Source of the DNA: a bacterium
GTDB lineage: Bacteria; UBP6; UBA1177
DNA length: 53,780 bases
Direction: 5' to 3'
Assembly: GCA_017538365.1 (NCBI GenBank)
Contig: JAFYIZ010000048.1
Coordinates: forward strand, 1 to 53,780
The notes beneath the pieces are model-generated. The model worked only from the letters and a program-made list of their open reading frames with translations. It made no database searches and was not told the DNA's origin. Below, one piece after another: positions 1-53,780 of this stretch; within the stretch, counting starts at the first letter, position 1; the number at the start of each line of letters is the position of its first letter. Position numbers and translations under genes: made by a program.

Positions 1-499
1 CGACTCTGCTGTGGTAAATATCACCCAGAAGCGCGACTTTGAGCCCTTCGAATCCGCCCTTTCTCTGCCAGATCGTGTAGGCGTCAAGCAGATCCTGTGT
101 CGGATGTTCGTGGAAGCCGTCGCCCGCATTGATTATCGAGCAGTCCATGATTTCGGTTAGCAGCTGCGGCGTTCCCGAAACGGAGTGCCTGATGACCATA
201 GCGTCGGGACCCATTGCCTGAAGGTTGAGTGCTGTGTCGGCAAGGGTTTCGCCTTTCTGAATTGCGCTTCCAGAAACTGCGATGTTGTAGGTGTCGGCGC
301 TGAGACGTTTTTCCGCGACTTCAAACGAAGTTCTCGTTCTGGTCGAAGGCTCCGCGAAGAAGTTGATGATCGTTTTGCCTTTCAGAGTCGGCACTTTTTT
401 AATCTGTCTCTGGTTGATTTCCGCGAAACTTACAGCCGTTTCGAGGATGTTCATAATCTGATCTTTATTAAGATTTTCGATTCCAAGAAGATGTTTCAT
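1..499 (-). CDS. pyrB: Aspartate carbamoyltransferase, N-terminal part (runs off left edge)
   Basis: Transfers the carbamoyl group from carbamoyl phosphate to aspartate, the committed step of pyrimidine synthesis in the cytoplasm. The visible 166 residues contain the carbamoyl-phosphate loop [14 protein letters not shown] at about residues 47-60 and, near the truncated end, the HPTQ motif followed by DLLDAY. Both are signatures of the catalytic chain. The ATG at 499 is preceded by GGAG at a normal distance. The gene follows pyrR with a 14-bp gap, so the two are probably co-transcribed. The rest of the chain, about half the protein, lies outside the window. The regulatory chain PyrI is not visible. 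Confidence 0.95.
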
Positions 500-513
500 A
501 GTTTTTCTCCGGT

Positions 514-1059
514 TTATCCAAGAACAACTTTGTCTTCACCGTCGGTTTCCTTAAAGAAAACCGCGACCTTGTCTTCCGGCGATGTCTCGATGACTTTGCC
601 GACGATATCGGGATGGATCGGAAGCTCTCTCAAACCCCTGTCAATGAGCGAAACGAACTTTATAGATTTCGGTCTGCCGTAGTCCATGACAGCTTCGATT
701 GCCGCTCTGACCGTTCTGCCGGTGTACATTACGTCGTCAACTAAGATGATGTGGTATTCTTCAGGGTCGAAGTTGAGCACTGACGGACCTGTCTTCGGCG
801 AGGAAAGACCTTTGCAGAAATCGTCTCTGTAAAGCGCGATGTCTATCGTACCTGTAGCAAGTTTGACATTCTCTTTTTCTTCTATTTTTTTGATGAGTCT
901 TTCAGCTAGAATTACGCCTCTCGTGCGGATTCCGACGATTGCGACGTTCTTCAGCAGACTGAGGTGCTCAATCATTTCATAAACCATTCTGTCAATGATT
1001 TTCGACATTTCGGTTTCGTTGAGAAGAACTTTTTTAACGTTTATGCTTTCTCTTTTCAA
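514..1059 (-). CDS. pyrR: PyrR bifunctional pyrimidine regulator / uracil phosphoribosyltransferase
   Basis: PyrR proteins bind PRPP and uracil or UMP; in many bacteria they attenuate pyr operon transcription by binding the leader RNA. The 181 residues match the family length. The PRPP-binding loop [14 protein letters not shown] is at about residues 105-118, and the family-typical IVGIRTRG is near residue 41. The start is TTG, with GGAG about 7 nt upstream; no better ATG exists. It lies 12 bp after a small membrane protein gene and 14 bp before pyrB. I see no convincing PyrR-binding anti-antiterminator hairpin in the short gap before pyrB, so the regulatory role here is inferred from the family only. 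Confidence 0.93.
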
Positions 1060-1071
1060 AACCTGTCTCCA

Positions 1072-1449
1072 TTAAAACATTTTATCAACCTGGGCAGCTT
1101 CTTTATAAATTTTGAATTCAAAATCTTTGACTTTCTGTCCGAAAATCTTCATTTCGTCGAAGTAAACGAAAGTAGCCTGTACCTGTTTGGTGTCGTCATC
1201 TTTTTCAATGTGAAGACCGCCGCGCGTACCGTCTTTCATCGTTCTGGTCGTGTCGACTTTGCCGCCCAAATCCTGTTTGAGTCTGTTGTCGAATTCTTTG
1301 ATACTCTCGTCTTCCGAATGAATTGTTGCATACTGAGCGATGCTGTCGACAGCTTTCGTAACCTTATACTTAAGGATGAAAGGTTGTGCTACGCACCAGC
1401 CGACGTAAATAACCAAAACCGCAAGAACCACTTGAATTGCCTTTACCAT
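1072..1449 (-). CDS. Small single-pass membrane protein, unknown function
   Basis: 125 residues. An N-terminal hydrophobic segment (about residues 4-24, with AVLVIYVGWCVAQP) should be a membrane anchor or uncleaved signal. The rest is hydrophilic, charged and probably periplasmic. I do not recognise a family. The ATG at 1449 is chosen over an upstream ATG because AGGAGGAAAC sits directly before it. It is first in a likely operon with pyrR and pyrB, but nothing in it suggests a role in pyrimidine synthesis. Confidence 0.75.
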   Translation of the reverse strand: MVKAIQVVLAVLVIYVGWCVAQPFILKYKVTKAVDSIAQYATIHSEDESIKEFDNRLKQDLGGKVDTTRTMKDGTRGGLHIEKDDDTKQVQATFVYFDEMKIFGQKVKDFEFKIYKEAAQVDKMF

Positions 1450-1585
1450 TGTTTCCTCCTGAGAAAATTGATAAACTAAAAACCGCGGGAAGTTATCAAA
1501 ATAGTTCCGTGAAGTCAAAAAAAACAGAGCTCCAGGAAGTGTTTTTTAGATTTTTTACTCAACAAATTATTTATTAATGTTTTTA

Positions 1586-1613
1586 TTGAAATAATGCGCT
1601 CTTTCCGTATAAT
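1586..1613 (+). promoter_or_regulatory. Sigma70-type promoter of the 1639 lipoprotein gene
   Basis: TTGAAA at 1586-1591 and a perfect TATAAT at 1608-1613 are separated by 16 bp. The SD AGGAGGT (1628-1634) follows almost at once, so the untranslated leader is only about 20 nt. The divergent gene at 1449 must use a promoter in the same 190-bp gap; I could not place it with confidence. Confidence 0.75.
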
Positions 1614-1638
1614 ATCGCAGTTTTTTTAGGAGGTCACA

Positions 1639-2631
1639 ATGAAGATATTCTTTCTCATGCTGCTTGCGGCGCTCGTTTTCGGCTGTTCCGATTCAAAGCA
1701 CGATACTGCCGAGTTGAAAATTTCTTATTCGCTTGAAGAGGGCAGAACTTGTCAGACTTACCTCGCAGACCATTTTCTGGTTACGGTCTACGATTCTTCG
1801 CAGAGAAAAATCAGCGAAAAGAAAATCATGTGCGACAGCGAAGAGGAAGGGATGAAGCTTGTCGTTGAAAAAGATTCTTACTATGTTTCTGTAGTTTTGC
1901 TCAACAAAGACAACTGGTGGCAGAGTTACGGTGCGGCAAAGGCTGAAGTGAGCGGCGACACGGAAATAAACGTAGCGATGGAGGCTTATCAGGGTGGAAT
2001 GATCTTCGAGTGGGAACCTTCTGACTGCAGCAAATACAATCTTTCGCTGATGACTCTCGATATGTTTTCTGAAGGCGAGCCCGTTACTGCGGTGATCTGG
2101 GGTGAAGAAGTCAAACTTGAAAACTTTGCCATCCCATGCAGTGCAGCTCGGCTCGAAGTGATAAATATTTCTCCTGATCCGACTTATACCGCAGCGATCC
2201 GTGGTTATAGGAAGTCTGTACAAAACGAAAGCCGCGTTGTTTATGAGATTCCAGAATTCGTGTCAGGACACGGTCAGAATAAAAAAGTCAACATCAACGA
2301 TTTCAGAGAAGTTCTTGTTTCAGACATGAAAGTTTCGTGGGAATTCGACAGCAAGAGTATTGATTCATGCGAAACGGCGGGAATCACCAAAGTCAGAGCG
2401 GAACTCGTTTCAGATGAAGAATACACTGTTTCTGACGAACAGACGTGCGACAATAAATTTTCCGATTTTTACCTTTACGAGATAACGAAACACAAATACA
2501 CGCTTTATGTTTACGGTATAACCGACAAAGACGAGATTTTGTTCGAATCTTCGCTCGAATTGGACGAAATTGAGCCCGGTTCGATCGGAAAGAACATTCT
2601 TGAAAATAAGATTTTTCTAAAAGAAAAGTAG
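1639..2631 (+). CDS. Predicted lipoprotein of unknown function
   Basis: 330 residues with a type II signal peptide: MKIFF, a hydrophobic core, and the lipobox VFGC with the lipidated Cys near residue 16. The +2 residue is Ser, so sorting to the outer membrane is likely. The mature part has no motif I recognise. It contains several separate cysteines (for example SDCSKYN, DSCETAG and EQTCDNK) that could form disulfides in the periplasm, and alternating hydrophobic stretches suggestive of beta structure. It has its own promoter, and dksA begins 8 bp after its stop, so the two may be co-transcribed. Confidence 0.8.
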   Translation: MKIFFLMLLAALVFGCSDSKHDTAELKISYSLEEGRTCQTYLADHFLVTVYDSSQRKISEKKIMCDSEEEGMKLVVEKDSYYVSVVLLNKDNWWQSYGAAKAEVSGDTEINVAMEAYQGGMIFEWEPSDCSKYNLSLMTLDMFSEGEPVTAVIWGEEVKLENFAIPCSAARLEVINISPDPTYTAAIRGYRKSVQNESRVVYEIPEFVSGHGQNKKVNINDFREVLVSDMKVSWEFDSKSIDSCETAGITKVRAELVSDEEYTVSDEQTCDNKFSDFYLYEITKHKYTLYVYGITDKDEILFESSLELDEIEPGSIGKNILENKIFLKEK

Positions 2632-2639
2632 GAGGAACC

Positions 2640-3023
2640 ATGCTGACATCCGAACAGTTGAACTACATTAGAGATCTGCTTAACAAGGAACTTGCAGAGA
2701 TCGAGGAGCGGAACCGCGAAAAAGTTGGCGAAATGGAGTCCATGCGCAACGATTCCGAAACATTCCACGGCGACGAGGCGGATCAGGCGAATTTCATGGA
2801 GGAGCGCAACAGACAGCTTCGCATGAGGGACAGAGACAGAAAGCTTATCAACAAAATACGCGAAACGCTGCACAAGATCGATATGGGTGAATACGGTATC
2901 TGCGAATCATGCGGCTGCGACATCTCTTTCGAGCGTCTCAAACTGCGTCCGGTCGCTTCGCTTTGCATCGAGTGCAAGAAAGAAGCCGAAGAGCGCGAAG
3001 AACGCGAGCGTTTTTCAAGATAG
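2640..3023 (+). CDS. dksA: DksA/TraR-family zinc-finger transcription factor
   Basis: DksA enters the RNA polymerase secondary channel and, with ppGpp, adjusts promoter activity. The 127 residues include the coiled-coil tip motif DxxDxA as D45-E-A-D48-Q-A50. The four-cysteine zinc finger is C88-x2-C91 with C109-x2-C112, in the normal order, and the length is normal. The arms are strongly helical and charged, as expected for the coiled coil. The SD AGGAGG overlaps the stop region of the preceding lipoprotein gene. Confidence 0.93.
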   Translation: MLTSEQLNYIRDLLNKELAEIEERNREKVGEMESMRNDSETFHGDEADQANFMEERNRQLRMRDRDRKLINKIRETLHKIDMGEYGICESCGCDISFERLKLRPVASLCIECKKEAEEREERERFSR

Positions 3024-3040
3024 TTCCGTGAGGTAGAGCT

Positions 3041-3637
3041 TTGAAATTTATTCTTGCATTATTATTTCTGTCGATGATTTCTCCTTCCGAAATTATAACG
3101 AACATGACCGACACTCTTTATCTTCCCGATCATAAGATAGCTCTTCAGGGTGTTGACCACGAAAACAATCCTGTCCGACTTGAATTCGACAAAGAAAAAA
3201 AGGTTTTGATAAAGACAGAAAAAGGGGAAAAGTCGGAGATTAAATTTGCCGATATGCCTCTTTTTCTCAAACTTTTCTTCTTTACAGCCGATAAAACCAA
3301 TCCCGAATCGATTTCAGTTTCGGTAAAATCAATTGCCGGAGCTCTTCATGCAGCCGGAATAAACACCGAAGTTGCGACAGTCAGTGTTTCTGAATACGAC
3401 GGTAGCGCGGTTTTGGCTATAGGAAAGGAAAAACGCTTTACCGAAGCCAATGTTCTTGAACTTTCAAAAGAGTCGATGCGCCCGGTGATACTCAAAACCG
3501 GGGACGAAACCTATGTCTTTTCGGATTATCACAGAAGTCAGATGCCGCTTGCATTTCCCGGAAATATAAAGTTTTTCAAAAACGGCGCTTTGCAGGGCGA
3601 GTGGATTTTTTTAAGAGACGAATATAAGCAGAAGTGA
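3041..3637 (+). CDS. Exported protein of unknown function
   Basis: 198 residues starting at a TTG, with GAGGTAG a few bases upstream. The N-terminus MKFILALLFLSMISPSE looks like a type I signal peptide, so the protein is probably periplasmic. The mature part is small and charged, with no cysteine pattern or motif I recognise. It lies 17 bp after dksA and overlaps priA by 4 bp (GTGA), which indicates translational coupling. Nothing in the sequence ties it to DNA replication. Confidence 0.7.
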   Translation: MKFILALLFLSMISPSEIITNMTDTLYLPDHKIALQGVDHENNPVRLEFDKEKKVLIKTEKGEKSEIKFADMPLFLKLFFFTADKTNPESISVSVKSIAGALHAAGINTEVATVSVSEYDGSAVLAIGKEKRFTEANVLELSKESMRPVILKTGDETYVFSDYHRSQMPLAFPGNIKFFKNGALQGEWIFLRDEYKQK

Positions 3638-5649
3638 GCGCCGATTCTCGAAAATTCGCCGTTATAGCGGTTCCCAGACCTGGAATTTCGTTGCTTTTTT
3701 ACAAAAATCCCGCTTTTTTGAACTGTAGACAAGGCGACTGTGTCGAAATTGAACTCAAAAATATAAAAATATGGGGGATCATTTCCGATTTTTGCGATGA
3801 ATTGCCCCAAGAACTCGATGAACAGAAGGTGAAGCCGATCCTCGGCAGAATCTGTCCGAGCCCGGTTTTCGCAGAGAGAAAAGAGACCGATTTCTTAAAA
3901 TGGGCCGCCGATTACTACATGTTTCCGTTCCACAAACTTTTAAAGCAGATATTTCTTCCGCTCATAGGTTCCGACAATGCGCTGATAGGAGACAGTGCTC
4001 CCGAAAAACATCTGAGCGCACTCTGCAAATCCGAAAAACTTCCCGAAACCGAGTTGAATCAGGCTCAGAAGCGCGTCGTTGATTCGATCATTTCACGATG
4101 GGAAAAGCGTGATTACAAACCTGTTCTGCTTTACGGAGTTACCGGCAGCGGAAAAAGCGAAATTTTTGCCGAACTCTGCCGCGACGTGATAAAAAAAGGG
4201 AAGCAGATACTTTATCTTGTGCCTGAAATCGGGCTTACGACGAAAACTCTGCAGCATCTTGTCGGCAGAATCGGGGCATCCGGAGTCATTCTCCACAGTT
4301 CGTTCACCAAAAAAAAGAGGTTTTCTGCGCTTTACTGCGCTATTCACAAACATGCCGCCATCATCGTCGGAACGCGCTCTGCCGTCCTTTATCCTTTTTT
4401 CGACATAGGTCTCATCGTTATTGATGAAGAGCACGACGGCAGCTACAAAAATTTTGAGCCGCCTTACTACCACGCCAGAGATGTCGCTGTGATGAAGGCT
4501 GCGGCAATGAAAATCCCTGTTGTTATGGGAAGTGCTACACCTTCGGGCGATTCGTGGCTTAACGCGGCCAACGGCAAATATCATCTTGAAATTATTAAAG
4601 AAAGGGCGAACAATAAACCTTTGCCGAAAATCGAAACTTTTGCATATAAAGGCGATTTGTACATTCCGTCGGATCTGGTTGACATAGTCTCAGATTCTCT
4701 CAAAAACGGCGAGCAGAGCCTTTTTTTCCTCAACAGACGTGGCTTTGCGACGATCGCGCGGTGTTCCGACTGCAATGAAGTCGTCATGTGTCCAAACTGC
4801 AAGACGGCTCTTATCTACCACAAGAAAAAAGAAAAACTTGTCTGCCACCACTGCGGATACGGCGTAAGTCCGAAAAAGTGCGGGAAGTGCGGAGGCAAGC
4901 TCGTTTTCGAGGGGATCGGCGTTGAAAAACTGTTCGAGGCGATCGAAAGTTATTTTCCCGGCGCAAAGGCTCTTTCGTTTGACAAGGACACTCTCGGTAC
5001 AGCCGCTCTTTTCGACAAGGCGGTGAAGGAGATTTCCGAAGAAAAGTTCCAGATTATCGTCGGAACAGTCATGATCTCAAAAGGTCACAATTTCCCGAAA
5101 TTAAGAAATGTAGTAATAAAATTCGCAGATTATCTTCTCGGTTTCCGTGACCCCAGAGCTTCAGAAAAGTGTTTCCAGCAGATAACTCAGGTTGCAGGGC
5201 GCGCCGGAAGATTCGGAGTGGAAGGGCGCGTTTTTGCAGAAACTATATATCCCGATCACTACATCTGGAACTATATCAAAAACAATGACTACGAAGGTTT
5301 TATGAGTGAAGAGCTTTCTTGGCGCGAGCAGCTCGGATTTCCACCCTTTACGAGGATGATAACTGTAAGAATTTCGGGAACCGACGAGGAAAAAACAGAT
5401 AAATTCGCGCAAGATTGCTTTGAAATTATTAGCGATTTTATAGAAAGTAACTCTTTTGGAGATGTTCAGGTCTATCCTCCGGCGGAACCGATGCTTTCAA
5501 AAGTTCAGAACCGTTTCAGAAAAAATATTTCAATAACTTTTCCTAAAAATGCGAAGGTTGCAGCCGCAATTAAGAACTGTCTTTGGAAAATCGAGAAAAA
5601 ATCAGGAATAACGGTAACTTATGACGTTGATCCGATAAGTGAGAACTGA
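3634..5649 (+). CDS. priA: Primosomal protein N' (replication restart helicase PriA)
   Basis: A 3'-5' superfamily 2 DNA helicase that reloads the replisome at stalled forks. In 671 residues I see Walker A GVTGSGKSE (about 168-176), the DEAH-type box VIDEEHDGSYK, and the zinc-binding insertion with paired cysteines (CSDC, CPNC, CHHC, CGKC). The helicase motifs IVGTVMISKGH and QVAGRAGR also follow. The N-terminal DNA-binding region is somewhat shorter than in E. coli PriA (732 residues). The start is GTG inside the previous gene's stop. The gene ends with TGA directly abutting the stop codon of convergent nrdD, with no intergenic base. Confidence 0.96.
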   Translation: MSADSRKFAVIAVPRPGISLLFYKNPAFLNCRQGDCVEIELKNIKIWGIISDFCDELPQELDEQKVKPILGRICPSPVFAERKETDFLKWAADYYMFPFHKLLKQIFLPLIGSDNALIGDSAPEKHLSALCKSEKLPETELNQAQKRVVDSIISRWEKRDYKPVLLYGVTGSGKSEIFAELCRDVIKKGKQILYLVPEIGLTTKTLQHLVGRIGASGVILHSSFTKKKRFSALYCAIHKHAAIIVGTRSAVLYPFFDIGLIVIDEEHDGSYKNFEPPYYHARDVAVMKAAAMKIPVVMGSATPSGDSWLNAANGKYHLEIIKERANNKPLPKIETFAYKGDLYIPSDLVDIVSDSLKNGEQSLFFLNRRGFATIARCSDCNEVVMCPNCKTALIYHKKKEKLVCHHCGYGVSPKKCGKCGGKLVFEGIGVEKLFEAIESYFPGAKALSFDKDTLGTAALFDKAVKEISEEKFQIIVGTVMISKGHNFPKLRNVVIKFADYLLGFRDPRASEKCFQQITQVAGRAGRFGVEGRVFAETIYPDHYIWNYIKNNDYEGFMSEELSWREQLGFPPFTRMITVRISGTDEEKTDKFAQDCFEIISDFIESNSFGDVQVYPPAEPMLSKVQNRFRKNISITFPKNAKVAAAIKNCLWKIEKKSGITVTYDVDPISEN

Positions 5650-8082
5650 TTACTTAAGATTCTTTTTGAAGCTGATGATGTCGGAAAGGCCGGAATAGGT
5701 TTTGTATGCGTTGTTTTCGCAGACAACGACTGTCGGAACGCTTCTGATTCCGAATTTTCTTGCAAGGTCCATGTGGTCTGCCGCGTCAAGAACCTGAAGG
5801 TAAGGCGTTCCTTCCATTTCTTCCTTTGCTTTCGGGCAGTTGGGGCAGGTCTTCTGAGTGAAAAGGTAAACCTGTTTGTCGCTGCAGGATGCTGCTGACA
5901 TCGAAGCTGCCGGCTGAACGAAGGATTCGGGAGCTATTTTTGAGTTAAAGCCTGTGCCGATTGAGCCGCCGTTTCCGGAGTCGCTGCCGCCGAAAGTTTC
6001 TTCGACGATTTTCTCGGAAACCTGATATTCGGTTCTCTTTTCAAATTCCTGTTTTTTGCCGTCGTTCCAGTGTTCGATCGGTCTGTAGTAGCCGGTGATT
6101 CTGCTGTAGACTTCGACTTTGCCGCCGCATGTCGGGCAGGAGTCGTGTTCGCCTGCGCTGTAGCCGCATTTCGGGCAGATCGTGTATGTCGGAGAAATTG
6201 TGAAGTAGGGGAGTTTGAAGGTGTACGCGATCTTTTTGACAAGCGCCGCAGCCGACTGCCATGAAGGAAGTTTTTCGCCGAGGAAGGTGTGGAAAACTGT
6301 TCCGCCCGTGAACTTGGTCTGAAGTTTGTCCTGGATCTCGAGAGCTTCGAAAGGATCGGTCGTGTAGTTTACCGGAAGGTGGCAGCTGTTGGTGTAGAAA
6401 GGTTTCTCCGAGTCGTTTGCAGCAGCTGTAACGATGTCGTCCCATCTTGCCTTATCCATTTTAGCAAGTCTGTATGCGGTCGATTCAGCCGGAGTAGCTT
6501 CAAGGTTGTAGAGGTCGCCCGTCTCTTCCTGGTAATTTTTGAGTTTTTCGCGCATGAAATCAAGAACTTCCTGAGAGAACTTAAGTCCTTTGTGACCTGC
6601 GATGTTCTCTTTGATCCAGCATGCGTTGAGGCACATTTCGTTCATGCCGACAAGGCCGATAGTCGAGAAGTGGGAGTCGAAGTTGCCGAGGTATCTTTTG
6701 GTGTAGGGGTAGAAGTTTTCGTTGAGGAGCTTCGTGCAGACTTTTCTTTTGATCTCAAGGCTTCTTCTTGCGATATCCATGAGTCTCGAAAGTTTTGCAT
6801 AGAACTCCTGTTCGTTTTTGGAGTTGTAAGCGATCCTCGGAAGGTTGATCGTGACTACGCCGATGCTGCCGGTTTTTTCGCCGCTGCCGAAGAGACCGCC
6901 TGTTTTCTTGCGGAGTTCCCTTTTGTCAAGCTGGAGTCTGCAGCACATACTTCTTACGTCGCTCGGGTTCATGTCGCTGTTAATGAAATTCTGGAAGTAA
7001 GGAGTGCCGTATTTCGCCGTCATTTCGAAAAGAAGCTCGACGTTTTCGCCTTCCCAGTTGAAATCTTTCGTGATGTTGTAGGTCGGGATCGGGTACTGGA
7101 AACCGCGTCCTACCGCGTCGCCTTCAAGCATGATTTCGATGAACGCCTTGTTGATCATGTCCATTTCCTTCTGGCAGTCGCCGTAGGTGAAATCCATCTC
7201 TTTGCCGCCGACAATCGCTGGAACGTTCTTGAGGTCGTCCGGGCATACCCAGTCAAGCGTGATGTTGCTGAAAGGAGACTGCGTGCCCCATCTTGACGGA
7301 GTGTTTACGCCGAAAACGAAAGCCTGAATCGCCTGTTTTACACCTTTGTAGTCAAGCTGATCGACTCTTGCAAACGGAGCAAGGTAGGTGTCGAAGCTCG
7401 AGAAAGCCTGAGCGCCTGCCCATTCGTTCTGCATGATGCCGAGGAAGTTGACCATCTGGTTCGCAATTGTGTAAAGGTGGTTTGCCGGAGCAGAGGTAAG
7501 TTTGCCGGGAACGCCGCCGAGACCTTCCTGAATGAGCTGTTTGAGCGACCAGCCTGCACAGTAAGCGGTGAGCATCGAAAGGTCGTGAAGGTGGAAGTCG
7601 CCGTTTCTGTGGCAGTTTGCGATCTCTTCGTCGTAGATCTCGCTAAGCCAGTAGTTAGCCGTGATTTTTCCGCTGTTGTGAAGGATAAGTCCGCCGATGC
7701 TGTAGGTAACAGTCGAATTTTCCTTGACTCTCCAGTCTTCGTTGTTGACGTAGCTGTTGATCGTCTCTTTGTAGTCAAGGATCGTGGACTTCATTTCACG
7801 GAGTTTTTCGCGCTGCTTTCTGTAAAGGATGTAAGCCTTTGCAACGGTGGTGTAGCCGCTCTTTTCAAGAGTGTTTTCAACGCTGTCCTGAACATCTTCG
7901 ATCTCGATGACGTTGTCGTGGATCTTGCTCTGGAAATCTGCCGTAACTCTGAGCGACAGAATGTCTAAAATATCGTCGTTAAAAAGCATATCAGCGGCGA
8001 CGAATGCCTTTTTGATAGCTTCCTTGATTTTGGTAAGGTCGAAATCCGCCAAAGCGTTGTTTCTTTTTCTGATTTTGAACAT
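5650..8082 (-). CDS. nrdD: Anaerobic ribonucleoside-triphosphate reductase (class III) with C-terminal redoxin domain
   Basis: Makes deoxyribonucleotides under anoxic conditions with a glycyl radical. The 810-residue protein has an N-terminal ATP-cone (residues 1 to about 90). The catalytic barrel follows, then the C-terminal zinc site CPKC (636-639) and CPTC (649-652), and the glycyl-radical loop RITGYY with G664. Normal NrdD proteins end shortly after this loop. Here a linker of about 70 residues leads to a thioredoxin/glutaredoxin-like domain with VYLFTQKTCPNC (active-site C746 and C749) and the cis-proline stretch RSVPTVVV. I infer that it is a built-in electron donor, since some class III enzymes use NrdH-like redoxins instead of formate. 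The activase gene nrdG is not adjacent. ATG at 8082 follows GGAGAAAAAC. Confidence 0.96.
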   Translation of the reverse strand: MFKIRKRNNALADFDLTKIKEAIKKAFVAADMLFNDDILDILSLRVTADFQSKIHDNVIEIEDVQDSVENTLEKSGYTTVAKAYILYRKQREKLREMKSTILDYKETINSYVNNEDWRVKENSTVTYSIGGLILHNSGKITANYWLSEIYDEEIANCHRNGDFHLHDLSMLTAYCAGWSLKQLIQEGLGGVPGKLTSAPANHLYTIANQMVNFLGIMQNEWAGAQAFSSFDTYLAPFARVDQLDYKGVKQAIQAFVFGVNTPSRWGTQSPFSNITLDWVCPDDLKNVPAIVGGKEMDFTYGDCQKEMDMINKAFIEIMLEGDAVGRGFQYPIPTYNITKDFNWEGENVELLFEMTAKYGTPYFQNFINSDMNPSDVRSMCCRLQLDKRELRKKTGGLFGSGEKTGSIGVVTINLPRIAYNSKNEQEFYAKLSRLMDIARRSLEIKRKVCTKLLNENFYPYTKRYLGNFDSHFSTIGLVGMNEMCLNACWIKENIAGHKGLKFSQEVLDFMREKLKNYQEETGDLYNLEATPAESTAYRLAKMDKARWDDIVTAAANDSEKPFYTNSCHLPVNYTTDPFEALEIQDKLQTKFTGGTVFHTFLGEKLPSWQSAAALVKKIAYTFKLPYFTISPTYTICPKCGYSAGEHDSCPTCGGKVEVYSRITGYYRPIEHWNDGKKQEFEKRTEYQVSEKIVEETFGGSDSGNGGSIGTGFNSKIAPESFVQPAASMSAASCSDKQVYLFTQKTCPNCPKAKEEMEGTPYLQVLDAADHMDLARKFGIRSVPTVVVCENNAYKTYSGLSDIISFKKNLK

Positions 8083-8130
8083 TTGTTTTTCTCCTTCGGG
8101 TTAAAAGTTATAAAACACAAAAAGCCCGGC

Positions 8131-8159
8131 AGTATTGCACAAGCGATTGTGGTTGTCAA
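8131..8159 (-). promoter_or_regulatory. nrdD promoter
   Basis: Read on the minus strand, a perfect -35 TTGACA (8154-8159) is separated by 17 bp from AATACT (8131-8136) as -10. One NrdR-box-like sequence exactly fills the spacer. About 45 nt of leader remain before the nrdD ATG. Confidence 0.7.
8137..8152 (-). promoter_or_regulatory. NrdR-box-like site 1
   Basis: The 16-mer GCACAAGCGATTGTGG matches 11 of 16 positions of the NrdR box consensus as I recall it (acaCwATATaTwGtgt). It lies between the -35 and -10 elements of the nrdD promoter, a repressing position. NrdR is the ATP-cone repressor of ribonucleotide reductase genes; its gene is not in the window. Confidence 0.55.
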
Positions 8160-8168
8160 CAAAAAAAT

Positions 8169-8184
8169 GCACAATATCTTGAGT
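8169..8184 (-). promoter_or_regulatory. NrdR-box-like site 2
   Basis: The 16-mer GCACAATATCTTGAGT matches 13 of 16 consensus positions. It is separated by 16 bp from site 1 (32 bp start to start). NrdR boxes normally come as such pairs on the same helix face, so the spacing supports the call more than either sequence alone. Confidence 0.65.
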
Positions 8185-8319
8185 TTTTTGATAAATACTT
8201 GAAAACACAGAGAAAAAATTTTAAAAAAAAGTTTTTTTTGCATGAAAAGATACATTATTTTGGGTGAAAAGTGATTTTTTATGCTTAAAAGATACTAAAT
8301 TTTGTGGTTGGAAGAAAAA

Positions 8320-9321
8320 TTACTTGAAAACGTGACCGATTCTGTTCAAACGGAGCTCTTTGATGTCGAAAATCGAGTTGCCGAACTGTACTGAAAACCA
8401 TACGAAAAGCGGTTTTCCCTGAATGTTTCCGCGCGGAACGAAACCCCAGTATCTGCTGTCAAGGCTGTCGTCGCGGTTGTCGCCCATGACAAAGTAATTC
8501 CTGTCAGGTACCGTGAACGAGCGGTTGCAGTACGGGCAGCGCGTGTTAATCTGTTCGCGGATATCATCGGTAAAGCTGTCGTTGTATATTACTTTATAGT
8601 TGTTGCCGTTTTCGTCAGTTTCGGTGTACTGCGTCGTCTCTTCGATTCTGCCGCGTGACGAGTAGTAGCCGACTTTTCCGATTTCCTCTCTTTCCAGCTT
8701 GCGGTTGTTAACATAGATACTTTTTCCTGTAATGTATATTGTGTCTCCAGGAATGCCGATGACTCTTTTTACAAGAGCTTTTTTGTCCGGTCCCGGCTCT
8801 GTGAAAGTGATGATGTCGCCGCGTTTCGGATCAGCAAATTCGACGAACTGACTCTCTGCAAAAGGCAGAGTGAGACCGTAGTAGAACATCGAAACAAAGA
8901 GGTTGTCACCGATCTCTATCGTGTCGACCATGCTTCCCGTCGGGACGCGGAACGAGCCGATGACGAAGAATTTGAGGATGAGTGCGACTAAAACGACAAG
9001 CCAGAGCTCGTCAAAAAGCTCCCACAGAGCGTTCTGTTTATACTTTTTGAAGTAGTGCTCCATGTTGTAGTTCGTCTCGCCGAGCGCTTTTTTTATATAT
9101 TCAAGCGAAAGTTTCGGGTATTTTTCTTCGGAAAAGGGACCATCGCTGTTTTTTGCGCAGATTTTTTCATCAAAAATATCTGAAATTTTTTTGATGTTTT
9201 CATCCAGTTTTTTTTCTACCTGCTCAGGCAGACTTTTCCGTTTTTTCTTTATCCATTCAAGCCTGTTGCCCTGGATCGCCAGTTTTTTCAAGAGTTTTCT
9301 TCGTTTTATCTTTTCAAACAT
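8320..9321 (-). CDS. lepB: Signal peptidase I
   Basis: Cleaves type I signal peptides at the outer face of the inner membrane. The catalytic serine is S130 in VPTGSM and the general base is K185 in ALVKRVIGIPGD. The C-terminal box GDNRDDSLDSRYWG is intact. A transmembrane segment at about 106-122 directly precedes the serine. The first 100 residues are a strongly charged, helical cytoplasmic extension that is unusual for the family. The periplasmic domain has an insertion with a CPYC pair of cysteines. It lies upstream of nrdD on the same strand, with 237 bp between them. The many exported proteins in this window would be its substrates. Confidence 0.94.
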   Translation of the reverse strand: MFEKIKRRKLLKKLAIQGNRLEWIKKKRKSLPEQVEKKLDENIKKISDIFDEKICAKNSDGPFSEEKYPKLSLEYIKKALGETNYNMEHYFKKYKQNALWELFDELWLVVLVALILKFFVIGSFRVPTGSMVDTIEIGDNLFVSMFYYGLTLPFAESQFVEFADPKRGDIITFTEPGPDKKALVKRVIGIPGDTIYITGKSIYVNNRKLEREEIGKVGYYSSRGRIEETTQYTETDENGNNYKVIYNDSFTDDIREQINTRCPYCNRSFTVPDRNYFVMGDNRDDSLDSRYWGFVPRGNIQGKPLFVWFSVQFGNSIFDIKELRLNRIGHVFK

Positions 9322-9398
9322 GAGACCTCCGTTTTCAAAGCCCGCAAAAGATAGTCAAAAGAGTTTTATTTGCAAAATTTTAACATAAAAGCAGATCT

Positions 9399-9426
9399 GA
9401 CGGCTGTCCGATGCTGTTTGTCTAAA
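9399..9426 (+). repeat. 28-nt interspersed direct repeat, copy A
   Basis: Begins GACGGCTGTCCGATG and ends CTGTTTGTCTAAA. The last bases overlap the stop codon of the minus-strand AbiEii gene, so this copy forms the 3' end of that gene. It is the left boundary of the repeat-delimited accessory region. Confidence 0.75.
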
Positions 9427-10483
9427 GTGAAAAAATCACTCCGAAACTTTTCAGCATTTTTACAGATTCTACGAAATAAGCATAAGACAACGGATCGACT
9501 ATTCGCATATAGGAAAAGCGTTTAGGCTTCGGAAGTTCGATTTTTTCTCCGGCATAGACGGCGTCTTCGATTTTTGTCAAAGTCTCTTGTCCACTCAAAA
9601 TTGAAGCTGCGAGATACATGACCTTTGCCGCATAACTTCCTGCTGTTTCCCCGTTGAAATTAGCACCTAAAATGTGGTTGCGGATTTTGTAAATACCGTC
9701 TTTGAAATAGGTGTAATCGTTGTTTTCACAGATTCCGCGGCTCGCTATGCAAAAACAAGCGTTTATCGTGTCTTTCAGGACATCAACGGATGAAACGGCA
9801 AGCCCGCGGTATTTCGCCTCGTTTTTCACGCAGGATTCATAAACGGTTTTCACCTCTTTGAAATCGCTCATTGCGTCAAACAGCGAAGCGCAGTCGAACA
9901 TCTGCTTGATTATTTCCAGTTCCTTGTTCACACCGAAAGGAATTCCGGTCGTGTGAGGCGCGAAAGCGGTCAGTTTGTCGCCGAGTATTCCGTTTACATC
10001 GGGCATCGTGACAAACAGATCTTCACCTTCATTCATCAGAAGTTCGTTTCTTATCGGTTTGAGGATAGTTTTTCCATAGTGAACTTTCTCGAAAAGGACA
10101 TCCAGAAGTATTACGACATCGCGGCCGCTTCCCGGCGAATTGTAGCTGAAACGGAAATGTCTTTTTGTGATGTTGTTTTTTGAAACGCGGACATTTTCTT
10201 CAACTTTGTTGAACGGAAATATTTCACCGGCTATGCGGATATATTCGTCTATATCGGTTCCGGGTTCTACAATTATGTCGATATCGGTGCTGAGTCTTTT
10301 CGGATGATCCAAAAGCAGCAGCAATGCCGTACCGCCCTTAAAACAAAAGGGCAAACCTACTTTTTTAATCGCTTCCAGAAGTCCGAAAGCGTAAATGACT
10401 CTTTCGAGCAGCGAAGGATCGTTACCCGTCTCACTGTGCAGTTTTTTTATATATTCACCGGTGTATATCGTTTTATCAAGCAT
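9422..10483 (-). CDS. AbiEii/AbiGii-type nucleotidyltransferase toxin
   Basis: 353 residues with the nucleotidyltransferase fold motif of AbiEii/MenT-type toxins: KGGTAL at about 49-54, and S65-T-D67-I-D69 giving the two metal-binding aspartates. In characterised type IV AbiE systems such enzymes block growth by modifying RNA when the antitoxin is overcome, often after phage infection. The start overlaps the upstream gene by 8 bp, the usual toxin-after-antitoxin arrangement. The stop codon lies inside a 28-nt repeat shared with other boundaries of this region. The exact target cannot be read from the sequence. Confidence 0.85.
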   Translation of the reverse strand: MLDKTIYTGEYIKKLHSETGNDPSLLERVIYAFGLLEAIKKVGLPFCFKGGTALLLLLDHPKRLSTDIDIIVEPGTDIDEYIRIAGEIFPFNKVEENVRVSKNNITKRHFRFSYNSPGSGRDVVILLDVLFEKVHYGKTILKPIRNELLMNEGEDLFVTMPDVNGILGDKLTAFAPHTTGIPFGVNKELEIIKQMFDCASLFDAMSDFKEVKTVYESCVKNEAKYRGLAVSSVDVLKDTINACFCIASRGICENNDYTYFKDGIYKIRNHILGANFNGETAGSYAAKVMYLAASILSGQETLTKIEDAVYAGEKIELPKPKRFSYMRIVDPLSYAYFVESVKMLKSFGVIFSL

Positions 10484-11192
10484 CTTTTTCTCCCAAATAC
10501 TGTTTTATGATCTCGGCTTTTCCTCTCCGCCCGGCGTAACGGTTTATTTTGCGCCTGTCGATCCGGTATTTTCCGAGCATACTTTCAAAAATGGAAGGGA
10601 TTTCGGAAAGGCTGAACACTGAAGCGATAGTTTTTTCAGCGACAATATCCACGAGCATTTTTTCAGCCGTGATCTCATGCGGCGTTTCAGAAGAAATCGG
10701 AGACTGACTTATCAAATCGAGCACAACAATGCACTCTTTTGTCCAGTATTTGGCGAATTCCTGCCTGGTCGGATTGTAGAGGACTGTTCCTGGAAATTCA
10801 TTCTGAAGAATAGAAAAAACTGTTGAACTCAACTCCTTTTCGACCTGAACGAATATCGTATTCTGCGCGATCAAATGATTCAAAAACTCATTCAGCAGAA
10901 CGCTTTCAAAAACCACGAACTGCAGATCACTGCATTTATTTTCAAGCATCTTCATTATTGCAAGACTTTTTTCGGAATAAACCGGATGATATTCTGAAAA
11001 TGAAGGTCTTAAAATCGAATAAGAATCGTAATCGACATGAAAAAGTTTCCCCTCTCTCAAGAAATTATAAAGAGACCAGCGGAACCCCGCATCATTTGCC
11101 GCGCCCTTCTCAGCACAGAAAAGGCGGAACAGATCTTCCCTGTGGTAGATCTCTTTTTCGGAAAGTTTTGAAAGCACATCATCTGCCGTCAT
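10476..11192 (-). CDS. Probable antitoxin partner of the AbiEii-like protein (AbiEi-like or DUF6577-like)
   Basis: 238 residues from the ATG at 11192, which has GGAGGTGCTT in front. The N-terminal 60 or so residues (ADDVLSKLSEKEIYHREDLF and onward) look like a winged-helix module, and the rest is mixed alpha/beta. By position, directly upstream of and overlapping the nucleotidyltransferase gene, it should be the antitoxin and autorepressor. It lacks the AbiEi motifs I would recognise on sight and may belong to the DUF6577 group often paired with such enzymes; that assignment is tentative. An imperfect inverted repeat lies upstream at 11218-11248. Confidence 0.65.
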   Translation of the reverse strand: MTADDVLSKLSEKEIYHREDLFRLFCAEKGAANDAGFRWSLYNFLREGKLFHVDYDSYSILRPSFSEYHPVYSEKSLAIMKMLENKCSDLQFVVFESVLLNEFLNHLIAQNTIFVQVEKELSSTVFSILQNEFPGTVLYNPTRQEFAKYWTKECIVVLDLISQSPISSETPHEITAEKMLVDIVAEKTIASVFSLSEIPSIFESMLGKYRIDRRKINRYAGRRGKAEIIKQYLGEKDA

Positions 11193-11217
11193 AAGCACCT
11201 CCAATTCTTGTAGCGTT

Positions 11218-11248
11218 GTGTCAATTTTCAGATAAACTGACAAAACAC
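11218..11248. promoter_or_regulatory. Imperfect inverted repeat, possible operator of the AbiE-like pair
   Basis: GTGT and TCAG (11218-11221, 11228-11231) face CTGA and ACAC (11237-11240, 11245-11248) across a 5-bp centre, with unmatched bases between the half-arms. It sits 26 bp upstream of the antitoxin ATG, where an autorepressor would act. AbiEi-type antitoxins are known to bind inverted repeats in their own promoters. Confidence 0.35.
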
Positions 11249-11466
11249 ATTGTCGTCTGAAACTTCGAAATGTCAAGCGTTACGTCAATTTTTTTATTTT
11301 TTGACAGAAAACTGGCAAAAAACCTTAAAAATTTGCGTAAAAATTTCTCAATAAAATCAAATGGTTGCCGAATTTTTCGGGGGGGGTAAAATTTTCTCAA
11401 TAAAAATCGGATTTTGTGATACTAAATATATGTTTGGTTTGTTTTTTTAACTTTATGGAGGAAATC

Positions 11467-11946
11467 ATGGAAAAGTTTTTTCTTCTGCTTTCACTTTCAG
11501 TCGTTTTTATGATTTTAGGCTGCGGCAGCGGCGCGGATTTTGATCCAGTTGATCTTGGGAAGTGTATTTACGAAGATCCGGCAGAAAACCCTGCGATTGT
11601 AATGAAAGACAAAATCTATCCGGAAACTCAGGCAAATCCGCTTTGTCACGATTATCTTGAAGTTACTAAAAGAGAAGGAAAAGTTCTCAATTTTGAGTGG
11701 TACGGCAATTTCCCGTGCGGCGGCGACTGGGAATTCGGCTATGAAGTAGGCGGAGTGAAAGACAACGTTCTAGAAGTAACGATCAAGCAGCATGATAAAG
11801 ATCCCAATGTTACAGCCAAGTGTGCCGGATGCTGCCATGTAATGCCGATGGTTTACGAAGGAAAATCGGAAGAAGAGATTGCGGCAATTAAAGGAATAAA
11901 AGTTTCCTACAAAGAACATAATTACGAAGTGACATTCGAGTTTTAA
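11467..11946 (+). CDS. Small predicted lipoprotein, unknown function
   Basis: 159 residues from the ATG at 11467, which has GGAGGAAATC in front. The signal peptide MEKFFLLLSLSVVFMILGC ends in the lipobox ILGC. The mature part has further cysteines (KCIYED, PLCHDY, FPCGGDW, and a CAGCCH cluster near the C-terminus) that could form disulfides or bind metal. I do not recognise the family. An 8-G run and two near-identical 'AATTTCTCAATAAAAT'-like direct repeats lie in the AT-rich stretch upstream (about 11340-11410). Confidence 0.75.
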   Translation: MEKFFLLLSLSVVFMILGCGSGADFDPVDLGKCIYEDPAENPAIVMKDKIYPETQANPLCHDYLEVTKREGKVLNFEWYGNFPCGGDWEFGYEVGGVKDNVLEVTIKQHDKDPNVTAKCAGCCHVMPMVYEGKSEEEIAAIKGIKVSYKEHNYEVTFEF

Positions 11947-11950
11947 AAAC

Positions 11951-11963
11951 TGACACTGTGTCA
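11951..11963. promoter_or_regulatory. Perfect palindrome between lipoprotein and acyltransferase genes
   Basis: TGACACTGTGTCA, with 6-bp arms around one base, starts 5 bp after the lipoprotein stop and 26 bp before the acyltransferase start. It has no T-run, so it is not an intrinsic terminator; a small operator is possible. Confidence 0.35.
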
Positions 11964-11989
11964 AAATAGACCTTCCCGGAGAAATAGTC

Positions 11990-13009
11990 TTGGAAAACGG
12001 AAAAGAAAAGCGAAACACTCTATTCGACAATCTGAAATGTCTCTTGATTTTTCTGGTTGTCTACGCTCATTTCATTGAAAATTTTCAGAGCATTTATGCC
12101 AGCGAACCGACAAGAATAGCGTGGCAGTTCATATATCTCTTCCACATGCCGGGATTCGTTTTTGTTTCAGGGTATTTCACGCGGAAAGGCGACGGGAAAA
12201 TCTTTGAAAAAGTGCTTTTAAATCAAATAATTCCGCTTTTCTTTTTCCAGTTGGTCTTCGAGGTTTATCACTGGATTATTTTCCATGAATTTTCAGGCAA
12301 AACTTTGGATCTGGCTCCGTACTGGATTCTGTGGTATCTGTTAAGTCTCGCGTTTTGGAGAATATCGTTCCAGCTGCTTTATAAAATACGCTTTCTTCTT
12401 CTGATCAGCGTGATTCTTGCGCTTGTTGCCGGTATGGTCAGCTCGATAGGCTATCCGCTTTCGGTTTCAAGAACGGTGGTTCTGTTTCCGTTTTTCGTGC
12501 TTGGAAACATATTCAAGGAAAAGGGGATCGTGGAAAAAATAAAAAGCGGCAGATTTTTTCCGGTTTATGCGGTTTTATCTGTTCTTGTTCTGGCCGGAGC
12601 CTTTGTTTATGTGTCGGAAGTGAAACTGCACTACGGCTTGTACCTGAATTCCTACAGCTACAAAGCTCTCAAAATGACTTGGGAAGAAGGGATGCTGTAC
12701 AGATTTATAAATCTTGCATGGGGTTTTCTGTGCATTGTTTCCCTTATTGTTCTGACTCCGCAGAAAAGATTTTTTGCTTCTGAAATCGGAAAAAATTCAA
12801 TGATTCCCTACATAATGCAGTTCTTTTTGTTGAAATCGCTTCTGTTCCACCGCTTTGAATTTTATAAAAACCTCTATTTCATCTTCATCGGCGGTGCCGT
12901 TTTTGCAGGCTTGACGGTCTATATTTTCGGAAAAGACAGGTTTTCGGCGTTATATGAAAAACTGATGTTGAAAATCTATAAGATCGTGACATGCAAAGAT
13001 AAGGTTTGA
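11990..13009 (+). CDS. Acyltransferase 3 family membrane protein
   Basis: 339 residues with about ten hydrophobic segments. The N-terminal NLKCLLIFLVVYAHF carries the histidine typical of this family after the first transmembrane helix, and FHMPGFVFVSGYF follows. Such proteins O-acetylate surface sugars or other envelope molecules; the fucose-4-O-acetylase group is the closest match I can name. The substrate is unknown. The start is TTG at 11990 with GGAG about 8 nt upstream. The gene lies in the first interval of the repeat-delimited region and is followed by inverted repeat B and repeat copy B. Confidence 0.82.
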   Translation: MENGKEKRNTLFDNLKCLLIFLVVYAHFIENFQSIYASEPTRIAWQFIYLFHMPGFVFVSGYFTRKGDGKIFEKVLLNQIIPLFFFQLVFEVYHWIIFHEFSGKTLDLAPYWILWYLLSLAFWRISFQLLYKIRFLLLISVILALVAGMVSSIGYPLSVSRTVVLFPFFVLGNIFKEKGIVEKIKSGRFFPVYAVLSVLVLAGAFVYVSEVKLHYGLYLNSYSYKALKMTWEEGMLYRFINLAWGFLCIVSLIVLTPQKRFFASEIGKNSMIPYIMQFFLLKSLLFHRFEFYKNLYFIFIGGAVFAGLTVYIFGKDRFSALYEKLMLKIYKIVTCKDKV

Positions 13010-13033
13010 TGAAGTGGAACTTGACAAAAATCG

Positions 13034-13058
13034 AACTGTTGCAGATTCTGCAACAGTT
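13034..13058. repeat. 25-bp inverted repeat, copy B
   Basis: A perfect hairpin with arms AACTGTTGCAGA and TCTGCAACAGTT around one base. It has no T-run. It is part of a block of about 38 bp (acaaaaatcg, palindrome, gcc) repeated at 17159-17196, and is immediately followed by 28-nt repeat copy B. Confidence 0.8.
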
Positions 13059-13086
13059 GCCAGTTGTTCAATGCTGTTTATCTAAA
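13059..13086 (+). repeat. 28-nt interspersed direct repeat, copy B
   Basis: A diverged copy: GCCAGTTGTTCAATG then CTGTTTATCTAAA. It lies 50 bp after the acyltransferase stop and 60 bp before the next lipoprotein gene, directly abutting the inverted repeat. Confidence 0.7.
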
Positions 13087-13146
13087 AGTTTCTTTTTTCC
13101 TCATTTTCCTTATCATAATTCGTTCATTTGCGAAACGGAGGCTGAT

Positions 13147-14844
13147 ATGCGGAAACATTTAAGTTTATTTCTGGTGTTTTTTTGCTTGTTTTTCCTTTTT
13201 TCCTGCTCCTCCTCCAACTCTTCAAACGATTCCGACATTCTGCCGGATTCAGACATCAACACTCAGGATTCTGAAACCATTGATGATGATTTTGATTCTC
13301 AAGATACTGATATCATTGATGATAAAGACCAATCCGATGATTCGGATTCCGAAAGTAGTGTTCCTTCTCAGGAAGAACCTGACAACGATTCCGGCTGTCC
13401 GATTGTTGAAGGAGATCAGGATTACGAGAAACTTTGGCTGACAGACGATGACCCTTACGCCGACAGGGAGAATTTTCTCTATAAATATTACGGCGATTAT
13501 GATGTAATCGCCGATGATCCGGAACAAGTCAGGGCTACTTTGTGGAAATATCATTTTAGCAGCTATAATGGATGCAGAATCTATAATCAGTGTTCAAAAT
13601 ATGACATTCATCCTTACGAAGCATGTGCCGACAACTATCCGTTTGAGCCTATATTGATTGAAGATTATCCTAATCAGGATGACACGGTAGTAAAAAATGA
13701 AAACATTCTTAAAAACAAATGCGACGGCTTGATGACACCAGAACCACGCTGGCAGAATGATTGGATTTACGGACGTGATCCCAGATATTTTGCTAAAAAC
13801 GGCAAAGCAGTTTTTACAATGGGTTCTTCTTATGCGTTTATGCCCGGTACTTTTGTGTTTGATATCCCTACAAGACAACTTATAAAAATCGCTGCCAATG
13901 CCGCAAATTTGGATTTTAACGGAACAATGGTTCTGATGTCTACTTACAACAAATCTATAAATGACGATTCTCCGGATCTTCCCAACTACCAGATGCCTGT
14001 TCAGGAAATAATTTATTACGACATAGAAAAACATAAATACGGCTATGCATGGTATGGAGAAAAGTTCTACGGAATCAACTACATGGGATTAGGTGACACT
14101 TATGCCATGATGAGTTATCAGACAAAACCTGATGATTACGGGGAAATGAAAGTTGTCTATACCAAAATAGGTGACTGGAAAAATTGGAAGGAACTGAAGA
14201 AATTTACAGATAACGGGCAAGATTGGGCAGCAGCGATTTATCCTAATTTTTATGGCAGTCAGGTTGTTTTTTTGAACTATAATGTTGCTGCAATTTTCTG
14301 TGATCTTGAAAAAGGAGATGACAGCTGTGTCAAAGTTTCCGATGAAAACGAAAATGCATATTGGCCAAAAATGATAGGCGACAGAAAAATTATTTATTTT
14401 TCAATCAGTTATGATGAGCAAAGCTCAGAATCACGTAACATAATTCAAGTGGAATTGAATAAAGACGGAACTATAAAAAGCAGAACTGTTTTGGTTAATG
14501 ACAATAAAATCTCAGGAATACTGGATTTAAACAATGATTTCATACTTTACATGATAGAAAAAGGAAGAACTTCCAATGATCATCCGATATCGATGCTTTG
14601 CTACTACAGATTCAGTGATAAAAAATCTTTCTGTCTGGACAGCGATGACGATATGGAAATTCGAAAAGACTACTCCTATATGCCGGGTTACGGCAGATAC
14701 TTGGTTTATCAGCATTATTTCGACTATGTTCTGAGAGATATGGAGTGTTACTGCGACTATCATCCCGACAGATGTCCTTACAGCGATTACACGCCTAATC
14801 CAGATAATCCCAAAGTTCCGGTGTGGAGAAAATCTAAGAATTAA
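13147..14844 (+). CDS. Predicted lipoprotein with acidic linker, 'SSNSSND' family (paralogue 1)
   Basis: 565 residues from the ATG at 13147, which has CGGAGG in front. The signal peptide MRKHLSLFLVFFCLFFLF ends in the lipobox FSC. It is followed by SSSNSSND and an Asp/Ser-rich linker of about 70 residues, then a large domain rich in Tyr, Trp and Asp with repeated short beta-like units. This could be a beta-propeller, but I cannot name it. The C-terminal segment LRDMECYCDYHPDRCPY has four cysteines. It is clearly related to the protein at 15625, which shares the N-terminal motif and the Asp-Cys-Tyr-Cys tail. It occupies its own interval between repeat copies B and C. Confidence 0.8.
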   Translation: MRKHLSLFLVFFCLFFLFSCSSSNSSNDSDILPDSDINTQDSETIDDDFDSQDTDIIDDKDQSDDSDSESSVPSQEEPDNDSGCPIVEGDQDYEKLWLTDDDPYADRENFLYKYYGDYDVIADDPEQVRATLWKYHFSSYNGCRIYNQCSKYDIHPYEACADNYPFEPILIEDYPNQDDTVVKNENILKNKCDGLMTPEPRWQNDWIYGRDPRYFAKNGKAVFTMGSSYAFMPGTFVFDIPTRQLIKIAANAANLDFNGTMVLMSTYNKSINDDSPDLPNYQMPVQEIIYYDIEKHKYGYAWYGEKFYGINYMGLGDTYAMMSYQTKPDDYGEMKVVYTKIGDWKNWKELKKFTDNGQDWAAAIYPNFYGSQVVFLNYNVAAIFCDLEKGDDSCVKVSDENENAYWPKMIGDRKIIYFSISYDEQSSESRNIIQVELNKDGTIKSRTVLVNDNKISGILDLNNDFILYMIEKGRTSNDHPISMLCYYRFSDKKSFCLDSDDDMEIRKDYSYMPGYGRYLVYQHYFDYVLRDMECYCDYHPDRCPYSDYTPNPDNPKVPVWRKSKN

Positions 14845-14861
14845 GCAATGCAAGCAAATGC

Positions 14862-14889
14862 GACGGTTGTTCGATACTGTTTGGCTAAA
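14862..14889 (+). repeat. 28-nt interspersed direct repeat, copy C
   Basis: GACGGTTGTTCGATA then CTGTTTGGCTAAA, 17 bp downstream of the lipoprotein stop, in the same orientation as the other copies. Confidence 0.75.
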
Positions 14890-14925
14890 ATCGAATCTTT
14901 CTCAAATTTCAATCGATATAACCAC

Positions 14926-14953
14926 TTGTTTTTAGTCTGTTTTTCACTATAAT
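14926..14953 (+). promoter_or_regulatory. Promoter of the PIN toxin-antitoxin operon
   Basis: A perfect -10 TATAAT (14948-14953) with TTGTTT 16 bp upstream. The SD AAGGAGG (14972-14978) and ATG (14985) follow at once. Confidence 0.6.
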
Positions 14954-14984
14954 TTTGCGGTTTGACTTGAGAAGGAGGCAAATT

Positions 14985-15227
14985 ATGAGTTACGAAGCAC
15001 TGTTGGAACAGATAAAAGCTGCGCCGGAAGAGTGTCTTAACGAGATTTCAAACTACATCAGTTATGTTATGTACCGCTATGAAAAGCAGAAAACGGCGGC
15101 AGAGCGTTTCGATGATGAGTGCGCAAAAGCTCAGGCGTGGGCGAAAGAGACAGGACTCAGCGAGCAGGATATTTTGTATGCTCTGAAAGAGGTCAGATCG
15201 GCAAATAATCAGAGAGTTGCCGAATGA
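14985..15227 (+). CDS. Small antitoxin-like protein of a PIN-domain module
   Basis: 80 residues, largely helical and charged. The start ATG at 14985 has AAGGAGG at ideal spacing. It ends inside the first codons of the PIN gene with a 4-bp ATGA overlap, the usual coupling of antitoxin and toxin. The sequence (SYEALLEQIKAAPEEC, later TGLSEQDILYALKEVR) is not one of the classic AbrB or Phd folds. The function is inferred from length and context. Confidence 0.7.
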   Translation: MSYEALLEQIKAAPEECLNEISNYISYVMYRYEKQKTAAERFDDECAKAQAWAKETGLSEQDILYALKEVRSANNQRVAE

Positions 15228-15628
15228 AAATCGTAATAGATACGAATGTCGTTGTTTCGGCGTTGTTTTTCGGCGGAAAACCTCAGGAGCTTCTTCGTCA
15301 CGCAATTACAGGTGCCATCGATGTCTTTGTTTCAAAAGAAATCGTTAAAGAATATAACGAACTTATTAAAAGAATCACTGACAAATATTCAGGGAAAAAG
15401 GAATTGTTTTCCATAAACGATTTCCTTTCAAAATGCTTTGTTGTTCGCCCGTCACGAAAAATTGATATCTGCCGCGACCGTGACGACAACAAGTTTTTGG
15501 AATGCGCAGTAGAGGCGAAATGTCTTTATATTGTCAGCGGCGATAACGATTTGCTTGCGTTGAAGCACTTTGAAGATGTGGAAATCGTAACAGTTGCGGA
15601 ATTTTTCGACCAATTCCTTATTCAATGA
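15224..15628 (+). CDS. PIN-domain RNase toxin (VapC-like, COG1569 type)
   Basis: 134 residues. PIN-fold acidic residues are present: D6 in VIDTNVVVSALFFGG, E43 in KEYNELI, D85/D87/D88 in CRDRDDNKFLECA, and D107/D109 in VSGDNDLL. Such proteins are Mg-dependent RNases, usually toxins that cut tRNA or rRNA and are held by the upstream antitoxin. The length and the 4-bp overlap with the 80-residue gene fit a VapBC-type module. Unusually, its stop codon also overlaps the start of a 508-residue lipoprotein gene (ATGA at 15625), so three genes are translationally linked. Confidence 0.88.
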   Translation: MKIVIDTNVVVSALFFGGKPQELLRHAITGAIDVFVSKEIVKEYNELIKRITDKYSGKKELFSINDFLSKCFVVRPSRKIDICRDRDDNKFLECAVEAKCLYIVSGDNDLLALKHFEDVEIVTVAEFFDQFLIQ

Positions 15629-17151
15629 AAAAGCATTCAGCAATATTTATCTTTTTAGCGTTTGCTCTCTTCGTTTCCTGCTCATCCTCCAACTCTTCAA
15701 ACGACACCGATATCATTCCTGATGGTGATTCCAATTCTGATGACATCGAAACAGTCGATGATGATTCAGACTCTCAAAATTCTGAAATCGTTGATGATTA
15801 TGACGAAACGCCGGATCAGGATGCTGATTCTGACACATCTGAAAAAGTCGAATGTCTTGATCTGCGCTACAACGAAAACACGATCAAAACTCCTTTCCCA
15901 TTCAAGGATGCAAACGGCAAGCCCACTTTCTGCCGCCCAGGCTGCGACACGCCGACTGAAAACGATCCGCAGTGCGTCCGAAATATTTGGGAATGGGACA
16001 ACTGGGAAGAGTATCAAGTTTATCTGAAAGCGGAAAAGGAAAATCCGGGACAATACCCAAAGCGGGAATGCTATCCGTGGCCGTGCAAATTGCCTGATAT
16101 GCAATCGGACACCGATTCTGGCTTAAGAAGCGTTTGTGACAGAAACATCACAGTTCACGGGTATAGGGCAGACATGGGGTCTATTTGGACTCATGGCATG
16201 AGCGAAGGGCTTGTGGGAATGGAAATGGAGTATAGCTATCATGCAGGCAGGACTGTTGAATATGATCCTGAAAAAGATGAATATACAACCTTAGGAGCGA
16301 ACTTCGCTCCCCATATTTTCAATCGCGGAAGATATGTGGTTCTCGTTTCCAACACTAGAGCGTGGAACGATTCAGGCCACCAAACTTATGTTATTTCTAT
16401 CTTGAAAAAAGGAGATGAATATTTCTACGAATTTATTTATGACAATGAAAACCATAATGCATTTTTCTCCCGCCCGCCATTTGTCGGCAAAGACTGGGCT
16501 TTAATTCAGGTATGTGAAGGTAAGGACGGCAGGTGCGATGTCAAATACGCAAAAGCCGACAACTGGGAATGGCACAGCCTGAATATCGGTAAAGTTCAGG
16601 AAGGAAACATCGTTGACGACCGACTTTCTTTCATCATTCATGATGGTATTGCGGAAAGGCAGATATATTACTGCGACCTCAGCAAATATCCCTCAAGCAT
16701 AAAAGAGTGCACGAAAGTGACGAGAAAACTTGATAGCGGATATGAACTCGGTCACAGCCCAAGAATTGATGAAAATGACAAAAACAGACTTGTTTTTTAC
16801 AGCTACACTAGAACAGAAGGAGTTCTCGTTGATGTCAAGTTTGAAGACGGAAAAGAACCTGTTTACAAAGAAATCGTTGTCGGAACTTTGGCAAGACCTA
16901 ATAAAATAGAGGGCAATCTGATGATGGTGACATCTATTCCGCCTGATGAACCAAGCAACCTTGTCGGGTGTTTCTACCGTTTTGACAAAAACAAACTTTA
17001 CTGTCCCATCAAACATGACTGGCCAACAGAAGATATGGCTTTCCCGACATTTTCAGGGAAGTGGCAGCTATATAAAGATGAAGTGTCATATACCATGCGG
17101 GACTGGGACTGCTACTGCAAGGAAAATAATGTTTGTCCGTTTGAAGAGTGA
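15625..17151 (+). CDS. Predicted lipoprotein with acidic linker, 'SSNSSND' family (paralogue 2)
   Basis: 508 residues. The signal peptide MKKHSAIFIFLAFALFVSC ends in the lipobox FVSC, followed by SSSNSSNDTDIIPDGDSN and an Asp/Ser-rich linker. The large domain is related to the 13147 protein, and the C-terminus MRDWDCYCKENNVCPF matches the cysteine tail there. The paralogues are also similar at DNA level around the lipobox. The start codon overlaps the PIN toxin stop by 4 bp, and there is no separate SD beyond the toxin's 3' end. Expression should therefore depend on translation of the toxin. The function is unknown. Confidence 0.82.
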   Translation: MKKHSAIFIFLAFALFVSCSSSNSSNDTDIIPDGDSNSDDIETVDDDSDSQNSEIVDDYDETPDQDADSDTSEKVECLDLRYNENTIKTPFPFKDANGKPTFCRPGCDTPTENDPQCVRNIWEWDNWEEYQVYLKAEKENPGQYPKRECYPWPCKLPDMQSDTDSGLRSVCDRNITVHGYRADMGSIWTHGMSEGLVGMEMEYSYHAGRTVEYDPEKDEYTTLGANFAPHIFNRGRYVVLVSNTRAWNDSGHQTYVISILKKGDEYFYEFIYDNENHNAFFSRPPFVGKDWALIQVCEGKDGRCDVKYAKADNWEWHSLNIGKVQEGNIVDDRLSFIIHDGIAERQIYYCDLSKYPSSIKECTKVTRKLDSGYELGHSPRIDENDKNRLVFYSYTRTEGVLVDVKFEDGKEPVYKEIVVGTLARPNKIEGNLMMVTSIPPDEPSNLVGCFYRFDKNKLYCPIKHDWPTEDMAFPTFSGKWQLYKDEVSYTMRDWDCYCKENNVCPFEE

Positions 17152-17168
17152 GATTTATACAAAAATCG

Positions 17169-17193
17169 AACTGTTGCAGATTTTGCAACAGTT
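17169..17193. repeat. 25-bp inverted repeat, copy D
   Basis: AACTGTTGCA and TGCAACAGTT flank GATTT. It differs by one base from the palindrome at 13034-13058 and shares the same 10-bp left flank and 3-bp right flank. It lies 17 bp after the lipoprotein stop. Confidence 0.75.
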
Positions 17194-17194
17194 G

Positions 17195-17217
17195 CCGGCG
17201 GCTGTCCATCTGAACCC
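17195..17217 (+). repeat. Diverged or truncated 28-nt repeat remnant, copy D
   Basis: CGGCTGTCC is preserved right after the inverted repeat, exactly where copy B sits relative to its palindrome. The 3' half has lost the CTGTTTGGCTAAA block. Called from position and the 9-base match. Confidence 0.45.
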
Positions 17218-17365
17218 AATTCTTTATAGCATCTTATAAAAATTTCTTTTTATAACTTAAAATAAAACTTGATTTTTTATCATAGTTGTTGTTTTGTGTT
17301 TTGTGAAAATTTTCTTTGTGGTTTGAAATGAAAAGCGAAATAGTGTTGCCAAAGAAAAAAATATA

Positions 17366-17394
17366 TTGACATTTGTGATGTTAAACTTTAAATT
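17366..17394 (+). promoter_or_regulatory. Promoter of candidate small RNA 1
   Basis: A perfect -35 TTGACA (17366-17371), a 17-bp spacer, and TAAATT (17389-17394) as -10. The predicted start of about 17401 coincides with the foot of the hairpin described next. Confidence 0.6.
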
Positions 17395-17400
17395 GCGCTC

Positions 17401-17458
17401 AAGAAAACCCTGCACGCCTCTTAACAATGCGCACCTAGCGGGGTTCTCTCTCTTTTTT
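17401..17458 (+). ncRNA. Candidate small RNA 1 upstream of the broken Abi HEPN gene
   Basis: About 58 nt, bounded by a sigma70-like promoter and a U-tract. AGAAAACCCT (17402-17411) pairs with GGGGTTCTCT (17440-17449) with one mismatch and one G-U pair, and six Ts follow (17453-17458). The 28-nt loop contains GC-rich segments. It ends 26 nt before the ATG of the Abi pseudogene. Related AbiF proteins are known to be linked to an upstream noncoding RNA that acts as antitoxin, so this RNA may be the surviving antitoxin. Transcription is inferred, not shown. Confidence 0.5.
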
Positions 17459-17484
17459 ATTCCCAGACATTCAGGATAATCGGC

Positions 17485-17909
17485 ATGAGCAAGAAAACGT
17501 ATAATAAGCCGCCTTTATCTTTGGAAGCAACAACATTCCGGCAAAAATCAGAATAGCCGAATATTTCGGTTTTAAAAAAGCCTCTGTCAAAGTGCTTGTA
17601 AGCTGGTTGCAGCACCTTAACCTTGTAAGGAATATATGTGCCCATTATTCAAGACTGTTCAGCCGGAGCTTCATTGTCCGCCCGATGATTCCTACTACCA
17701 AACCAAAAAGATGGGTCTCTGTAATTCCGGCACAGGACAGGATTTATATTTCTATCTGCATCATCACGCATTTTCTCGATATCTGCGCTCCCGAATTTGA
17801 TTTCAGAAAAAAACTGAAAGATTTAATGAAGATGGCAAGAAAAACTCAGCTTCCTTCCATGGGGTTTCCAGTGAATTGGGAAGAAGAGGCTTTGTTCCAG
17901 AAAGATTAG
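17485..17909 (+). pseudogene. Abi_2-type (AbiD/AbiF-like) HEPN RNase gene, broken by internal deletion
   Basis: The ATG at 17485 begins MSKKTYNKPPLSLE, the typical N-terminus of Abi_2 proteins. About 9 codons later this frame hits a stop (17530s). Another frame carries the family's C-terminal third: KIRIAEYFGF, then SWLQHLNLVRNICAHYSRLF with the HEPN R-x4-H (RNICAH), and the ending MGFPVNWEEE. The middle, roughly 150-180 codons of an expected ~300-residue protein, is missing, and the reading frame shifts at the join. An intact small gene starting at 17592 is possible in principle but has no SD. If toxic, the gene is dead, while its upstream RNA unit looks intact. Confidence 0.75.
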
Positions 17910-17931
17910 GCATGGCTTTTCAGGTAAATAC

Positions 17932-17959
17932 GACGGCTGTTCGATGCTGTTTGGCTAAG
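17932..17959 (+). repeat. 28-nt interspersed direct repeat, copy E
   Basis: GACGGCTGTTCGATG then CTGTTTGGCTAAGA, 22 bp after the Abi pseudogene stop and about 60 bp before the promoter of candidate small RNA 2. Confidence 0.75.
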
Positions 17960-18018
17960 AAATCTTTTTTATAAAACAAATTTCTTTTGCTTTAATTAAA
18001 ATTTTTAATTTTTTAGTC

Positions 18019-18046
18019 TTGACAATAAAGAAAAGTTGAATAGAAT
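18019..18046 (+). promoter_or_regulatory. Promoter of candidate small RNA 2
   Basis: A perfect -35 TTGACA (18019-18024), a 16-bp spacer and TAGAAT (18041-18046), five of six consensus bases. It lies about 165 bp upstream of the RNase gene, with a full terminator in between. This is the layout expected for a separate short RNA. Confidence 0.7.
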
Positions 18047-18052
18047 AAATGC

Positions 18053-18202
18053 CGCAAGTAACTTGTGTGCTTGCTTTGCGTTGATCCGAAGTTCTGGGCT
18101 GGCATCCAGTTCTTCGGGGAGCTCTAGAGGGTTCGGCATTCAGCCACAAGCCAGCAACTAAAATGTCATTAAAATGCTTGCTTCTCGCAAGCATTTTTTT
18201 TT
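18053..18202 (+). ncRNA. Candidate structured RNA 2 upstream of the PBECR4-type RNase (type III-like antitoxin)
   Basis: About 150 nt from a strong promoter to an intrinsic terminator, with no open reading frame of note. A 32-nt hairpin at 18086-18117 has arms CCGAAG-TT-CTGG and CCAG-TT-CTTCGG, so a UU/UU internal loop splits the stem. A second hairpin pairs GCAAG (18054-18058) with CTTGC (18070-18074). AATGCCG (18048-18054) could pair with CGGCATT (18134-18140) if transcription starts a few bases earlier than predicted. I do not recognise 6S, SRP, tmRNA or a riboswitch. I infer an RNA antitoxin for the adjacent toxin-like gene. Confidence 0.6.
18171..18202 (+). terminator. Intrinsic terminator between candidate RNA 2 and the RNase gene
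   Basis: A perfect 11-bp stem, AAAATGCTTGC / GCAAGCATTTT, with loop TTCTC and a run of nine Ts ending at 18202. The SD GGAG of the RNase gene starts at the very next base, so the gene is expressed only by read-through or from an unseen promoter. Confidence 0.88.
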
Positions 18203-18211
18203 GGAGTTGAA

Positions 18212-18790
18212 ATGGATGATTTATATAACGCGGCTTCTGTTTTTAAAGAACTGCTCGATGTAGAGTATGTCTTTGTTCTTGGCAGAAAGAATGTCAAGGC
18301 AACAATTCATCTGATTTTTCACGATACAAATTTTTATCACCTCGCCGGATTGCAGCATCTTGAAGATATTGCGCACTTGAGAAGAAACAAGAAGGAAATT
18401 TTTAAAAAAATCCTCAATCAGCAGATAAAAATCGAGGATATTCAAAAATCACGATTTTATAAAGATATCGAGGGAAGAGTTGCTGCGTTATCATTATTGC
18501 CGCTTTTGTTGGACAGCAACGAGACAATTTTCAAATACAATAAGGAAAGGAACTGTTTTTCTCTGATAGATGCCGATTATCTCATTGAAAACACATTGAA
18601 CAGGCAGACTCTTTACACTTTTCTTGCAAAATATCCGGATGACAATTTTTTCTGCCGCTCATTTTTCCCGAAAGACAAAAAAGATTATTCGGTCGGACAA
18701 ACGAGATGGACTCTGCTTTTTAAAAAGAAAATCAATAAATCCGCGAACACGGAAGAAATCCTGTTCAGACATAAAAATTTCAAGGAATAG
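18212..18790 (+). CDS. PBECR4-like nuclease-domain protein, candidate RNase toxin
   Basis: 192 residues. The block VFVLGRKNVKATIHLIF then NFYHLAGLQHL, the middle RFYKDIEGRVAALSLLPLLLD, and the C-terminal FFPKDKKDYSVGQTRWTLLFKKK match my memory of the PBECR4 family. That family (phage-Barnase-EndoU-ColicinE5/D-RelE-like nuclease 4) is predicted to have an RNase fold. The His in NFYHL and the C-terminal basic/aromatic strand would be active-site candidates. No signal peptide. The SD GGAG (18203-18206) abuts the T-tract of the terminator upstream. The layout promoter, RNA, terminator, RNase is that of type III toxin-antitoxin loci, although the toxin is not ToxN-like. The stop codon touches repeat copy F. 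Confidence 0.7.
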   Translation: MDDLYNAASVFKELLDVEYVFVLGRKNVKATIHLIFHDTNFYHLAGLQHLEDIAHLRRNKKEIFKKILNQQIKIEDIQKSRFYKDIEGRVAALSLLPLLLDSNETIFKYNKERNCFSLIDADYLIENTLNRQTLYTFLAKYPDDNFFCRSFFPKDKKDYSVGQTRWTLLFKKKINKSANTEEILFRHKNFKE

Positions 18791-18818
18791 GACGGCTGTC
18801 CGCTGCTGTTTGGCTAAA
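18791..18818 (+). repeat. 28-nt interspersed direct repeat, copy F
   Basis: GACGGCTGTCCGCTG then CTGTTTGGCTAAA, starting at the first base after the RNase stop codon. It is the right boundary of the repeat-delimited region; core metabolic genes follow. Confidence 0.75.
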
Positions 18819-18896
18819 TTAAAAAATCCTCAAAAAATGTCGGTTTGAACAAAACTGCCGGAAGCATATAAATTTAAATTTAAGGTTGCTTTTTAT

Positions 18897-18925
18897 TTGA
18901 CTTTATAACTTCAAGACTAATAATT
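18897..18925 (+). promoter_or_regulatory. Probable promoter of the fumarase-kor operon
   Basis: TTGACT (18897-18902) lies 17 bp before ATAATT (18920-18925; TAATAAT overlaps it). The SD TGGAG and the ATG of the fumarase alpha gene follow within 22 nt. Confidence 0.45.
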
Positions 18926-18946
18926 CAGCGGTTTTTTGGAGTTGCA

Positions 18947-19765
18947 ATGAGAATTATCGAAGGTCTTCGCATAAAAGATGCTGTAAAAGAGCTTTTTATA
19001 AAGCTCAACTATTCGCCTGATTCTTTGAAAGATGTCGTTTTTGCAGAACCTGCGATGGAGCCTTTTGAATATCAACTTGCTGAAATTATTGATGAAAATT
19101 GCCGAAAAGCAAAAACTGAAATGCGCCCGCTCTGTCAGGATTGCGGTGTCGCGCAGGTCTTTGTTAAAATGGGAAAAAACGTCACTTTCAGCGATGCTCC
19201 GAGCTTAGAGATCCTCATAAACAAAGGGGTAGAGGAGGCATACGTTGAAGGACTTCTCAGAAAATCGACTGTCACTGACCCGTTTGAGCGTAAAAACGAA
19301 GGGAAAAACCTTCCGGCTTTCATTCACTACGAGCTTTGCGACGGCGACACTTTTGAGATCTACGCAGTAGCAAAAGGCGGCGGCAGCGAAAACGTGAGTG
19401 CGCAGAAGATGCTCGTTCCGGCGGTCGGCCGCGAGGGAGTTGCGGAATTTGTTTTCGAAACTCTGAAAAACGCTGGCGGCAAAGGTTGTCCTCCATATTT
19501 TGTGGGAGTAGGTGTCGGCGGAACATTCGATTCGGTCGCAACCTTGGCCAAAAAAGCACTTCTCGAGCAGGTCTGCGAAGATGATGAACTGCTTGAAATG
19601 ATCAACGGAAAAGTGAAAGATCTCTCTTTCGGCGTTCTCGGTTTTCCGGGTAAGTGCCCTGTGAAAAAGGTTTTTGTGAAAAAGGCTCCGACACATATCG
19701 CCATGATGCCGGCTGCGGTGGCACTCAACTGCCATAGTTTCAGAACTGGAAAGGTAGAGTTGTGA
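18947..19765 (+). CDS. Class I fumarate hydratase, alpha subunit
   Basis: With the beta subunit this forms the oxygen-sensitive [4Fe-4S] enzyme that interconverts fumarate and malate. The 272 residues contain CQDCGVAQVFVKMG, whose cysteine should ligate the cluster, and the GREGVAEFVFETLKNAGGKGCPP segment. GVGVGGTFDSVATLAKKALL and the NCHSFRTG region near the C-terminus also fit the TtdA/FumA N-terminal family. The length is normal for two-subunit enzymes. A tartrate dehydratase role cannot be excluded from sequence alone. However, coupling with the kor genes favours a partial reductive or oxidative TCA branch. It overlaps the beta gene by 4 bp. Confidence 0.9.
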   Translation: MRIIEGLRIKDAVKELFIKLNYSPDSLKDVVFAEPAMEPFEYQLAEIIDENCRKAKTEMRPLCQDCGVAQVFVKMGKNVTFSDAPSLEILINKGVEEAYVEGLLRKSTVTDPFERKNEGKNLPAFIHYELCDGDTFEIYAVAKGGGSENVSAQKMLVPAVGREGVAEFVFETLKNAGGKGCPPYFVGVGVGGTFDSVATLAKKALLEQVCEDDELLEMINGKVKDLSFGVLGFPGKCPVKKVFVKKAPTHIAMMPAAVALNCHSFRTGKVEL

Positions 19766-20256
19766 TGATAGCGGCAGATAAGGAAATAAAAGCGGGAAAC
19801 ATCGTTTCTTTGAACGGAGCGATGTTCACTCTGCGCGACGCTTCGGCGAAAAAGCTCGCCAAAATGCTTGAAAACGGCGAAAATACAGGGCTCGAGCTTG
19901 AAGATTCTGCCGTGTTCTTTGCCGCTCCGACTCCCGGATTTGAGGCAGGAAGGATGAGCATCGGGCCTACGACGAGTTCGAGGATGGCGGTTTTCATTCC
20001 TACGCTGATCAAGCACGGAGTCAGATATTTTATCGGCAAAGGGGCTCTTCCGAAAGATGCGGTCGATGCGATAGTTGCAGGAAAAGCCGCTTATTTCCAG
20101 GCTTTCGGCGGAACTGGAGCGAATTACGGAAGCAAAGTGAAGTCGATGGAACTTCTGCTTTTTCCCGAGTTCGGCCCTGAGGCTGTTTACAAAGTTGAAA
20201 CATCGGATTTTCCGATCGTTATATCAGTAGATCCAAATGGTGGCATATTTTTTTAA
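19762..20256 (+). CDS. Class I fumarate hydratase, beta subunit
   Basis: 164 residues, normal for the TtdB/FumA C-terminal domain, which swivels over the active site of the alpha subunit. Family motifs: ADKEIKAGNIVSLNG, the LRDASAKKL block, FFAAPTPG, GPTTSSRM (substrate loop) and GKGAL. FQAFGGTGANYGSKV is also present. Translation is coupled to the alpha subunit by an ATGA overlap. The ferredoxin subunit gene of the kor cluster starts 17 bp later, consistent with a single operon. Confidence 0.88.
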   Translation: MMIAADKEIKAGNIVSLNGAMFTLRDASAKKLAKMLENGENTGLELEDSAVFFAAPTPGFEAGRMSIGPTTSSRMAVFIPTLIKHGVRYFIGKGALPKDAVDAIVAGKAAYFQAFGGTGANYGSKVKSMELLLFPEFGPEAVYKVETSDFPIVISVDPNGGIFF

Positions 20257-20272
20257 TTTGTGAGGTTTGAAC

Positions 20273-20506
20273 ATGGGTAAAAAAGAATTTCAGGAAACCA
20301 AGTACGAAGGCGAAAAGTGCGTGCTTACGGTCAGACCGGCGCTTTGCAAAGGCTGCGAAGTCTGCATCGAATTCTGTCCGAAAAAAGTTCTTTCGCTCGA
20401 AAGAAAACAGCAGGTCGTAGTTGCAGACCACATCGAAAACTGCATAGCTTGCGGAATGTGCGAGCTGAGATGTCCCGATTTCGCGATTTACATTGAGAAA
20501 AAGTAG
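20273..20506 (+). CDS. korD: 2-oxoacid:ferredoxin oxidoreductase, ferredoxin (delta) subunit
   Basis: 77 residues with two [4Fe-4S] motifs, CKGCEVCIEFCP and CIACGMCELRCP, separated by about 27 residues. This is the electron-transfer subunit that passes electrons from the TPP site to external ferredoxin. The ATG at 20273 is chosen over a TTG six bases upstream because TGAGGT lies at ideal distance. The next gene starts 10 bp after the stop. Confidence 0.9.
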   Translation: MGKKEFQETKYEGEKCVLTVRPALCKGCEVCIEFCPKKVLSLERKQQVVVADHIENCIACGMCELRCPDFAIYIEKK

Positions 20507-20515
20507 GAGAGAACT

Positions 20516-21649
20516 ATGGCAAATCCAAAGTACGAATTTATTCAGGGAAACCTTGCCTGTGCAAAAGGCGCGGCTTACGCGGGCTGTAAGTTTTTCGGCG
20601 GATACCCGATCACTCCGTCGACCGAAATAGCCGAATTCATGTCGGAATACCAGCCTCAGCACGGCGGAAAATTCATTCAGATGGAAGACGAGATCGCTTC
20701 AATCGGCTCGATCATCGGCGCGTCACTCACCGGCGCAAAAGCTATGACGGCTACGAGCGGCCCCGGTTTCTCGCTTATGCAGGAGCTTCTAGGATATGCA
20801 TGCATCGCCGAAGTTCCGATAGTCGTTGTTGACGTAATGAGAGGCGGCCCCTCGACAGGTCTTCCCACTTCTCCGGCTCAGTCCGACCTTCTTCAGGCAA
20901 AATGGGGAACCCACGGCGACCATCCGACGATCACGATCGTTCCCAATTCGGTAGAAGAGATGTTCACCGAGACTGTCAGAGCTTTCAACCTTGCCGAATT
21001 CTTCAGAACTCCCGTCATCATCCTCGGTGACGAGATCATTGGCCACATGAGAGAAAAAATCAGAATACCCGAACCGGGAGAACTTGAAGTTATAAACAGA
21101 AGCCTTCCGAACAACGACGGCGTCTGCAAAAATCCGTATGCATCGGATCACAACAAGCCTGTATGTCTTCCGAACTTCGGAAAGAGCAGGATCCACGTAA
21201 CCGGTCTCAACCACGACGACACAGGTTTCCCGACGATGGATCCGATGATCGTTGCGCGTGAAAACGAGAGAATCTCGTCGAAGATCTACCATCAGAGAAG
21301 CATGATCGACAAGTTCGAAGCTATCAAATGCGAAGACGCGAAAGTCCTTTTCCTCGCTGTAGGAAGTGCGGCGCGTGCTGCTGAAGAAGCTGTCACGGTC
21401 CTTCGTGAAAGAGGCGTCAAAGCTGGCCTTTTCAGACCGATCACACTGTGGCCTTTCCCGAAAGAAGAGTTCGCGAAGTATGCCGCAAACGCAGACTACA
21501 TCGTCGTTCCGGAAATGAACTTAGGTCAGCTCAAAACAGTTGCCGAAAGATTCACGAAACGCACGAAGATCGTTCCCATCAACCTTGTAAACGGCGAGCC
21601 GCTTGGACCCGACACGATACTTTCCGCCGTTAATCACCTTAATATTTAG
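20516..21649 (+). CDS. korA: 2-oxoacid:ferredoxin oxidoreductase, alpha subunit (2-oxoglutarate type)
   Basis: 377 residues. The N-terminal GGYPITPSTEIAEFM is the signature of the alpha subunit's pyrimidine-binding domain, followed by GGPSTGLPTSPAQSDLLQ. KorA enzymes with this motif usually convert 2-oxoglutarate and CoA to succinyl-CoA, CO2 and reduced ferredoxin. The C-terminal region from about 270 has the transketolase C-terminal-like fold (LFLAVGSAARAAEEAV). The gene order delta, alpha, beta, gamma is typical of four-subunit enzymes. Substrate preference is inferred from similarity and from the linked fumarase genes. Confidence 0.92.
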   Translation: MANPKYEFIQGNLACAKGAAYAGCKFFGGYPITPSTEIAEFMSEYQPQHGGKFIQMEDEIASIGSIIGASLTGAKAMTATSGPGFSLMQELLGYACIAEVPIVVVDVMRGGPSTGLPTSPAQSDLLQAKWGTHGDHPTITIVPNSVEEMFTETVRAFNLAEFFRTPVIILGDEIIGHMREKIRIPEPGELEVINRSLPNNDGVCKNPYASDHNKPVCLPNFGKSRIHVTGLNHDDTGFPTMDPMIVARENERISSKIYHQRSMIDKFEAIKCEDAKVLFLAVGSAARAAEEAVTVLRERGVKAGLFRPITLWPFPKEEFAKYAANADYIVVPEMNLGQLKTVAERFTKRTKIVPINLVNGEPLGPDTILSAVNHLNI

Positions 21650-21659
21650 GGGGTAGAAA

Positions 21660-22487
21660 ATGTTTGATTATTCGCAATATTTAAGAAACGAAAAACTTCC
21701 GCACATCTGGTGCCCCGGCTGCGGCCACGGAATAGTTTTGAAGTCGCTCATCAGAGCAGTTGCAAAAGCAGGCTGGAACAAAGACGAGATCGTTCTTGTC
21801 AGCGGTATCGGCTGTGCATCGAGACTTCCGGGATATGTTGATTTCAACACGCTCCACACGGCTCACGGCCGCGCTCTCGCTTTCGCAACGGGCATCAAGC
21901 TCGCGAAACCCGAAATGCACGTCATCGTAGTTTCGGGCGACGGCGACTCTCTCGCTATCGGCGGAAACCACTTCATCCACGCTTGCAGAAGAAACATCGA
22001 CATCACGCTCATCTGTTTCAACAACGGAATCTACGGCATGACCGGCGGTCAGTACTCTCCGACCACGGCAAGCGGCGACAAAACGGCGACATCTCCTTTC
22101 GGAAACGTCGAACCGCACTTCAACGTTGCAGAACTTGCAAAAGGCGCAGGCGCAACATTCGTAGCAAGAGGCACGAGCTACGGTGTTCCGCAGCTTGACA
22201 ACTTCATCTACCAGGGCCTTATGCACAAAGGTTTCTCCGTTATCGAAGCGGCTGAAGCATGCTTCACGACCCACGGCAGAAAGAACCGCAAAAAATACGG
22301 TCCCAGCAACCTCGACATGCTCAAATGGCAGAGAGATCACGCTGTTTCAGTCGAAAAGGCAGCAGGAATGAGCGAGGAAGAACTTCAGGATAAAATTATC
22401 ACCGGAGTTCTCCACAATGTCGAAAAACCTGAATTTACCGAACAATATCAGAAACTTATTGATTCCTTCAACGGAGGAGCAAAATGA
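21660..22487 (+). CDS. korB: 2-oxoacid:ferredoxin oxidoreductase, beta subunit (TPP-binding)
   Basis: 275 residues. WCPGCGHGIVLKSL is the N-terminal signature. The thiamine diphosphate motif runs from VVSGDGDSLAIGGNH to CFNNGIYGMTGGQ, with GDG and NN about 30 residues apart. GIGCASRLPGYVDFNTLHTAHGR, split across two conserved blocks, is also diagnostic. It binds TPP and Mg and carries out decarboxylation. It follows korA by 10 bp and overlaps korC by 4 bp. Confidence 0.93.
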   Translation: MFDYSQYLRNEKLPHIWCPGCGHGIVLKSLIRAVAKAGWNKDEIVLVSGIGCASRLPGYVDFNTLHTAHGRALAFATGIKLAKPEMHVIVVSGDGDSLAIGGNHFIHACRRNIDITLICFNNGIYGMTGGQYSPTTASGDKTATSPFGNVEPHFNVAELAKGAGATFVARGTSYGVPQLDNFIYQGLMHKGFSVIEAAEACFTTHGRKNRKKYGPSNLDMLKWQRDHAVSVEKAAGMSEEELQDKIITGVLHNVEKPEFTEQYQKLIDSFNGGAK

Positions 22488-23023
22488 GAAAAGAGATAAG
22501 ATTTTCAGGCAGCGGCGGTCAGGGTGTCATCCTTGCATCCGTAATTTTGGGAACGGCGGCTGCACTTTATGAAAACAAACACGCAGTCCAGAGCCAGTCA
22601 TATGGCCCGGAAGCACGCGGCGGTGCGTCGAAAGCTGACGTCATCATCAGCGACGAACCGGTAAAATACCCGAAAGCGAGAAACATCGACTTCATGCTCT
22701 GCCTCACGCAGAAAGCTGCCGACAAATATCTTCCCGACCTCAAGGAAGGCGGCCTTGTCCTCATTGACAGCGACTATGTCGATGTTCCCGAAAACGACAA
22801 ATACACAGTCGTAAAACTTCCGATCTCTTCAACTACCTACGAAAAACAGGGCAAACTCATCGCCCTCAATATCGTTTCTCTTTCCGCATTTGTCGAAGTA
22901 ACGAAACTCGTTTCGGAAGACTCCCTTGAAAAAGCAGTCCTTCAGGCTGCTCCGAAAGGAACCGAAGACTTCAACATGGAAGCGGTAAAGATCGGAAGAG
23001 AACTCGCAAAAACGATCAAATAA
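22484..23023 (+). CDS. korC: 2-oxoacid:ferredoxin oxidoreductase, gamma subunit
   Basis: 179 residues, normal length. The N-terminus RFSGSGGQGVILASVILGTA and the block QSQSYGPEARGGASKADVII are the typical gamma-subunit CoA-binding region. It starts inside the korB stop (ATGA). It is the last gene of the operon; an intrinsic terminator follows at 23048. Confidence 0.92.
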   Translation: MRKEIRFSGSGGQGVILASVILGTAAALYENKHAVQSQSYGPEARGGASKADVIISDEPVKYPKARNIDFMLCLTQKAADKYLPDLKEGGLVLIDSDYVDVPENDKYTVVKLPISSTTYEKQGKLIALNIVSLSAFVEVTKLVSEDSLEKAVLQAAPKGTEDFNMEAVKIGRELAKTIK

Positions 23024-23047
23024 TTCAATAAAATCAATCAAAAATGT

Positions 23048-23077
23048 AGAGACGTCATACCATGGCGTCTCTTTTTT
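23048..23077 (+). terminator. Intrinsic terminator of the fumarase-kor operon
   Basis: An 11-bp stem, AGAGACGTCAT / ATGGCGTCTCT, with one T-G pair and loop ACC, followed by six Ts. It lies 25 bp after the korC stop. Confidence 0.9.
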
Positions 23078-23278
23078 ATTGCATCTGTTTTTTATAATTT
23101 TCCAATGATTGCCTTGGCATACTTTTGTGATTTTTCAAAAAAATAATCAATTAAAAACTTGATTTTTTCAAATATATCAATATTAAAATTCGAATTTTGT
23201 TGTTGTGGTATTTTGAAATTTGGAAACAATAAAACTTCAACTTTCAAAATCGTTCTTTAAAAATAGATGAGCTGGAAT

Positions 23279-23339
23279 AAAAAAAGAAGTCCGCAGGCCC
23301 TGGCACTGCATAGCAGGAGAAGGATCTCTGCGGCACACG
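23279..23339 (-). ncRNA. Candidate small RNA 3, divergent from the Abi-like HEPN gene
   Basis: On the minus strand a promoter (TTGATT at 23368-23373, 16 bp, TATAAT at 23346-23351) points to a GC-rich island in an otherwise AT-rich 370-bp gap. CCGCAG and CTGCGG (23328-23333 and 23291-23296 on the plus strand) form a closing stem. CTGC-TAT-GCAG forms an inner hairpin, and a seven-T run follows at 23279-23285. The features fit a ~60-nt RNA with its own end. The plus-strand orientation has no T-run. Confidence 0.45.
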
Positions 23340-23345
23340 CTGGGT

Positions 23346-23373
23346 ATTATAGGTAAAAATTTTCTATAATCAA
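23346..23373 (-). promoter_or_regulatory. Promoter of candidate small RNA 3
   Basis: -35 TTGATT and a perfect -10 TATAAT with 16 bp between, read on the minus strand. A plus-strand TATAAT at 23365-23370, possibly serving the HEPN gene, overlaps the -35, so the two directions could interfere. Confidence 0.5.
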
Positions 23374-23391
23374 GTAAAAATGAGGCAAAGA

Positions 23392-24066
23392 ATGAATAAA
23401 GATTTTTACGAAAATCTGGAAACAATCTTCACATCGGCACGGCTTTCGGTGTATCGGCAGGACGGAACCGATGAATCCACGGCATTGGCACGGTATCTTT
23501 TCAACATTGAGCTTTGCCGCTCGCTTTATGTGACTTTGAACATTTTTGAGGTTTCGTTGAGGAATACTTTTGACAAGGCTCTTTCTTCTTTTGCCGGTGA
23601 AAATTGGTATGAAACTCTTCCGTTGGATGATCACAGCAGAAAGAAAGTTTCCGAGGCCAAAGGCAAATTGGAGAAAAAGAAAAAAAATCCTACTCACGAC
23701 CGCGTTATTCCTGAATTGTCGCTCGGATTCTGGACTTCGCTGATTACAGCAAAATACTCAGAACAGGCTTTTCAAAGTTATCTTATAAAAACCTGTTTGA
23801 AAAAGTGTCCGGTGCAGTTGCGAAGTATTAAGAATCTGCAAAAAATATTTGAGAGAATCCGCATTCTTCGCAACAGGGTTTCCCATTACGAGCGGATCCT
23901 TCATTGGAAGGACTTGGAATCGCAGCATGCGCAGTTGGCCGAATGCATAAAATGGCTGGATGAATCGGCTTTTCAGCTTCTCGGTGAAATTGATTTTTTT
24001 GATTATATTTTCAGTGCCGGAGTAAATCCCTTTCTTGTACTTGTTTCAAAGAAATGGAATTGGTGA
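23392..24066 (+). CDS. Abi-like HEPN-domain protein, candidate RNase of an abortive-infection or toxin system
   Basis: 224 residues from the ATG at 23392, which has GAGG six bases upstream; an ATG at 23380 is also possible but has no SD. ALARYLFNIELCRSLY then LNIFEVSLRNTFDKAL, GFWTSLITAKYSE, and a C-terminal RILRNRVSHYERIL are the pattern of Abi-family (AbiD/AbiF-related) HEPN proteins. R160 and H165 give the R-x4-H RNase motif. HEPN proteins of this kind cut RNA and cause dormancy on phage attack. No antitoxin-like ORF is adjacent, but a divergent small RNA candidate lies just upstream. Its immediate neighbours are core metabolic genes, which suggests a recent insertion. Confidence 0.8.
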   Translation: MNKDFYENLETIFTSARLSVYRQDGTDESTALARYLFNIELCRSLYVTLNIFEVSLRNTFDKALSSFAGENWYETLPLDDHSRKKVSEAKGKLEKKKKNPTHDRVIPELSLGFWTSLITAKYSEQAFQSYLIKTCLKKCPVQLRSIKNLQKIFERIRILRNRVSHYERILHWKDLESQHAQLAECIKWLDESAFQLLGEIDFFDYIFSAGVNPFLVLVSKKWNW

Positions 24067-24093
24067 AAATCAAGAACTTGTTTTTTAATTTCC

Positions 24094-24648
24094 TCAGATC
24101 GCTTTCAAGAATTCGTCAGCCTGTTTTTTCAAAACCGCGATATCGTTTTCGTTCAGCGTGAGAAGATCTGTTTGAAAGGCGGTTCCGTCAGCCGCGAAGC
24201 CGTTTCCTTCGCCGCAGATGACTTCCGTTTTTATGAAATCGAGCAGTTTTTTGAGGTCTGCGCGGACATTTTTGGTCGCGTTTTTGCCGCCGACACCGCT
24301 AATTGTCACTTTTTTGCCGGCAATGGCTGTTCCGCTTGTGAAATCACCTGGAACGAGCGGGCGAGAAAGCCAGTCGAGCAGGTTTTTGAGCACTCCGGGA
24401 ACCGCGAAATTGTATTCCGGTGTGAAGATCCAGATGCCGTCAGCTGCCGCAACTTCGGCACGGATGCGGCTTATCGATTCAGGAACTGGCTTTTCCGAAT
24501 CCTGATTCATGAATGGGATGCCGCTGTATTCTAGTTCTGAAATTTCAGCCCCTTTCTGCATAAGGATCTCTCTGCACTTTGCGGCAAGCTGCCTGTTGAA
24601 CGAGTTCTTTCTCAAAGAACCGATGATGAAAAGCACTTTTTTGGTCAT
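24094..24648 (-). CDS. NAD(P)H-dependent FMN reductase (flavodoxin-like fold)
   Basis: 184 residues. The FMN-phosphate loop GSLRKNSFNRQLA is at about residues 10-22, and TPEYNFAVPGVLKNLLDWLSR is the hallmark of the NADPH-dependent FMN reductase / chromate or azo reductase family. It uses NAD(P)H to reduce FMN, quinones or other acceptors in the cytoplasm, often as protection from redox stress. The physiological substrate is unknown. The ATG at 24648 follows an AGGAG. It stands alone between the HEPN gene and the feo genes, on the same strand as feo. Confidence 0.9.
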   Translation of the reverse strand: MTKKVLFIIGSLRKNSFNRQLAAKCREILMQKGAEISELEYSGIPFMNQDSEKPVPESISRIRAEVAAADGIWIFTPEYNFAVPGVLKNLLDWLSRPLVPGDFTSGTAIAGKKVTISGVGGKNATKNVRADLKKLLDFIKTEVICGEGNGFAADGTAFQTDLLTLNENDIAVLKKQADEFLKAI

Positions 24649-24835
24649 AGTAGTCTCCTTTAATAAAAATTACGAAAATGAACTGTTTTCAGCAAATTAA
24701 CGCGTGATTATACTCAATTTTCAGAAATTTCGAGAGAAATCGCAATTTCGAAAGAGTTTTTTTCTGCATATAACATCAGGTTTTCTGCATATTTTTTTGC
24801 ATTTTATATGCAGATTCATGTTTGAAATGTGCAGA

Positions 24836-24997
24836 TTAGCGGTCCGAATTTTTCTTATTTTTGCATGCGGAGCAGCTGGAGCAATCAGAACCCATTCCGC
24901 ATCCGCAGTCGCCGCGTATCCGTTTTCTGATGATGGTTAGCAAGGCAAATACAAACATTGCAACAAGCAGAACTGCGATAATTATTGTTGCCGCCAT
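24836..24997 (-). CDS. FeoB-associated Cys-rich membrane protein
   Basis: 53 residues, easily missed because of its size. MAATIIIAVLLVAMFVFALL is a single transmembrane helix. It is followed by a basic stretch (RKRIR) and a cysteine cluster, CGCG then CSSCSAC. This matches the small FeoB-associated protein family found after feoB in many anaerobes, thought to help ferrous iron uptake at the membrane. The SD AGGAGG overlaps the feoB stop codon, and the start is 9 bp beyond it, so translation is tightly coupled. Confidence 0.88.
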   Translation of the reverse strand: MAATIIIAVLLVAMFVFALLTIIRKRIRGDCGCGMGSDCSSCSACKNKKNSDR

Positions 24998-25006
24998 TTT
25001 TGCCTC

Positions 25007-27358
25007 CTACATTCCGATCGCTTTACCGATGAGATATACGGCAAGTGAGCACAGCCATGCGATCACACACTGCCAGATTACGACTCCGGCTGCCCATTTT
25101 GTGCCGAGTTCGCGTTTTACTGAGGCGATAGCCGCAACGCACGGAGTGTAGAGCAGGCTGAAGACAAGAAGGCTTGCAGCGGTAAGGCTCGTCATCATCG
25201 TTTCAACGCCGCCCGCAAACAAAATTTCCAGAGTTGAGACTACGCTTTCCTTTGCCATAAAGCCGCAGACGAGTGCAACGACGATCTGCCAGTCGCCTAA
25301 ACCTATCGGTCTCATGACTGGGGAAATCAGCTGTGCGACTGAAGCAAGCATGCTCATTTCGGCATTTTCGACTAACTGCAGTTTCCAGTTGAAGCTCTGC
25401 AAAAACCACACGACAATCGTTGCCACGAAAATGACCGTGAAGGCTCTCTGCAGGAAGTCTTTCGCCTTTTCCCACAAAAGCTGCGCTGTGTTTCTTACAC
25501 CCGGCATGCGGTAGTTCGGAAGCTCCATTACGAAAGGCACCGCTTCGCCTTTGAAAAGCGTCCCTTTGTATAAAAGCGCGATGAGTATTCCGACAAAAAT
25601 TCCCAATAAATAGAGTCCTGTCATGATGAGACCGCCGTGTTTCGGGAAAAATGCGCTTACGAAAAATGCGTAGATCGGGAGTTTTGCCGTGCAGCTCATG
25701 AAAGGAGTGAGCAGGATCGTCATTTTTCTGTCTCGTTCACTCGGAAGAGTGCGTGTAGACATGACGGCGGGAACGGAGCAGCCGAAACCCACAAGAAGCG
25801 GAACGATGCTTCGGCCCGACAAACCGATCTTGCGCAAAAGTTTATCCATAAAAAAGGCAACTCGCGCGATGTAGCCTGAATCTTCGAGCATTGAAAGGAA
25901 GAAAAAGAGCGTCACGATGATGGGCAGGAAGGAAAGGACGCTTCCGACACCCGCGAAAATACCGTCAATGATAAGTCCGTGAAGCACTTCGTTCACTCCT
26001 GCCGCAGCTAAACCGGCGTCAGTAACTTTCGTAAGCCAGTCTATCCCAAGTTCCAGAAGTTCCTGCAGCCATGCGCCGATCACATTGAAAGTCAGGTAGA
26101 AAATTGCTGCCATGATCGCGATAAAACAGGGGATCGCCGTCCATTTTCCAGTCAGGATTTTATCGATTTCCCGGCTTCTCGCGCTCTCTTTGCTTTCATG
26201 CGGCTTTTTGACGGTGGCTGAGCAGAGCCTGTAAATGAAAGAAAAACGCATGTCTGCGATCGCCGCGCTCCGATCGAGATTCCTCTCGCTTTCCATCTGC
26301 ACTATAATGTGCTCCAGCATCTCTGTTTCGTTCACATCGAGGTCGAGTTTCTGCAGGATCTGATGGTCATTCTCCAAGAGTTTTGTTGCGGCAAACCGCA
26401 CGGGAACACCCGCTTTTTCGGCATGGTCTTCGATCAGATGTATCGTTCCGTGGAGCGCGCGGTGGACAGCTCCGCCGTTGTCGTCTTTGCCGCAGAAATC
26501 CTGTCGCAGCGGACTTTCCTGAAATTTTGCAACGTGAACGGCATGTGATACAAGCTCTTCGACTCCCTGACCTTTTTTTGCCGAGATCGGAACGACCGGA
26601 ACGCCGAGCAATGACTCCATTTTGTTCACATCGACTGAACCGCCGTTTGCCGTGACTTCATCCATCATGTTGAGCGCGATGACGAGCGGGATATTGAGCT
26701 CTAAAAGTTGCATTGTCAGGTAGAGGTTGCGTTCGATATTTGTCGCATCAACGATGTTTATTATCGCGTGCGGTTTTTCGTTGAGAACAAAATCACGCGA
26801 GATGAGCTCTTCGGCAGAGTAGGGCGACATCGAGTAAATGCCGGGCAGATCGGTGATCAGAGTCTCGGGATAACCTTTGATTGCCCCCGATTTTCTGTCG
26901 ACCGTAACGCCGGGAAAGTTCCCGACATGCTGATTCGATCCGGTGAGACGGTTGAAAAGTGTTGTTTTTCCGCAGTTCTGGTTCCCGACGAGCGCGAATG
27001 TTAGAACTGTGCCGTCAGGAAGCGGATTTTCGCTTTTTTTATCGTGGAATTTTCCGCTTTCGCCGAGTCCGGGGTGTTCCGTGATCGAATCTGCGATACC
27101 AGAGTTTTGCCGAAGTGCCGTATCTGCTTTTCCAACCTCGGTAACTTCGATCTGCTGCGCATCCGCCACGCGCAAAGTCAGCTCATATCCGTGCAGCCTG
27201 AATTCCATCGGATCGCCCAAAGGCGCATATTTCACGAAAGTGATCTCTGCACCCGGAATTATCCCCATATCCAGAAAATGCTGGCGGAGCTCGCCGTTTC
27301 CGCCGAGTTTTGCGACTCTTACGGTCTTTCCCGCCTTTATTTCGCGCAATGTTGTCAT
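25007..27358 (-). CDS. feoB: Ferrous iron transporter, FeoA-FeoB fusion
   Basis: 783 residues. Residues 1 to about 75 are a FeoA (SH3-like) domain: MTTLREIKAGKTVRVAKLGG and LRQHFLDMGIIPG. A short linker leads to the FeoB G domain with G1 GNQNCGKTT, G3 DLPG, G4 NMMD and G5 SAK. After the helical linker, a membrane domain of roughly ten helices contains the two Gate motifs (for example PLLVGFGCSVPAV). It imports Fe(II) across the inner membrane under anoxic conditions. Fusion of FeoA to FeoB is known in some anaerobes. Upstream palindromes suggest a metal-dependent DtxR/IdeR-type repressor. Confidence 0.95.
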   Translation of the reverse strand: MTTLREIKAGKTVRVAKLGGNGELRQHFLDMGIIPGAEITFVKYAPLGDPMEFRLHGYELTLRVADAQQIEVTEVGKADTALRQNSGIADSITEHPGLGESGKFHDKKSENPLPDGTVLTFALVGNQNCGKTTLFNRLTGSNQHVGNFPGVTVDRKSGAIKGYPETLITDLPGIYSMSPYSAEELISRDFVLNEKPHAIINIVDATNIERNLYLTMQLLELNIPLVIALNMMDEVTANGGSVDVNKMESLLGVPVVPISAKKGQGVEELVSHAVHVAKFQESPLRQDFCGKDDNGGAVHRALHGTIHLIEDHAEKAGVPVRFAATKLLENDHQILQKLDLDVNETEMLEHIIVQMESERNLDRSAAIADMRFSFIYRLCSATVKKPHESKESARSREIDKILTGKWTAIPCFIAIMAAIFYLTFNVIGAWLQELLELGIDWLTKVTDAGLAAAGVNEVLHGLIIDGIFAGVGSVLSFLPIIVTLFFFLSMLEDSGYIARVAFFMDKLLRKIGLSGRSIVPLLVGFGCSVPAVMSTRTLPSERDRKMTILLTPFMSCTAKLPIYAFFVSAFFPKHGGLIMTGLYLLGIFVGILIALLYKGTLFKGEAVPFVMELPNYRMPGVRNTAQLLWEKAKDFLQRAFTVIFVATIVVWFLQSFNWKLQLVENAEMSMLASVAQLISPVMRPIGLGDWQIVVALVCGFMAKESVVSTLEILFAGGVETMMTSLTAASLLVFSLLYTPCVAAIASVKRELGTKWAAGVVIWQCVIAWLCSLAVYLIGKAIGM

Positions 27359-27398
27359 TTTATGCCTTCACTAAAAACTTAAATAAAAGAACTTTAAA

Positions 27399-27412
27399 TT
27401 AGTAGTGACTAA
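27399..27412. promoter_or_regulatory. DtxR/IdeR-like palindrome 1 upstream of feoAB
   Basis: TTAGTAGTGACTAA, with arms TTAGT / ACTAA around 4 bp, 41 bp upstream of the feoB start. It resembles the TTAG...CTAA boxes of DtxR-family iron repressors more than a Fur box. Confidence 0.5.
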
Positions 27413-27417
27413 TCATT

Positions 27418-27433
27418 ATTAGCAAAGACTAAT
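27418..27433. promoter_or_regulatory. DtxR/IdeR-like palindrome 2 upstream of feoAB
   Basis: ATTAGCAAAGACTAAT, with arms ATTAG / CTAAT around 6 bp. Together with palindrome 1 it gives four alternating half-sites in 35 bp (CTAAT-CATT-ATTAG also pairs), which suggests cooperative binding of two dimers. Confidence 0.5.
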
Positions 27434-27588
27434 TGTCAAGAGAAAAAATGAAAAAAATCCTGCCCAAGGCTTGAAAGTAGGGGATAACATGACTTTTTTG
27501 GAAAAAAATGTTTTTTTATTGAAAAACATCTTTTTTTAAGTAGATTGCACCGTTTTACTTTTTCATCTAGAACTGATGGAGTAAAGAT

Positions 27589-28218
27589 TTGAAGTGGAAT
27601 ATATTTAAATTTATGGCTGAAAATAAAGAGGCTAACGAAGAGCTTGGCGAATGGATGAATGAGCAGCTCGAAAAGGTTAAAAAAAAGCAGGAAGAAGAGA
27701 AAAACGAGGTTCAGAAAAAGCTTGAAGAGAGAAAGGCTGCAGCAAATAAGCTCCGCGGCATGGAATGGAAAGATGACGACGATGACGATGATGACGGCAA
27801 CGAACCTTCTTTTTTCGTAAACCGCAATGCAACGCTGAACGGTGCCGAGGCAAACAAACTGTTTTCTCCTGAAAATTTCAGGGACAGAGGCGACTATATC
27901 GAATTGGTAAAACCGATAGAAAATATCAGAATGATCGAAAAAAACTGTTTCGGTTTTCTTCTTGCGTGGAAAGACGCGATGATTTATTCACAGACCGTAA
28001 TGAAAGGCGGATATCGTGACTGGCGTGTTCCGACAATGGAAGAAATGATCGTGATATATAAAATCAAGGATGTCTGCGGCATAAACAAACTTGATGACTG
28101 GTTCTGGTCGTCTTCCGAATGCGACGGCGGGCTCAATGCGTGGCGAGTCAGTATGCACGCCGGTTTTACCAGCAACGGAATCAAAACGGGAAAATACTAC
28201 GTCCGCTGCGTAAGATAG
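27589..28218 (+). CDS. DUF1566-like (Lcl C-terminal) domain protein with charged coiled-coil N-terminus
   Basis: 209 residues. No signal peptide. The first ~60 residues are a Lys/Glu-rich helical stretch, then a run of eight aspartates. The C-terminal ~110 residues carry WKDAMIYSQ, GGYRDWRVPTMEEM, WFWSSSE and YYVRCVR, which match the DUF1566 / C-type-lectin-like fold common in Bacteroidetes, Fibrobacter and deltaproteobacteria. In that family it usually occurs in surface or secreted proteins, so a cytoplasmic form is odd. The start is TTG at 27589 with GGAG 7 nt upstream; an ATG at 27613 has no SD. The role is unknown. Confidence 0.75.
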   Translation: MKWNIFKFMAENKEANEELGEWMNEQLEKVKKKQEEEKNEVQKKLEERKAAANKLRGMEWKDDDDDDDDGNEPSFFVNRNATLNGAEANKLFSPENFRDRGDYIELVKPIENIRMIEKNCFGFLLAWKDAMIYSQTVMKGGYRDWRVPTMEEMIVIYKIKDVCGINKLDDWFWSSSECDGGLNAWRVSMHAGFTSNGIKTGKYYVRCVR

Positions 28219-28274
28219 TTTTCTTTAAAAAAAATAATTCAAACTTGGAATTTTTTGATTGATCCGAAATTATT

Positions 28275-29201
28275 TCAACGGTATTGTGCGCATGAATTGT
28301 CAAGGCAGACACCATATCCGCCGCAGTCCTTATCTTCTATACATTCGTAGAAGTCTTCTGGAGACTCGCAGATCCCTTCATCGCACAATTTACCTTCGCT
28401 GCAGTCGCTGTCTTCCATGCATTCCGGCGGATTAGCGATAACATTGTCCCATGCGAAATCGGAAACGGCAAAGCACTCTCCGTTTTCAACATAGGTCGAA
28501 GTCTCATTATTTTCTTCATCGAGTGTAACTTCGTAAAGCGAGAAAGCGCCTTTTCCTTTTGAGTAGTTTGTTCCTGCGATGACATCTTCGATTTTTAGTC
28601 CTCCCGATTTTGCAAAATAGTATTTTGTCATCACATAATCGCCTTCCTCATCATAAATATTTTTGTAGAGGGTGACTTGTTCGGTTGCTGTCGCATAATT
28701 TGCATTCGCATCCTTGCCGAGAACGATCATTTTTCCTTTTAACGGCGAGAGATCGGTTCTGTAAACAAGCCCATTGTATTCAGGATCATATTCATAAAAT
28801 ATTATATCGAGCCAGAATAAAGCGTTTCCAGGATGTTCAGGGTCTTCTACATAAGCATATATGCCGTCATCAAGAGTTGATGCAATCTCATCGAAAACGA
28901 TTGGCTGGCATGCCGGATCAACCGGTTCGAAGTCGGTATCATCCGTTGTGTCTGTGTCTTCCATTGTGTCAGAATCGTCTTCAGTGTCGGGTTTGTCGCC
29001 GCCAGAAACATCTGAATCGGAAGAATCGTTATCCGGTGTTTCGGAATCGGAAACATCAGAATCCTGAGCGCCGGTGTCTGCAACATCGGAATCGTCTTCT
29101 TGTTCAGTATCGCCGTGATAGATTGTTTTACCTTCATCACCGCATGAAATGATGAATATCAAGGCAAAAACAGCAAGCGTACAAGTGATAAACTTTTTCA
29201 T
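28275..29201 (-). CDS. Lipoprotein of the YFQ-domain array, member 1
   Basis: 308 residues from the ATG at 29201 (GGAGGC in front). The signal peptide ends in the lipobox IISC. A linker of about 65 residues rich in Asp, Ser and Thr follows. Then comes one YFQ domain in a diverged form: DANANYAT, KYYFAKSGGLKIEDV and the closing NGECFAVSDFAW. The C-terminus carries two short cysteine modules, CMEDSDCSEGKLCDEGIC and CIEDKDCGGYGVCLDNSC, of a different type from the CGxDGCGG modules in other members. It is the last gene of the minus-strand array and has its own array-type promoter at 29240. Confidence 0.82.
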   Translation of the reverse strand: MKKFITCTLAVFALIFIISCGDEGKTIYHGDTEQEDDSDVADTGAQDSDVSDSETPDNDSSDSDVSGGDKPDTEDDSDTMEDTDTTDDTDFEPVDPACQPIVFDEIASTLDDGIYAYVEDPEHPGNALFWLDIIFYEYDPEYNGLVYRTDLSPLKGKMIVLGKDANANYATATEQVTLYKNIYDEEGDYVMTKYYFAKSGGLKIEDVIAGTNYSKGKGAFSLYEVTLDEENNETSTYVENGECFAVSDFAWDNVIANPPECMEDSDCSEGKLCDEGICESPEDFYECIEDKDCGGYGVCLDNSCAQYR

Positions 29202-29239
29202 AAAAACAGCCTCCAAAGTTAAAAAAAATAAAGCAAGAA

Positions 29240-29268
29240 ATTATAGTTAAAAGGTGTTTTTAAGAAAG
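29240..29268 (-). promoter_or_regulatory. Array-type promoter of lipoprotein member 1
   Basis: CTTTCT (29263-29268, minus strand) and TATAAT (29240-29245) with exactly 17 bp between. The wider left block AAACTTTCTTAA recurs upstream of other members. Confidence 0.65.
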
Positions 29269-29286
29269 TTTTTTGCTGTGCTGCCG

Positions 29287-30435
29287 TTATTTTCCGTTCG
29301 CATCGATGGATGCATTCTTGATTTGGTAGCATTGACCGTTCGGAACCGGCTCACCGGTAATTTTGTCAATTTCAACAAATATCGGTGCTTTACCTACTAT
29401 TGCGGCCTGCTTGAATGAACCGTCGCTGTTTAATTGCGATATATGGATTACGCCTCTCTGAGGGAAGTAAAGTTTCGATAAGATGTTGCCGTTATATTCC
29501 TTTATGAAAGCGCAGACGCCGTCAGCGTTTGTAGGCTTGTCGAGAGTGCATGTGTCAAAAGTCTGTCTTGAAAAATCAATGTAGGTTATTGAGTTGTAGA
29601 GTGTCAGTGAAAAATGGTTTTTGCTGTCGCTTCCGTTTGGCGAGTATTCAGCAGTGTAATCGAAGAATGAATTTTCATTACCTGATAAATATGTTTGAGT
29701 GAGAGTGCCGAGGGTGATTCCGTTGCACTTTACGCACTGTGTCTGGTCTGCGCTGCACATTTCATCGGCATTACACTCTATTGTGCATGGGTGACCGCAG
29801 CCGTCGTTGCCGCATTTTTTGCCTTCGCATGAGCATACTTCGCATTGACCTTCTGATGTGCATCTTTGTCCCTCAGGGCACTTGCCGTCACCTGTCCCGC
29901 AAAGTCCGCCGCAGCTGTCGCTTCCACAAATTTTGCCTGCACAAGAACAAGTGGAACATCCCTGCTGGTCGAGGTTGCATCTGCCGTAAGGACCGCAATC
30001 GCCGCAAGTTCCGCCGCAACCGTCAGAACCACAGAATTTGTCCTCGCAGTTCAACTCGCAGTTAGGATCTGCATTAGGATCAGGGTTCGGAGTAGGATCG
30101 GGAACCGGTGTTGTTGTCGGATCTGTCGGGTCAGTAGTCGGATCGGTTGTCGGATCTGTGGGATTTGTAGGTTCGGTTGGATTAGTCGGTTCTGAGGTCG
30201 GTTCTGTTGTTGGATTAGTTGTGGGCTCGGTAGCCGTGTCATTAGTCGGATCTGTGGGATTTTCCGAGCTTGTATCGGTTGCCGAATCGGTATCTCCTTC
30301 GTTTCCGTTGTCTGCCGATGTGTCTGAAGATGAATCGGTATCGCCTGAAATTTCTTCTTCGTCATCATCGCTGACGCATGAAACGAAAGTGAATATTGCG
30401 AAAATCAGAGATAAAATAATAAAGATTTTTTTCAT
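29287..30435 (-). CDS. Lipoprotein of the YFQ-domain array, member 2
   Basis: 382 residues from the ATG at 30435 (CAGGAG in front). The signal peptide ends in the lipobox FVSC. The linker starts Asp/Ser-rich, then becomes a Pro/Thr/Asp repeat (PTDPT, PTEPT, PTNPT units) of about 60 residues. Three consecutive cysteine modules follow, of the type CGSDGCGGTCGDC. One diverged YFQ domain ends the protein (KLYFPQRGVIHISQL and NGQCYQIKN). It starts only 34 bp after member 3 stops and I see no promoter there, so the two are probably one transcript. Confidence 0.82.
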   Translation of the reverse strand: MKKIFIILSLIFAIFTFVSCVSDDDEEEISGDTDSSSDTSADNGNEGDTDSATDTSSENPTDPTNDTATEPTTNPTTEPTSEPTNPTEPTNPTDPTTDPTTDPTDPTTTPVPDPTPNPDPNADPNCELNCEDKFCGSDGCGGTCGDCGPYGRCNLDQQGCSTCSCAGKICGSDSCGGLCGTGDGKCPEGQRCTSEGQCEVCSCEGKKCGNDGCGHPCTIECNADEMCSADQTQCVKCNGITLGTLTQTYLSGNENSFFDYTAEYSPNGSDSKNHFSLTLYNSITYIDFSRQTFDTCTLDKPTNADGVCAFIKEYNGNILSKLYFPQRGVIHISQLNSDGSFKQAAIVGKAPIFVEIDKITGEPVPNGQCYQIKNASIDANGK

Positions 30436-30469
30436 GAAAATCTCCTGAAAAAATAAAAAATTTAAGGAG

Positions 30470-31606
30470 TTAATATGCGAAATAATCAAGTGACTGGTTC
30501 AAAATCTCGATGCAACTGCCTCCAGGGATTTCATACGTTGAAGTGTTGTAGGAAACAAAACCTGTTTCGACAAGTCTTACGTTGCTTATAGGAGCCGAAA
30601 TACCGGCATTAGAGGTGTTGAGCGAGTTGATATCGATAGTTCCGTTCTGCTGAAAATAGAGTGTGCCGGAATTCTGGATGTAAAGGCAGATAGCTCCGTT
30701 TTCTTTGCTGCAGTCGCTGTATTTGAAATCGGAAAGATCTACAGGATTAGAGAGATTTGCAGGGTGTTTTATCAAAAGTTTAAGGTCGTTATTCGTATTG
30801 TCGTCTGAATCTTTGTAGTTTCCGTTATAAGTGAAATTGGAACCGCTCTTGTAGCCGCTTAATCTTGTAACCGTTATTTTTTTGCATTCGTACGGAACGC
30901 AATCGGTCTGTTCTTTGTTGCAGGCTTCGTTTGCGGCACAACCGGAACCGCATATTCCGTCGCAACCATCGTATCCGCAGACTTTGTTTTCACCGTCAAC
31001 TGTTTTGCAGCTTGGAACGCAGGCAGGTTCAGTAGGCTCAGTATCGTTGTCGGGTTCGTTACCGTCATTCGGTTCAGAGTCGTCATCAGGTTCATTATCG
31101 TCTCCAGATTCCGTATCATTGTCCGGTTCGTTACCGTCGGTCGGTTCAGAGTCGCCATCAGGTTCATTATCGTCTCCGGATTCCGTATCGTTGTCGGGTT
31201 CGTTACCGTCATTCGGTTCAGAGTCGTCATCGGATTCATTATCATCACCGGATTCCGTATCATTGTCGGGTTCATTACCGTCAGTCGGCTCTGTAGGTTC
31301 GGTCGGCTCCGTTGTCGGATCAATCGGTTCATCAGTCGGCTCAGTCGTAGGCTCTTCAGTTGAGTCAGCGGGCTCAGCAGGGTCGGTTGATTCGGACGGA
31401 TCTTCCGTAGCTGTGTCAGTCGAATCGGTGTTCGCGGTGTCTGTCGGTTCTTCTGTGCCTGAGTCTGTTGTGTCAGAAGCGTCGATGTCGCTTGTTGAAT
31501 CAGTGTTGTCAGGATACTCGCCATACAACTCTTCTTCCGTCAATTTTGAGCAGGAAGCAAGTGTCGCAAATAAGAGCGCTACGAACAGAATCGTAAAGTT
31601 TTTCAT
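30470..31606 (-). CDS. Lipoprotein of the YFQ-domain array, member 3, with 24-residue acidic repeats
   Basis: 378 residues. The signal peptide ends in the lipobox LASC. The linker of about 170 residues begins with Ser/Thr/Asp/Glu and Pro, then has three 24-residue repeats (GNEPDNDTESGDDNEP core) encoded by 72-bp DNA repeats, plus a partial fourth. One cysteine module follows (KVCGYDGCDGICGSGC). A short YFQ domain closes it (TLYFQQNGTIDINSL, GGSCIEILN). The promoter is unclear: the gene starts 43 bp after member 4 stops, with only a TAAAAT overlapping that stop. Confidence 0.82.
   Translation of the reverse strand: MKNFTILFVALLFATLASCSKLTEEELYGEYPDNTDSTSDIDASDTTDSGTEEPTDTANTDSTDTATEDPSESTDPAEPADSTEEPTTEPTDEPIDPTTEPTEPTEPTDGNEPDNDTESGDDNESDDDSEPNDGNEPDNDTESGDDNEPDGDSEPTDGNEPDNDTESGDDNEPDDDSEPNDGNEPDNDTEPTEPACVPSCKTVDGENKVCGYDGCDGICGSGCAANEACNKEQTDCVPYECKKITVTRLSGYKSGSNFTYNGNYKDSDDNTNNDLKLLIKHPANLSNPVDLSDFKYSDCSKENGAICLYIQNSGTLYFQQNGTIDINSLNTSNAGISAPISNVRLVETGFVSYNTSTYEIPGGSCIEILNQSLDYFAY
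31053..31283. repeat. 72-bp tandem repeat inside lipoprotein member 3
   Basis: Units start at 31053, 31125, 31197 and (partial) 31269, marked by GGTTCGTTACCGTC-like sequence. The 72-bp length keeps the frame. The units differ by only a few bases, so copy-number change by slippage or recombination is likely. Confidence 0.85.
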
Positions 31607-31649
31607 TCTTTTCTCCTAACAAGATAAAAAACGTGGTTAGAAGTAGATT

Positions 31650-32756
31650 TTAGTACCAGCCGTCACCAAACAAATCTGCAATGGCTTCCAGCAATTCAAG
31701 TACCCAGCCGTTGCTGTCCGATTCGAATTCAAGTGTCGTATTCTTGACTTTAAGGCATGCACCGCCTGTAGCAGGTGTCGAGTGGTTGTTTTCGTCGATA
31801 TTAACTTCTTCAAGGATTACGCCTGTAAGTTTTGCGGAGATCGTTTCCGTCTTCCACCATCCGTCGTCTTCGTCGTTGTAATCTGTTGTTACAGTTCCAT
31901 CTTTCTGGAAGTATTTTTTGAAACCGCCGTCTTCCTCAACATAAAGGAAAAATCCGCTCGGATCACCGAAATTTTTATTTTCCAGGTAAAATGTTCCTTT
32001 ATAAGTGTCAAGGTTGGAAAACTTGATAAAGAAAGTGTCTTTAGCATCCGTACCTGTGTTGGGTGTATAGCTCGTTTTGAATCTGGCGGATTGAGGCGAA
32101 TAGCTAGTGTTAGTATCCAGTTCCAAACTGGTGTTCAGATTGATTTCTGTAACCGTAGCACATTCAGTCGGAATGCACTTGTATTCATAGTTGCAGAATT
32201 TACCTTCTTCGCATGCATCGCATTTTCCGCCGCAACCATCGTCGTTACCGCACACTTTGCCTTCGCAGTTCGGAATGCAGCTCTCAGTGTCACCAGTATC
32301 AGCACCAGTATCTGCTCCGGTGTTGGCTGTGTCTGCGCCAGTGTCGGCTGTGTCTGCACTGGTATCAGCTGTGTCTGCGCCGGTGTTGGCTGTGTCTGCG
32401 CCGGTGTCAGTGGTGTCTGCACTGGTGTCAGTGGTATCTGCACCGGTGTCAGTTGTGTCTGCGCCGGTGTCAGTGGTATCTGCACCGGTGTCAGTCGTAT
32501 TAGGATCTTCAGAATCTGTCGAGTCAGCCGTATCGGTCGGCTCAGTGTTTGCGGTGTCAGCCGGATCGGTCGAGTCAGCCGTGTCAGTCTTGTCGGCATC
32601 AGTGTCGGATGAAGAAGTTGAATCGTCTGTATCGCTTTGTGACGATGTGTCTGCGTCATCATCGTAGCCGCCATACACCATAGCTTCCTCGGTTCCAGAA
32701 CACGAAATAAGTGCCGTTAATGCAAGGACTGTTAATAAAATCGTAAAGTTTTTCAT
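31650..32756 (-). CDS. Lipoprotein of the YFQ-domain array, member 4, with 7-residue repeats
   Basis: 368 residues. The signal peptide ends in the lipobox LISC, and its first residues (MKNFTILL) match member 3. The linker of about 130 residues ends in some ten copies of a seven-residue unit (GADTTDT and GADTANT variants). One cysteine module follows (KVCGNDDGCGGKCDAC). The YFQ domain is of the second subtype (GTFYLENKNFGD, KYFQKDGTV, GGACLKVKNT), and the protein ends soon after in a hydrophobic/charged tail. The promoter at 32795 is of the array type. Confidence 0.82.
   Translation of the reverse strand: MKNFTILLTVLALTALISCSGTEEAMVYGGYDDDADTSSQSDTDDSTSSSDTDADKTDTADSTDPADTANTEPTDTADSTDSEDPNTTDTGADTTDTGADTTDTGADTTDTSADTTDTGADTANTGADTADTSADTADTGADTANTGADTGADTGDTESCIPNCEGKVCGNDDGCGGKCDACEEGKFCNYEYKCIPTECATVTEINLNTSLELDTNTSYSPQSARFKTSYTPNTGTDAKDTFFIKFSNLDTYKGTFYLENKNFGDPSGFFLYVEEDGGFKKYFQKDGTVTTDYNDEDDGWWKTETISAKLTGVILEEVNIDENNHSTPATGGACLKVKNTTLEFESDSNGWVLELLEAIADLFGDGWY
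32290..32500. repeat. 21-bp tandem repeat inside lipoprotein member 4
   Basis: About ten units of GTGTCTGCGCCGGTGTCAGT-like sequence, each encoding seven residues on the minus strand. The units alternate between a few closely similar versions. The period keeps the reading frame. Confidence 0.8.
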
Positions 32757-32794
32757 AAAAGAACTCCAAGAAGTTAATAAACAAAAGATGGACT

Positions 32795-32823
32795 ATTATA
32801 GTTAAATATCGTTTAAAGCAAAG
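32795..32823 (-). promoter_or_regulatory. Array-type promoter of lipoprotein member 4
   Basis: CTTTGC (32818-32823), 17 bp, TATAAT (32795-32800), read on the minus strand. The leader contains TTTTGTTTATTAAC shortly before the SD, a block shared with members 6 and 7. Confidence 0.65.
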
Positions 32824-32837
32824 TTTTTTTAAAAAAA

Positions 32838-33731
32838 TCAATGTTTTTTTGAAATCAGAGATTCCTGTTTGAAGGAAACGCAACCGGTTTCGCATACTTT
32901 TCCGCATGCGTTCTTTTGACCGCATATCACATCTTCACAACCGAGTTCGCATACGGTTTTGGCTTCGAAAGATGTTTCGATCTCGATGCAGTCGCCGTTT
33001 TCTACAGGAGATGAGACAAGGTTTTCTATTGTGGATTCGACGAGAACCGCGGAAAGTGTTCCTTTGAAATTATACTCTTCGTCAACCGATTCGATGGTCA
33101 AAGTTCCGCTTTTTTGGAAATAAAATTTTTCCGAATCGGTTTTGTGATCCTGAGTGACGGAAACACATTCCCAGCATCTCCAATTGTTTGAATTGTGCCC
33201 GTTATAACCGTAGGCTAGATCGTAAGTTCCGGCTGCGACATAAGGATCGCCTTCAAAACGGTTATGGTCGAGACGCAGTTCGAAAATATCTTCGTGATTC
33301 GGGTCTCCCAAAATATTGTCTGCAATTTTTATGTGGTATGTTGTTGACGGGATGTCACCTGAAAGTTCATCGTTAGGATCGAGTGAAAAACCTGTGCAGT
33401 TCATCGGCTCGTCCGTGTCGTCGTCCGTTGCTGCGTCGTTATCTGTTGCCGCATTATCTTCATCGGTAGGAATGTCTTCATCCGGAGCAGGGGTAATGTC
33501 ATCGTCAAAGACTGTTTCCGTATCGGTGATCTCATCATCGCCGGACTCGGTATCTTCCACTGGTGCGTTTTGGTCATCGTTGACTTTTGAACTGTCATGA
33601 TCCGTTGTTGACGTGTTGTCTTCATCGTTGATCTGGTCGGAGTATTCGTCGTAAACGCTCTTTTTTTCTCCGCACGAAACAAAAATGAGAACAAAAACGA
33701 AAAAAAACACGAATTTTGGTAAAATTTTCAT
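32838..33731 (-). CDS. Lipoprotein of the YFQ-domain array, member 5, probably C-terminally truncated
   Basis: 297 residues. The signal peptide ends in the lipobox FVSC. The Asp-rich linker is about 85 residues. One YFQ domain of the first subtype follows (AGTYDLAYGYNGHN, KFYFQKSGTLTIESV, NGDCIEIETSF). The cysteine module that follows starts normally (CELGCEDVICGQKNACGKVC) but breaks off into VSFKQESLISKKH and a stop. Other members continue from this point into another domain, so a deletion or frameshift may have removed the C-terminal half. The ATG at 33731 has GGAGG in front. Confidence 0.8.
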   Translation of the reverse strand: MKILPKFVFFFVFVLIFVSCGEKKSVYDEYSDQINDEDNTSTTDHDSSKVNDDQNAPVEDTESGDDEITDTETVFDDDITPAPDEDIPTDEDNAATDNDAATDDDTDEPMNCTGFSLDPNDELSGDIPSTTYHIKIADNILGDPNHEDIFELRLDHNRFEGDPYVAAGTYDLAYGYNGHNSNNWRCWECVSVTQDHKTDSEKFYFQKSGTLTIESVDEEYNFKGTLSAVLVESTIENLVSSPVENGDCIEIETSFEAKTVCELGCEDVICGQKNACGKVCETGCVSFKQESLISKKH

Positions 33732-33762
33732 AAAAACCTCCGAACAGAGACAAAAACAGTGA

Positions 33763-33791
33763 ATTTTAGCGGCTTTATCTTTTAAGAAAAG
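33763..33791 (-). promoter_or_regulatory. Array-type promoter of lipoprotein member 5
   Basis: CTTTTC (33786-33791), 17 bp, TAAAAT (33763-33768) on the minus strand. The left flank AAAACTTTTCTTAA fits the shared block with one extra T. Confidence 0.6.
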
Positions 33792-33876
33792 TTTTTAGCT
33801 AGGACTTATTAGGCAATAATGGAATTTAGAGAGATCTTGTAGCCTGATACGTCTCTTTTTAATATGCAGGGATTAT

Positions 33877-35439
33877 TTAGTAGGAAAGAGTAGTGTCCGT
33901 GACTTTAAGGCATGCGCCGTAGGGAATCCTTGTCGATTTGTTTGTGCTGCCGTTGATGGTGACTGCCTCCAGCATTACGCCTGTAAGCTGAACTTTTTTG
34001 GTGGAAGCGTTGTAATTGATTGTTCCCTTTTTCTGGAAGTAGTATTTTGCACCGGAATCTTCGTATATAACAAAGAAAATACCGGTTGAATCGCTGTAAT
34101 TCGTTCCTGCGAGAGAATAATTTTCCACGCTGCTGAAATTGCGGAGCTGCATTGTGAAATAGTCCTTTGCGGAAGAATCACCAAAGATATCTCCCCAACT
34201 TCCTGTGCGTGGAGTGTAGCTCGTTTCATATCTGTTTCTGCCTGAGTTGTAGGTCAATTTCTTGTCCGTGTCGAGAGTGATTTCAAGGCAGTCCAGCGTA
34301 CTTTTGAATGTTCCGCCCGATTGGATTTCAATGCAGTCGCCGTTTTCAATAGGAATTATCGTGTAATCTTCCGCTTCTCCGTCTTCGTATGCTTCAACGA
34401 GTGTTGCCGAGATTGTTCCTTCGATGTTGCCTTCCTTGTAGGTGCTGTCGTCGTTTGCGGTAATTGTCAAAGTTCCTTCTTTCTGGAAGAACTCTTTGCA
34501 TACGGGGTAGAAGCCGTCTTCGTATTCACAGTCCTGCGAAAATCTGACGCATTCGGTGCAGGTGCTGTATTGTTTGTTTTCCTCAGTATCCAAATGGTAT
34601 TCCCCGATATTTACTTTGCCGTTGTCATTGTGAGAAAATGCCATCATTAAAGTATCGTCCGGTTTTCCTGTTACATCGGCATAGTAAGCGCCTCTGTAGG
34701 CATCATAGACAAAAGTATTCCAGTCGATCGAAATTCCGACGCAGTCCGACTCAGGAGTTTCCGGATTGTCAGCATCGTTGTCATTTCCGGAATCAGCCGG
34801 ATCGCTGTCGTTATCGGAATCGGCGGAATCGTTGTCTGAATCGTTTCCGCTGTCGGTGCTGTCCGCATCATTTCCGGAATCAGCCGGATCGCCGTCGCTG
34901 CCGGAATCGGCAGAATCGTTGTCGGAGTCGTTTCCGCTGTCGGTGCTGTCCGCATCATTTCCGGAATCAGCCGGATCGCCGTCGTTATCGGAATCGGAGG
35001 AATCATTGTCGGAGTCGCTCTCATCATTATCAGAGATATCGGAATCCGAGATTTCGGCATCATCGGAATCGCCGGTATCTGTGTTAGTATCGCCGGTATC
35101 TGTGTTAGTATCGCCGGTATCTGTGTTAGTATCGCCGGTATCTGTGTTAGTATCGCCGGTATCTGTGTTTGTATCGCCGGTGTCTGCAGTTGAATCACCG
35201 CTCTCTGTGTTTGAATCGGCAGTGTCGGCATTGGTGTCACCTGTGTCTGCGTTTGAATCAGAAGTGTCTGCGTTCGTATCGCCGCCCTGATCGGTGTCGG
35301 TTTTGTCAGATGTGTCGGAAGAATCAGCGGTGTTGTCTTGATCCGGAACCTCGATCAGATCGTCAAGACTTTTGCCGCTGCATGCTGTAAGCATTAATGC
35401 GGCGATGACCGCAAAAGTGATCGTCAGAAACTTTTTCAT
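33877..35439 (-). CDS. Lipoprotein of the YFQ-domain array, member 6, with two kinds of linker repeat
   Basis: 520 residues from the ATG at 35439. The signal peptide ends in the lipobox LTAC. The linker of about 220 residues has a seven-residue repeat (NTDTGDT) and then a 29-residue Asp/Ser/Asn repeat. A first-subtype YFQ domain follows (EYHLDTEENKQYSTC, FFQKEGTLTI, NGDCIEI). It runs directly, without a cysteine module, into a second-subtype domain (SLAGTNYSDSTG, KYYFQKKGTINYN, GACLKVTDTTLSY) at the C-terminus. The promoter at 35481 abuts the stop codon of the next gene upstream. Confidence 0.83.
   Translation of the reverse strand: MKKFLTITFAVIAALMLTACSGKSLDDLIEVPDQDNTADSSDTSDKTDTDQGGDTNADTSDSNADTGDTNADTADSNTESGDSTADTGDTNTDTGDTNTDTGDTNTDTGDTNTDTGDTNTDTGDSDDAEISDSDISDNDESDSDNDSSDSDNDGDPADSGNDADSTDSGNDSDNDSADSGSDGDPADSGNDADSTDSGNDSDNDSADSDNDSDPADSGNDNDADNPETPESDCVGISIDWNTFVYDAYRGAYYADVTGKPDDTLMMAFSHNDNGKVNIGEYHLDTEENKQYSTCTECVRFSQDCEYEDGFYPVCKEFFQKEGTLTITANDDSTYKEGNIEGTISATLVEAYEDGEAEDYTIIPIENGDCIEIQSGGTFKSTLDCLEITLDTDKKLTYNSGRNRYETSYTPRTGSWGDIFGDSSAKDYFTMQLRNFSSVENYSLAGTNYSDSTGIFFVIYEDSGAKYYFQKKGTINYNASTKKVQLTGVMLEAVTINGSTNKSTRIPYGACLKVTDTTLSY
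34789..35009. repeat. 87-bp tandem repeat inside lipoprotein member 6
   Basis: Units start at 34789, 34876 and (partial) 34963, each opening GGAATCAGCCGGATCGC. Each full unit encodes 29 residues. The copies differ at only a handful of positions. Confidence 0.85.
35069..35173. repeat. 21-bp tandem repeat inside lipoprotein member 6
   Basis: Five consecutive 21-bp units from 35069. The first four are identical and the fifth differs at one base. Each encodes seven residues of the Asn-Thr-Asp-Thr-Gly-Asp-Thr repeat. Perfect identity points to recent expansion. Confidence 0.9.
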
Positions 35440-35480
35440 AAAAAACTCCCGAAAAACGTTAATAAACAAAAAATCGCAGT

Positions 35481-35509
35481 ATTTTAGTGAAAAATACGGT
35501 TAAATCAAG
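35481..35509 (-). promoter_or_regulatory. Array-type promoter of lipoprotein member 6
   Basis: CTTGAT (35504-35509), 17 bp, TAAAAT (35481-35486) on the minus strand. The -35 differs from the CTTTCT form. The -35 ends 1 bp from the stop codon of member 7. The leader shares TTTTGTTTATTAACG with members 4 and 7. Confidence 0.6.
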
Positions 35510-35510
35510 G

Positions 35511-37019
35511 CTAAATCATCAGAACTGAGCATCCGTCGGAGCCTTTTGAATCAGTTGAACTGTCATCAGCGGTGTCGCCTGAAGCGGGTTCTGATGAATT
35601 GTCGCTGTCTGTGTTGTCGCTTGAACCTGAGTTGTTTGAACCGCTGTCGGAAGAGTCGTTTGAGCCGGAATTATCCGTATCGGTATCGTCGAGATTGTCG
35701 AAGTAGCACCAGCAGCCGTCGGTACAACGGGTACCAAACTCACAGTCGCTGTCGCTATGACATTCCCAGAGTCCTTCATAACACTCTGAACACTTGCCGT
35801 CTCTTTCGCAGTAATATCCAGGATCGCAGTCAGTATGTTTTTTGCATTCTTTCTGACTTTCGGAACCCGAATCTGTATCTGTGTCATCCGGATCTTCGAT
35901 ATAGCACCAGCAGCCGTCGCAGGCATAACCAGGATCGCAGTCGGCGTTAGTGTCGCATTCCTTCTGTCCCATACATTCGTCAGCGGGATCGGTCGGATCG
36001 TGCGAATTTGCCACGTCAAATGCAGAAGTTTCGATTTCAAGGCACTTGCTTCCAGTGAAGAAGGTGGTGGAGTTGTCTTCCGCGATGTCGGCTTCGACAA
36101 GTTTTACGGAGATCGTTCCTTTGATCATGTTCTTATCCGCAACGGAGTCCACGATCAGAGTTCCGCCGTGCTGAAAATACATTTTCGTGTAGTCTCCGAA
36201 TTCCGGGTCATAGGCGGCATAAAGTTTTACAGCTTCGCTGCAGGTGTCGTAATTCAGGTTTTTGTCGCTTCCGAGGTCGTAAGTCCCCGCTTTGATCTTT
36301 GACTCGTTCTCACCGAGGAAAAATACCATGTAAACATAGGGTCTGCCGTCTTTGCTGCTTGTTTCGAATGAATTGGAGAAGTGTTTCTTCAGTGTGCCGA
36401 AATCGATCGATATTCCTGTGCAGTCCGAGAGATCGAGATCCTCACACTTCGACTGGTCGTGAGAGCATCCCTGGTTTTTGCCGCACTGCCCGCACACGCT
36501 GCTGCAGCCGTCGGAGCCGCAAACTTTGCCCGTGCAATCCGGAATGCAGATGGTGTCCCATGTCAGATCGTCGACATCGTAGCATTTCCCGCCGTCTACC
36601 GGCTGATAGTAGTCATCGACTTCGACAAGTCTGAACGAAGCGTTGCCCTGAGACTCCTTGGTTCCTTCCTTGACCTTGGTGATGTTGAAAGTTCCGTTTG
36701 TCTGGGAGTAGAGCTTTTCCGCGGCAAAAGTGTTTATGTCCATATCCTCGTAAAGAGTTATGCATGTGTCGCAGCTTTCGTAGTCTGTGAGAGGGTAGGA
36801 GCCGACTTCAAGTTTGTCGAGAGCGTTGCCGCTGCCGTCCCAGAAGTCGATCCAGAGCAGGTCGGGTTTCGTAGTATCGCCTGCTGCATTGTTGGTTTCA
36901 TAAGCAAGGTAAGAGCCGTATTCGAGATAAACTTCATCAAAAGAGAGCTTCTGGCAGTTGTCGCCGAATAAAGCTAACGTAAATACTGCAGCAAACGTGA
37001 TCGTCAGAAACTTTTTCAT
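35511..37019 (-). CDS. Exported YFQ-domain protein, array member 7, without lipobox but with a C-terminal GCSVL tail
   Basis: 502 residues. The N-terminus MKKFLTITFAAVFTLALFG is almost the same as in member 6 but has no lipobox cysteine; type I cleavage is likely. The order is reversed relative to its neighbours. A YFQ domain starts at once (NCQKLSFDEVYLEYG), then a cysteine module (KVCGSDGCSSVCGQCG), a second YFQ domain (AGTYDLGSDKNLNYDTC, MYFQHGGTLIV) and three further cysteine-rich segments (CDPGYACDGCWC and similar). The Asp/Ser-rich linker comes last, ending in DGCSVLMI. The tail resembles that of the large proteins at 40471 and 47141, so anchoring may be through the C-terminus. Confidence 0.83.
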   Translation of the reverse strand: MKKFLTITFAAVFTLALFGDNCQKLSFDEVYLEYGSYLAYETNNAAGDTTKPDLLWIDFWDGSGNALDKLEVGSYPLTDYESCDTCITLYEDMDINTFAAEKLYSQTNGTFNITKVKEGTKESQGNASFRLVEVDDYYQPVDGGKCYDVDDLTWDTICIPDCTGKVCGSDGCSSVCGQCGKNQGCSHDQSKCEDLDLSDCTGISIDFGTLKKHFSNSFETSSKDGRPYVYMVFFLGENESKIKAGTYDLGSDKNLNYDTCSEAVKLYAAYDPEFGDYTKMYFQHGGTLIVDSVADKNMIKGTISVKLVEADIAEDNSTTFFTGSKCLEIETSAFDVANSHDPTDPADECMGQKECDTNADCDPGYACDGCWCYIEDPDDTDTDSGSESQKECKKHTDCDPGYYCERDGKCSECYEGLWECHSDSDCEFGTRCTDGCWCYFDNLDDTDTDNSGSNDSSDSGSNNSGSSDNTDSDNSSEPASGDTADDSSTDSKGSDGCSVLMI

Positions 37020-37058
37020 AAAAAACTCCCAAAAACGTTGATAAACAAAAAGCGCAAT

Positions 37059-37087
37059 ATTTTAGTGAAAAAGTGAATTAAAGAAAG
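37059..37087 (-). promoter_or_regulatory. Array-type promoter of member 7
   Basis: CTTTCT (37082-37087), 17 bp, TAAAAT (37059-37064) on the minus strand, in the context AAAACTTTCTTTAA, followed by the shared leader block TTTTTGTTTATCAACG before the SD. Confidence 0.65.
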
Positions 37088-37131
37088 TTTTATTTATGGA
37101 TTTTAAAGGGGATTAGAGGATGTTTAACTTA

Positions 37132-38811
37132 TTAGTCATCTTCAGCAGGAGCTGTGTAGGTGAAAGTCGTGTCTTTTATGTCGTAGCATTTTCCGCCTGC
37201 AACAGGAACAGTCGACCATGTGGATGTGTCGATTACAACCTCTTCAACACTGACTCCGGTAAGTTGAGCTGTAATGCCGGATGTCTCTTCATCATAATCC
37301 GAGAGTACGACAGTTCCCTTCCACTGGAAGTAGCTTTTTGCTCTATTGTCTTCTCTGATGAAAATGAAAACGCCTTCATCATCGGAATAGTTCGTTCCTG
37401 CAAGGTCAAAAGTACCGACTACATCGTATGTGAAGGGCTGCAATTGGAAGAAGTCTGCAATTTCAGTGTCGCCTGTGTTCGGGGTGTAGGACATTGAATA
37501 AATTCCATAATAATCATCAAACTCTATGTTGCTGGTATCAAGAGTTATTTCCTCGCATTCTCTTGTAACACACTGATGGTTTTCGCCGCAGGCCAGTTCA
37601 CCGCAGCCGTCGCCGCAGGTTCCGCCGCAGCCGTCATCTCCGCATGCCCAGCCTTCTTCGCACTGTGGAACGCAGACGGTGTCCCATGTGAAATTCTCAA
37701 TGTTGTAGCATTTTCCGCCAGCAACGGGTTCAAGAGTTTCCGCGTCAACTTCGACAACTCTGAAGGAAGCGTGACCTTTCGATTCGAAAGAAGAACTGTA
37801 AACTTCGGTGAATTCGAGTTCTCCGCTCTCCTGGAAGTAAAGTTTTGTTGCAGAAAGGTATCCATCTTCATCTTCAACCAAATCCTCAAGGAGGAACATT
37901 GCATAATAAGCGTCATCATAACTGAGACTGAGATCGAAAGTTCCTTCAGCAGGGTAATAATAAGTGAATTCAAGTTCGAGCATGTCTGCGAGCGATGTGT
38001 CTCCGGCAGCATTGTCAATAACCGGTGCATAATAACTGTATCCCGAAATAAATGCTTCGCCGATTTCAAGTGTATCGCATTCCCATGCTACACACTGATG
38101 GTCTTCGTTGCAAGCCTGACCGTCGCAGCCTCCGTTGCATTCTCCGCCGCAGCCGTCATTTCCGCATTCCCATCCTTCTTCGCACTGCGGAACGCATTCT
38201 TCTTCACGACTATCGAATGCGGCGGTTTCGATTTCAATGCATGATCCGCCCGCAACCGGAGTGGAAGTGTAATCATCCTCGTCAATGGTAACTTCGATAA
38301 GTTTTGCAGCGATCGTTCCTTTGATGTTGTTTGAATCATCAACAGCATCAACAGTTATAGTTCCGCTCTTCTGGTAATAGGTTTTTGCATAACCTTCTTC
38401 TTCATCATAGTCTGCATAAACAAGGACACATTCGGTGCAGGTTTTGTAGTTTGCGTTGTCGCCTGCCGCGAGGTCATAAGTTCCTGCAGTGATGGCACCT
38501 GTATCCATATCCTGAAAGAAAGATATCAATACGACAGGATCGTAATCATCATTGGTTGCGACAAACTGGTTGATGTATTCATACTGAGATAATGTCTCCC
38601 AGTCAACCGAAATACCTGTGCAGTTGTCAGCCGGACCTTCAGTCGGTTCGGTCGGATCGGTCGGGTTTGTCGGGTCAGTCGGGTTGGTCGGTTCGGTCGG
38701 ATTTGTCGGATCGGTAGGATCTTTGTCTTTTTTACCGCTGCTGTTTCCTCCGCATGCGACGAAAGCCATCATCACAAGCGTCAAAAGTGTGATAGTGAGA
38801 AATTTTTTCAT
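37132..38811 (-). CDS. Lipoprotein of the YFQ-domain array, member 8, with three YFQ domains
   Basis: 559 residues from the ATG at 38811 (GGAGGC in front). The signal peptide ends in the lipobox FVAC. The linker is only about 45 residues of PTDPTNPTEPT type. The order is: YFQ domain (AGTYDLAAGDNANYKTC, TYYQKSGTITV), cysteine module (WECGNDGCGGECNGGC), YFQ domain (GTFDLSLSYDD, KLYFQESGELEF), cysteine module (WACGDDGCGGTCGDGC), and a YFQ domain of the second subtype (GTFDLAGTNYSDDEG, KSYFQWKGTVVL). It is the clearest example that the domain is a repeating unit. The promoter at 38847 is array-type. Confidence 0.84.
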   Translation of the reverse strand: MKKFLTITLLTLVMMAFVACGGNSSGKKDKDPTDPTNPTEPTNPTDPTNPTDPTEPTEGPADNCTGISVDWETLSQYEYINQFVATNDDYDPVVLISFFQDMDTGAITAGTYDLAAGDNANYKTCTECVLVYADYDEEEGYAKTYYQKSGTITVDAVDDSNNIKGTIAAKLIEVTIDEDDYTSTPVAGGSCIEIETAAFDSREEECVPQCEEGWECGNDGCGGECNGGCDGQACNEDHQCVAWECDTLEIGEAFISGYSYYAPVIDNAAGDTSLADMLELEFTYYYPAEGTFDLSLSYDDAYYAMFLLEDLVEDEDGYLSATKLYFQESGELEFTEVYSSSFESKGHASFRVVEVDAETLEPVAGGKCYNIENFTWDTVCVPQCEEGWACGDDGCGGTCGDGCGELACGENHQCVTRECEEITLDTSNIEFDDYYGIYSMSYTPNTGDTEIADFFQLQPFTYDVVGTFDLAGTNYSDDEGVFIFIREDNRAKSYFQWKGTVVLSDYDEETSGITAQLTGVSVEEVVIDTSTWSTVPVAGGKCYDIKDTTFTYTAPAEDD

Positions 38812-38846
38812 AAAAGCCTCCAAGTTGTAAATAAACAAAACGAAAA

Positions 38847-38875
38847 ATTATAGTAAAAAATTTATCTAAAGAAAG
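38847..38875 (-). promoter_or_regulatory. Array-type promoter of lipoprotein member 8
   Basis: CTTTCT (38870-38875), 17 bp, TATAAT (38847-38852) on the minus strand, within AAACTTTCTTTA. The leader has TTTTGTTTATTTAC. Confidence 0.65.
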
Positions 38876-38902
38876 TTTTTTTAATGCATTCGATGCCGGA
38901 AA

Positions 38903-40192
38903 CTAAGGCTGGATTGTATTCCACTGAAGGTTTTTCACTTCGTAGCAGTTTCCGCCGTAGACTGGAGCAAAATCATCAAATTCATCAACTTCTATAAGTC
39001 TGAAGCTGCCGTGTCCTTTTGATTCAAAAGTTCCTTCCTTAACCTCTTCAAAAACGAGTTTGCCGCTCTGCTGGAAGTAAAGTTTCTGATACTCATCTTC
39101 TTCATCGACGTCTTCGTAGAACCGGATGCATTCAGTACAGGTTGTGTAGTCGCTGTTAATTTCCGAGCCCAAATCCACAATACCGGAATGGAGTTCGGCA
39201 TAATTCATATCCTCATCGTAGAAATGAAGCATAAGAATGTCCTTGAGATCGGTGCTGCCTGCGCTGTTGTCTGCAGCCAGAGCTTCATAATAGTTTCCGC
39301 CGTCATCAGTCGGCTTTATTTCGACTTGACCTAACGAAAGTGTTTCACACTCAAACGGAAGGCACTGCGTCTGCTCTTCATTGCAGTATTCGTCTTTGCT
39401 GCAGCCGTCTCCGCAGATTCCGCCGCATCCGTTGTCTCCGCAGATTTTGCCGTTGCATTCGGGAACGCAGTTGTCGCTGTCAAAAACCCAGTTTTCGATC
39501 GTGATGCACTCTCCGCCTTCGACTGGAGTTGCCTCTCTCGTGTCCGGATCGACTGTAACTTCAACGAGTTTTGCCGAAAGGGTTCCTTTTATCTGATTGT
39601 TTTTGTCAACTTCGGAGATAACAAGAGTTCCGCTCTCCTGAAAGAAGATTTTAACCTTATCTTTATTGTCGTGATCCTGCCAGACTCTGACGCATTCCGT
39701 GCAGTCGAGATAGCTTTTATTGCTCCCTTCAGCCAGATCGTAGCTTCCAGCGACTGCAGTGCCATCAAGCGTCTGAAAGAGGTCGATGCCGAAGACGTCA
39801 CGTTCTGTTTTGTCGCCTAAAATGTTGTCTTTTATGTCGCCGTAGTAGGTGTTTCTGTAAACACTGCCGAAAGTGCTTTCATCTACTGCGAAAATGTAGC
39901 ATCCTTCAGCATTTTTCTCAGGTTCGCCGCTGTCGGGAACCGTGTCGGTGTCGTCTGTGTCGGGAGCTGTGTCTCCGTTTCCGTCGGGAGTTTCCGTGTC
40001 GCCTGAGTCTGCATCGCCAGTGCCGGTATCAGGGATGTCTTCGTCGGAAATTTCGCCGGAATCGCTGTCACCGGTTATGTCTGAATCGGTATTGTCGTTT
40101 TCATCATTGCCTCCGCATGAAGTAAAGCTGCCGCACGAAACAAAGAAAATGAAAGGGAAAACCAGAACAAGAAAAATCAGGAACTTTTTCAT
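38903..40192 (-). CDS. Lipoprotein of the YFQ-domain array, member 9
   Basis: 429 residues. The signal peptide ends in the lipobox FVSC. The Asp/Gly/Ser/Thr linker is about 70 residues. A first-subtype YFQ domain (AGSYDLAEGSNKSYLDC, KIFFQESGTLVISEV, GGECITIENWVF), one cysteine module (KICGDNGCGGICGDGC) and a second YFQ domain (SGIVDLGSEINSDYTTC, KLYFQQSGKLVFEEV) follow. It is the first gene of the minus-strand array. It has a TATAAT at 40225-40230 but no CTTTCT at the expected -35. Confidence 0.83.
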   Translation of the reverse strand: MKKFLIFLVLVFPFIFFVSCGSFTSCGGNDENDNTDSDITGDSDSGEISDEDIPDTGTGDADSGDTETPDGNGDTAPDTDDTDTVPDSGEPEKNAEGCYIFAVDESTFGSVYRNTYYGDIKDNILGDKTERDVFGIDLFQTLDGTAVAGSYDLAEGSNKSYLDCTECVRVWQDHDNKDKVKIFFQESGTLVISEVDKNNQIKGTLSAKLVEVTVDPDTREATPVEGGECITIENWVFDSDNCVPECNGKICGDNGCGGICGDGCSKDEYCNEEQTQCLPFECETLSLGQVEIKPTDDGGNYYEALAADNSAGSTDLKDILMLHFYDEDMNYAELHSGIVDLGSEINSDYTTCTECIRFYEDVDEEDEYQKLYFQQSGKLVFEEVKEGTFESKGHGSFRLIEVDEFDDFAPVYGGNCYEVKNLQWNTIQP

Positions 40193-40224
40193 GGAAAACC
40201 TCCGAAAATCAAAAATTGCCGGTA

Positions 40225-40230
40225 ATTATA
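40225..40230 (-). promoter_or_regulatory. -10 element of lipoprotein member 9
   Basis: TATAAT on the minus strand, with the same distance to the gene start as in other members. The sequence 17 bp further up is GGTGGA, unlike the array -35. It may need an activator or be a weaker version. Confidence 0.4.
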
Positions 40231-40259
40231 GTCTTTTTCAGAAAAAATCCACCTTTTAC

Positions 40260-40384
40260 CCTTATCCCGTTATCGCGCCATCGTGATCACGTAATCACGG
40301 AATACCGTTATTCCGGCAAAATCAGGCGCGACGGGAAAAACGGAAAGATTCTGGCGCGCCGTCGGGATTGGGCGCGCAATAAAA
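40260..40384. other. GC-rich palindrome cluster in the divergent gap before the large surface protein
   Basis: The 278-bp gap between divergent genes holds a local run of palindromes: CGTGATCACG, CGTGAT / ATCACG around six bases, GGAATA-CCGT-TATTCC, and several GGCGCGCC / GCGCGC motifs. Surrounding intergenic DNA is AT-rich, so this island stands out. There is no T-run and no reading frame. Confidence 0.5.
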
Positions 40385-40412
40385 TTGCTTTTTAATCGTT
40401 TTTACATAAAAT
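40385..40412 (+). promoter_or_regulatory. Possible promoter of the 40471 surface protein gene
   Basis: TTGCTT (40385-40390), 16 bp, TAAAAT (40407-40412). The -10 context ACATAAAAT is close to the CACTAAAAT of the lipoprotein promoters. Confidence 0.4.
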
Positions 40413-40470
40413 ACTCCAATTTTGATCGAAGTGATTTCGGTATGTTGATTTTTTTAAATTTGGAGGAATT

Positions 40471-43400
40471 ATGAAAAACACAAAATTATTAGTGCTTTTT
40501 TTAATCATTTTTGTTTCTTGGACGGTTTTCGCTCAGGAAGAACCGGATTCTGAAACCCCTGATCCTGACAGCGTGACCCAGGAAGATTCAGATCAGGAAG
40601 TTCCGGATCAGGAAGTTGCAGATCAGGATTCTGAAACTACAGATCAGGATACGCCAGGCGATGATGATCCCGGTGTCAGCAACGGCGAAGGTCAGATGAT
40701 CGGCGGAAAACCGGCAATGAGCTGGGAAGACGGCGGTCAGGATTTCTTCGTTATGTTCAATTCGAACCTTGACGACAAAATCAAACTTTCCGATGATGAA
40801 CAAAGCAACCCGCAGGGTGATACTTGCCTTGACTCAAGCTCTTTCACGCTGAACAATTTCCATATTCCGGAAGATGCCATTATCGAAAAGGCTTACCTTG
40901 TCTGGATGGGAGCTGTTGATCCGACCAAACTGAATGATCCGACCGACAACAAGGTTCATCTCGCTTTCAAGCAGACGAAAGATCCGAATGTCGAATATGC
41001 CAATGATATTCTTTCCGGCGAAGAAGGAAAAGGTAAAAAACTCAACACTGCTCCGAGTTTCGATTTCGAGGGAATCAGATTTAAACAGGATGTCACACTC
41101 GGCTGTACAAAAGACCAGATTGAAAACACCGAGATGGAAATCGGATACTTCACATACCGTGTCGATGTTACTGATTTCTTTAATGAAATTTACGAAATCA
41201 ACAAGAATGCAGGACATCAGGAAGGCACGGGTGAATATTACGGAACCTACACATTCAGTGATCTTGACTGCACTGATCACGATGCTTACCTCTGCAAAAC
41301 CACGATGGTAAGCGCATGGTCGCTTTTCTTCATCTACAGATCGAAAAATATCAGACCGAAAAAGATCTATTTCTACAACGGTCTTGCATATGTTTACGGT
41401 AAAGCATCTGATATCGAAGTAAGCGGTTTCGAACTTCCGCTCAATCCGGCTGTCCGTCTTACGACAATGATTGCCGAAGGCGACCCGAGTCTTACCGATC
41501 CGAATGTTGAGACGCTTGAAGGTATTTTCCTCCGCGGTCAGAATGCGACCAGCAACTATAAGCTCAACAACAAATGTAATCCCATAACCAGCACTTATGT
41601 CGAAGTTTACAATTCAAAATCTTCAATTGTAAACTGGGATCCGGATGCTGATAAAGACAATCAGATACAGTGTATCGAAGGCGGACAGGAAGATACCGGA
41701 ACAGGCACAAAATACAATTACGGTATTGACGTCGACACCTTCCGTCTCGACAGCGAAAAAGAGATCAACCTTCAGGAGCATCTCGAGAAAGGAAATACTT
41801 CGATGAATATCAAACTTTCGGTTAACCAGGATGCTATTTTCACGAATTACATGGTTCTTTCGGTTGACATCAAAGGTTCCGATTTCGATATTCCTGACGA
41901 AGATGAAAAGTATTTCTGCGCATGTCCCGCTTCCGATCCGAACGCGAAAGATTACTACTGTCCTTATGTAAACAAAAGCAAAGAGTTCTACTACCTGGTA
42001 AAAGTTCAGAACTGGGGCAAGGACGAAACCAAAGCTGTTACGATTTCCGATGAACTCGATGCACAGCTTGACTACGTTCCGGGAACAACTGAATATGCCA
42101 CCAAGTTCAACGACAAAGGCGACGGAACCAACTGGATGGTAATTCCGGATAAAGACGGCAACAAGTTCCCGCTTTCAGGCAGCGGTTTCAAACTTGCCGA
42201 CAAAATGATGCCGTGTGACAAAAATTCATGCCCTAACAAAATTCTTGTAAGATACAAAGTTCGTCCGAAGGCAGGAATTGCAAAGAACTACGTTTTCTCA
42301 AACATAGCTCTTATCAAAGATGAAAAGAGTGAAACTCCGTACAAAACCAATACTTCGTATCCTCTTAAACTTAAACCGGGAAACTGTGTCGCTGAATGCG
42401 ATTCTCCGACTGCTGAAATGTGCGGCGGTGTAAAAGACGACAAAGAGTGCGGAGATGAAGGCCTGCCGGAGTGCACAACGGGCTATATCTGCGAGAATTT
42501 CAAATGCAAGGATGATCCGAATATGATGTGCAGTGATGCAGAGTTAACGCTTGCTCTCGGCAAAAATACTCCTCAGTCGGAAAATACGATAATCATCCCG
42601 AAAGACAACGGCGGCCAGCCTCTCGTTCTCGGTCAGTTCACGCTCCAGGCAACGGGCTGCGATGAAGAAAAAGTGTTCAATTTCGAAAATATCCGTGTCC
42701 ACTTCAACAAAAGAAACAATTCCAAGATAGAGTTCTCCGATTATGAAATTATTTACGATGTCAACGGAAACGGTGTCTATGACGAGGGTGAGGATAAAAT
42801 TGTAAGCAATCCCGATTCTACGACTGTAAACCCGAATTACATTTACATGGCGCTTAAACCGGATGCAAAGAAGTTTGTCGGCAAATCGCTCAACTACTTC
42901 ATTATCCGCGCGAAAGTAAACTACAAGGATGCTGAGATTCCGACAAATACGGCGTTTAATTTCTACCTTGAAGAAAGTGCTGTCAAAGTAAGCAGCAGCG
43001 GAAAAGCCGAGATTACGACCGGAAACGAAGGTTTCGAGTTCGCGACATTCTATCTTGAGCCGACGGGAAATTTCTTCATCGTTACAAGCGGTTCGCACGA
43101 TCCGGCTGTTCCTGCGATTGCCGATATGAACAGCAATATTCCGGTTATGCAGATCAAAACGAAGTCGTTGGGTATGGCAAATACGATTACTAAATTCAAA
43201 GTCAAAGTTTCGGGCGGCTCTGTAAAATTCGGCGAAAAGAACGGTATCACCGGTATTTCACTCTGGCTTGACACGAACAACGACGGAGCGGGAGATATCA
43301 AAATTGCCGAAAAAACAAGCTTCGCAGCAGGCGAATCATCGGCTATCACGTTCGAGGAATCCGACTTCTCACAACCGTTGACATACAATGCAGACGAAGA

Positions 43401-43725
43401 AAAATATATTGTTGTCAAAGTCGATTTCAATATGATTAAAGCCGATCCTGCAATGTACGGCAAAATCATTGTTCCGAAGGGCGGTATCATGCTTAAAGAA
43501 ACTGCGGCAAGCGTGTATGAACTTCCTCTCAACTCTAAAGTTTTCACATATGCTTGTCCGGAAGGTGACAGCACCTGCGAAACTGAGAAAAAGAAAAACG
43601 GCGGATGTGCGGTTCTCGAAGTCGAGTCCGACAACTCTGCTATAATCGTTCTTGCGGCGGTTCTTTCGGCGGCTGCAATGCTCGGTTTGGCACTTCTCAG
43701 AAAAAAATCTTCTAAAAAGTTCTAA
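40471..43725 (+). CDS. Large surface protein with DUF11-like domain and C-terminal sorting-like tail
   Basis: 1084 residues. The type I signal peptide MKNTKLLVLFLIIFVSWTVFAQ is followed by an Asp/Glu/Gln/Pro-rich linker of about 60 residues. A long extracellular part follows. It includes a region near 510-600 that resembles a DUF11 repeat (VQNWGKDETKAVTISDEL), then a cysteine-rich stretch and beta-rich repeats. The C-terminus has GGCAVLEV, a transmembrane helix (AIIVLAAVLSAAAMLGLALL) and RKKSSKKF. That is the arrangement of MYXO-CTERM-type signals, in which a conserved Cys precedes a helix and a basic end. ATG at 40471 follows GGAGG. The ligand or role is unknown. Confidence 0.82.
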   Translation: MKNTKLLVLFLIIFVSWTVFAQEEPDSETPDPDSVTQEDSDQEVPDQEVADQDSETTDQDTPGDDDPGVSNGEGQMIGGKPAMSWEDGGQDFFVMFNSNLDDKIKLSDDEQSNPQGDTCLDSSSFTLNNFHIPEDAIIEKAYLVWMGAVDPTKLNDPTDNKVHLAFKQTKDPNVEYANDILSGEEGKGKKLNTAPSFDFEGIRFKQDVTLGCTKDQIENTEMEIGYFTYRVDVTDFFNEIYEINKNAGHQEGTGEYYGTYTFSDLDCTDHDAYLCKTTMVSAWSLFFIYRSKNIRPKKIYFYNGLAYVYGKASDIEVSGFELPLNPAVRLTTMIAEGDPSLTDPNVETLEGIFLRGQNATSNYKLNNKCNPITSTYVEVYNSKSSIVNWDPDADKDNQIQCIEGGQEDTGTGTKYNYGIDVDTFRLDSEKEINLQEHLEKGNTSMNIKLSVNQDAIFTNYMVLSVDIKGSDFDIPDEDEKYFCACPASDPNAKDYYCPYVNKSKEFYYLVKVQNWGKDETKAVTISDELDAQLDYVPGTTEYATKFNDKGDGTNWMVIPDKDGNKFPLSGSGFKLADKMMPCDKNSCPNKILVRYKVRPKAGIAKNYVFSNIALIKDEKSETPYKTNTSYPLKLKPGNCVAECDSPTAEMCGGVKDDKECGDEGLPECTTGYICENFKCKDDPNMMCSDAELTLALGKNTPQSENTIIIPKDNGGQPLVLGQFTLQATGCDEEKVFNFENIRVHFNKRNNSKIEFSDYEIIYDVNGNGVYDEGEDKIVSNPDSTTVNPNYIYMALKPDAKKFVGKSLNYFIIRAKVNYKDAEIPTNTAFNFYLEESAVKVSSSGKAEITTGNEGFEFATFYLEPTGNFFIVTSGSHDPAVPAIADMNSNIPVMQIKTKSLGMANTITKFKVKVSGGSVKFGEKNGITGISLWLDTNNDGAGDIKIAEKTSFAAGESSAITFEESDFSQPLTYNADEEKYIVVKVDFNMIKADPAMYGKIIVPKGGIMLKETAASVYELPLNSKVFTYACPEGDSTCETEKKKNGGCAVLEVESDNSAIIVLAAVLSAAAMLGLALLRKKSSKKF

Positions 43726-43771
43726 AAAATCTGTTTAATAACCTCTAACAATTTTACTTTTCTTTCATTTT

Positions 43772-43794
43772 GTGTTACTCAACACCGTTTTTTT
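43772..43794 (+). terminator. Possible weak terminator after the surface protein gene
   Basis: A 5-bp stem GTGTT / AACAC with loop ACTC, then CG and seven Ts. The stem is short, so efficiency is uncertain. Confidence 0.4.
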
Positions 43795-43837
43795 GTGTTT
43801 TTAATGACAATTTTTTGCGTTTTCGCAAGGGGGAAAC

Positions 43838-45385
<1,548 letters not shown>

Positions 45386-45404
45386 CTTTTAATAGGAGAA
45401 GAAA

Positions 45405-47039
45405 ATGACAAACGCTATCTATTCGATTCCGCGTCCGCAGAATGAACCCGTTTACGCTTATGCTCCGGGTTCTGCTGAAAAGAAACTTCTGAAAGACGAA
45501 CTTGCAAAACAGCTCAAGGAAGAAATCGAAATTCCGCTTGTTATCGGCGGCAAAGAGATCAAAACCGGCAAAACGATGAAAGTCGTTGCTCCGCACGATC
45601 ACAAACACGTTCTCGGCGTATGCCACCTTGGCGGCGAAAAAGAAGTCAAACAGGCTATCAAATGCGCTCTTGCAGCAAAAAGAGAGTGGGAGAACATGGA
45701 CTGGCACCAGAGAGCAGCCATTTTCATGAAGGCCGGCGAACTTATTTCGCAGAGATACCGCTACAAAATGAACGCAGCAACGATGCTCAACCAGAGCAAG
45801 ACCTGCCACCAGGCTGAGATCGACTCGACTTGCGAGCTCATCGACTTCTGCCGTTTCAATTCGCACTATATGCAGGAAATCTACCGCAGACAGGATCTTC
45901 ACAACGATAAAGGAACATGGAACAGAGTAGAGTTCAGAGCTCTTGAAGGCTTCGTTCTCGCTGTAACTCCTTTCAACTTCACCTCTATCGCAGGAAACCT
46001 TCCGATGTCTCCGGCTCTTATGGGCAACGTAGTTCTCTGGAAACCGGCTTCAACGGCTCTTCTTTCCAACTACTACCTTATGAAGATTTTCCAGGAAGCC
46101 GGTCTTCCCGACGGCGTAATCAACTTCCTTCCGGGCCGCGGCGGCAGCATCGGCGATCCGGCTGTTGATTCTCCGGAATTCGCAGGTCTCCACTTCACCG
46201 GTTCGACCTCAGTCTTCAAATCGATCTGGAAGAGATCGGCGAACAACATCGACAAATACCGCTCATATCCGAGAATAGTTGGCGAAACAGGCGGCAAGGA
46301 CTTCATATTCGTCCACAGCTCTGCAAACGTTGATGAAGTCGCAGTTGCGGCAGTTCGTGGTTCTTTCGAATATCAGGGCCAGAAATGCTCGGCAGCTTCG
46401 AGAATGTATGTTCCGAAGTCGCTCTGGCCGAAAATCAAATCGAGAATGTGCGACATGATCAACACGATCAAAGTCGGCGACGTTACCGATTTCAGAAACT
46501 ACATGGGCGCAGTAATCGATGAGAACAGCTTCGACAACACGATGAACTACATCAACATCGCGAAGAAATCGAAAGACGCTAAGATCCTCATCGGCGGAAC
46601 AGGCGACAAGAAAAAAGGATACTTCATTCAGCCGACCGTCATCGAAGCGCTCGATCCGCACTTCGTAACGATGGAAGAAGAGATCTTCGCACCCGTTCTC
46701 ACGGTTTATGTCTATGACGACAAGAAATTCGTTGAGACGATGGATCTCTGCGACAAGACTTCTCCGTACGCACTTACCGGTTCGATCTTCGCAAACGACA
46801 GAAAGGCTGTCGCTATGGCTGAGGACGCACTCAGACACTGCGCAGGCAACTTCTACATCAACGACAAACCTACAGGTGCAGTTGTCGGTCAGCAGCCCTT
46901 CGGCGGTGCAAGAGGCAGCGGAACGAACGACAAAGCGGGCAGCAGCGTCAACCTTCTCAGATGGACAAGCCAGAGAGCGATCAAAGAGAGCCTTGTTTCT
47001 CCGCTCGACTACGGCTATGCATTCCTTAAAGAGAAATAG
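45405..47039 (+). CDS. 1-pyrroline-5-carboxylate dehydrogenase (ALDH4 type)
   Basis: Oxidises glutamate-gamma-semialdehyde to glutamate with NAD, the last step of proline (and ornithine/arginine) breakdown. The 544 residues match the monofunctional, ALDH4A1-like enzymes. Landmarks are AVTPFNFTSIAGNL, WKPASTALLSNY, the FTGSTSVFKSIWK segment and GETGGKDFIFVH. The catalytic Cys is in YQGQKCSAASR, and PFGGARGSGTNDKAGS is near the end. The SD AGGAGAAG lies before the ATG at 45405. No proline dehydrogenase is visible in the window. A strong terminator follows. Confidence 0.92.
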   Translation: MTNAIYSIPRPQNEPVYAYAPGSAEKKLLKDELAKQLKEEIEIPLVIGGKEIKTGKTMKVVAPHDHKHVLGVCHLGGEKEVKQAIKCALAAKREWENMDWHQRAAIFMKAGELISQRYRYKMNAATMLNQSKTCHQAEIDSTCELIDFCRFNSHYMQEIYRRQDLHNDKGTWNRVEFRALEGFVLAVTPFNFTSIAGNLPMSPALMGNVVLWKPASTALLSNYYLMKIFQEAGLPDGVINFLPGRGGSIGDPAVDSPEFAGLHFTGSTSVFKSIWKRSANNIDKYRSYPRIVGETGGKDFIFVHSSANVDEVAVAAVRGSFEYQGQKCSAASRMYVPKSLWPKIKSRMCDMINTIKVGDVTDFRNYMGAVIDENSFDNTMNYINIAKKSKDAKILIGGTGDKKKGYFIQPTVIEALDPHFVTMEEEIFAPVLTVYVYDDKKFVETMDLCDKTSPYALTGSIFANDRKAVAMAEDALRHCAGNFYINDKPTGAVVGQQPFGGARGSGTNDKAGSSVNLLRWTSQRAIKESLVSPLDYGYAFLKEK

Positions 47040-47065
47040 TCCGACTGATTGATTCTTTTCACTTT

Positions 47066-47105
47066 ATCCGTACAATGCACGTTTGTGTGTTGTACGGATT
47101 TTTTT
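47066..47105 (+). terminator. Intrinsic terminator after the aldehyde dehydrogenase operon
   Basis: A perfect 10-bp stem ATCCGTACAA / TTGTACGGAT (47066-47075, 47090-47099). CAC/GTG can extend pairing in the loop, and seven Ts follow. Confidence 0.92.
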
Positions 47106-47140
47106 ATGTTTAGAATATGGCTTTTTACATGGAGGCAGTG

Positions 47141-50100
47141 ATGAAAAAAGGATTTTTCATTCTTGTTTTTATTTTATTGTTTTCGTCCGTTTTTGCGCTC
47201 GATCTTGATATTCCGCTCAAAAATTTTGAGGTGAGCGGCGTTTCTGTCGACAAAATAACGCTTGAAAGCGAAGCTAAGAAAGTCACTTTTTTCATTACTG
47301 TAACAGATAAATATCTGGTCGGTTTCAACGACATCAAACTTGAAGAGTTGAGCAGATTATATCTTAACTCTTTGATTTCACTAAACATAAATTTCATGCA
47401 TCTCAACATTATGTTGAGAACCGGAAAAGACGGAGAATATAAATATGTTACCGAATTTCTGCCGAAAGAACCGCCAGTTCCCAAAAAAGAAGAAGGATAT
47501 GAAGGTGGAGCTTCAAAACCTGCAAAAAAATCGCTTTCACCTCACGTCAAACACGGGAATATTACTGGTGCGCTTTCGGGAAAAACCCTTTTTGTCAGTG
47601 CCGGTCACGGCTGGGCTTACAACCTCAATTATGTCAATAACGGAACAGAGAATGATCCTGTTTATGAACTGAAAAGTCAGTATTGGGAAACACAGCGCGA
47701 TGTAAGTCAGGGAATGCGTGAAGATGATTCAAACGCCGAAATGGTAAGTTATTTTCTGATTCCGTATCTCCAGAATGCGGGAGGTATGGTTTTCTCGGCG
47801 CGTGAAAGAGACCGTCAGGAAAACATGGTTATAATTGACGACGGTGACGGCACAGCCTATGAAGCTCAGGACGGAATTTATGAAGAAAATGGGGAATGGA
47901 CGGATTCAGGTTCAGCGGGTTACGGAAGAACGGCTTATCCGATTGCAATTGATATAAACCCGCTTACAAGCGGATCCTACCGTTACGCAAATGCAGAAAG
48001 CGGTGCATGGGCGCGCTGGACGGCAAATATTCCTGAAGATGGATTTTATCATGTTTATGTTAGTTACAGAGCCGGCACAAATAGAACCGATTCCGCTGTT
48101 TACACTGTCAAACACGCCGGCGGCTTGACTCAAGTCACGGTAAACCAGCGGCATCACGGAAATACTTGGATCGATCTCGGAAAGTTCTATTTCCATGCCG
48201 GTTTGTCGCGTGAAAACGGTTCTGTTACGCTTTCAGGAGCAAGCGACATAATTATTGCAGATGCAGTCCGTTTCGGCGGTGGAAAAGGGCTTGTAAAGCG
48301 CGGAGAATCCGGAGTGACTCCAAAAGTTTCAGGCAAACCGCGTTGGGAGGAATCGGCTGTTCACAACATTCAGTTTATAGGAGCCCCGAGTGGAAGCGGA
48401 AAAGTTTACCACCGTTACAATACAGCATACAACGACAGGGACGACGATGTCGCGGCGAGAAGCCGCTGGGCAGCATGGGAAAACGAAGAAGAGGATGATT
48501 CGCTTTATATCGCGATTCATTCTGATGCACACAGCAATACTAGTGCTGAAGGCATTTCATCATATATTTACAGTCCTGGTCAAGGTGGCGGAGTAGGTTT
48601 TGTAAGCGGTTATGCGGTTAACGGAAGTGAAGGTTTAGCCGATCTTGTACGCCAAAGAATTTTGAATTCTGTCAGGGTATTGCTCAATTCAAATTATAAG
48701 GAGCGAGGACGCTACAGTGCTTATTTCGGCGAGATAAATCCGAGCAACAATAACGAAATGCCATCGTGTCTGATTGAACTTGCATATCATACTTCCCCGA
48801 CCGATTCTGCAATGCTGAAAAACCCGAAATACCGCGATATCGCGATGCGCGGGGCGTATCAGGGAATCGTTCAGTATTTCGCTGATAAAGACGGTACTGA
48901 AGCGGTGTTTTTACCCGGAAGTCCACGCAATTTAAGGACAAAAGTAAATGATAACGGCTCGGTAACGCTTTTCTGGGATGCTCCCGAAAGCGATTCTCCG
49001 AATTATTACAAAGGTCATCCTGCTACAGGTTATTATGTGCAGACTTCTACCGACGGAAATGCTTTCGATGACGGTGTCGATGTCGGAAACGTGCTTCAGT
49101 TCACCAGGAATTTTGAACAGGGTAAGCCGGTTTACTTCAGAGTTGTCGCATACAATGCAGGCGGAGTTTCATTTCCGAGCGGAGTTGCCGCAGCTGTTCC
49201 GGCAAAACACGCTTCTCAAATCCTTCTTGTCGACGGTTTTGAGCGTATTGACAACGCACTTCCGCGCTTTAATGAAGGAACAAGTGCAAATCACCGTTAC
49301 ATTTTGGAGTACATAAACAGTTTCGACTATGCAAAATACTATGCTCCGCTCATTTCCGAGCTTGGATACTCGCTCGATTTCACGCAGAGAACCAATGTAA
49401 CAGGTATGGATTTGTCAAATTATGACATGATTTTGTGGTTTTTGGGTGAACAGAGCACTGAAGACGAGACTTTCAACCATGATGAGCAGACAAAAATCAC
49501 GGAATATATCGAAAACGGCGGTGCTCTTTTTGTAAGCGGCGCGGAAATAGGCTGGGATCTTCAGGCAAAGGGCGATGATGATGACAAACAGTTTTTTAAT
49601 GAGATTTTAAATGTCAATTATATAAAGGATGAATCGAAGCTCTACACTTTTTACGGAACAGATGATTTCACGGATGTGTCAGGTGCATTTGATGACGGAA
49701 CTTACATCTATCAGGCTGAATATGCCGATGTTTTGTCACCTTATACAAGATCGGGAAGAACCGTTCTGTTTTATGATGATGCTATGACGCTTGGAGCCGG
49801 AATTTTAACAAAAAACGATGAAAAGAAAGTTTTCGTAATGGGATTTCCGTTTGAGACGATTCTGGATAAAGACAATAAAATCAATCTTGTGCAATATGTT
49901 CTCGATGAGTTTGAAATAACTCCAGAAACTGATGATGATCCGTCTGACAGCGGAGTTGAAACGCCGGATGATGATTCCGACGACGATACGGCAGATTCAA
50001 ACGATGAAACTCAGGACGAAGATTCGGCAAACACTGAAAACGAAAGTACAGATGAAGATACGTCGGACTCTGAAAATGAAACTCAGGACGAAGACACTGC

Positions 50101-50353
50101 AGATGGTGCTGACTCGAGCGATACTTCTGACTCGTCTGATTCAAATGATCCGACAGACACTTCAGATTCAACCGACACGACTGATACATCCGATTCAAGC
50201 GATTCTTCTGACACATCAGATCAGTCAGATCCTACCGATACTTCTGACTCGTCCGACAGCTCGGATTCCACTGATACGTCAGATTCAAGTGACACTTCTG
50301 AAAACGATAAATCTGATGATGAAAAAGGCGGCTGTTCTGTGCTGACTCTTTAA
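47141..50353 (+). CDS. Exported N-acetylmuramoyl-L-alanine amidase with golvesin-like and fibronectin-like domains
   Basis: 1070 residues from the ATG at 47141 (GGAGG in front). A type I signal peptide (FILVFILLFSSVFA) precedes about 100 residues of unknown fold. Amidase_3 zinc ligands are at H156 (VSAGHGW), E200 (SNAEM) and the IAIHSDAH histidine; the catalytic Glu is in CLIELAYHT. Between the first two and the third is an inserted golvesin-C-like domain (GFYHVYVSYRAG, VNQRHHGNTWIDLGKFYF, IIIADAVRF). A fibronectin-type domain (GSPRNLRTKVNDNGSVTLFW) and a ThuA/GATase-like domain follow. An Asp/Ser/Thr-rich tail of about 130 residues ends GGCSVLTL. It should cut peptidoglycan stem peptides from outside the inner membrane. 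Confidence 0.88.
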   Translation: MKKGFFILVFILLFSSVFALDLDIPLKNFEVSGVSVDKITLESEAKKVTFFITVTDKYLVGFNDIKLEELSRLYLNSLISLNINFMHLNIMLRTGKDGEYKYVTEFLPKEPPVPKKEEGYEGGASKPAKKSLSPHVKHGNITGALSGKTLFVSAGHGWAYNLNYVNNGTENDPVYELKSQYWETQRDVSQGMREDDSNAEMVSYFLIPYLQNAGGMVFSARERDRQENMVIIDDGDGTAYEAQDGIYEENGEWTDSGSAGYGRTAYPIAIDINPLTSGSYRYANAESGAWARWTANIPEDGFYHVYVSYRAGTNRTDSAVYTVKHAGGLTQVTVNQRHHGNTWIDLGKFYFHAGLSRENGSVTLSGASDIIIADAVRFGGGKGLVKRGESGVTPKVSGKPRWEESAVHNIQFIGAPSGSGKVYHRYNTAYNDRDDDVAARSRWAAWENEEEDDSLYIAIHSDAHSNTSAEGISSYIYSPGQGGGVGFVSGYAVNGSEGLADLVRQRILNSVRVLLNSNYKERGRYSAYFGEINPSNNNEMPSCLIELAYHTSPTDSAMLKNPKYRDIAMRGAYQGIVQYFADKDGTEAVFLPGSPRNLRTKVNDNGSVTLFWDAPESDSPNYYKGHPATGYYVQTSTDGNAFDDGVDVGNVLQFTRNFEQGKPVYFRVVAYNAGGVSFPSGVAAAVPAKHASQILLVDGFERIDNALPRFNEGTSANHRYILEYINSFDYAKYYAPLISELGYSLDFTQRTNVTGMDLSNYDMILWFLGEQSTEDETFNHDEQTKITEYIENGGALFVSGAEIGWDLQAKGDDDDKQFFNEILNVNYIKDESKLYTFYGTDDFTDVSGAFDDGTYIYQAEYADVLSPYTRSGRTVLFYDDAMTLGAGILTKNDEKKVFVMGFPFETILDKDNKINLVQYVLDEFEITPETDDDPSDSGVETPDDDSDDDTADSNDETQDEDSANTENESTDEDTSDSENETQDEDTADGADSSDTSDSSDSNDPTDTSDSTDTTDTSDSSDSSDTSDQSDPTDTSDSSDSSDSTDTSDSSDTSENDKSDDEKGGCSVLTL

Positions 50354-51667
50354 TTATTTGAATTTCTTGAAAAAATCGCCCAAATCTTTATTGAACTTGT
50401 TGAAATTTTCGCCGTATTTCATAATTTTGGGTTCGTTTGAATTGATCTCTTCTACGATCTTGTCGCCTTCTATCTTGCACTCGGCTGTAAATTCAGATTT
50501 TCCGCTTACGCAAGAAGCATTGAAATTGTTGATTTTATTGAGATATTCTTCGTAAAATTTAATAAACTCCGCACTCTCTTTTTCAAGTTCCTTCATTGTT
50601 GAGACAAGTTTGAGATAGGTGTCGAGCAGTTTTTTATTGTTTCTGCTTTTTACGACTTCGGTATTGTTGTCACTCATTCCTATCTGCTGGTTCAGATATG
50701 CGTTCTGCTCTCTGAGTCCCTGCAGATAGTTCGTTATCGTATTCTGCGCGTTCTCGGTCTTTGCAAGGATATTTCCCATTCCCGCTTTGTGGTAGTCGTT
50801 TTCAATCGCGACGAGGTTCACTTTTTCATCTTTGTAGGCTGCAAGCTTCGAGTTGCCGTCGTTGAAAAGGTTCTCCATTTTGGTTTCCGACGCCTTGCAC
50901 TTTTCCATGTTGAGTTTCGTGACGCAGACGCTTTTTGCCTCGTTTATCGTTCTGAGCATCGAAGTGCAGGTCTGGCGTAGAGCACCGTTCTGCAGCAGGA
51001 CGCTGTTGAGCTTGCCCAAGAACTCTTTGCCGATCTTTGCCGAATCTGCGGAAGCGCCTTTAAGCGACTGATTGAGCGAGGCTTTTGATTTGTCGAAAAC
51101 TTTTTTGTCCTCGTCAAGCCCTTTCTGCATCGCCTGAACGAGTTCTTTTTTCGCATTCAGATTGGCAGAAATCGCTTTTATAAAATCCTTTTTACCTTCG
51201 TCGTTACTTCTTGCGTTGTAGTCTTTAGCGCGTTCTGCGGCGTTTTCCATCGTATCGATGTCGCTGTTGAAATTCTCCTTTTCGTCATTCAGCTTTTCAG
51301 CGGCGGTCGCGACCTCTCTGTCAAGTGCTTCGCATTTTGAATATTTGTCGTCGGTGTCGACAGTTTTGCACTCTTCAAGATAGTTTTTCAGAAGAGATTC
51401 GTATTCATTGAGCAGATTTTTGAGGTCGGGAATACGCGATTTTGCCGATTCCTTCGCTTCGCAGTAGATTTTGAGTTCACTGACTACATTGCGCGAAAGG
51501 TCGTTATCAGACGGATTATTGCATGCCTTCTCATCTTTTGAGAGCTTCTTTTCGATCTCTTCGACCCGTTTTTTATCTGACGCTATCTTTTTCGCCTCGT
51601 CTTTGTAAATGTCGGCATAAACAGTAAGCGAATAAAAAAGAACCAGTAAAATCAAATACTTTTTCAT
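50354..51667 (-). CDS. Exported coiled-coil protein, unknown function
   Basis: 437 residues from the ATG at 51667 (TTGGAGGAAC in front). The signal peptide MKKYLILLVLFYSLTVYA is type I. The mature protein is almost wholly helical and rich in Lys and Glu, with long heptad stretches and about ten scattered cysteines (KACNN, IYCEAK, EECKTVD, SKCEALD and others), probably disulfide-linked in the periplasm. I do not recognise a family. Its stop codon abuts the stop of the convergent amidase gene with no base between them. Confidence 0.78.
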   Translation of the reverse strand: MKKYLILLVLFYSLTVYADIYKDEAKKIASDKKRVEEIEKKLSKDEKACNNPSDNDLSRNVVSELKIYCEAKESAKSRIPDLKNLLNEYESLLKNYLEECKTVDTDDKYSKCEALDREVATAAEKLNDEKENFNSDIDTMENAAERAKDYNARSNDEGKKDFIKAISANLNAKKELVQAMQKGLDEDKKVFDKSKASLNQSLKGASADSAKIGKEFLGKLNSVLLQNGALRQTCTSMLRTINEAKSVCVTKLNMEKCKASETKMENLFNDGNSKLAAYKDEKVNLVAIENDYHKAGMGNILAKTENAQNTITNYLQGLREQNAYLNQQIGMSDNNTEVVKSRNNKKLLDTYLKLVSTMKELEKESAEFIKFYEEYLNKINNFNASCVSGKSEFTAECKIEGDKIVEEINSNEPKIMKYGENFNKFNKDLGDFFKKFK

Positions 51668-51794
51668 GAGTTCCTCCAAATTTCAAACACATACGGATGA
51701 TGATTCCACAAAAAGGGGAATTTTGCAAATAACAACTCTTTTTCGTTGAAAAAAATCGGGATAGGCTTAATATCAGGCGGTTTTGGAGATGAAA

Positions 51795-52172
51795 ATGGCT
51801 GAAAGACTGAAAATCCTTATAGTGGAAGACGATCCGGCGAATCTGATCGTTTCTGTCAAAAGTCTGGAGCGCAGAAATGTCGAAGTCCTCGCTGCGACGG
51901 ATGCCTACGAAGCCTTGAAAATATACGATAGTGCCGACAATTTGTCCGCCGTGATAACCGACATCCAGCTCCCAGGCATGGACGGAACTGAAATGATGCG
52001 CAAAATGAGGCAGAAAGAGGAGTCGACGGGAATTTCTATTCCGATTTTTGCGATGACGGCTTACGCTTTCGGCGAAGAGAAGGAAAATTTCAAGGCTATC
52101 GGTTTTGATGACATTTTTATCAAGCCTGTCGATTACGACAAAATATTGGAAACTATTCAATTTTATTTGTAA
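51795..52172 (+). CDS. Stand-alone response regulator receiver protein
   Basis: 125 residues, a single receiver (CheY-like) domain with no output domain. The acidic pocket is E11-D12-D13 and the phospho-acceptor is D56 in VITDIQLPGMDG. The switch Thr is in AMTAYAF and the conserved Lys is in FIKPVDY. It would act by phospho-dependent protein contact; no histidine kinase is in the window. The ATG at 51795 is preferred over 51789 and a TTG at 51783 because GGAG ends 6 bp before it. It lies 11 bp upstream of the RNase HIII gene. Confidence 0.9.
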   Translation: MAERLKILIVEDDPANLIVSVKSLERRNVEVLAATDAYEALKIYDSADNLSAVITDIQLPGMDGTEMMRKMRQKEESTGISIPIFAMTAYAFGEEKENFKAIGFDDIFIKPVDYDKILETIQFYL

Positions 52173-52183
52173 AAGAGGTCGTT

Positions 52184-53083
52184 TTGAACTTGTTTTCATC
52201 GGATAAGGCGCTTTCAGATTTTGTCGAAAAGGCATACATCAGGCTGCTTGAAGCGGGATACACTGTAAACAGCGAAAATATTAAGGAGATCCCTTACGGA
52301 GTGACGCTGAAAACGGGAAAAAGCGATGAAAAACTTGTTTCGGCGGCGGTATACCACACCGAGAAAAAAGGATTTTCAGTCGTAACAAGCGATCCTGAGA
52401 TAAAATCGCTCCTTCTTTCGCTTATCACGAATGTCGGGACTCTTGGCAGCGACGAAGCGGGAAAGGGGGATATTTTCGGTCCTTTAGTCGTATGTTCTTT
52501 TCTTCTTGGTGAAAAGGAAGAAGTGCTCTTAAAACTCGGCGCAAAAGACAGCAAAAGAATGAAAAATGAAGAGATATTGGATAGTTATGAAAAGATAAAT
52601 GCCGATTTCAGAGATTCTTTCTCGATGGTGCGCATCATGCCGGAAAGATACAATTCTTTCTATCAGAATCTTTCCGAGCAGGGTAAAAACCTCACCGATC
52701 TTCTTGCCTGGGCGCATTCGAAGGCGATATCGAATGTTATTGCGAAAAGAAACGATGTCAAACGTGTTTTAGTCGATAAATTCACCCCGTCATATTCGGC
52801 AAATGCAAGAATAACGGCTGCTGCGGGAAAGATCCCGGTCGATTTTCAGGTGAGAGCCGAACAGGACCCGGCGGTAGCGATAGCATCAGTCATAGCGAGG
52901 GCAGGGTACCTTTTGTCGCTGCGTCAGATAAGTGAAACAGTTCTTGAAAACAAATTCAGCCTCATTCCGGGAAGCGGAGCAGAATCCGACAAACTTCTTG
53001 CAGAGATTTCGGCTTCTTACGGTCGTGATATTTTTGACAAGATCGCCAAGACTCATTTTGCCAATTTCGAAAGGCTGCTCTGA
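52184..53083 (+). CDS. rnhC: Ribonuclease HIII
   Basis: Removes RNA from RNA-DNA hybrids. The 299 residues have an N-terminal TBP-like substrate-binding domain (about 1-80). The catalytic domain begins at GSDEAGKGDIFGPLVV, with D90, E91 and the Lys/Gly pattern that separates HIII from HII. Further acidic residues are at KDSKRM and VDKFTP, and EQDPAVAIASVIARA is in the C-terminal helix. The start is TTG with AGAGGT upstream. RNase HIII is less common in Gram-negative bacteria than HI or HII; neither of those is visible here. Confidence 0.92.
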   Translation: MNLFSSDKALSDFVEKAYIRLLEAGYTVNSENIKEIPYGVTLKTGKSDEKLVSAAVYHTEKKGFSVVTSDPEIKSLLLSLITNVGTLGSDEAGKGDIFGPLVVCSFLLGEKEEVLLKLGAKDSKRMKNEEILDSYEKINADFRDSFSMVRIMPERYNSFYQNLSEQGKNLTDLLAWAHSKAISNVIAKRNDVKRVLVDKFTPSYSANARITAAAGKIPVDFQVRAEQDPAVAIASVIARAGYLLSLRQISETVLENKFSLIPGSGAESDKLLAEISASYGRDIFDKIAKTHFANFERLL

Positions 53084-53094
53084 AAGATTTTTTC

Positions 53095-53123
53095 TTGAAA
53101 ATGAAAATCCGATAGGCTACTAT
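53095..53123 (+). promoter_or_regulatory. Promoter of ackA
   Basis: TTGAAA (53095-53100), 17 bp, TACTAT (53118-53123). A perfect palindrome CGATAG-GCTA-CTATCG (53110-53125) covers the -10, so a repressor could bind there. The SD TAGGAGG follows at 53155-53161. Confidence 0.65.
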
Positions 53124-53166
53124 CGCGCGTCTTTGGATTCTTTTAACAATTTTTTAGGAGGCTCTC

Positions 53167-53780
53167 ATGAAAATTTTTGTTCTCAACTGCGGAAGTTCTT
53201 CAATCAAGTACCAGCTTTTCGACATGACTGACGAGACCGTCATCGCTAAAGGTCTTGCCGAGAAGATCGGAAACCCCGAAGGCCACATCGAACTTAAGAT
53301 CACGAACCCGAAAAACAAGATCGAAGTCAATCTTCCTCTTGCTGACCACTCGGTCGCTCTGAACAAAATCATGGATATGATGACCGAAAACGGCGTTATC
53401 AAAGACAAATCGGAGATCACGGCGATCGCTCACAGACTCGTTCATGCCGGCGAATACTACCACGGCAGCGTTGAAGTTACCGACGACGTCGTCTTCAGAA
53501 TTCAGGAATGCAACGACCTCGCACCGCTTCACATTCCGGCTAACATCATCGGAATCAGGACCTGCCAGAAACTTTTCCCGGATACTTTCATGTCGGGAAC
53601 TTTCGACACCGCTTTCCATCACACGATGCCGGATTACGCTTACATGTATCCGATAGACTACAAATACTACGAAAAATACAGAGTCCGCAGATACGGCTTC
53701 CACGGATCGAGCCACTTCTTCGTTTCCAACAGAGCCGCTGAAATGCTCGGCAAAGACATCAAAGACCTCAAGATCGTTAC
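53167..53780 (+). CDS. ackA: Acetate kinase, N-terminal part (runs off right edge)
   Basis: Interconverts acetyl phosphate plus ADP with acetate plus ATP, the substrate-level phosphorylation step of acetate fermentation. The visible 204 residues start MKIFVLNCGSSSIKYQLFD, the ATP-binding phosphate loop of the family. They continue with AHRLVHAG, GTFDTAFHHTMPDYAY (carrying the acetate-site residues) and YGFHGSSHFFVSNR. About half of the usual ~400 residues is inside the window. TAGGAGG precedes the ATG. The pta gene is not visible. Confidence 0.96.
   Translation, partial: MKIFVLNCGSSSIKYQLFDMTDETVIAKGLAEKIGNPEGHIELKITNPKNKIEVNLPLADHSVALNKIMDMMTENGVIKDKSEITAIAHRLVHAGEYYHGSVEVTDDVVFRIQECNDLAPLHIPANIIGIRTCQKLFPDTFMSGTFDTAFHHTMPDYAYMYPIDYKYYEKYRVRRYGFHGSSHFFVSNRAAEMLGKDIKDLKIV

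Follow-up and report, generated by a model that had tools for sequence, protein, structure and literature searches.

A domain of about 140 residues that matches no named family underlies an array of nine minus-strand genes for exported proteins in a 2.32 Mb, 97.6% complete UBP6 genome, and at slightly better than even confidence these proteins are read as modular binding proteins held at the cell surface, with adhesion or recognition as their probable role. The domain family is real, unnamed and structurally confident; it is common to UBP6 and another phylum, which is probably Myxococcota, and is ready for cataloguing. Every testable UBP6 member carries exactly one anchor signal, and the occurrence of the same domain with an anchor at either end of the protein, never at both, constitutes a natural experiment that points to a second anchoring signal.

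The array occupies positions 28275-40192 of the window (the whole stretch of 53,780 nucleotides that was analysed), in which all nine open reading frames claimed by the earlier note were found in the ORF list. Members are numbered m1 to m9 in transcription order; m2 and m4 are members 8 and 6 of the earlier note. Four predicted starts were shifted downstream to an MKK codon (m2 38811, m4 35439, m8 30435, m9 29201). From m1 to m9 the proteins hold 2, 3, 2, 2, 1, 1, 1, 1 and 1 copies of the domain, 14 in total, in keeping with the one to three per protein first described.

All nine genes are transcribed from the minus strand, and m1, m2 and m4 to m9 encode predicted lipoproteins. In m1 (38903-40192; ORF and domain matches), which has the lipobox FFVSC, an acidic linker is followed by an A domain (39479-39904), a Cys module and a B domain (38915-39355), both placed by profile matches. 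The three domains of m2 (37132-38811; ORF and domain matches), located by profile matches, are of types A (38212-38625), B (37678-38085) and C (37159-37560) and are linked via two CGxDGCGGxCG modules. The m3 protein (35511-37019) has a signal peptide without a lipobox, N-terminal B (36552-36959) and A (36015-36425) domains identified by profile matches, a C-terminal acidic linker and a terminal GC tail, GCSVLMI-stop (35511-35534, minus strand), which is a putative C-terminal anchor signal with no TM helix. In m4 (33877-35439) a long repetitive acidic linker precedes A (34318-34746) and C (33883-34293) domains, again from profile matches, with no Cys module between them. The remaining members have a single domain each: m5 (32838-33731) an A domain (32973-33401); m6 (31650-32756) a repetitive linker, a Cys module and a C domain (31728-32132); m7 (30470-31606) a repetitive linker, a Cys module and a divergent domain (30482-30892); m8 (29287-30435) a linker, three Cys modules and a divergent domain (29302-29730); and m9 (28275-29201) a divergent domain (28443-28910) followed by C-terminal Myxo_Cys_RPT-like repeats (TIGR04201), which reach the cut-off of 25 bits in an NCBIfam search. 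CGxDGCG modules also lie beside the domain in a second-phylum relative (L072), but the Cys modules are spacers, distinct from the domain in question.

The 14 array copies are 138-160 residues long with pairwise identities of 12-49%. Their alignment bears out the description of a shared domain that opens near a Cys and closes with GGxC: the opening Cys, the Gly of 'YFQ..G' and the closing Cys of GGxC are invariant in 14/14 copies. Conserved columns consist of Cys, Gly, Leu and one Glu, near-invariant in the 'LvEV' strand, with no catalytic-looking set. A profile of the 14 copies recovers the array copies at E values of 1e-34 to 1e-51, as it must by construction, and also, not by construction, five further copies elsewhere in the genome (E 5e-14 to 7e-32), which bring the genome total to 19. 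Two subtypes had been described side by side in m4 and m2; these are as described, and three subtypes are now resolved: A (m1a, m2a, m3b, m4a and m5), B (m1b, m2b and m3a) and C (m2c, m4b and m6), with m7, m8 and m9 outside them. The internal Cys pair, 'TCTEC', is present in A (a single Cys in m3b), mostly kept in B and absent from C. The domains had also been said to occur in different orders, which holds for m3 (B-A), but the usual order is A, then B, then C.

AlphaFold2 modelled a single domain from an 83-row alignment with pLDDT 95.0 and pTM 0.88 as an all-beta structure that includes one short helix, and modelled the three-domain part of m2 as three similar beta domains joined by low-confidence linkers. 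A disulphide probably joins the opening and closing Cys, which adjoin the first and last strands in the model. The domain had been called unrecognised, and it stays so: no Pfam or NCBIfam model matched at or above its cut-off, sequence profiles found no convincing relative in the PDB, and Foldseek found no match to the model at E<=0.001 in PDB or BFVD. Neither the HMM nor the structure searches gave a confident hit to a characterised family, the nearest being the sub-threshold DUF6252 (PF19765). DUF6252 has the same segment order, with a 'GTYDL' turn and then 'GTLTI..D....I.GT' strands, but its match reaches the middle of the domain only, and its function is uncharacterised. Of 83 copies, five give sub-threshold, in-register matches to the Pfam model (best E 0.0043), and the family consensus scores 19.6 bits (E 0.0011) against a cut-off of 27.2 bits; the PF19765 model has no match in the UBP6 genome itself, and DUF6252 members were absent from the other genomes that were searched. 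Distant kinship of the two sequence families, not membership, is possible.

Export of all nine proteins had been claimed, and a signal peptide is indeed present in 9/9; in 8/9 it ends in a lipobox ([LVI][ASTVI][GAS]C), from which lipidation is predicted, m3 being the exception. A survey of UBP6 proteins with the domain, 88 after removal of redundancy, gave 69 with a lipobox and no tail, 13 with a tail and no lipobox, two with neither, and four with no recognisable signal. The two with neither carry lipoboxes missed by the pattern (CAACD, FVSCL), giving about 71 against 13 and none with both, counts in which this pair was reassigned by eye after the result and which are not independent, as the proteins are related. 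The tail, of about seven residues, follows the pattern [GS]GC[SA]xxx[ILF]-COOH; in every case only 4-5 residues follow the Cys, and there is no TM helix. Most tail proteins have a C-terminal acidic linker and a domain whose distance from the start Met is 21-25 residues; in lipobox proteins the linker is N-terminal.

The tail is shared with other exported proteins. Because not all Ser codons are included in the pattern, its counts are low estimates: this genome has 21 matches and its reversed control 2, and there are 13-32 in genus relatives against 1-5 in controls, with genomes of other phyla mostly near their controls. In this genome (loci L094-L114), 17 of the 21 matches are true ends of secreted-looking proteins, and tail carriers include subtilisin-like proteases, phosphoesterase-like proteins and amidases. 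One such carrier lies in the window: an exported golvesin-domain/amidase protein (47117-50353, plus strand) with the tail GGCSVLTL-stop at 50330-50353. An exported protein of 1084 residues, p1084 (40471-43725, plus strand, divergent from the array), ends instead in GGCAVLEV, then a hydrophobic helix, then RKKSSKKF; in layout this is a complete MYXO-CTERM-like end, here in a phylum other than Myxococcota. The MYXO-CTERM models have no match in p1084, m3 or the golvesin-domain/amidase protein.

According to the mBio 2025 report on MYXO-CTERM and myxosortase (PMC11980579), the myxobacterial signal is C-terminal in surface hydrolases and adhesins exported by Sec, its invariant Cys follows a flexible linker, and its cleavage by myxosortase in M. 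xanthus is shown experimentally, lipidation still being predicted. UBP6 resembles that system in possessing a CPBP gene akin to myxosortase and GspD of type II secretion, as well as the Cys-TM-basic end of p1084. The MYXO-CTERM signal is tripartite, with a TM helix and a basic cluster, whereas the short tail has the Cys only. The short C-terminal Cys tag looks new, and further myxosortase signals described in 2024 may include short tails. The only PF02517 protein of the genome, a CPBP protease (L115:1174-1815 on contig C35, plus strand), has the motifs EExxxR (EEFFFR) and HxxxN (HVVSN), but unlike the myxosortases it falls below every curated cut-off (MrtP 83.6 vs 250 bits, Mrt_core 77.8 vs 100, MrtJ 62.1 vs 75); a relative in UBP6 family f4 scores 103.7 bits on Mrt_core. 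UBP6 genomes have one CPBP-family gene each, for which the top NCBIfam model is in nearly every case a myxosortase, and Mrt_core matches in 27 of 28 genomes, the exception being 65% complete. It is proposed tentatively, at somewhat under even confidence, that the UBP6 tag [GS]GC[SA]xxx[ILF]-COOH is an alternative to the lipobox, a CAAX-box-like anchor whose Cys would be lipidated and whose tail would be removed by the myxosortase-like CPBP enzyme. We infer that the protease would act on the short tail, and the two form a concrete substrate-enzyme pair to test.

The array has a fixed locus. In sampled genus relatives it adjoins p1084, which borders it in nearly all of them, and two aldehyde dehydrogenases, several having Lcl or FeoB on the far side. 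When array content was compared between these genomes, as the earlier note had proposed, gene number and sequence were found to vary at the fixed position: array genes range from one (encoding a four-domain protein) to about 12, minimum counts because some contigs or stretches end near the array. Identities to genus relatives are 92-98% for the aldehyde dehydrogenases, 51-95% for p1084 and roughly 27-90% for array members, which are among the fastest-changing proteins at the locus; individual domains are 37-98% identical. Positional orthologues are recognisable for m1, m2, m3, m4, m5, m6 and m9. The array had been suggested to be a variable cell-surface repertoire, and a surface repertoire predicted from these sequences to vary between species is supported. 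Variation within a strain is not: phase variation through simple repeats was considered, and all tandem repeats detected lie in frame within the linkers. In the closest pair of genomes dN/dS is 0.15-0.39, below 1, and positive selection is thus undemonstrated.

Synonymous divergence (pS) in the same pair is 0.57-0.73 for m1 and m2 against 0.17-0.21 for p1084 and m5. Allele replacement or recombination at m1 and m2 is not proven by this difference, as pS also varies among other flanking genes (0.40-0.57 for FeoB, RNase HII, p50354 and the golvesin-domain/amidase gene). In all pairs, pS of the aldehyde dehydrogenases is near 0.2, a steady low value that is probably due to codon bias. On these grounds, sequence evidence for recombination between species at the array is suggestive only. 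One relative's protein (L061:9080-10693) has two A-type domains side by side that hardly differ, which looks like a recent internal duplication.

Upstream sequences suggest separate expression of most members. A promoter-like element, CTTTCTTT..ACTATAAT, precedes m2 (38847-38875, minus strand), and pattern matches place similar elements on the same strand before m3 (37059-37087), m5 (33763-33791) and m6 (32795-32823). The pattern CTTTCTTT..ACTAWAAT, written after these same upstream regions were viewed, matches the window four times where 0.06 matches are expected. Inspection by eye shows related sequence upstream of m1, m4 and m9; m7 and m8 may be co-transcribed with m6, given their close spacing behind it.

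The domain was found in 26 of 28 UBP6 genomes, with 5-31 copies per genome within the genus and 0-6 outside it, the relatives' genomes in the species scan having been sought with A-type copies. Relatives include bacteria from the gut of red deer, reindeer, yak and goat, and the organism is accordingly taken to be ruminant-associated. Only one of the other-phylum genomes sampled as relatives (G055) had a match. In a sample of its phylum, 31 of 146 genomes matched, about a fifth, mostly genomes of 5-13 Mb; this second phylum is probably Myxococcota, judging from the large genomes and from matches to MYXO-CTERM and myxobacterial Cys repeats. In second-phylum proteins the domain occurs one to three times, in some of them together with LTD (lamin-tail), DUF4215 or redoxin-like parts; the relatives sit in exported proteins, some of which carry MYXO-CTERM or DUF4215/myxobacterial Cys repeats. 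In one family of that phylum single copies are conserved, suggesting a basic role and not only a variable one. A search for plasmid carriage of one relative's domain gave no match.

For the favoured reading as binding proteins, each array protein would be exported by Sec and held by one tether, an N-terminal lipidated Cys in eight members or the C-terminal GC[SA]xxx[ILF] tail in m3. The long acidic Pro/Thr/Asp linker and the Cys-rich modules would serve as stalk and spacers for a head of one to three disulphide-closed all-beta domains that might bind glycans, adjacent cells or the surfaces of host or feed. Between species the set would diversify as sequences change and members are gained and lost, probably with recombination as well. 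Surface exposure is predicted from the anchor signals and the relatives, and tail lipidation and binding are likewise predicted. A partial parallel is TraA of myxobacteria, a polymorphic recognition protein with Cys-rich repeats that is held at the surface by a C-terminal Cys tag (PMC6372800, PMC11980579); its layout, a variable head on a Cys-rich stalk, is comparable. However, the variable part of TraA has no homology to the domain, TraA is one gene and not an array, and the sole match to the TraA model is weak (E 0.012) and falls on the Cys repeats of m9. Counted against binding are the lack of adhesin homology and of a fold relative, and the dN/dS values. The role may also not be universal, since one other-phylum relative is fused to a redoxin-like domain.

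That same fusion, the Cys-rich modules and the fact that lipoproteins are not necessarily surface-exposed would suit domains that act in the periplasm or envelope as accessories in the assembly, folding or redox handling of other exported proteins. The long acidic stalks, the multiplication and the rapid divergence are more in line with exposed proteins, as is a GC tail common to secreted subtilisin-like proteases, phosphoesterase-like proteins and amidases, and we regard this alternative as distinctly unlikely. Somewhat less doubtful, if still unlikely, is a passive coat or spacer layer, or a set of decoys varying under phage or protist attack, with no specific ligand. Such a layer would account for linkers of variable length with in-frame tandem repeats, for fast divergence and a changing copy number at one fixed locus, and for retention of the divergent, degenerate copies m7-m9, but a mere spacer needs neither a domain core kept across phyla nor the recurring A-B-C order. 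The domains could instead be enzymes of an unrecognised family, for example glycan-active ones, to which the near-invariant Glu and the ruminant-gut habitat of the closest relatives might point; no other polar residues are conserved, the conserved set is structural, and no enzyme family or fold matches, making this quite improbable.

Two structured RNAs were noted elsewhere in the window. An abiF RNA (Rfam; 17408-17444) lies just upstream of an ORF (17592-17909) whose similarity to Abi_2 is confined to the C-terminal end and which is perhaps an Abi_2 remnant, a longer Abi_2 protein being encoded at 23380-24066. A drum RNA (Rfam RF02958, 49.5 bits; 18076-18182) directly precedes a PBECR4 nuclease-like gene (18212-18790).
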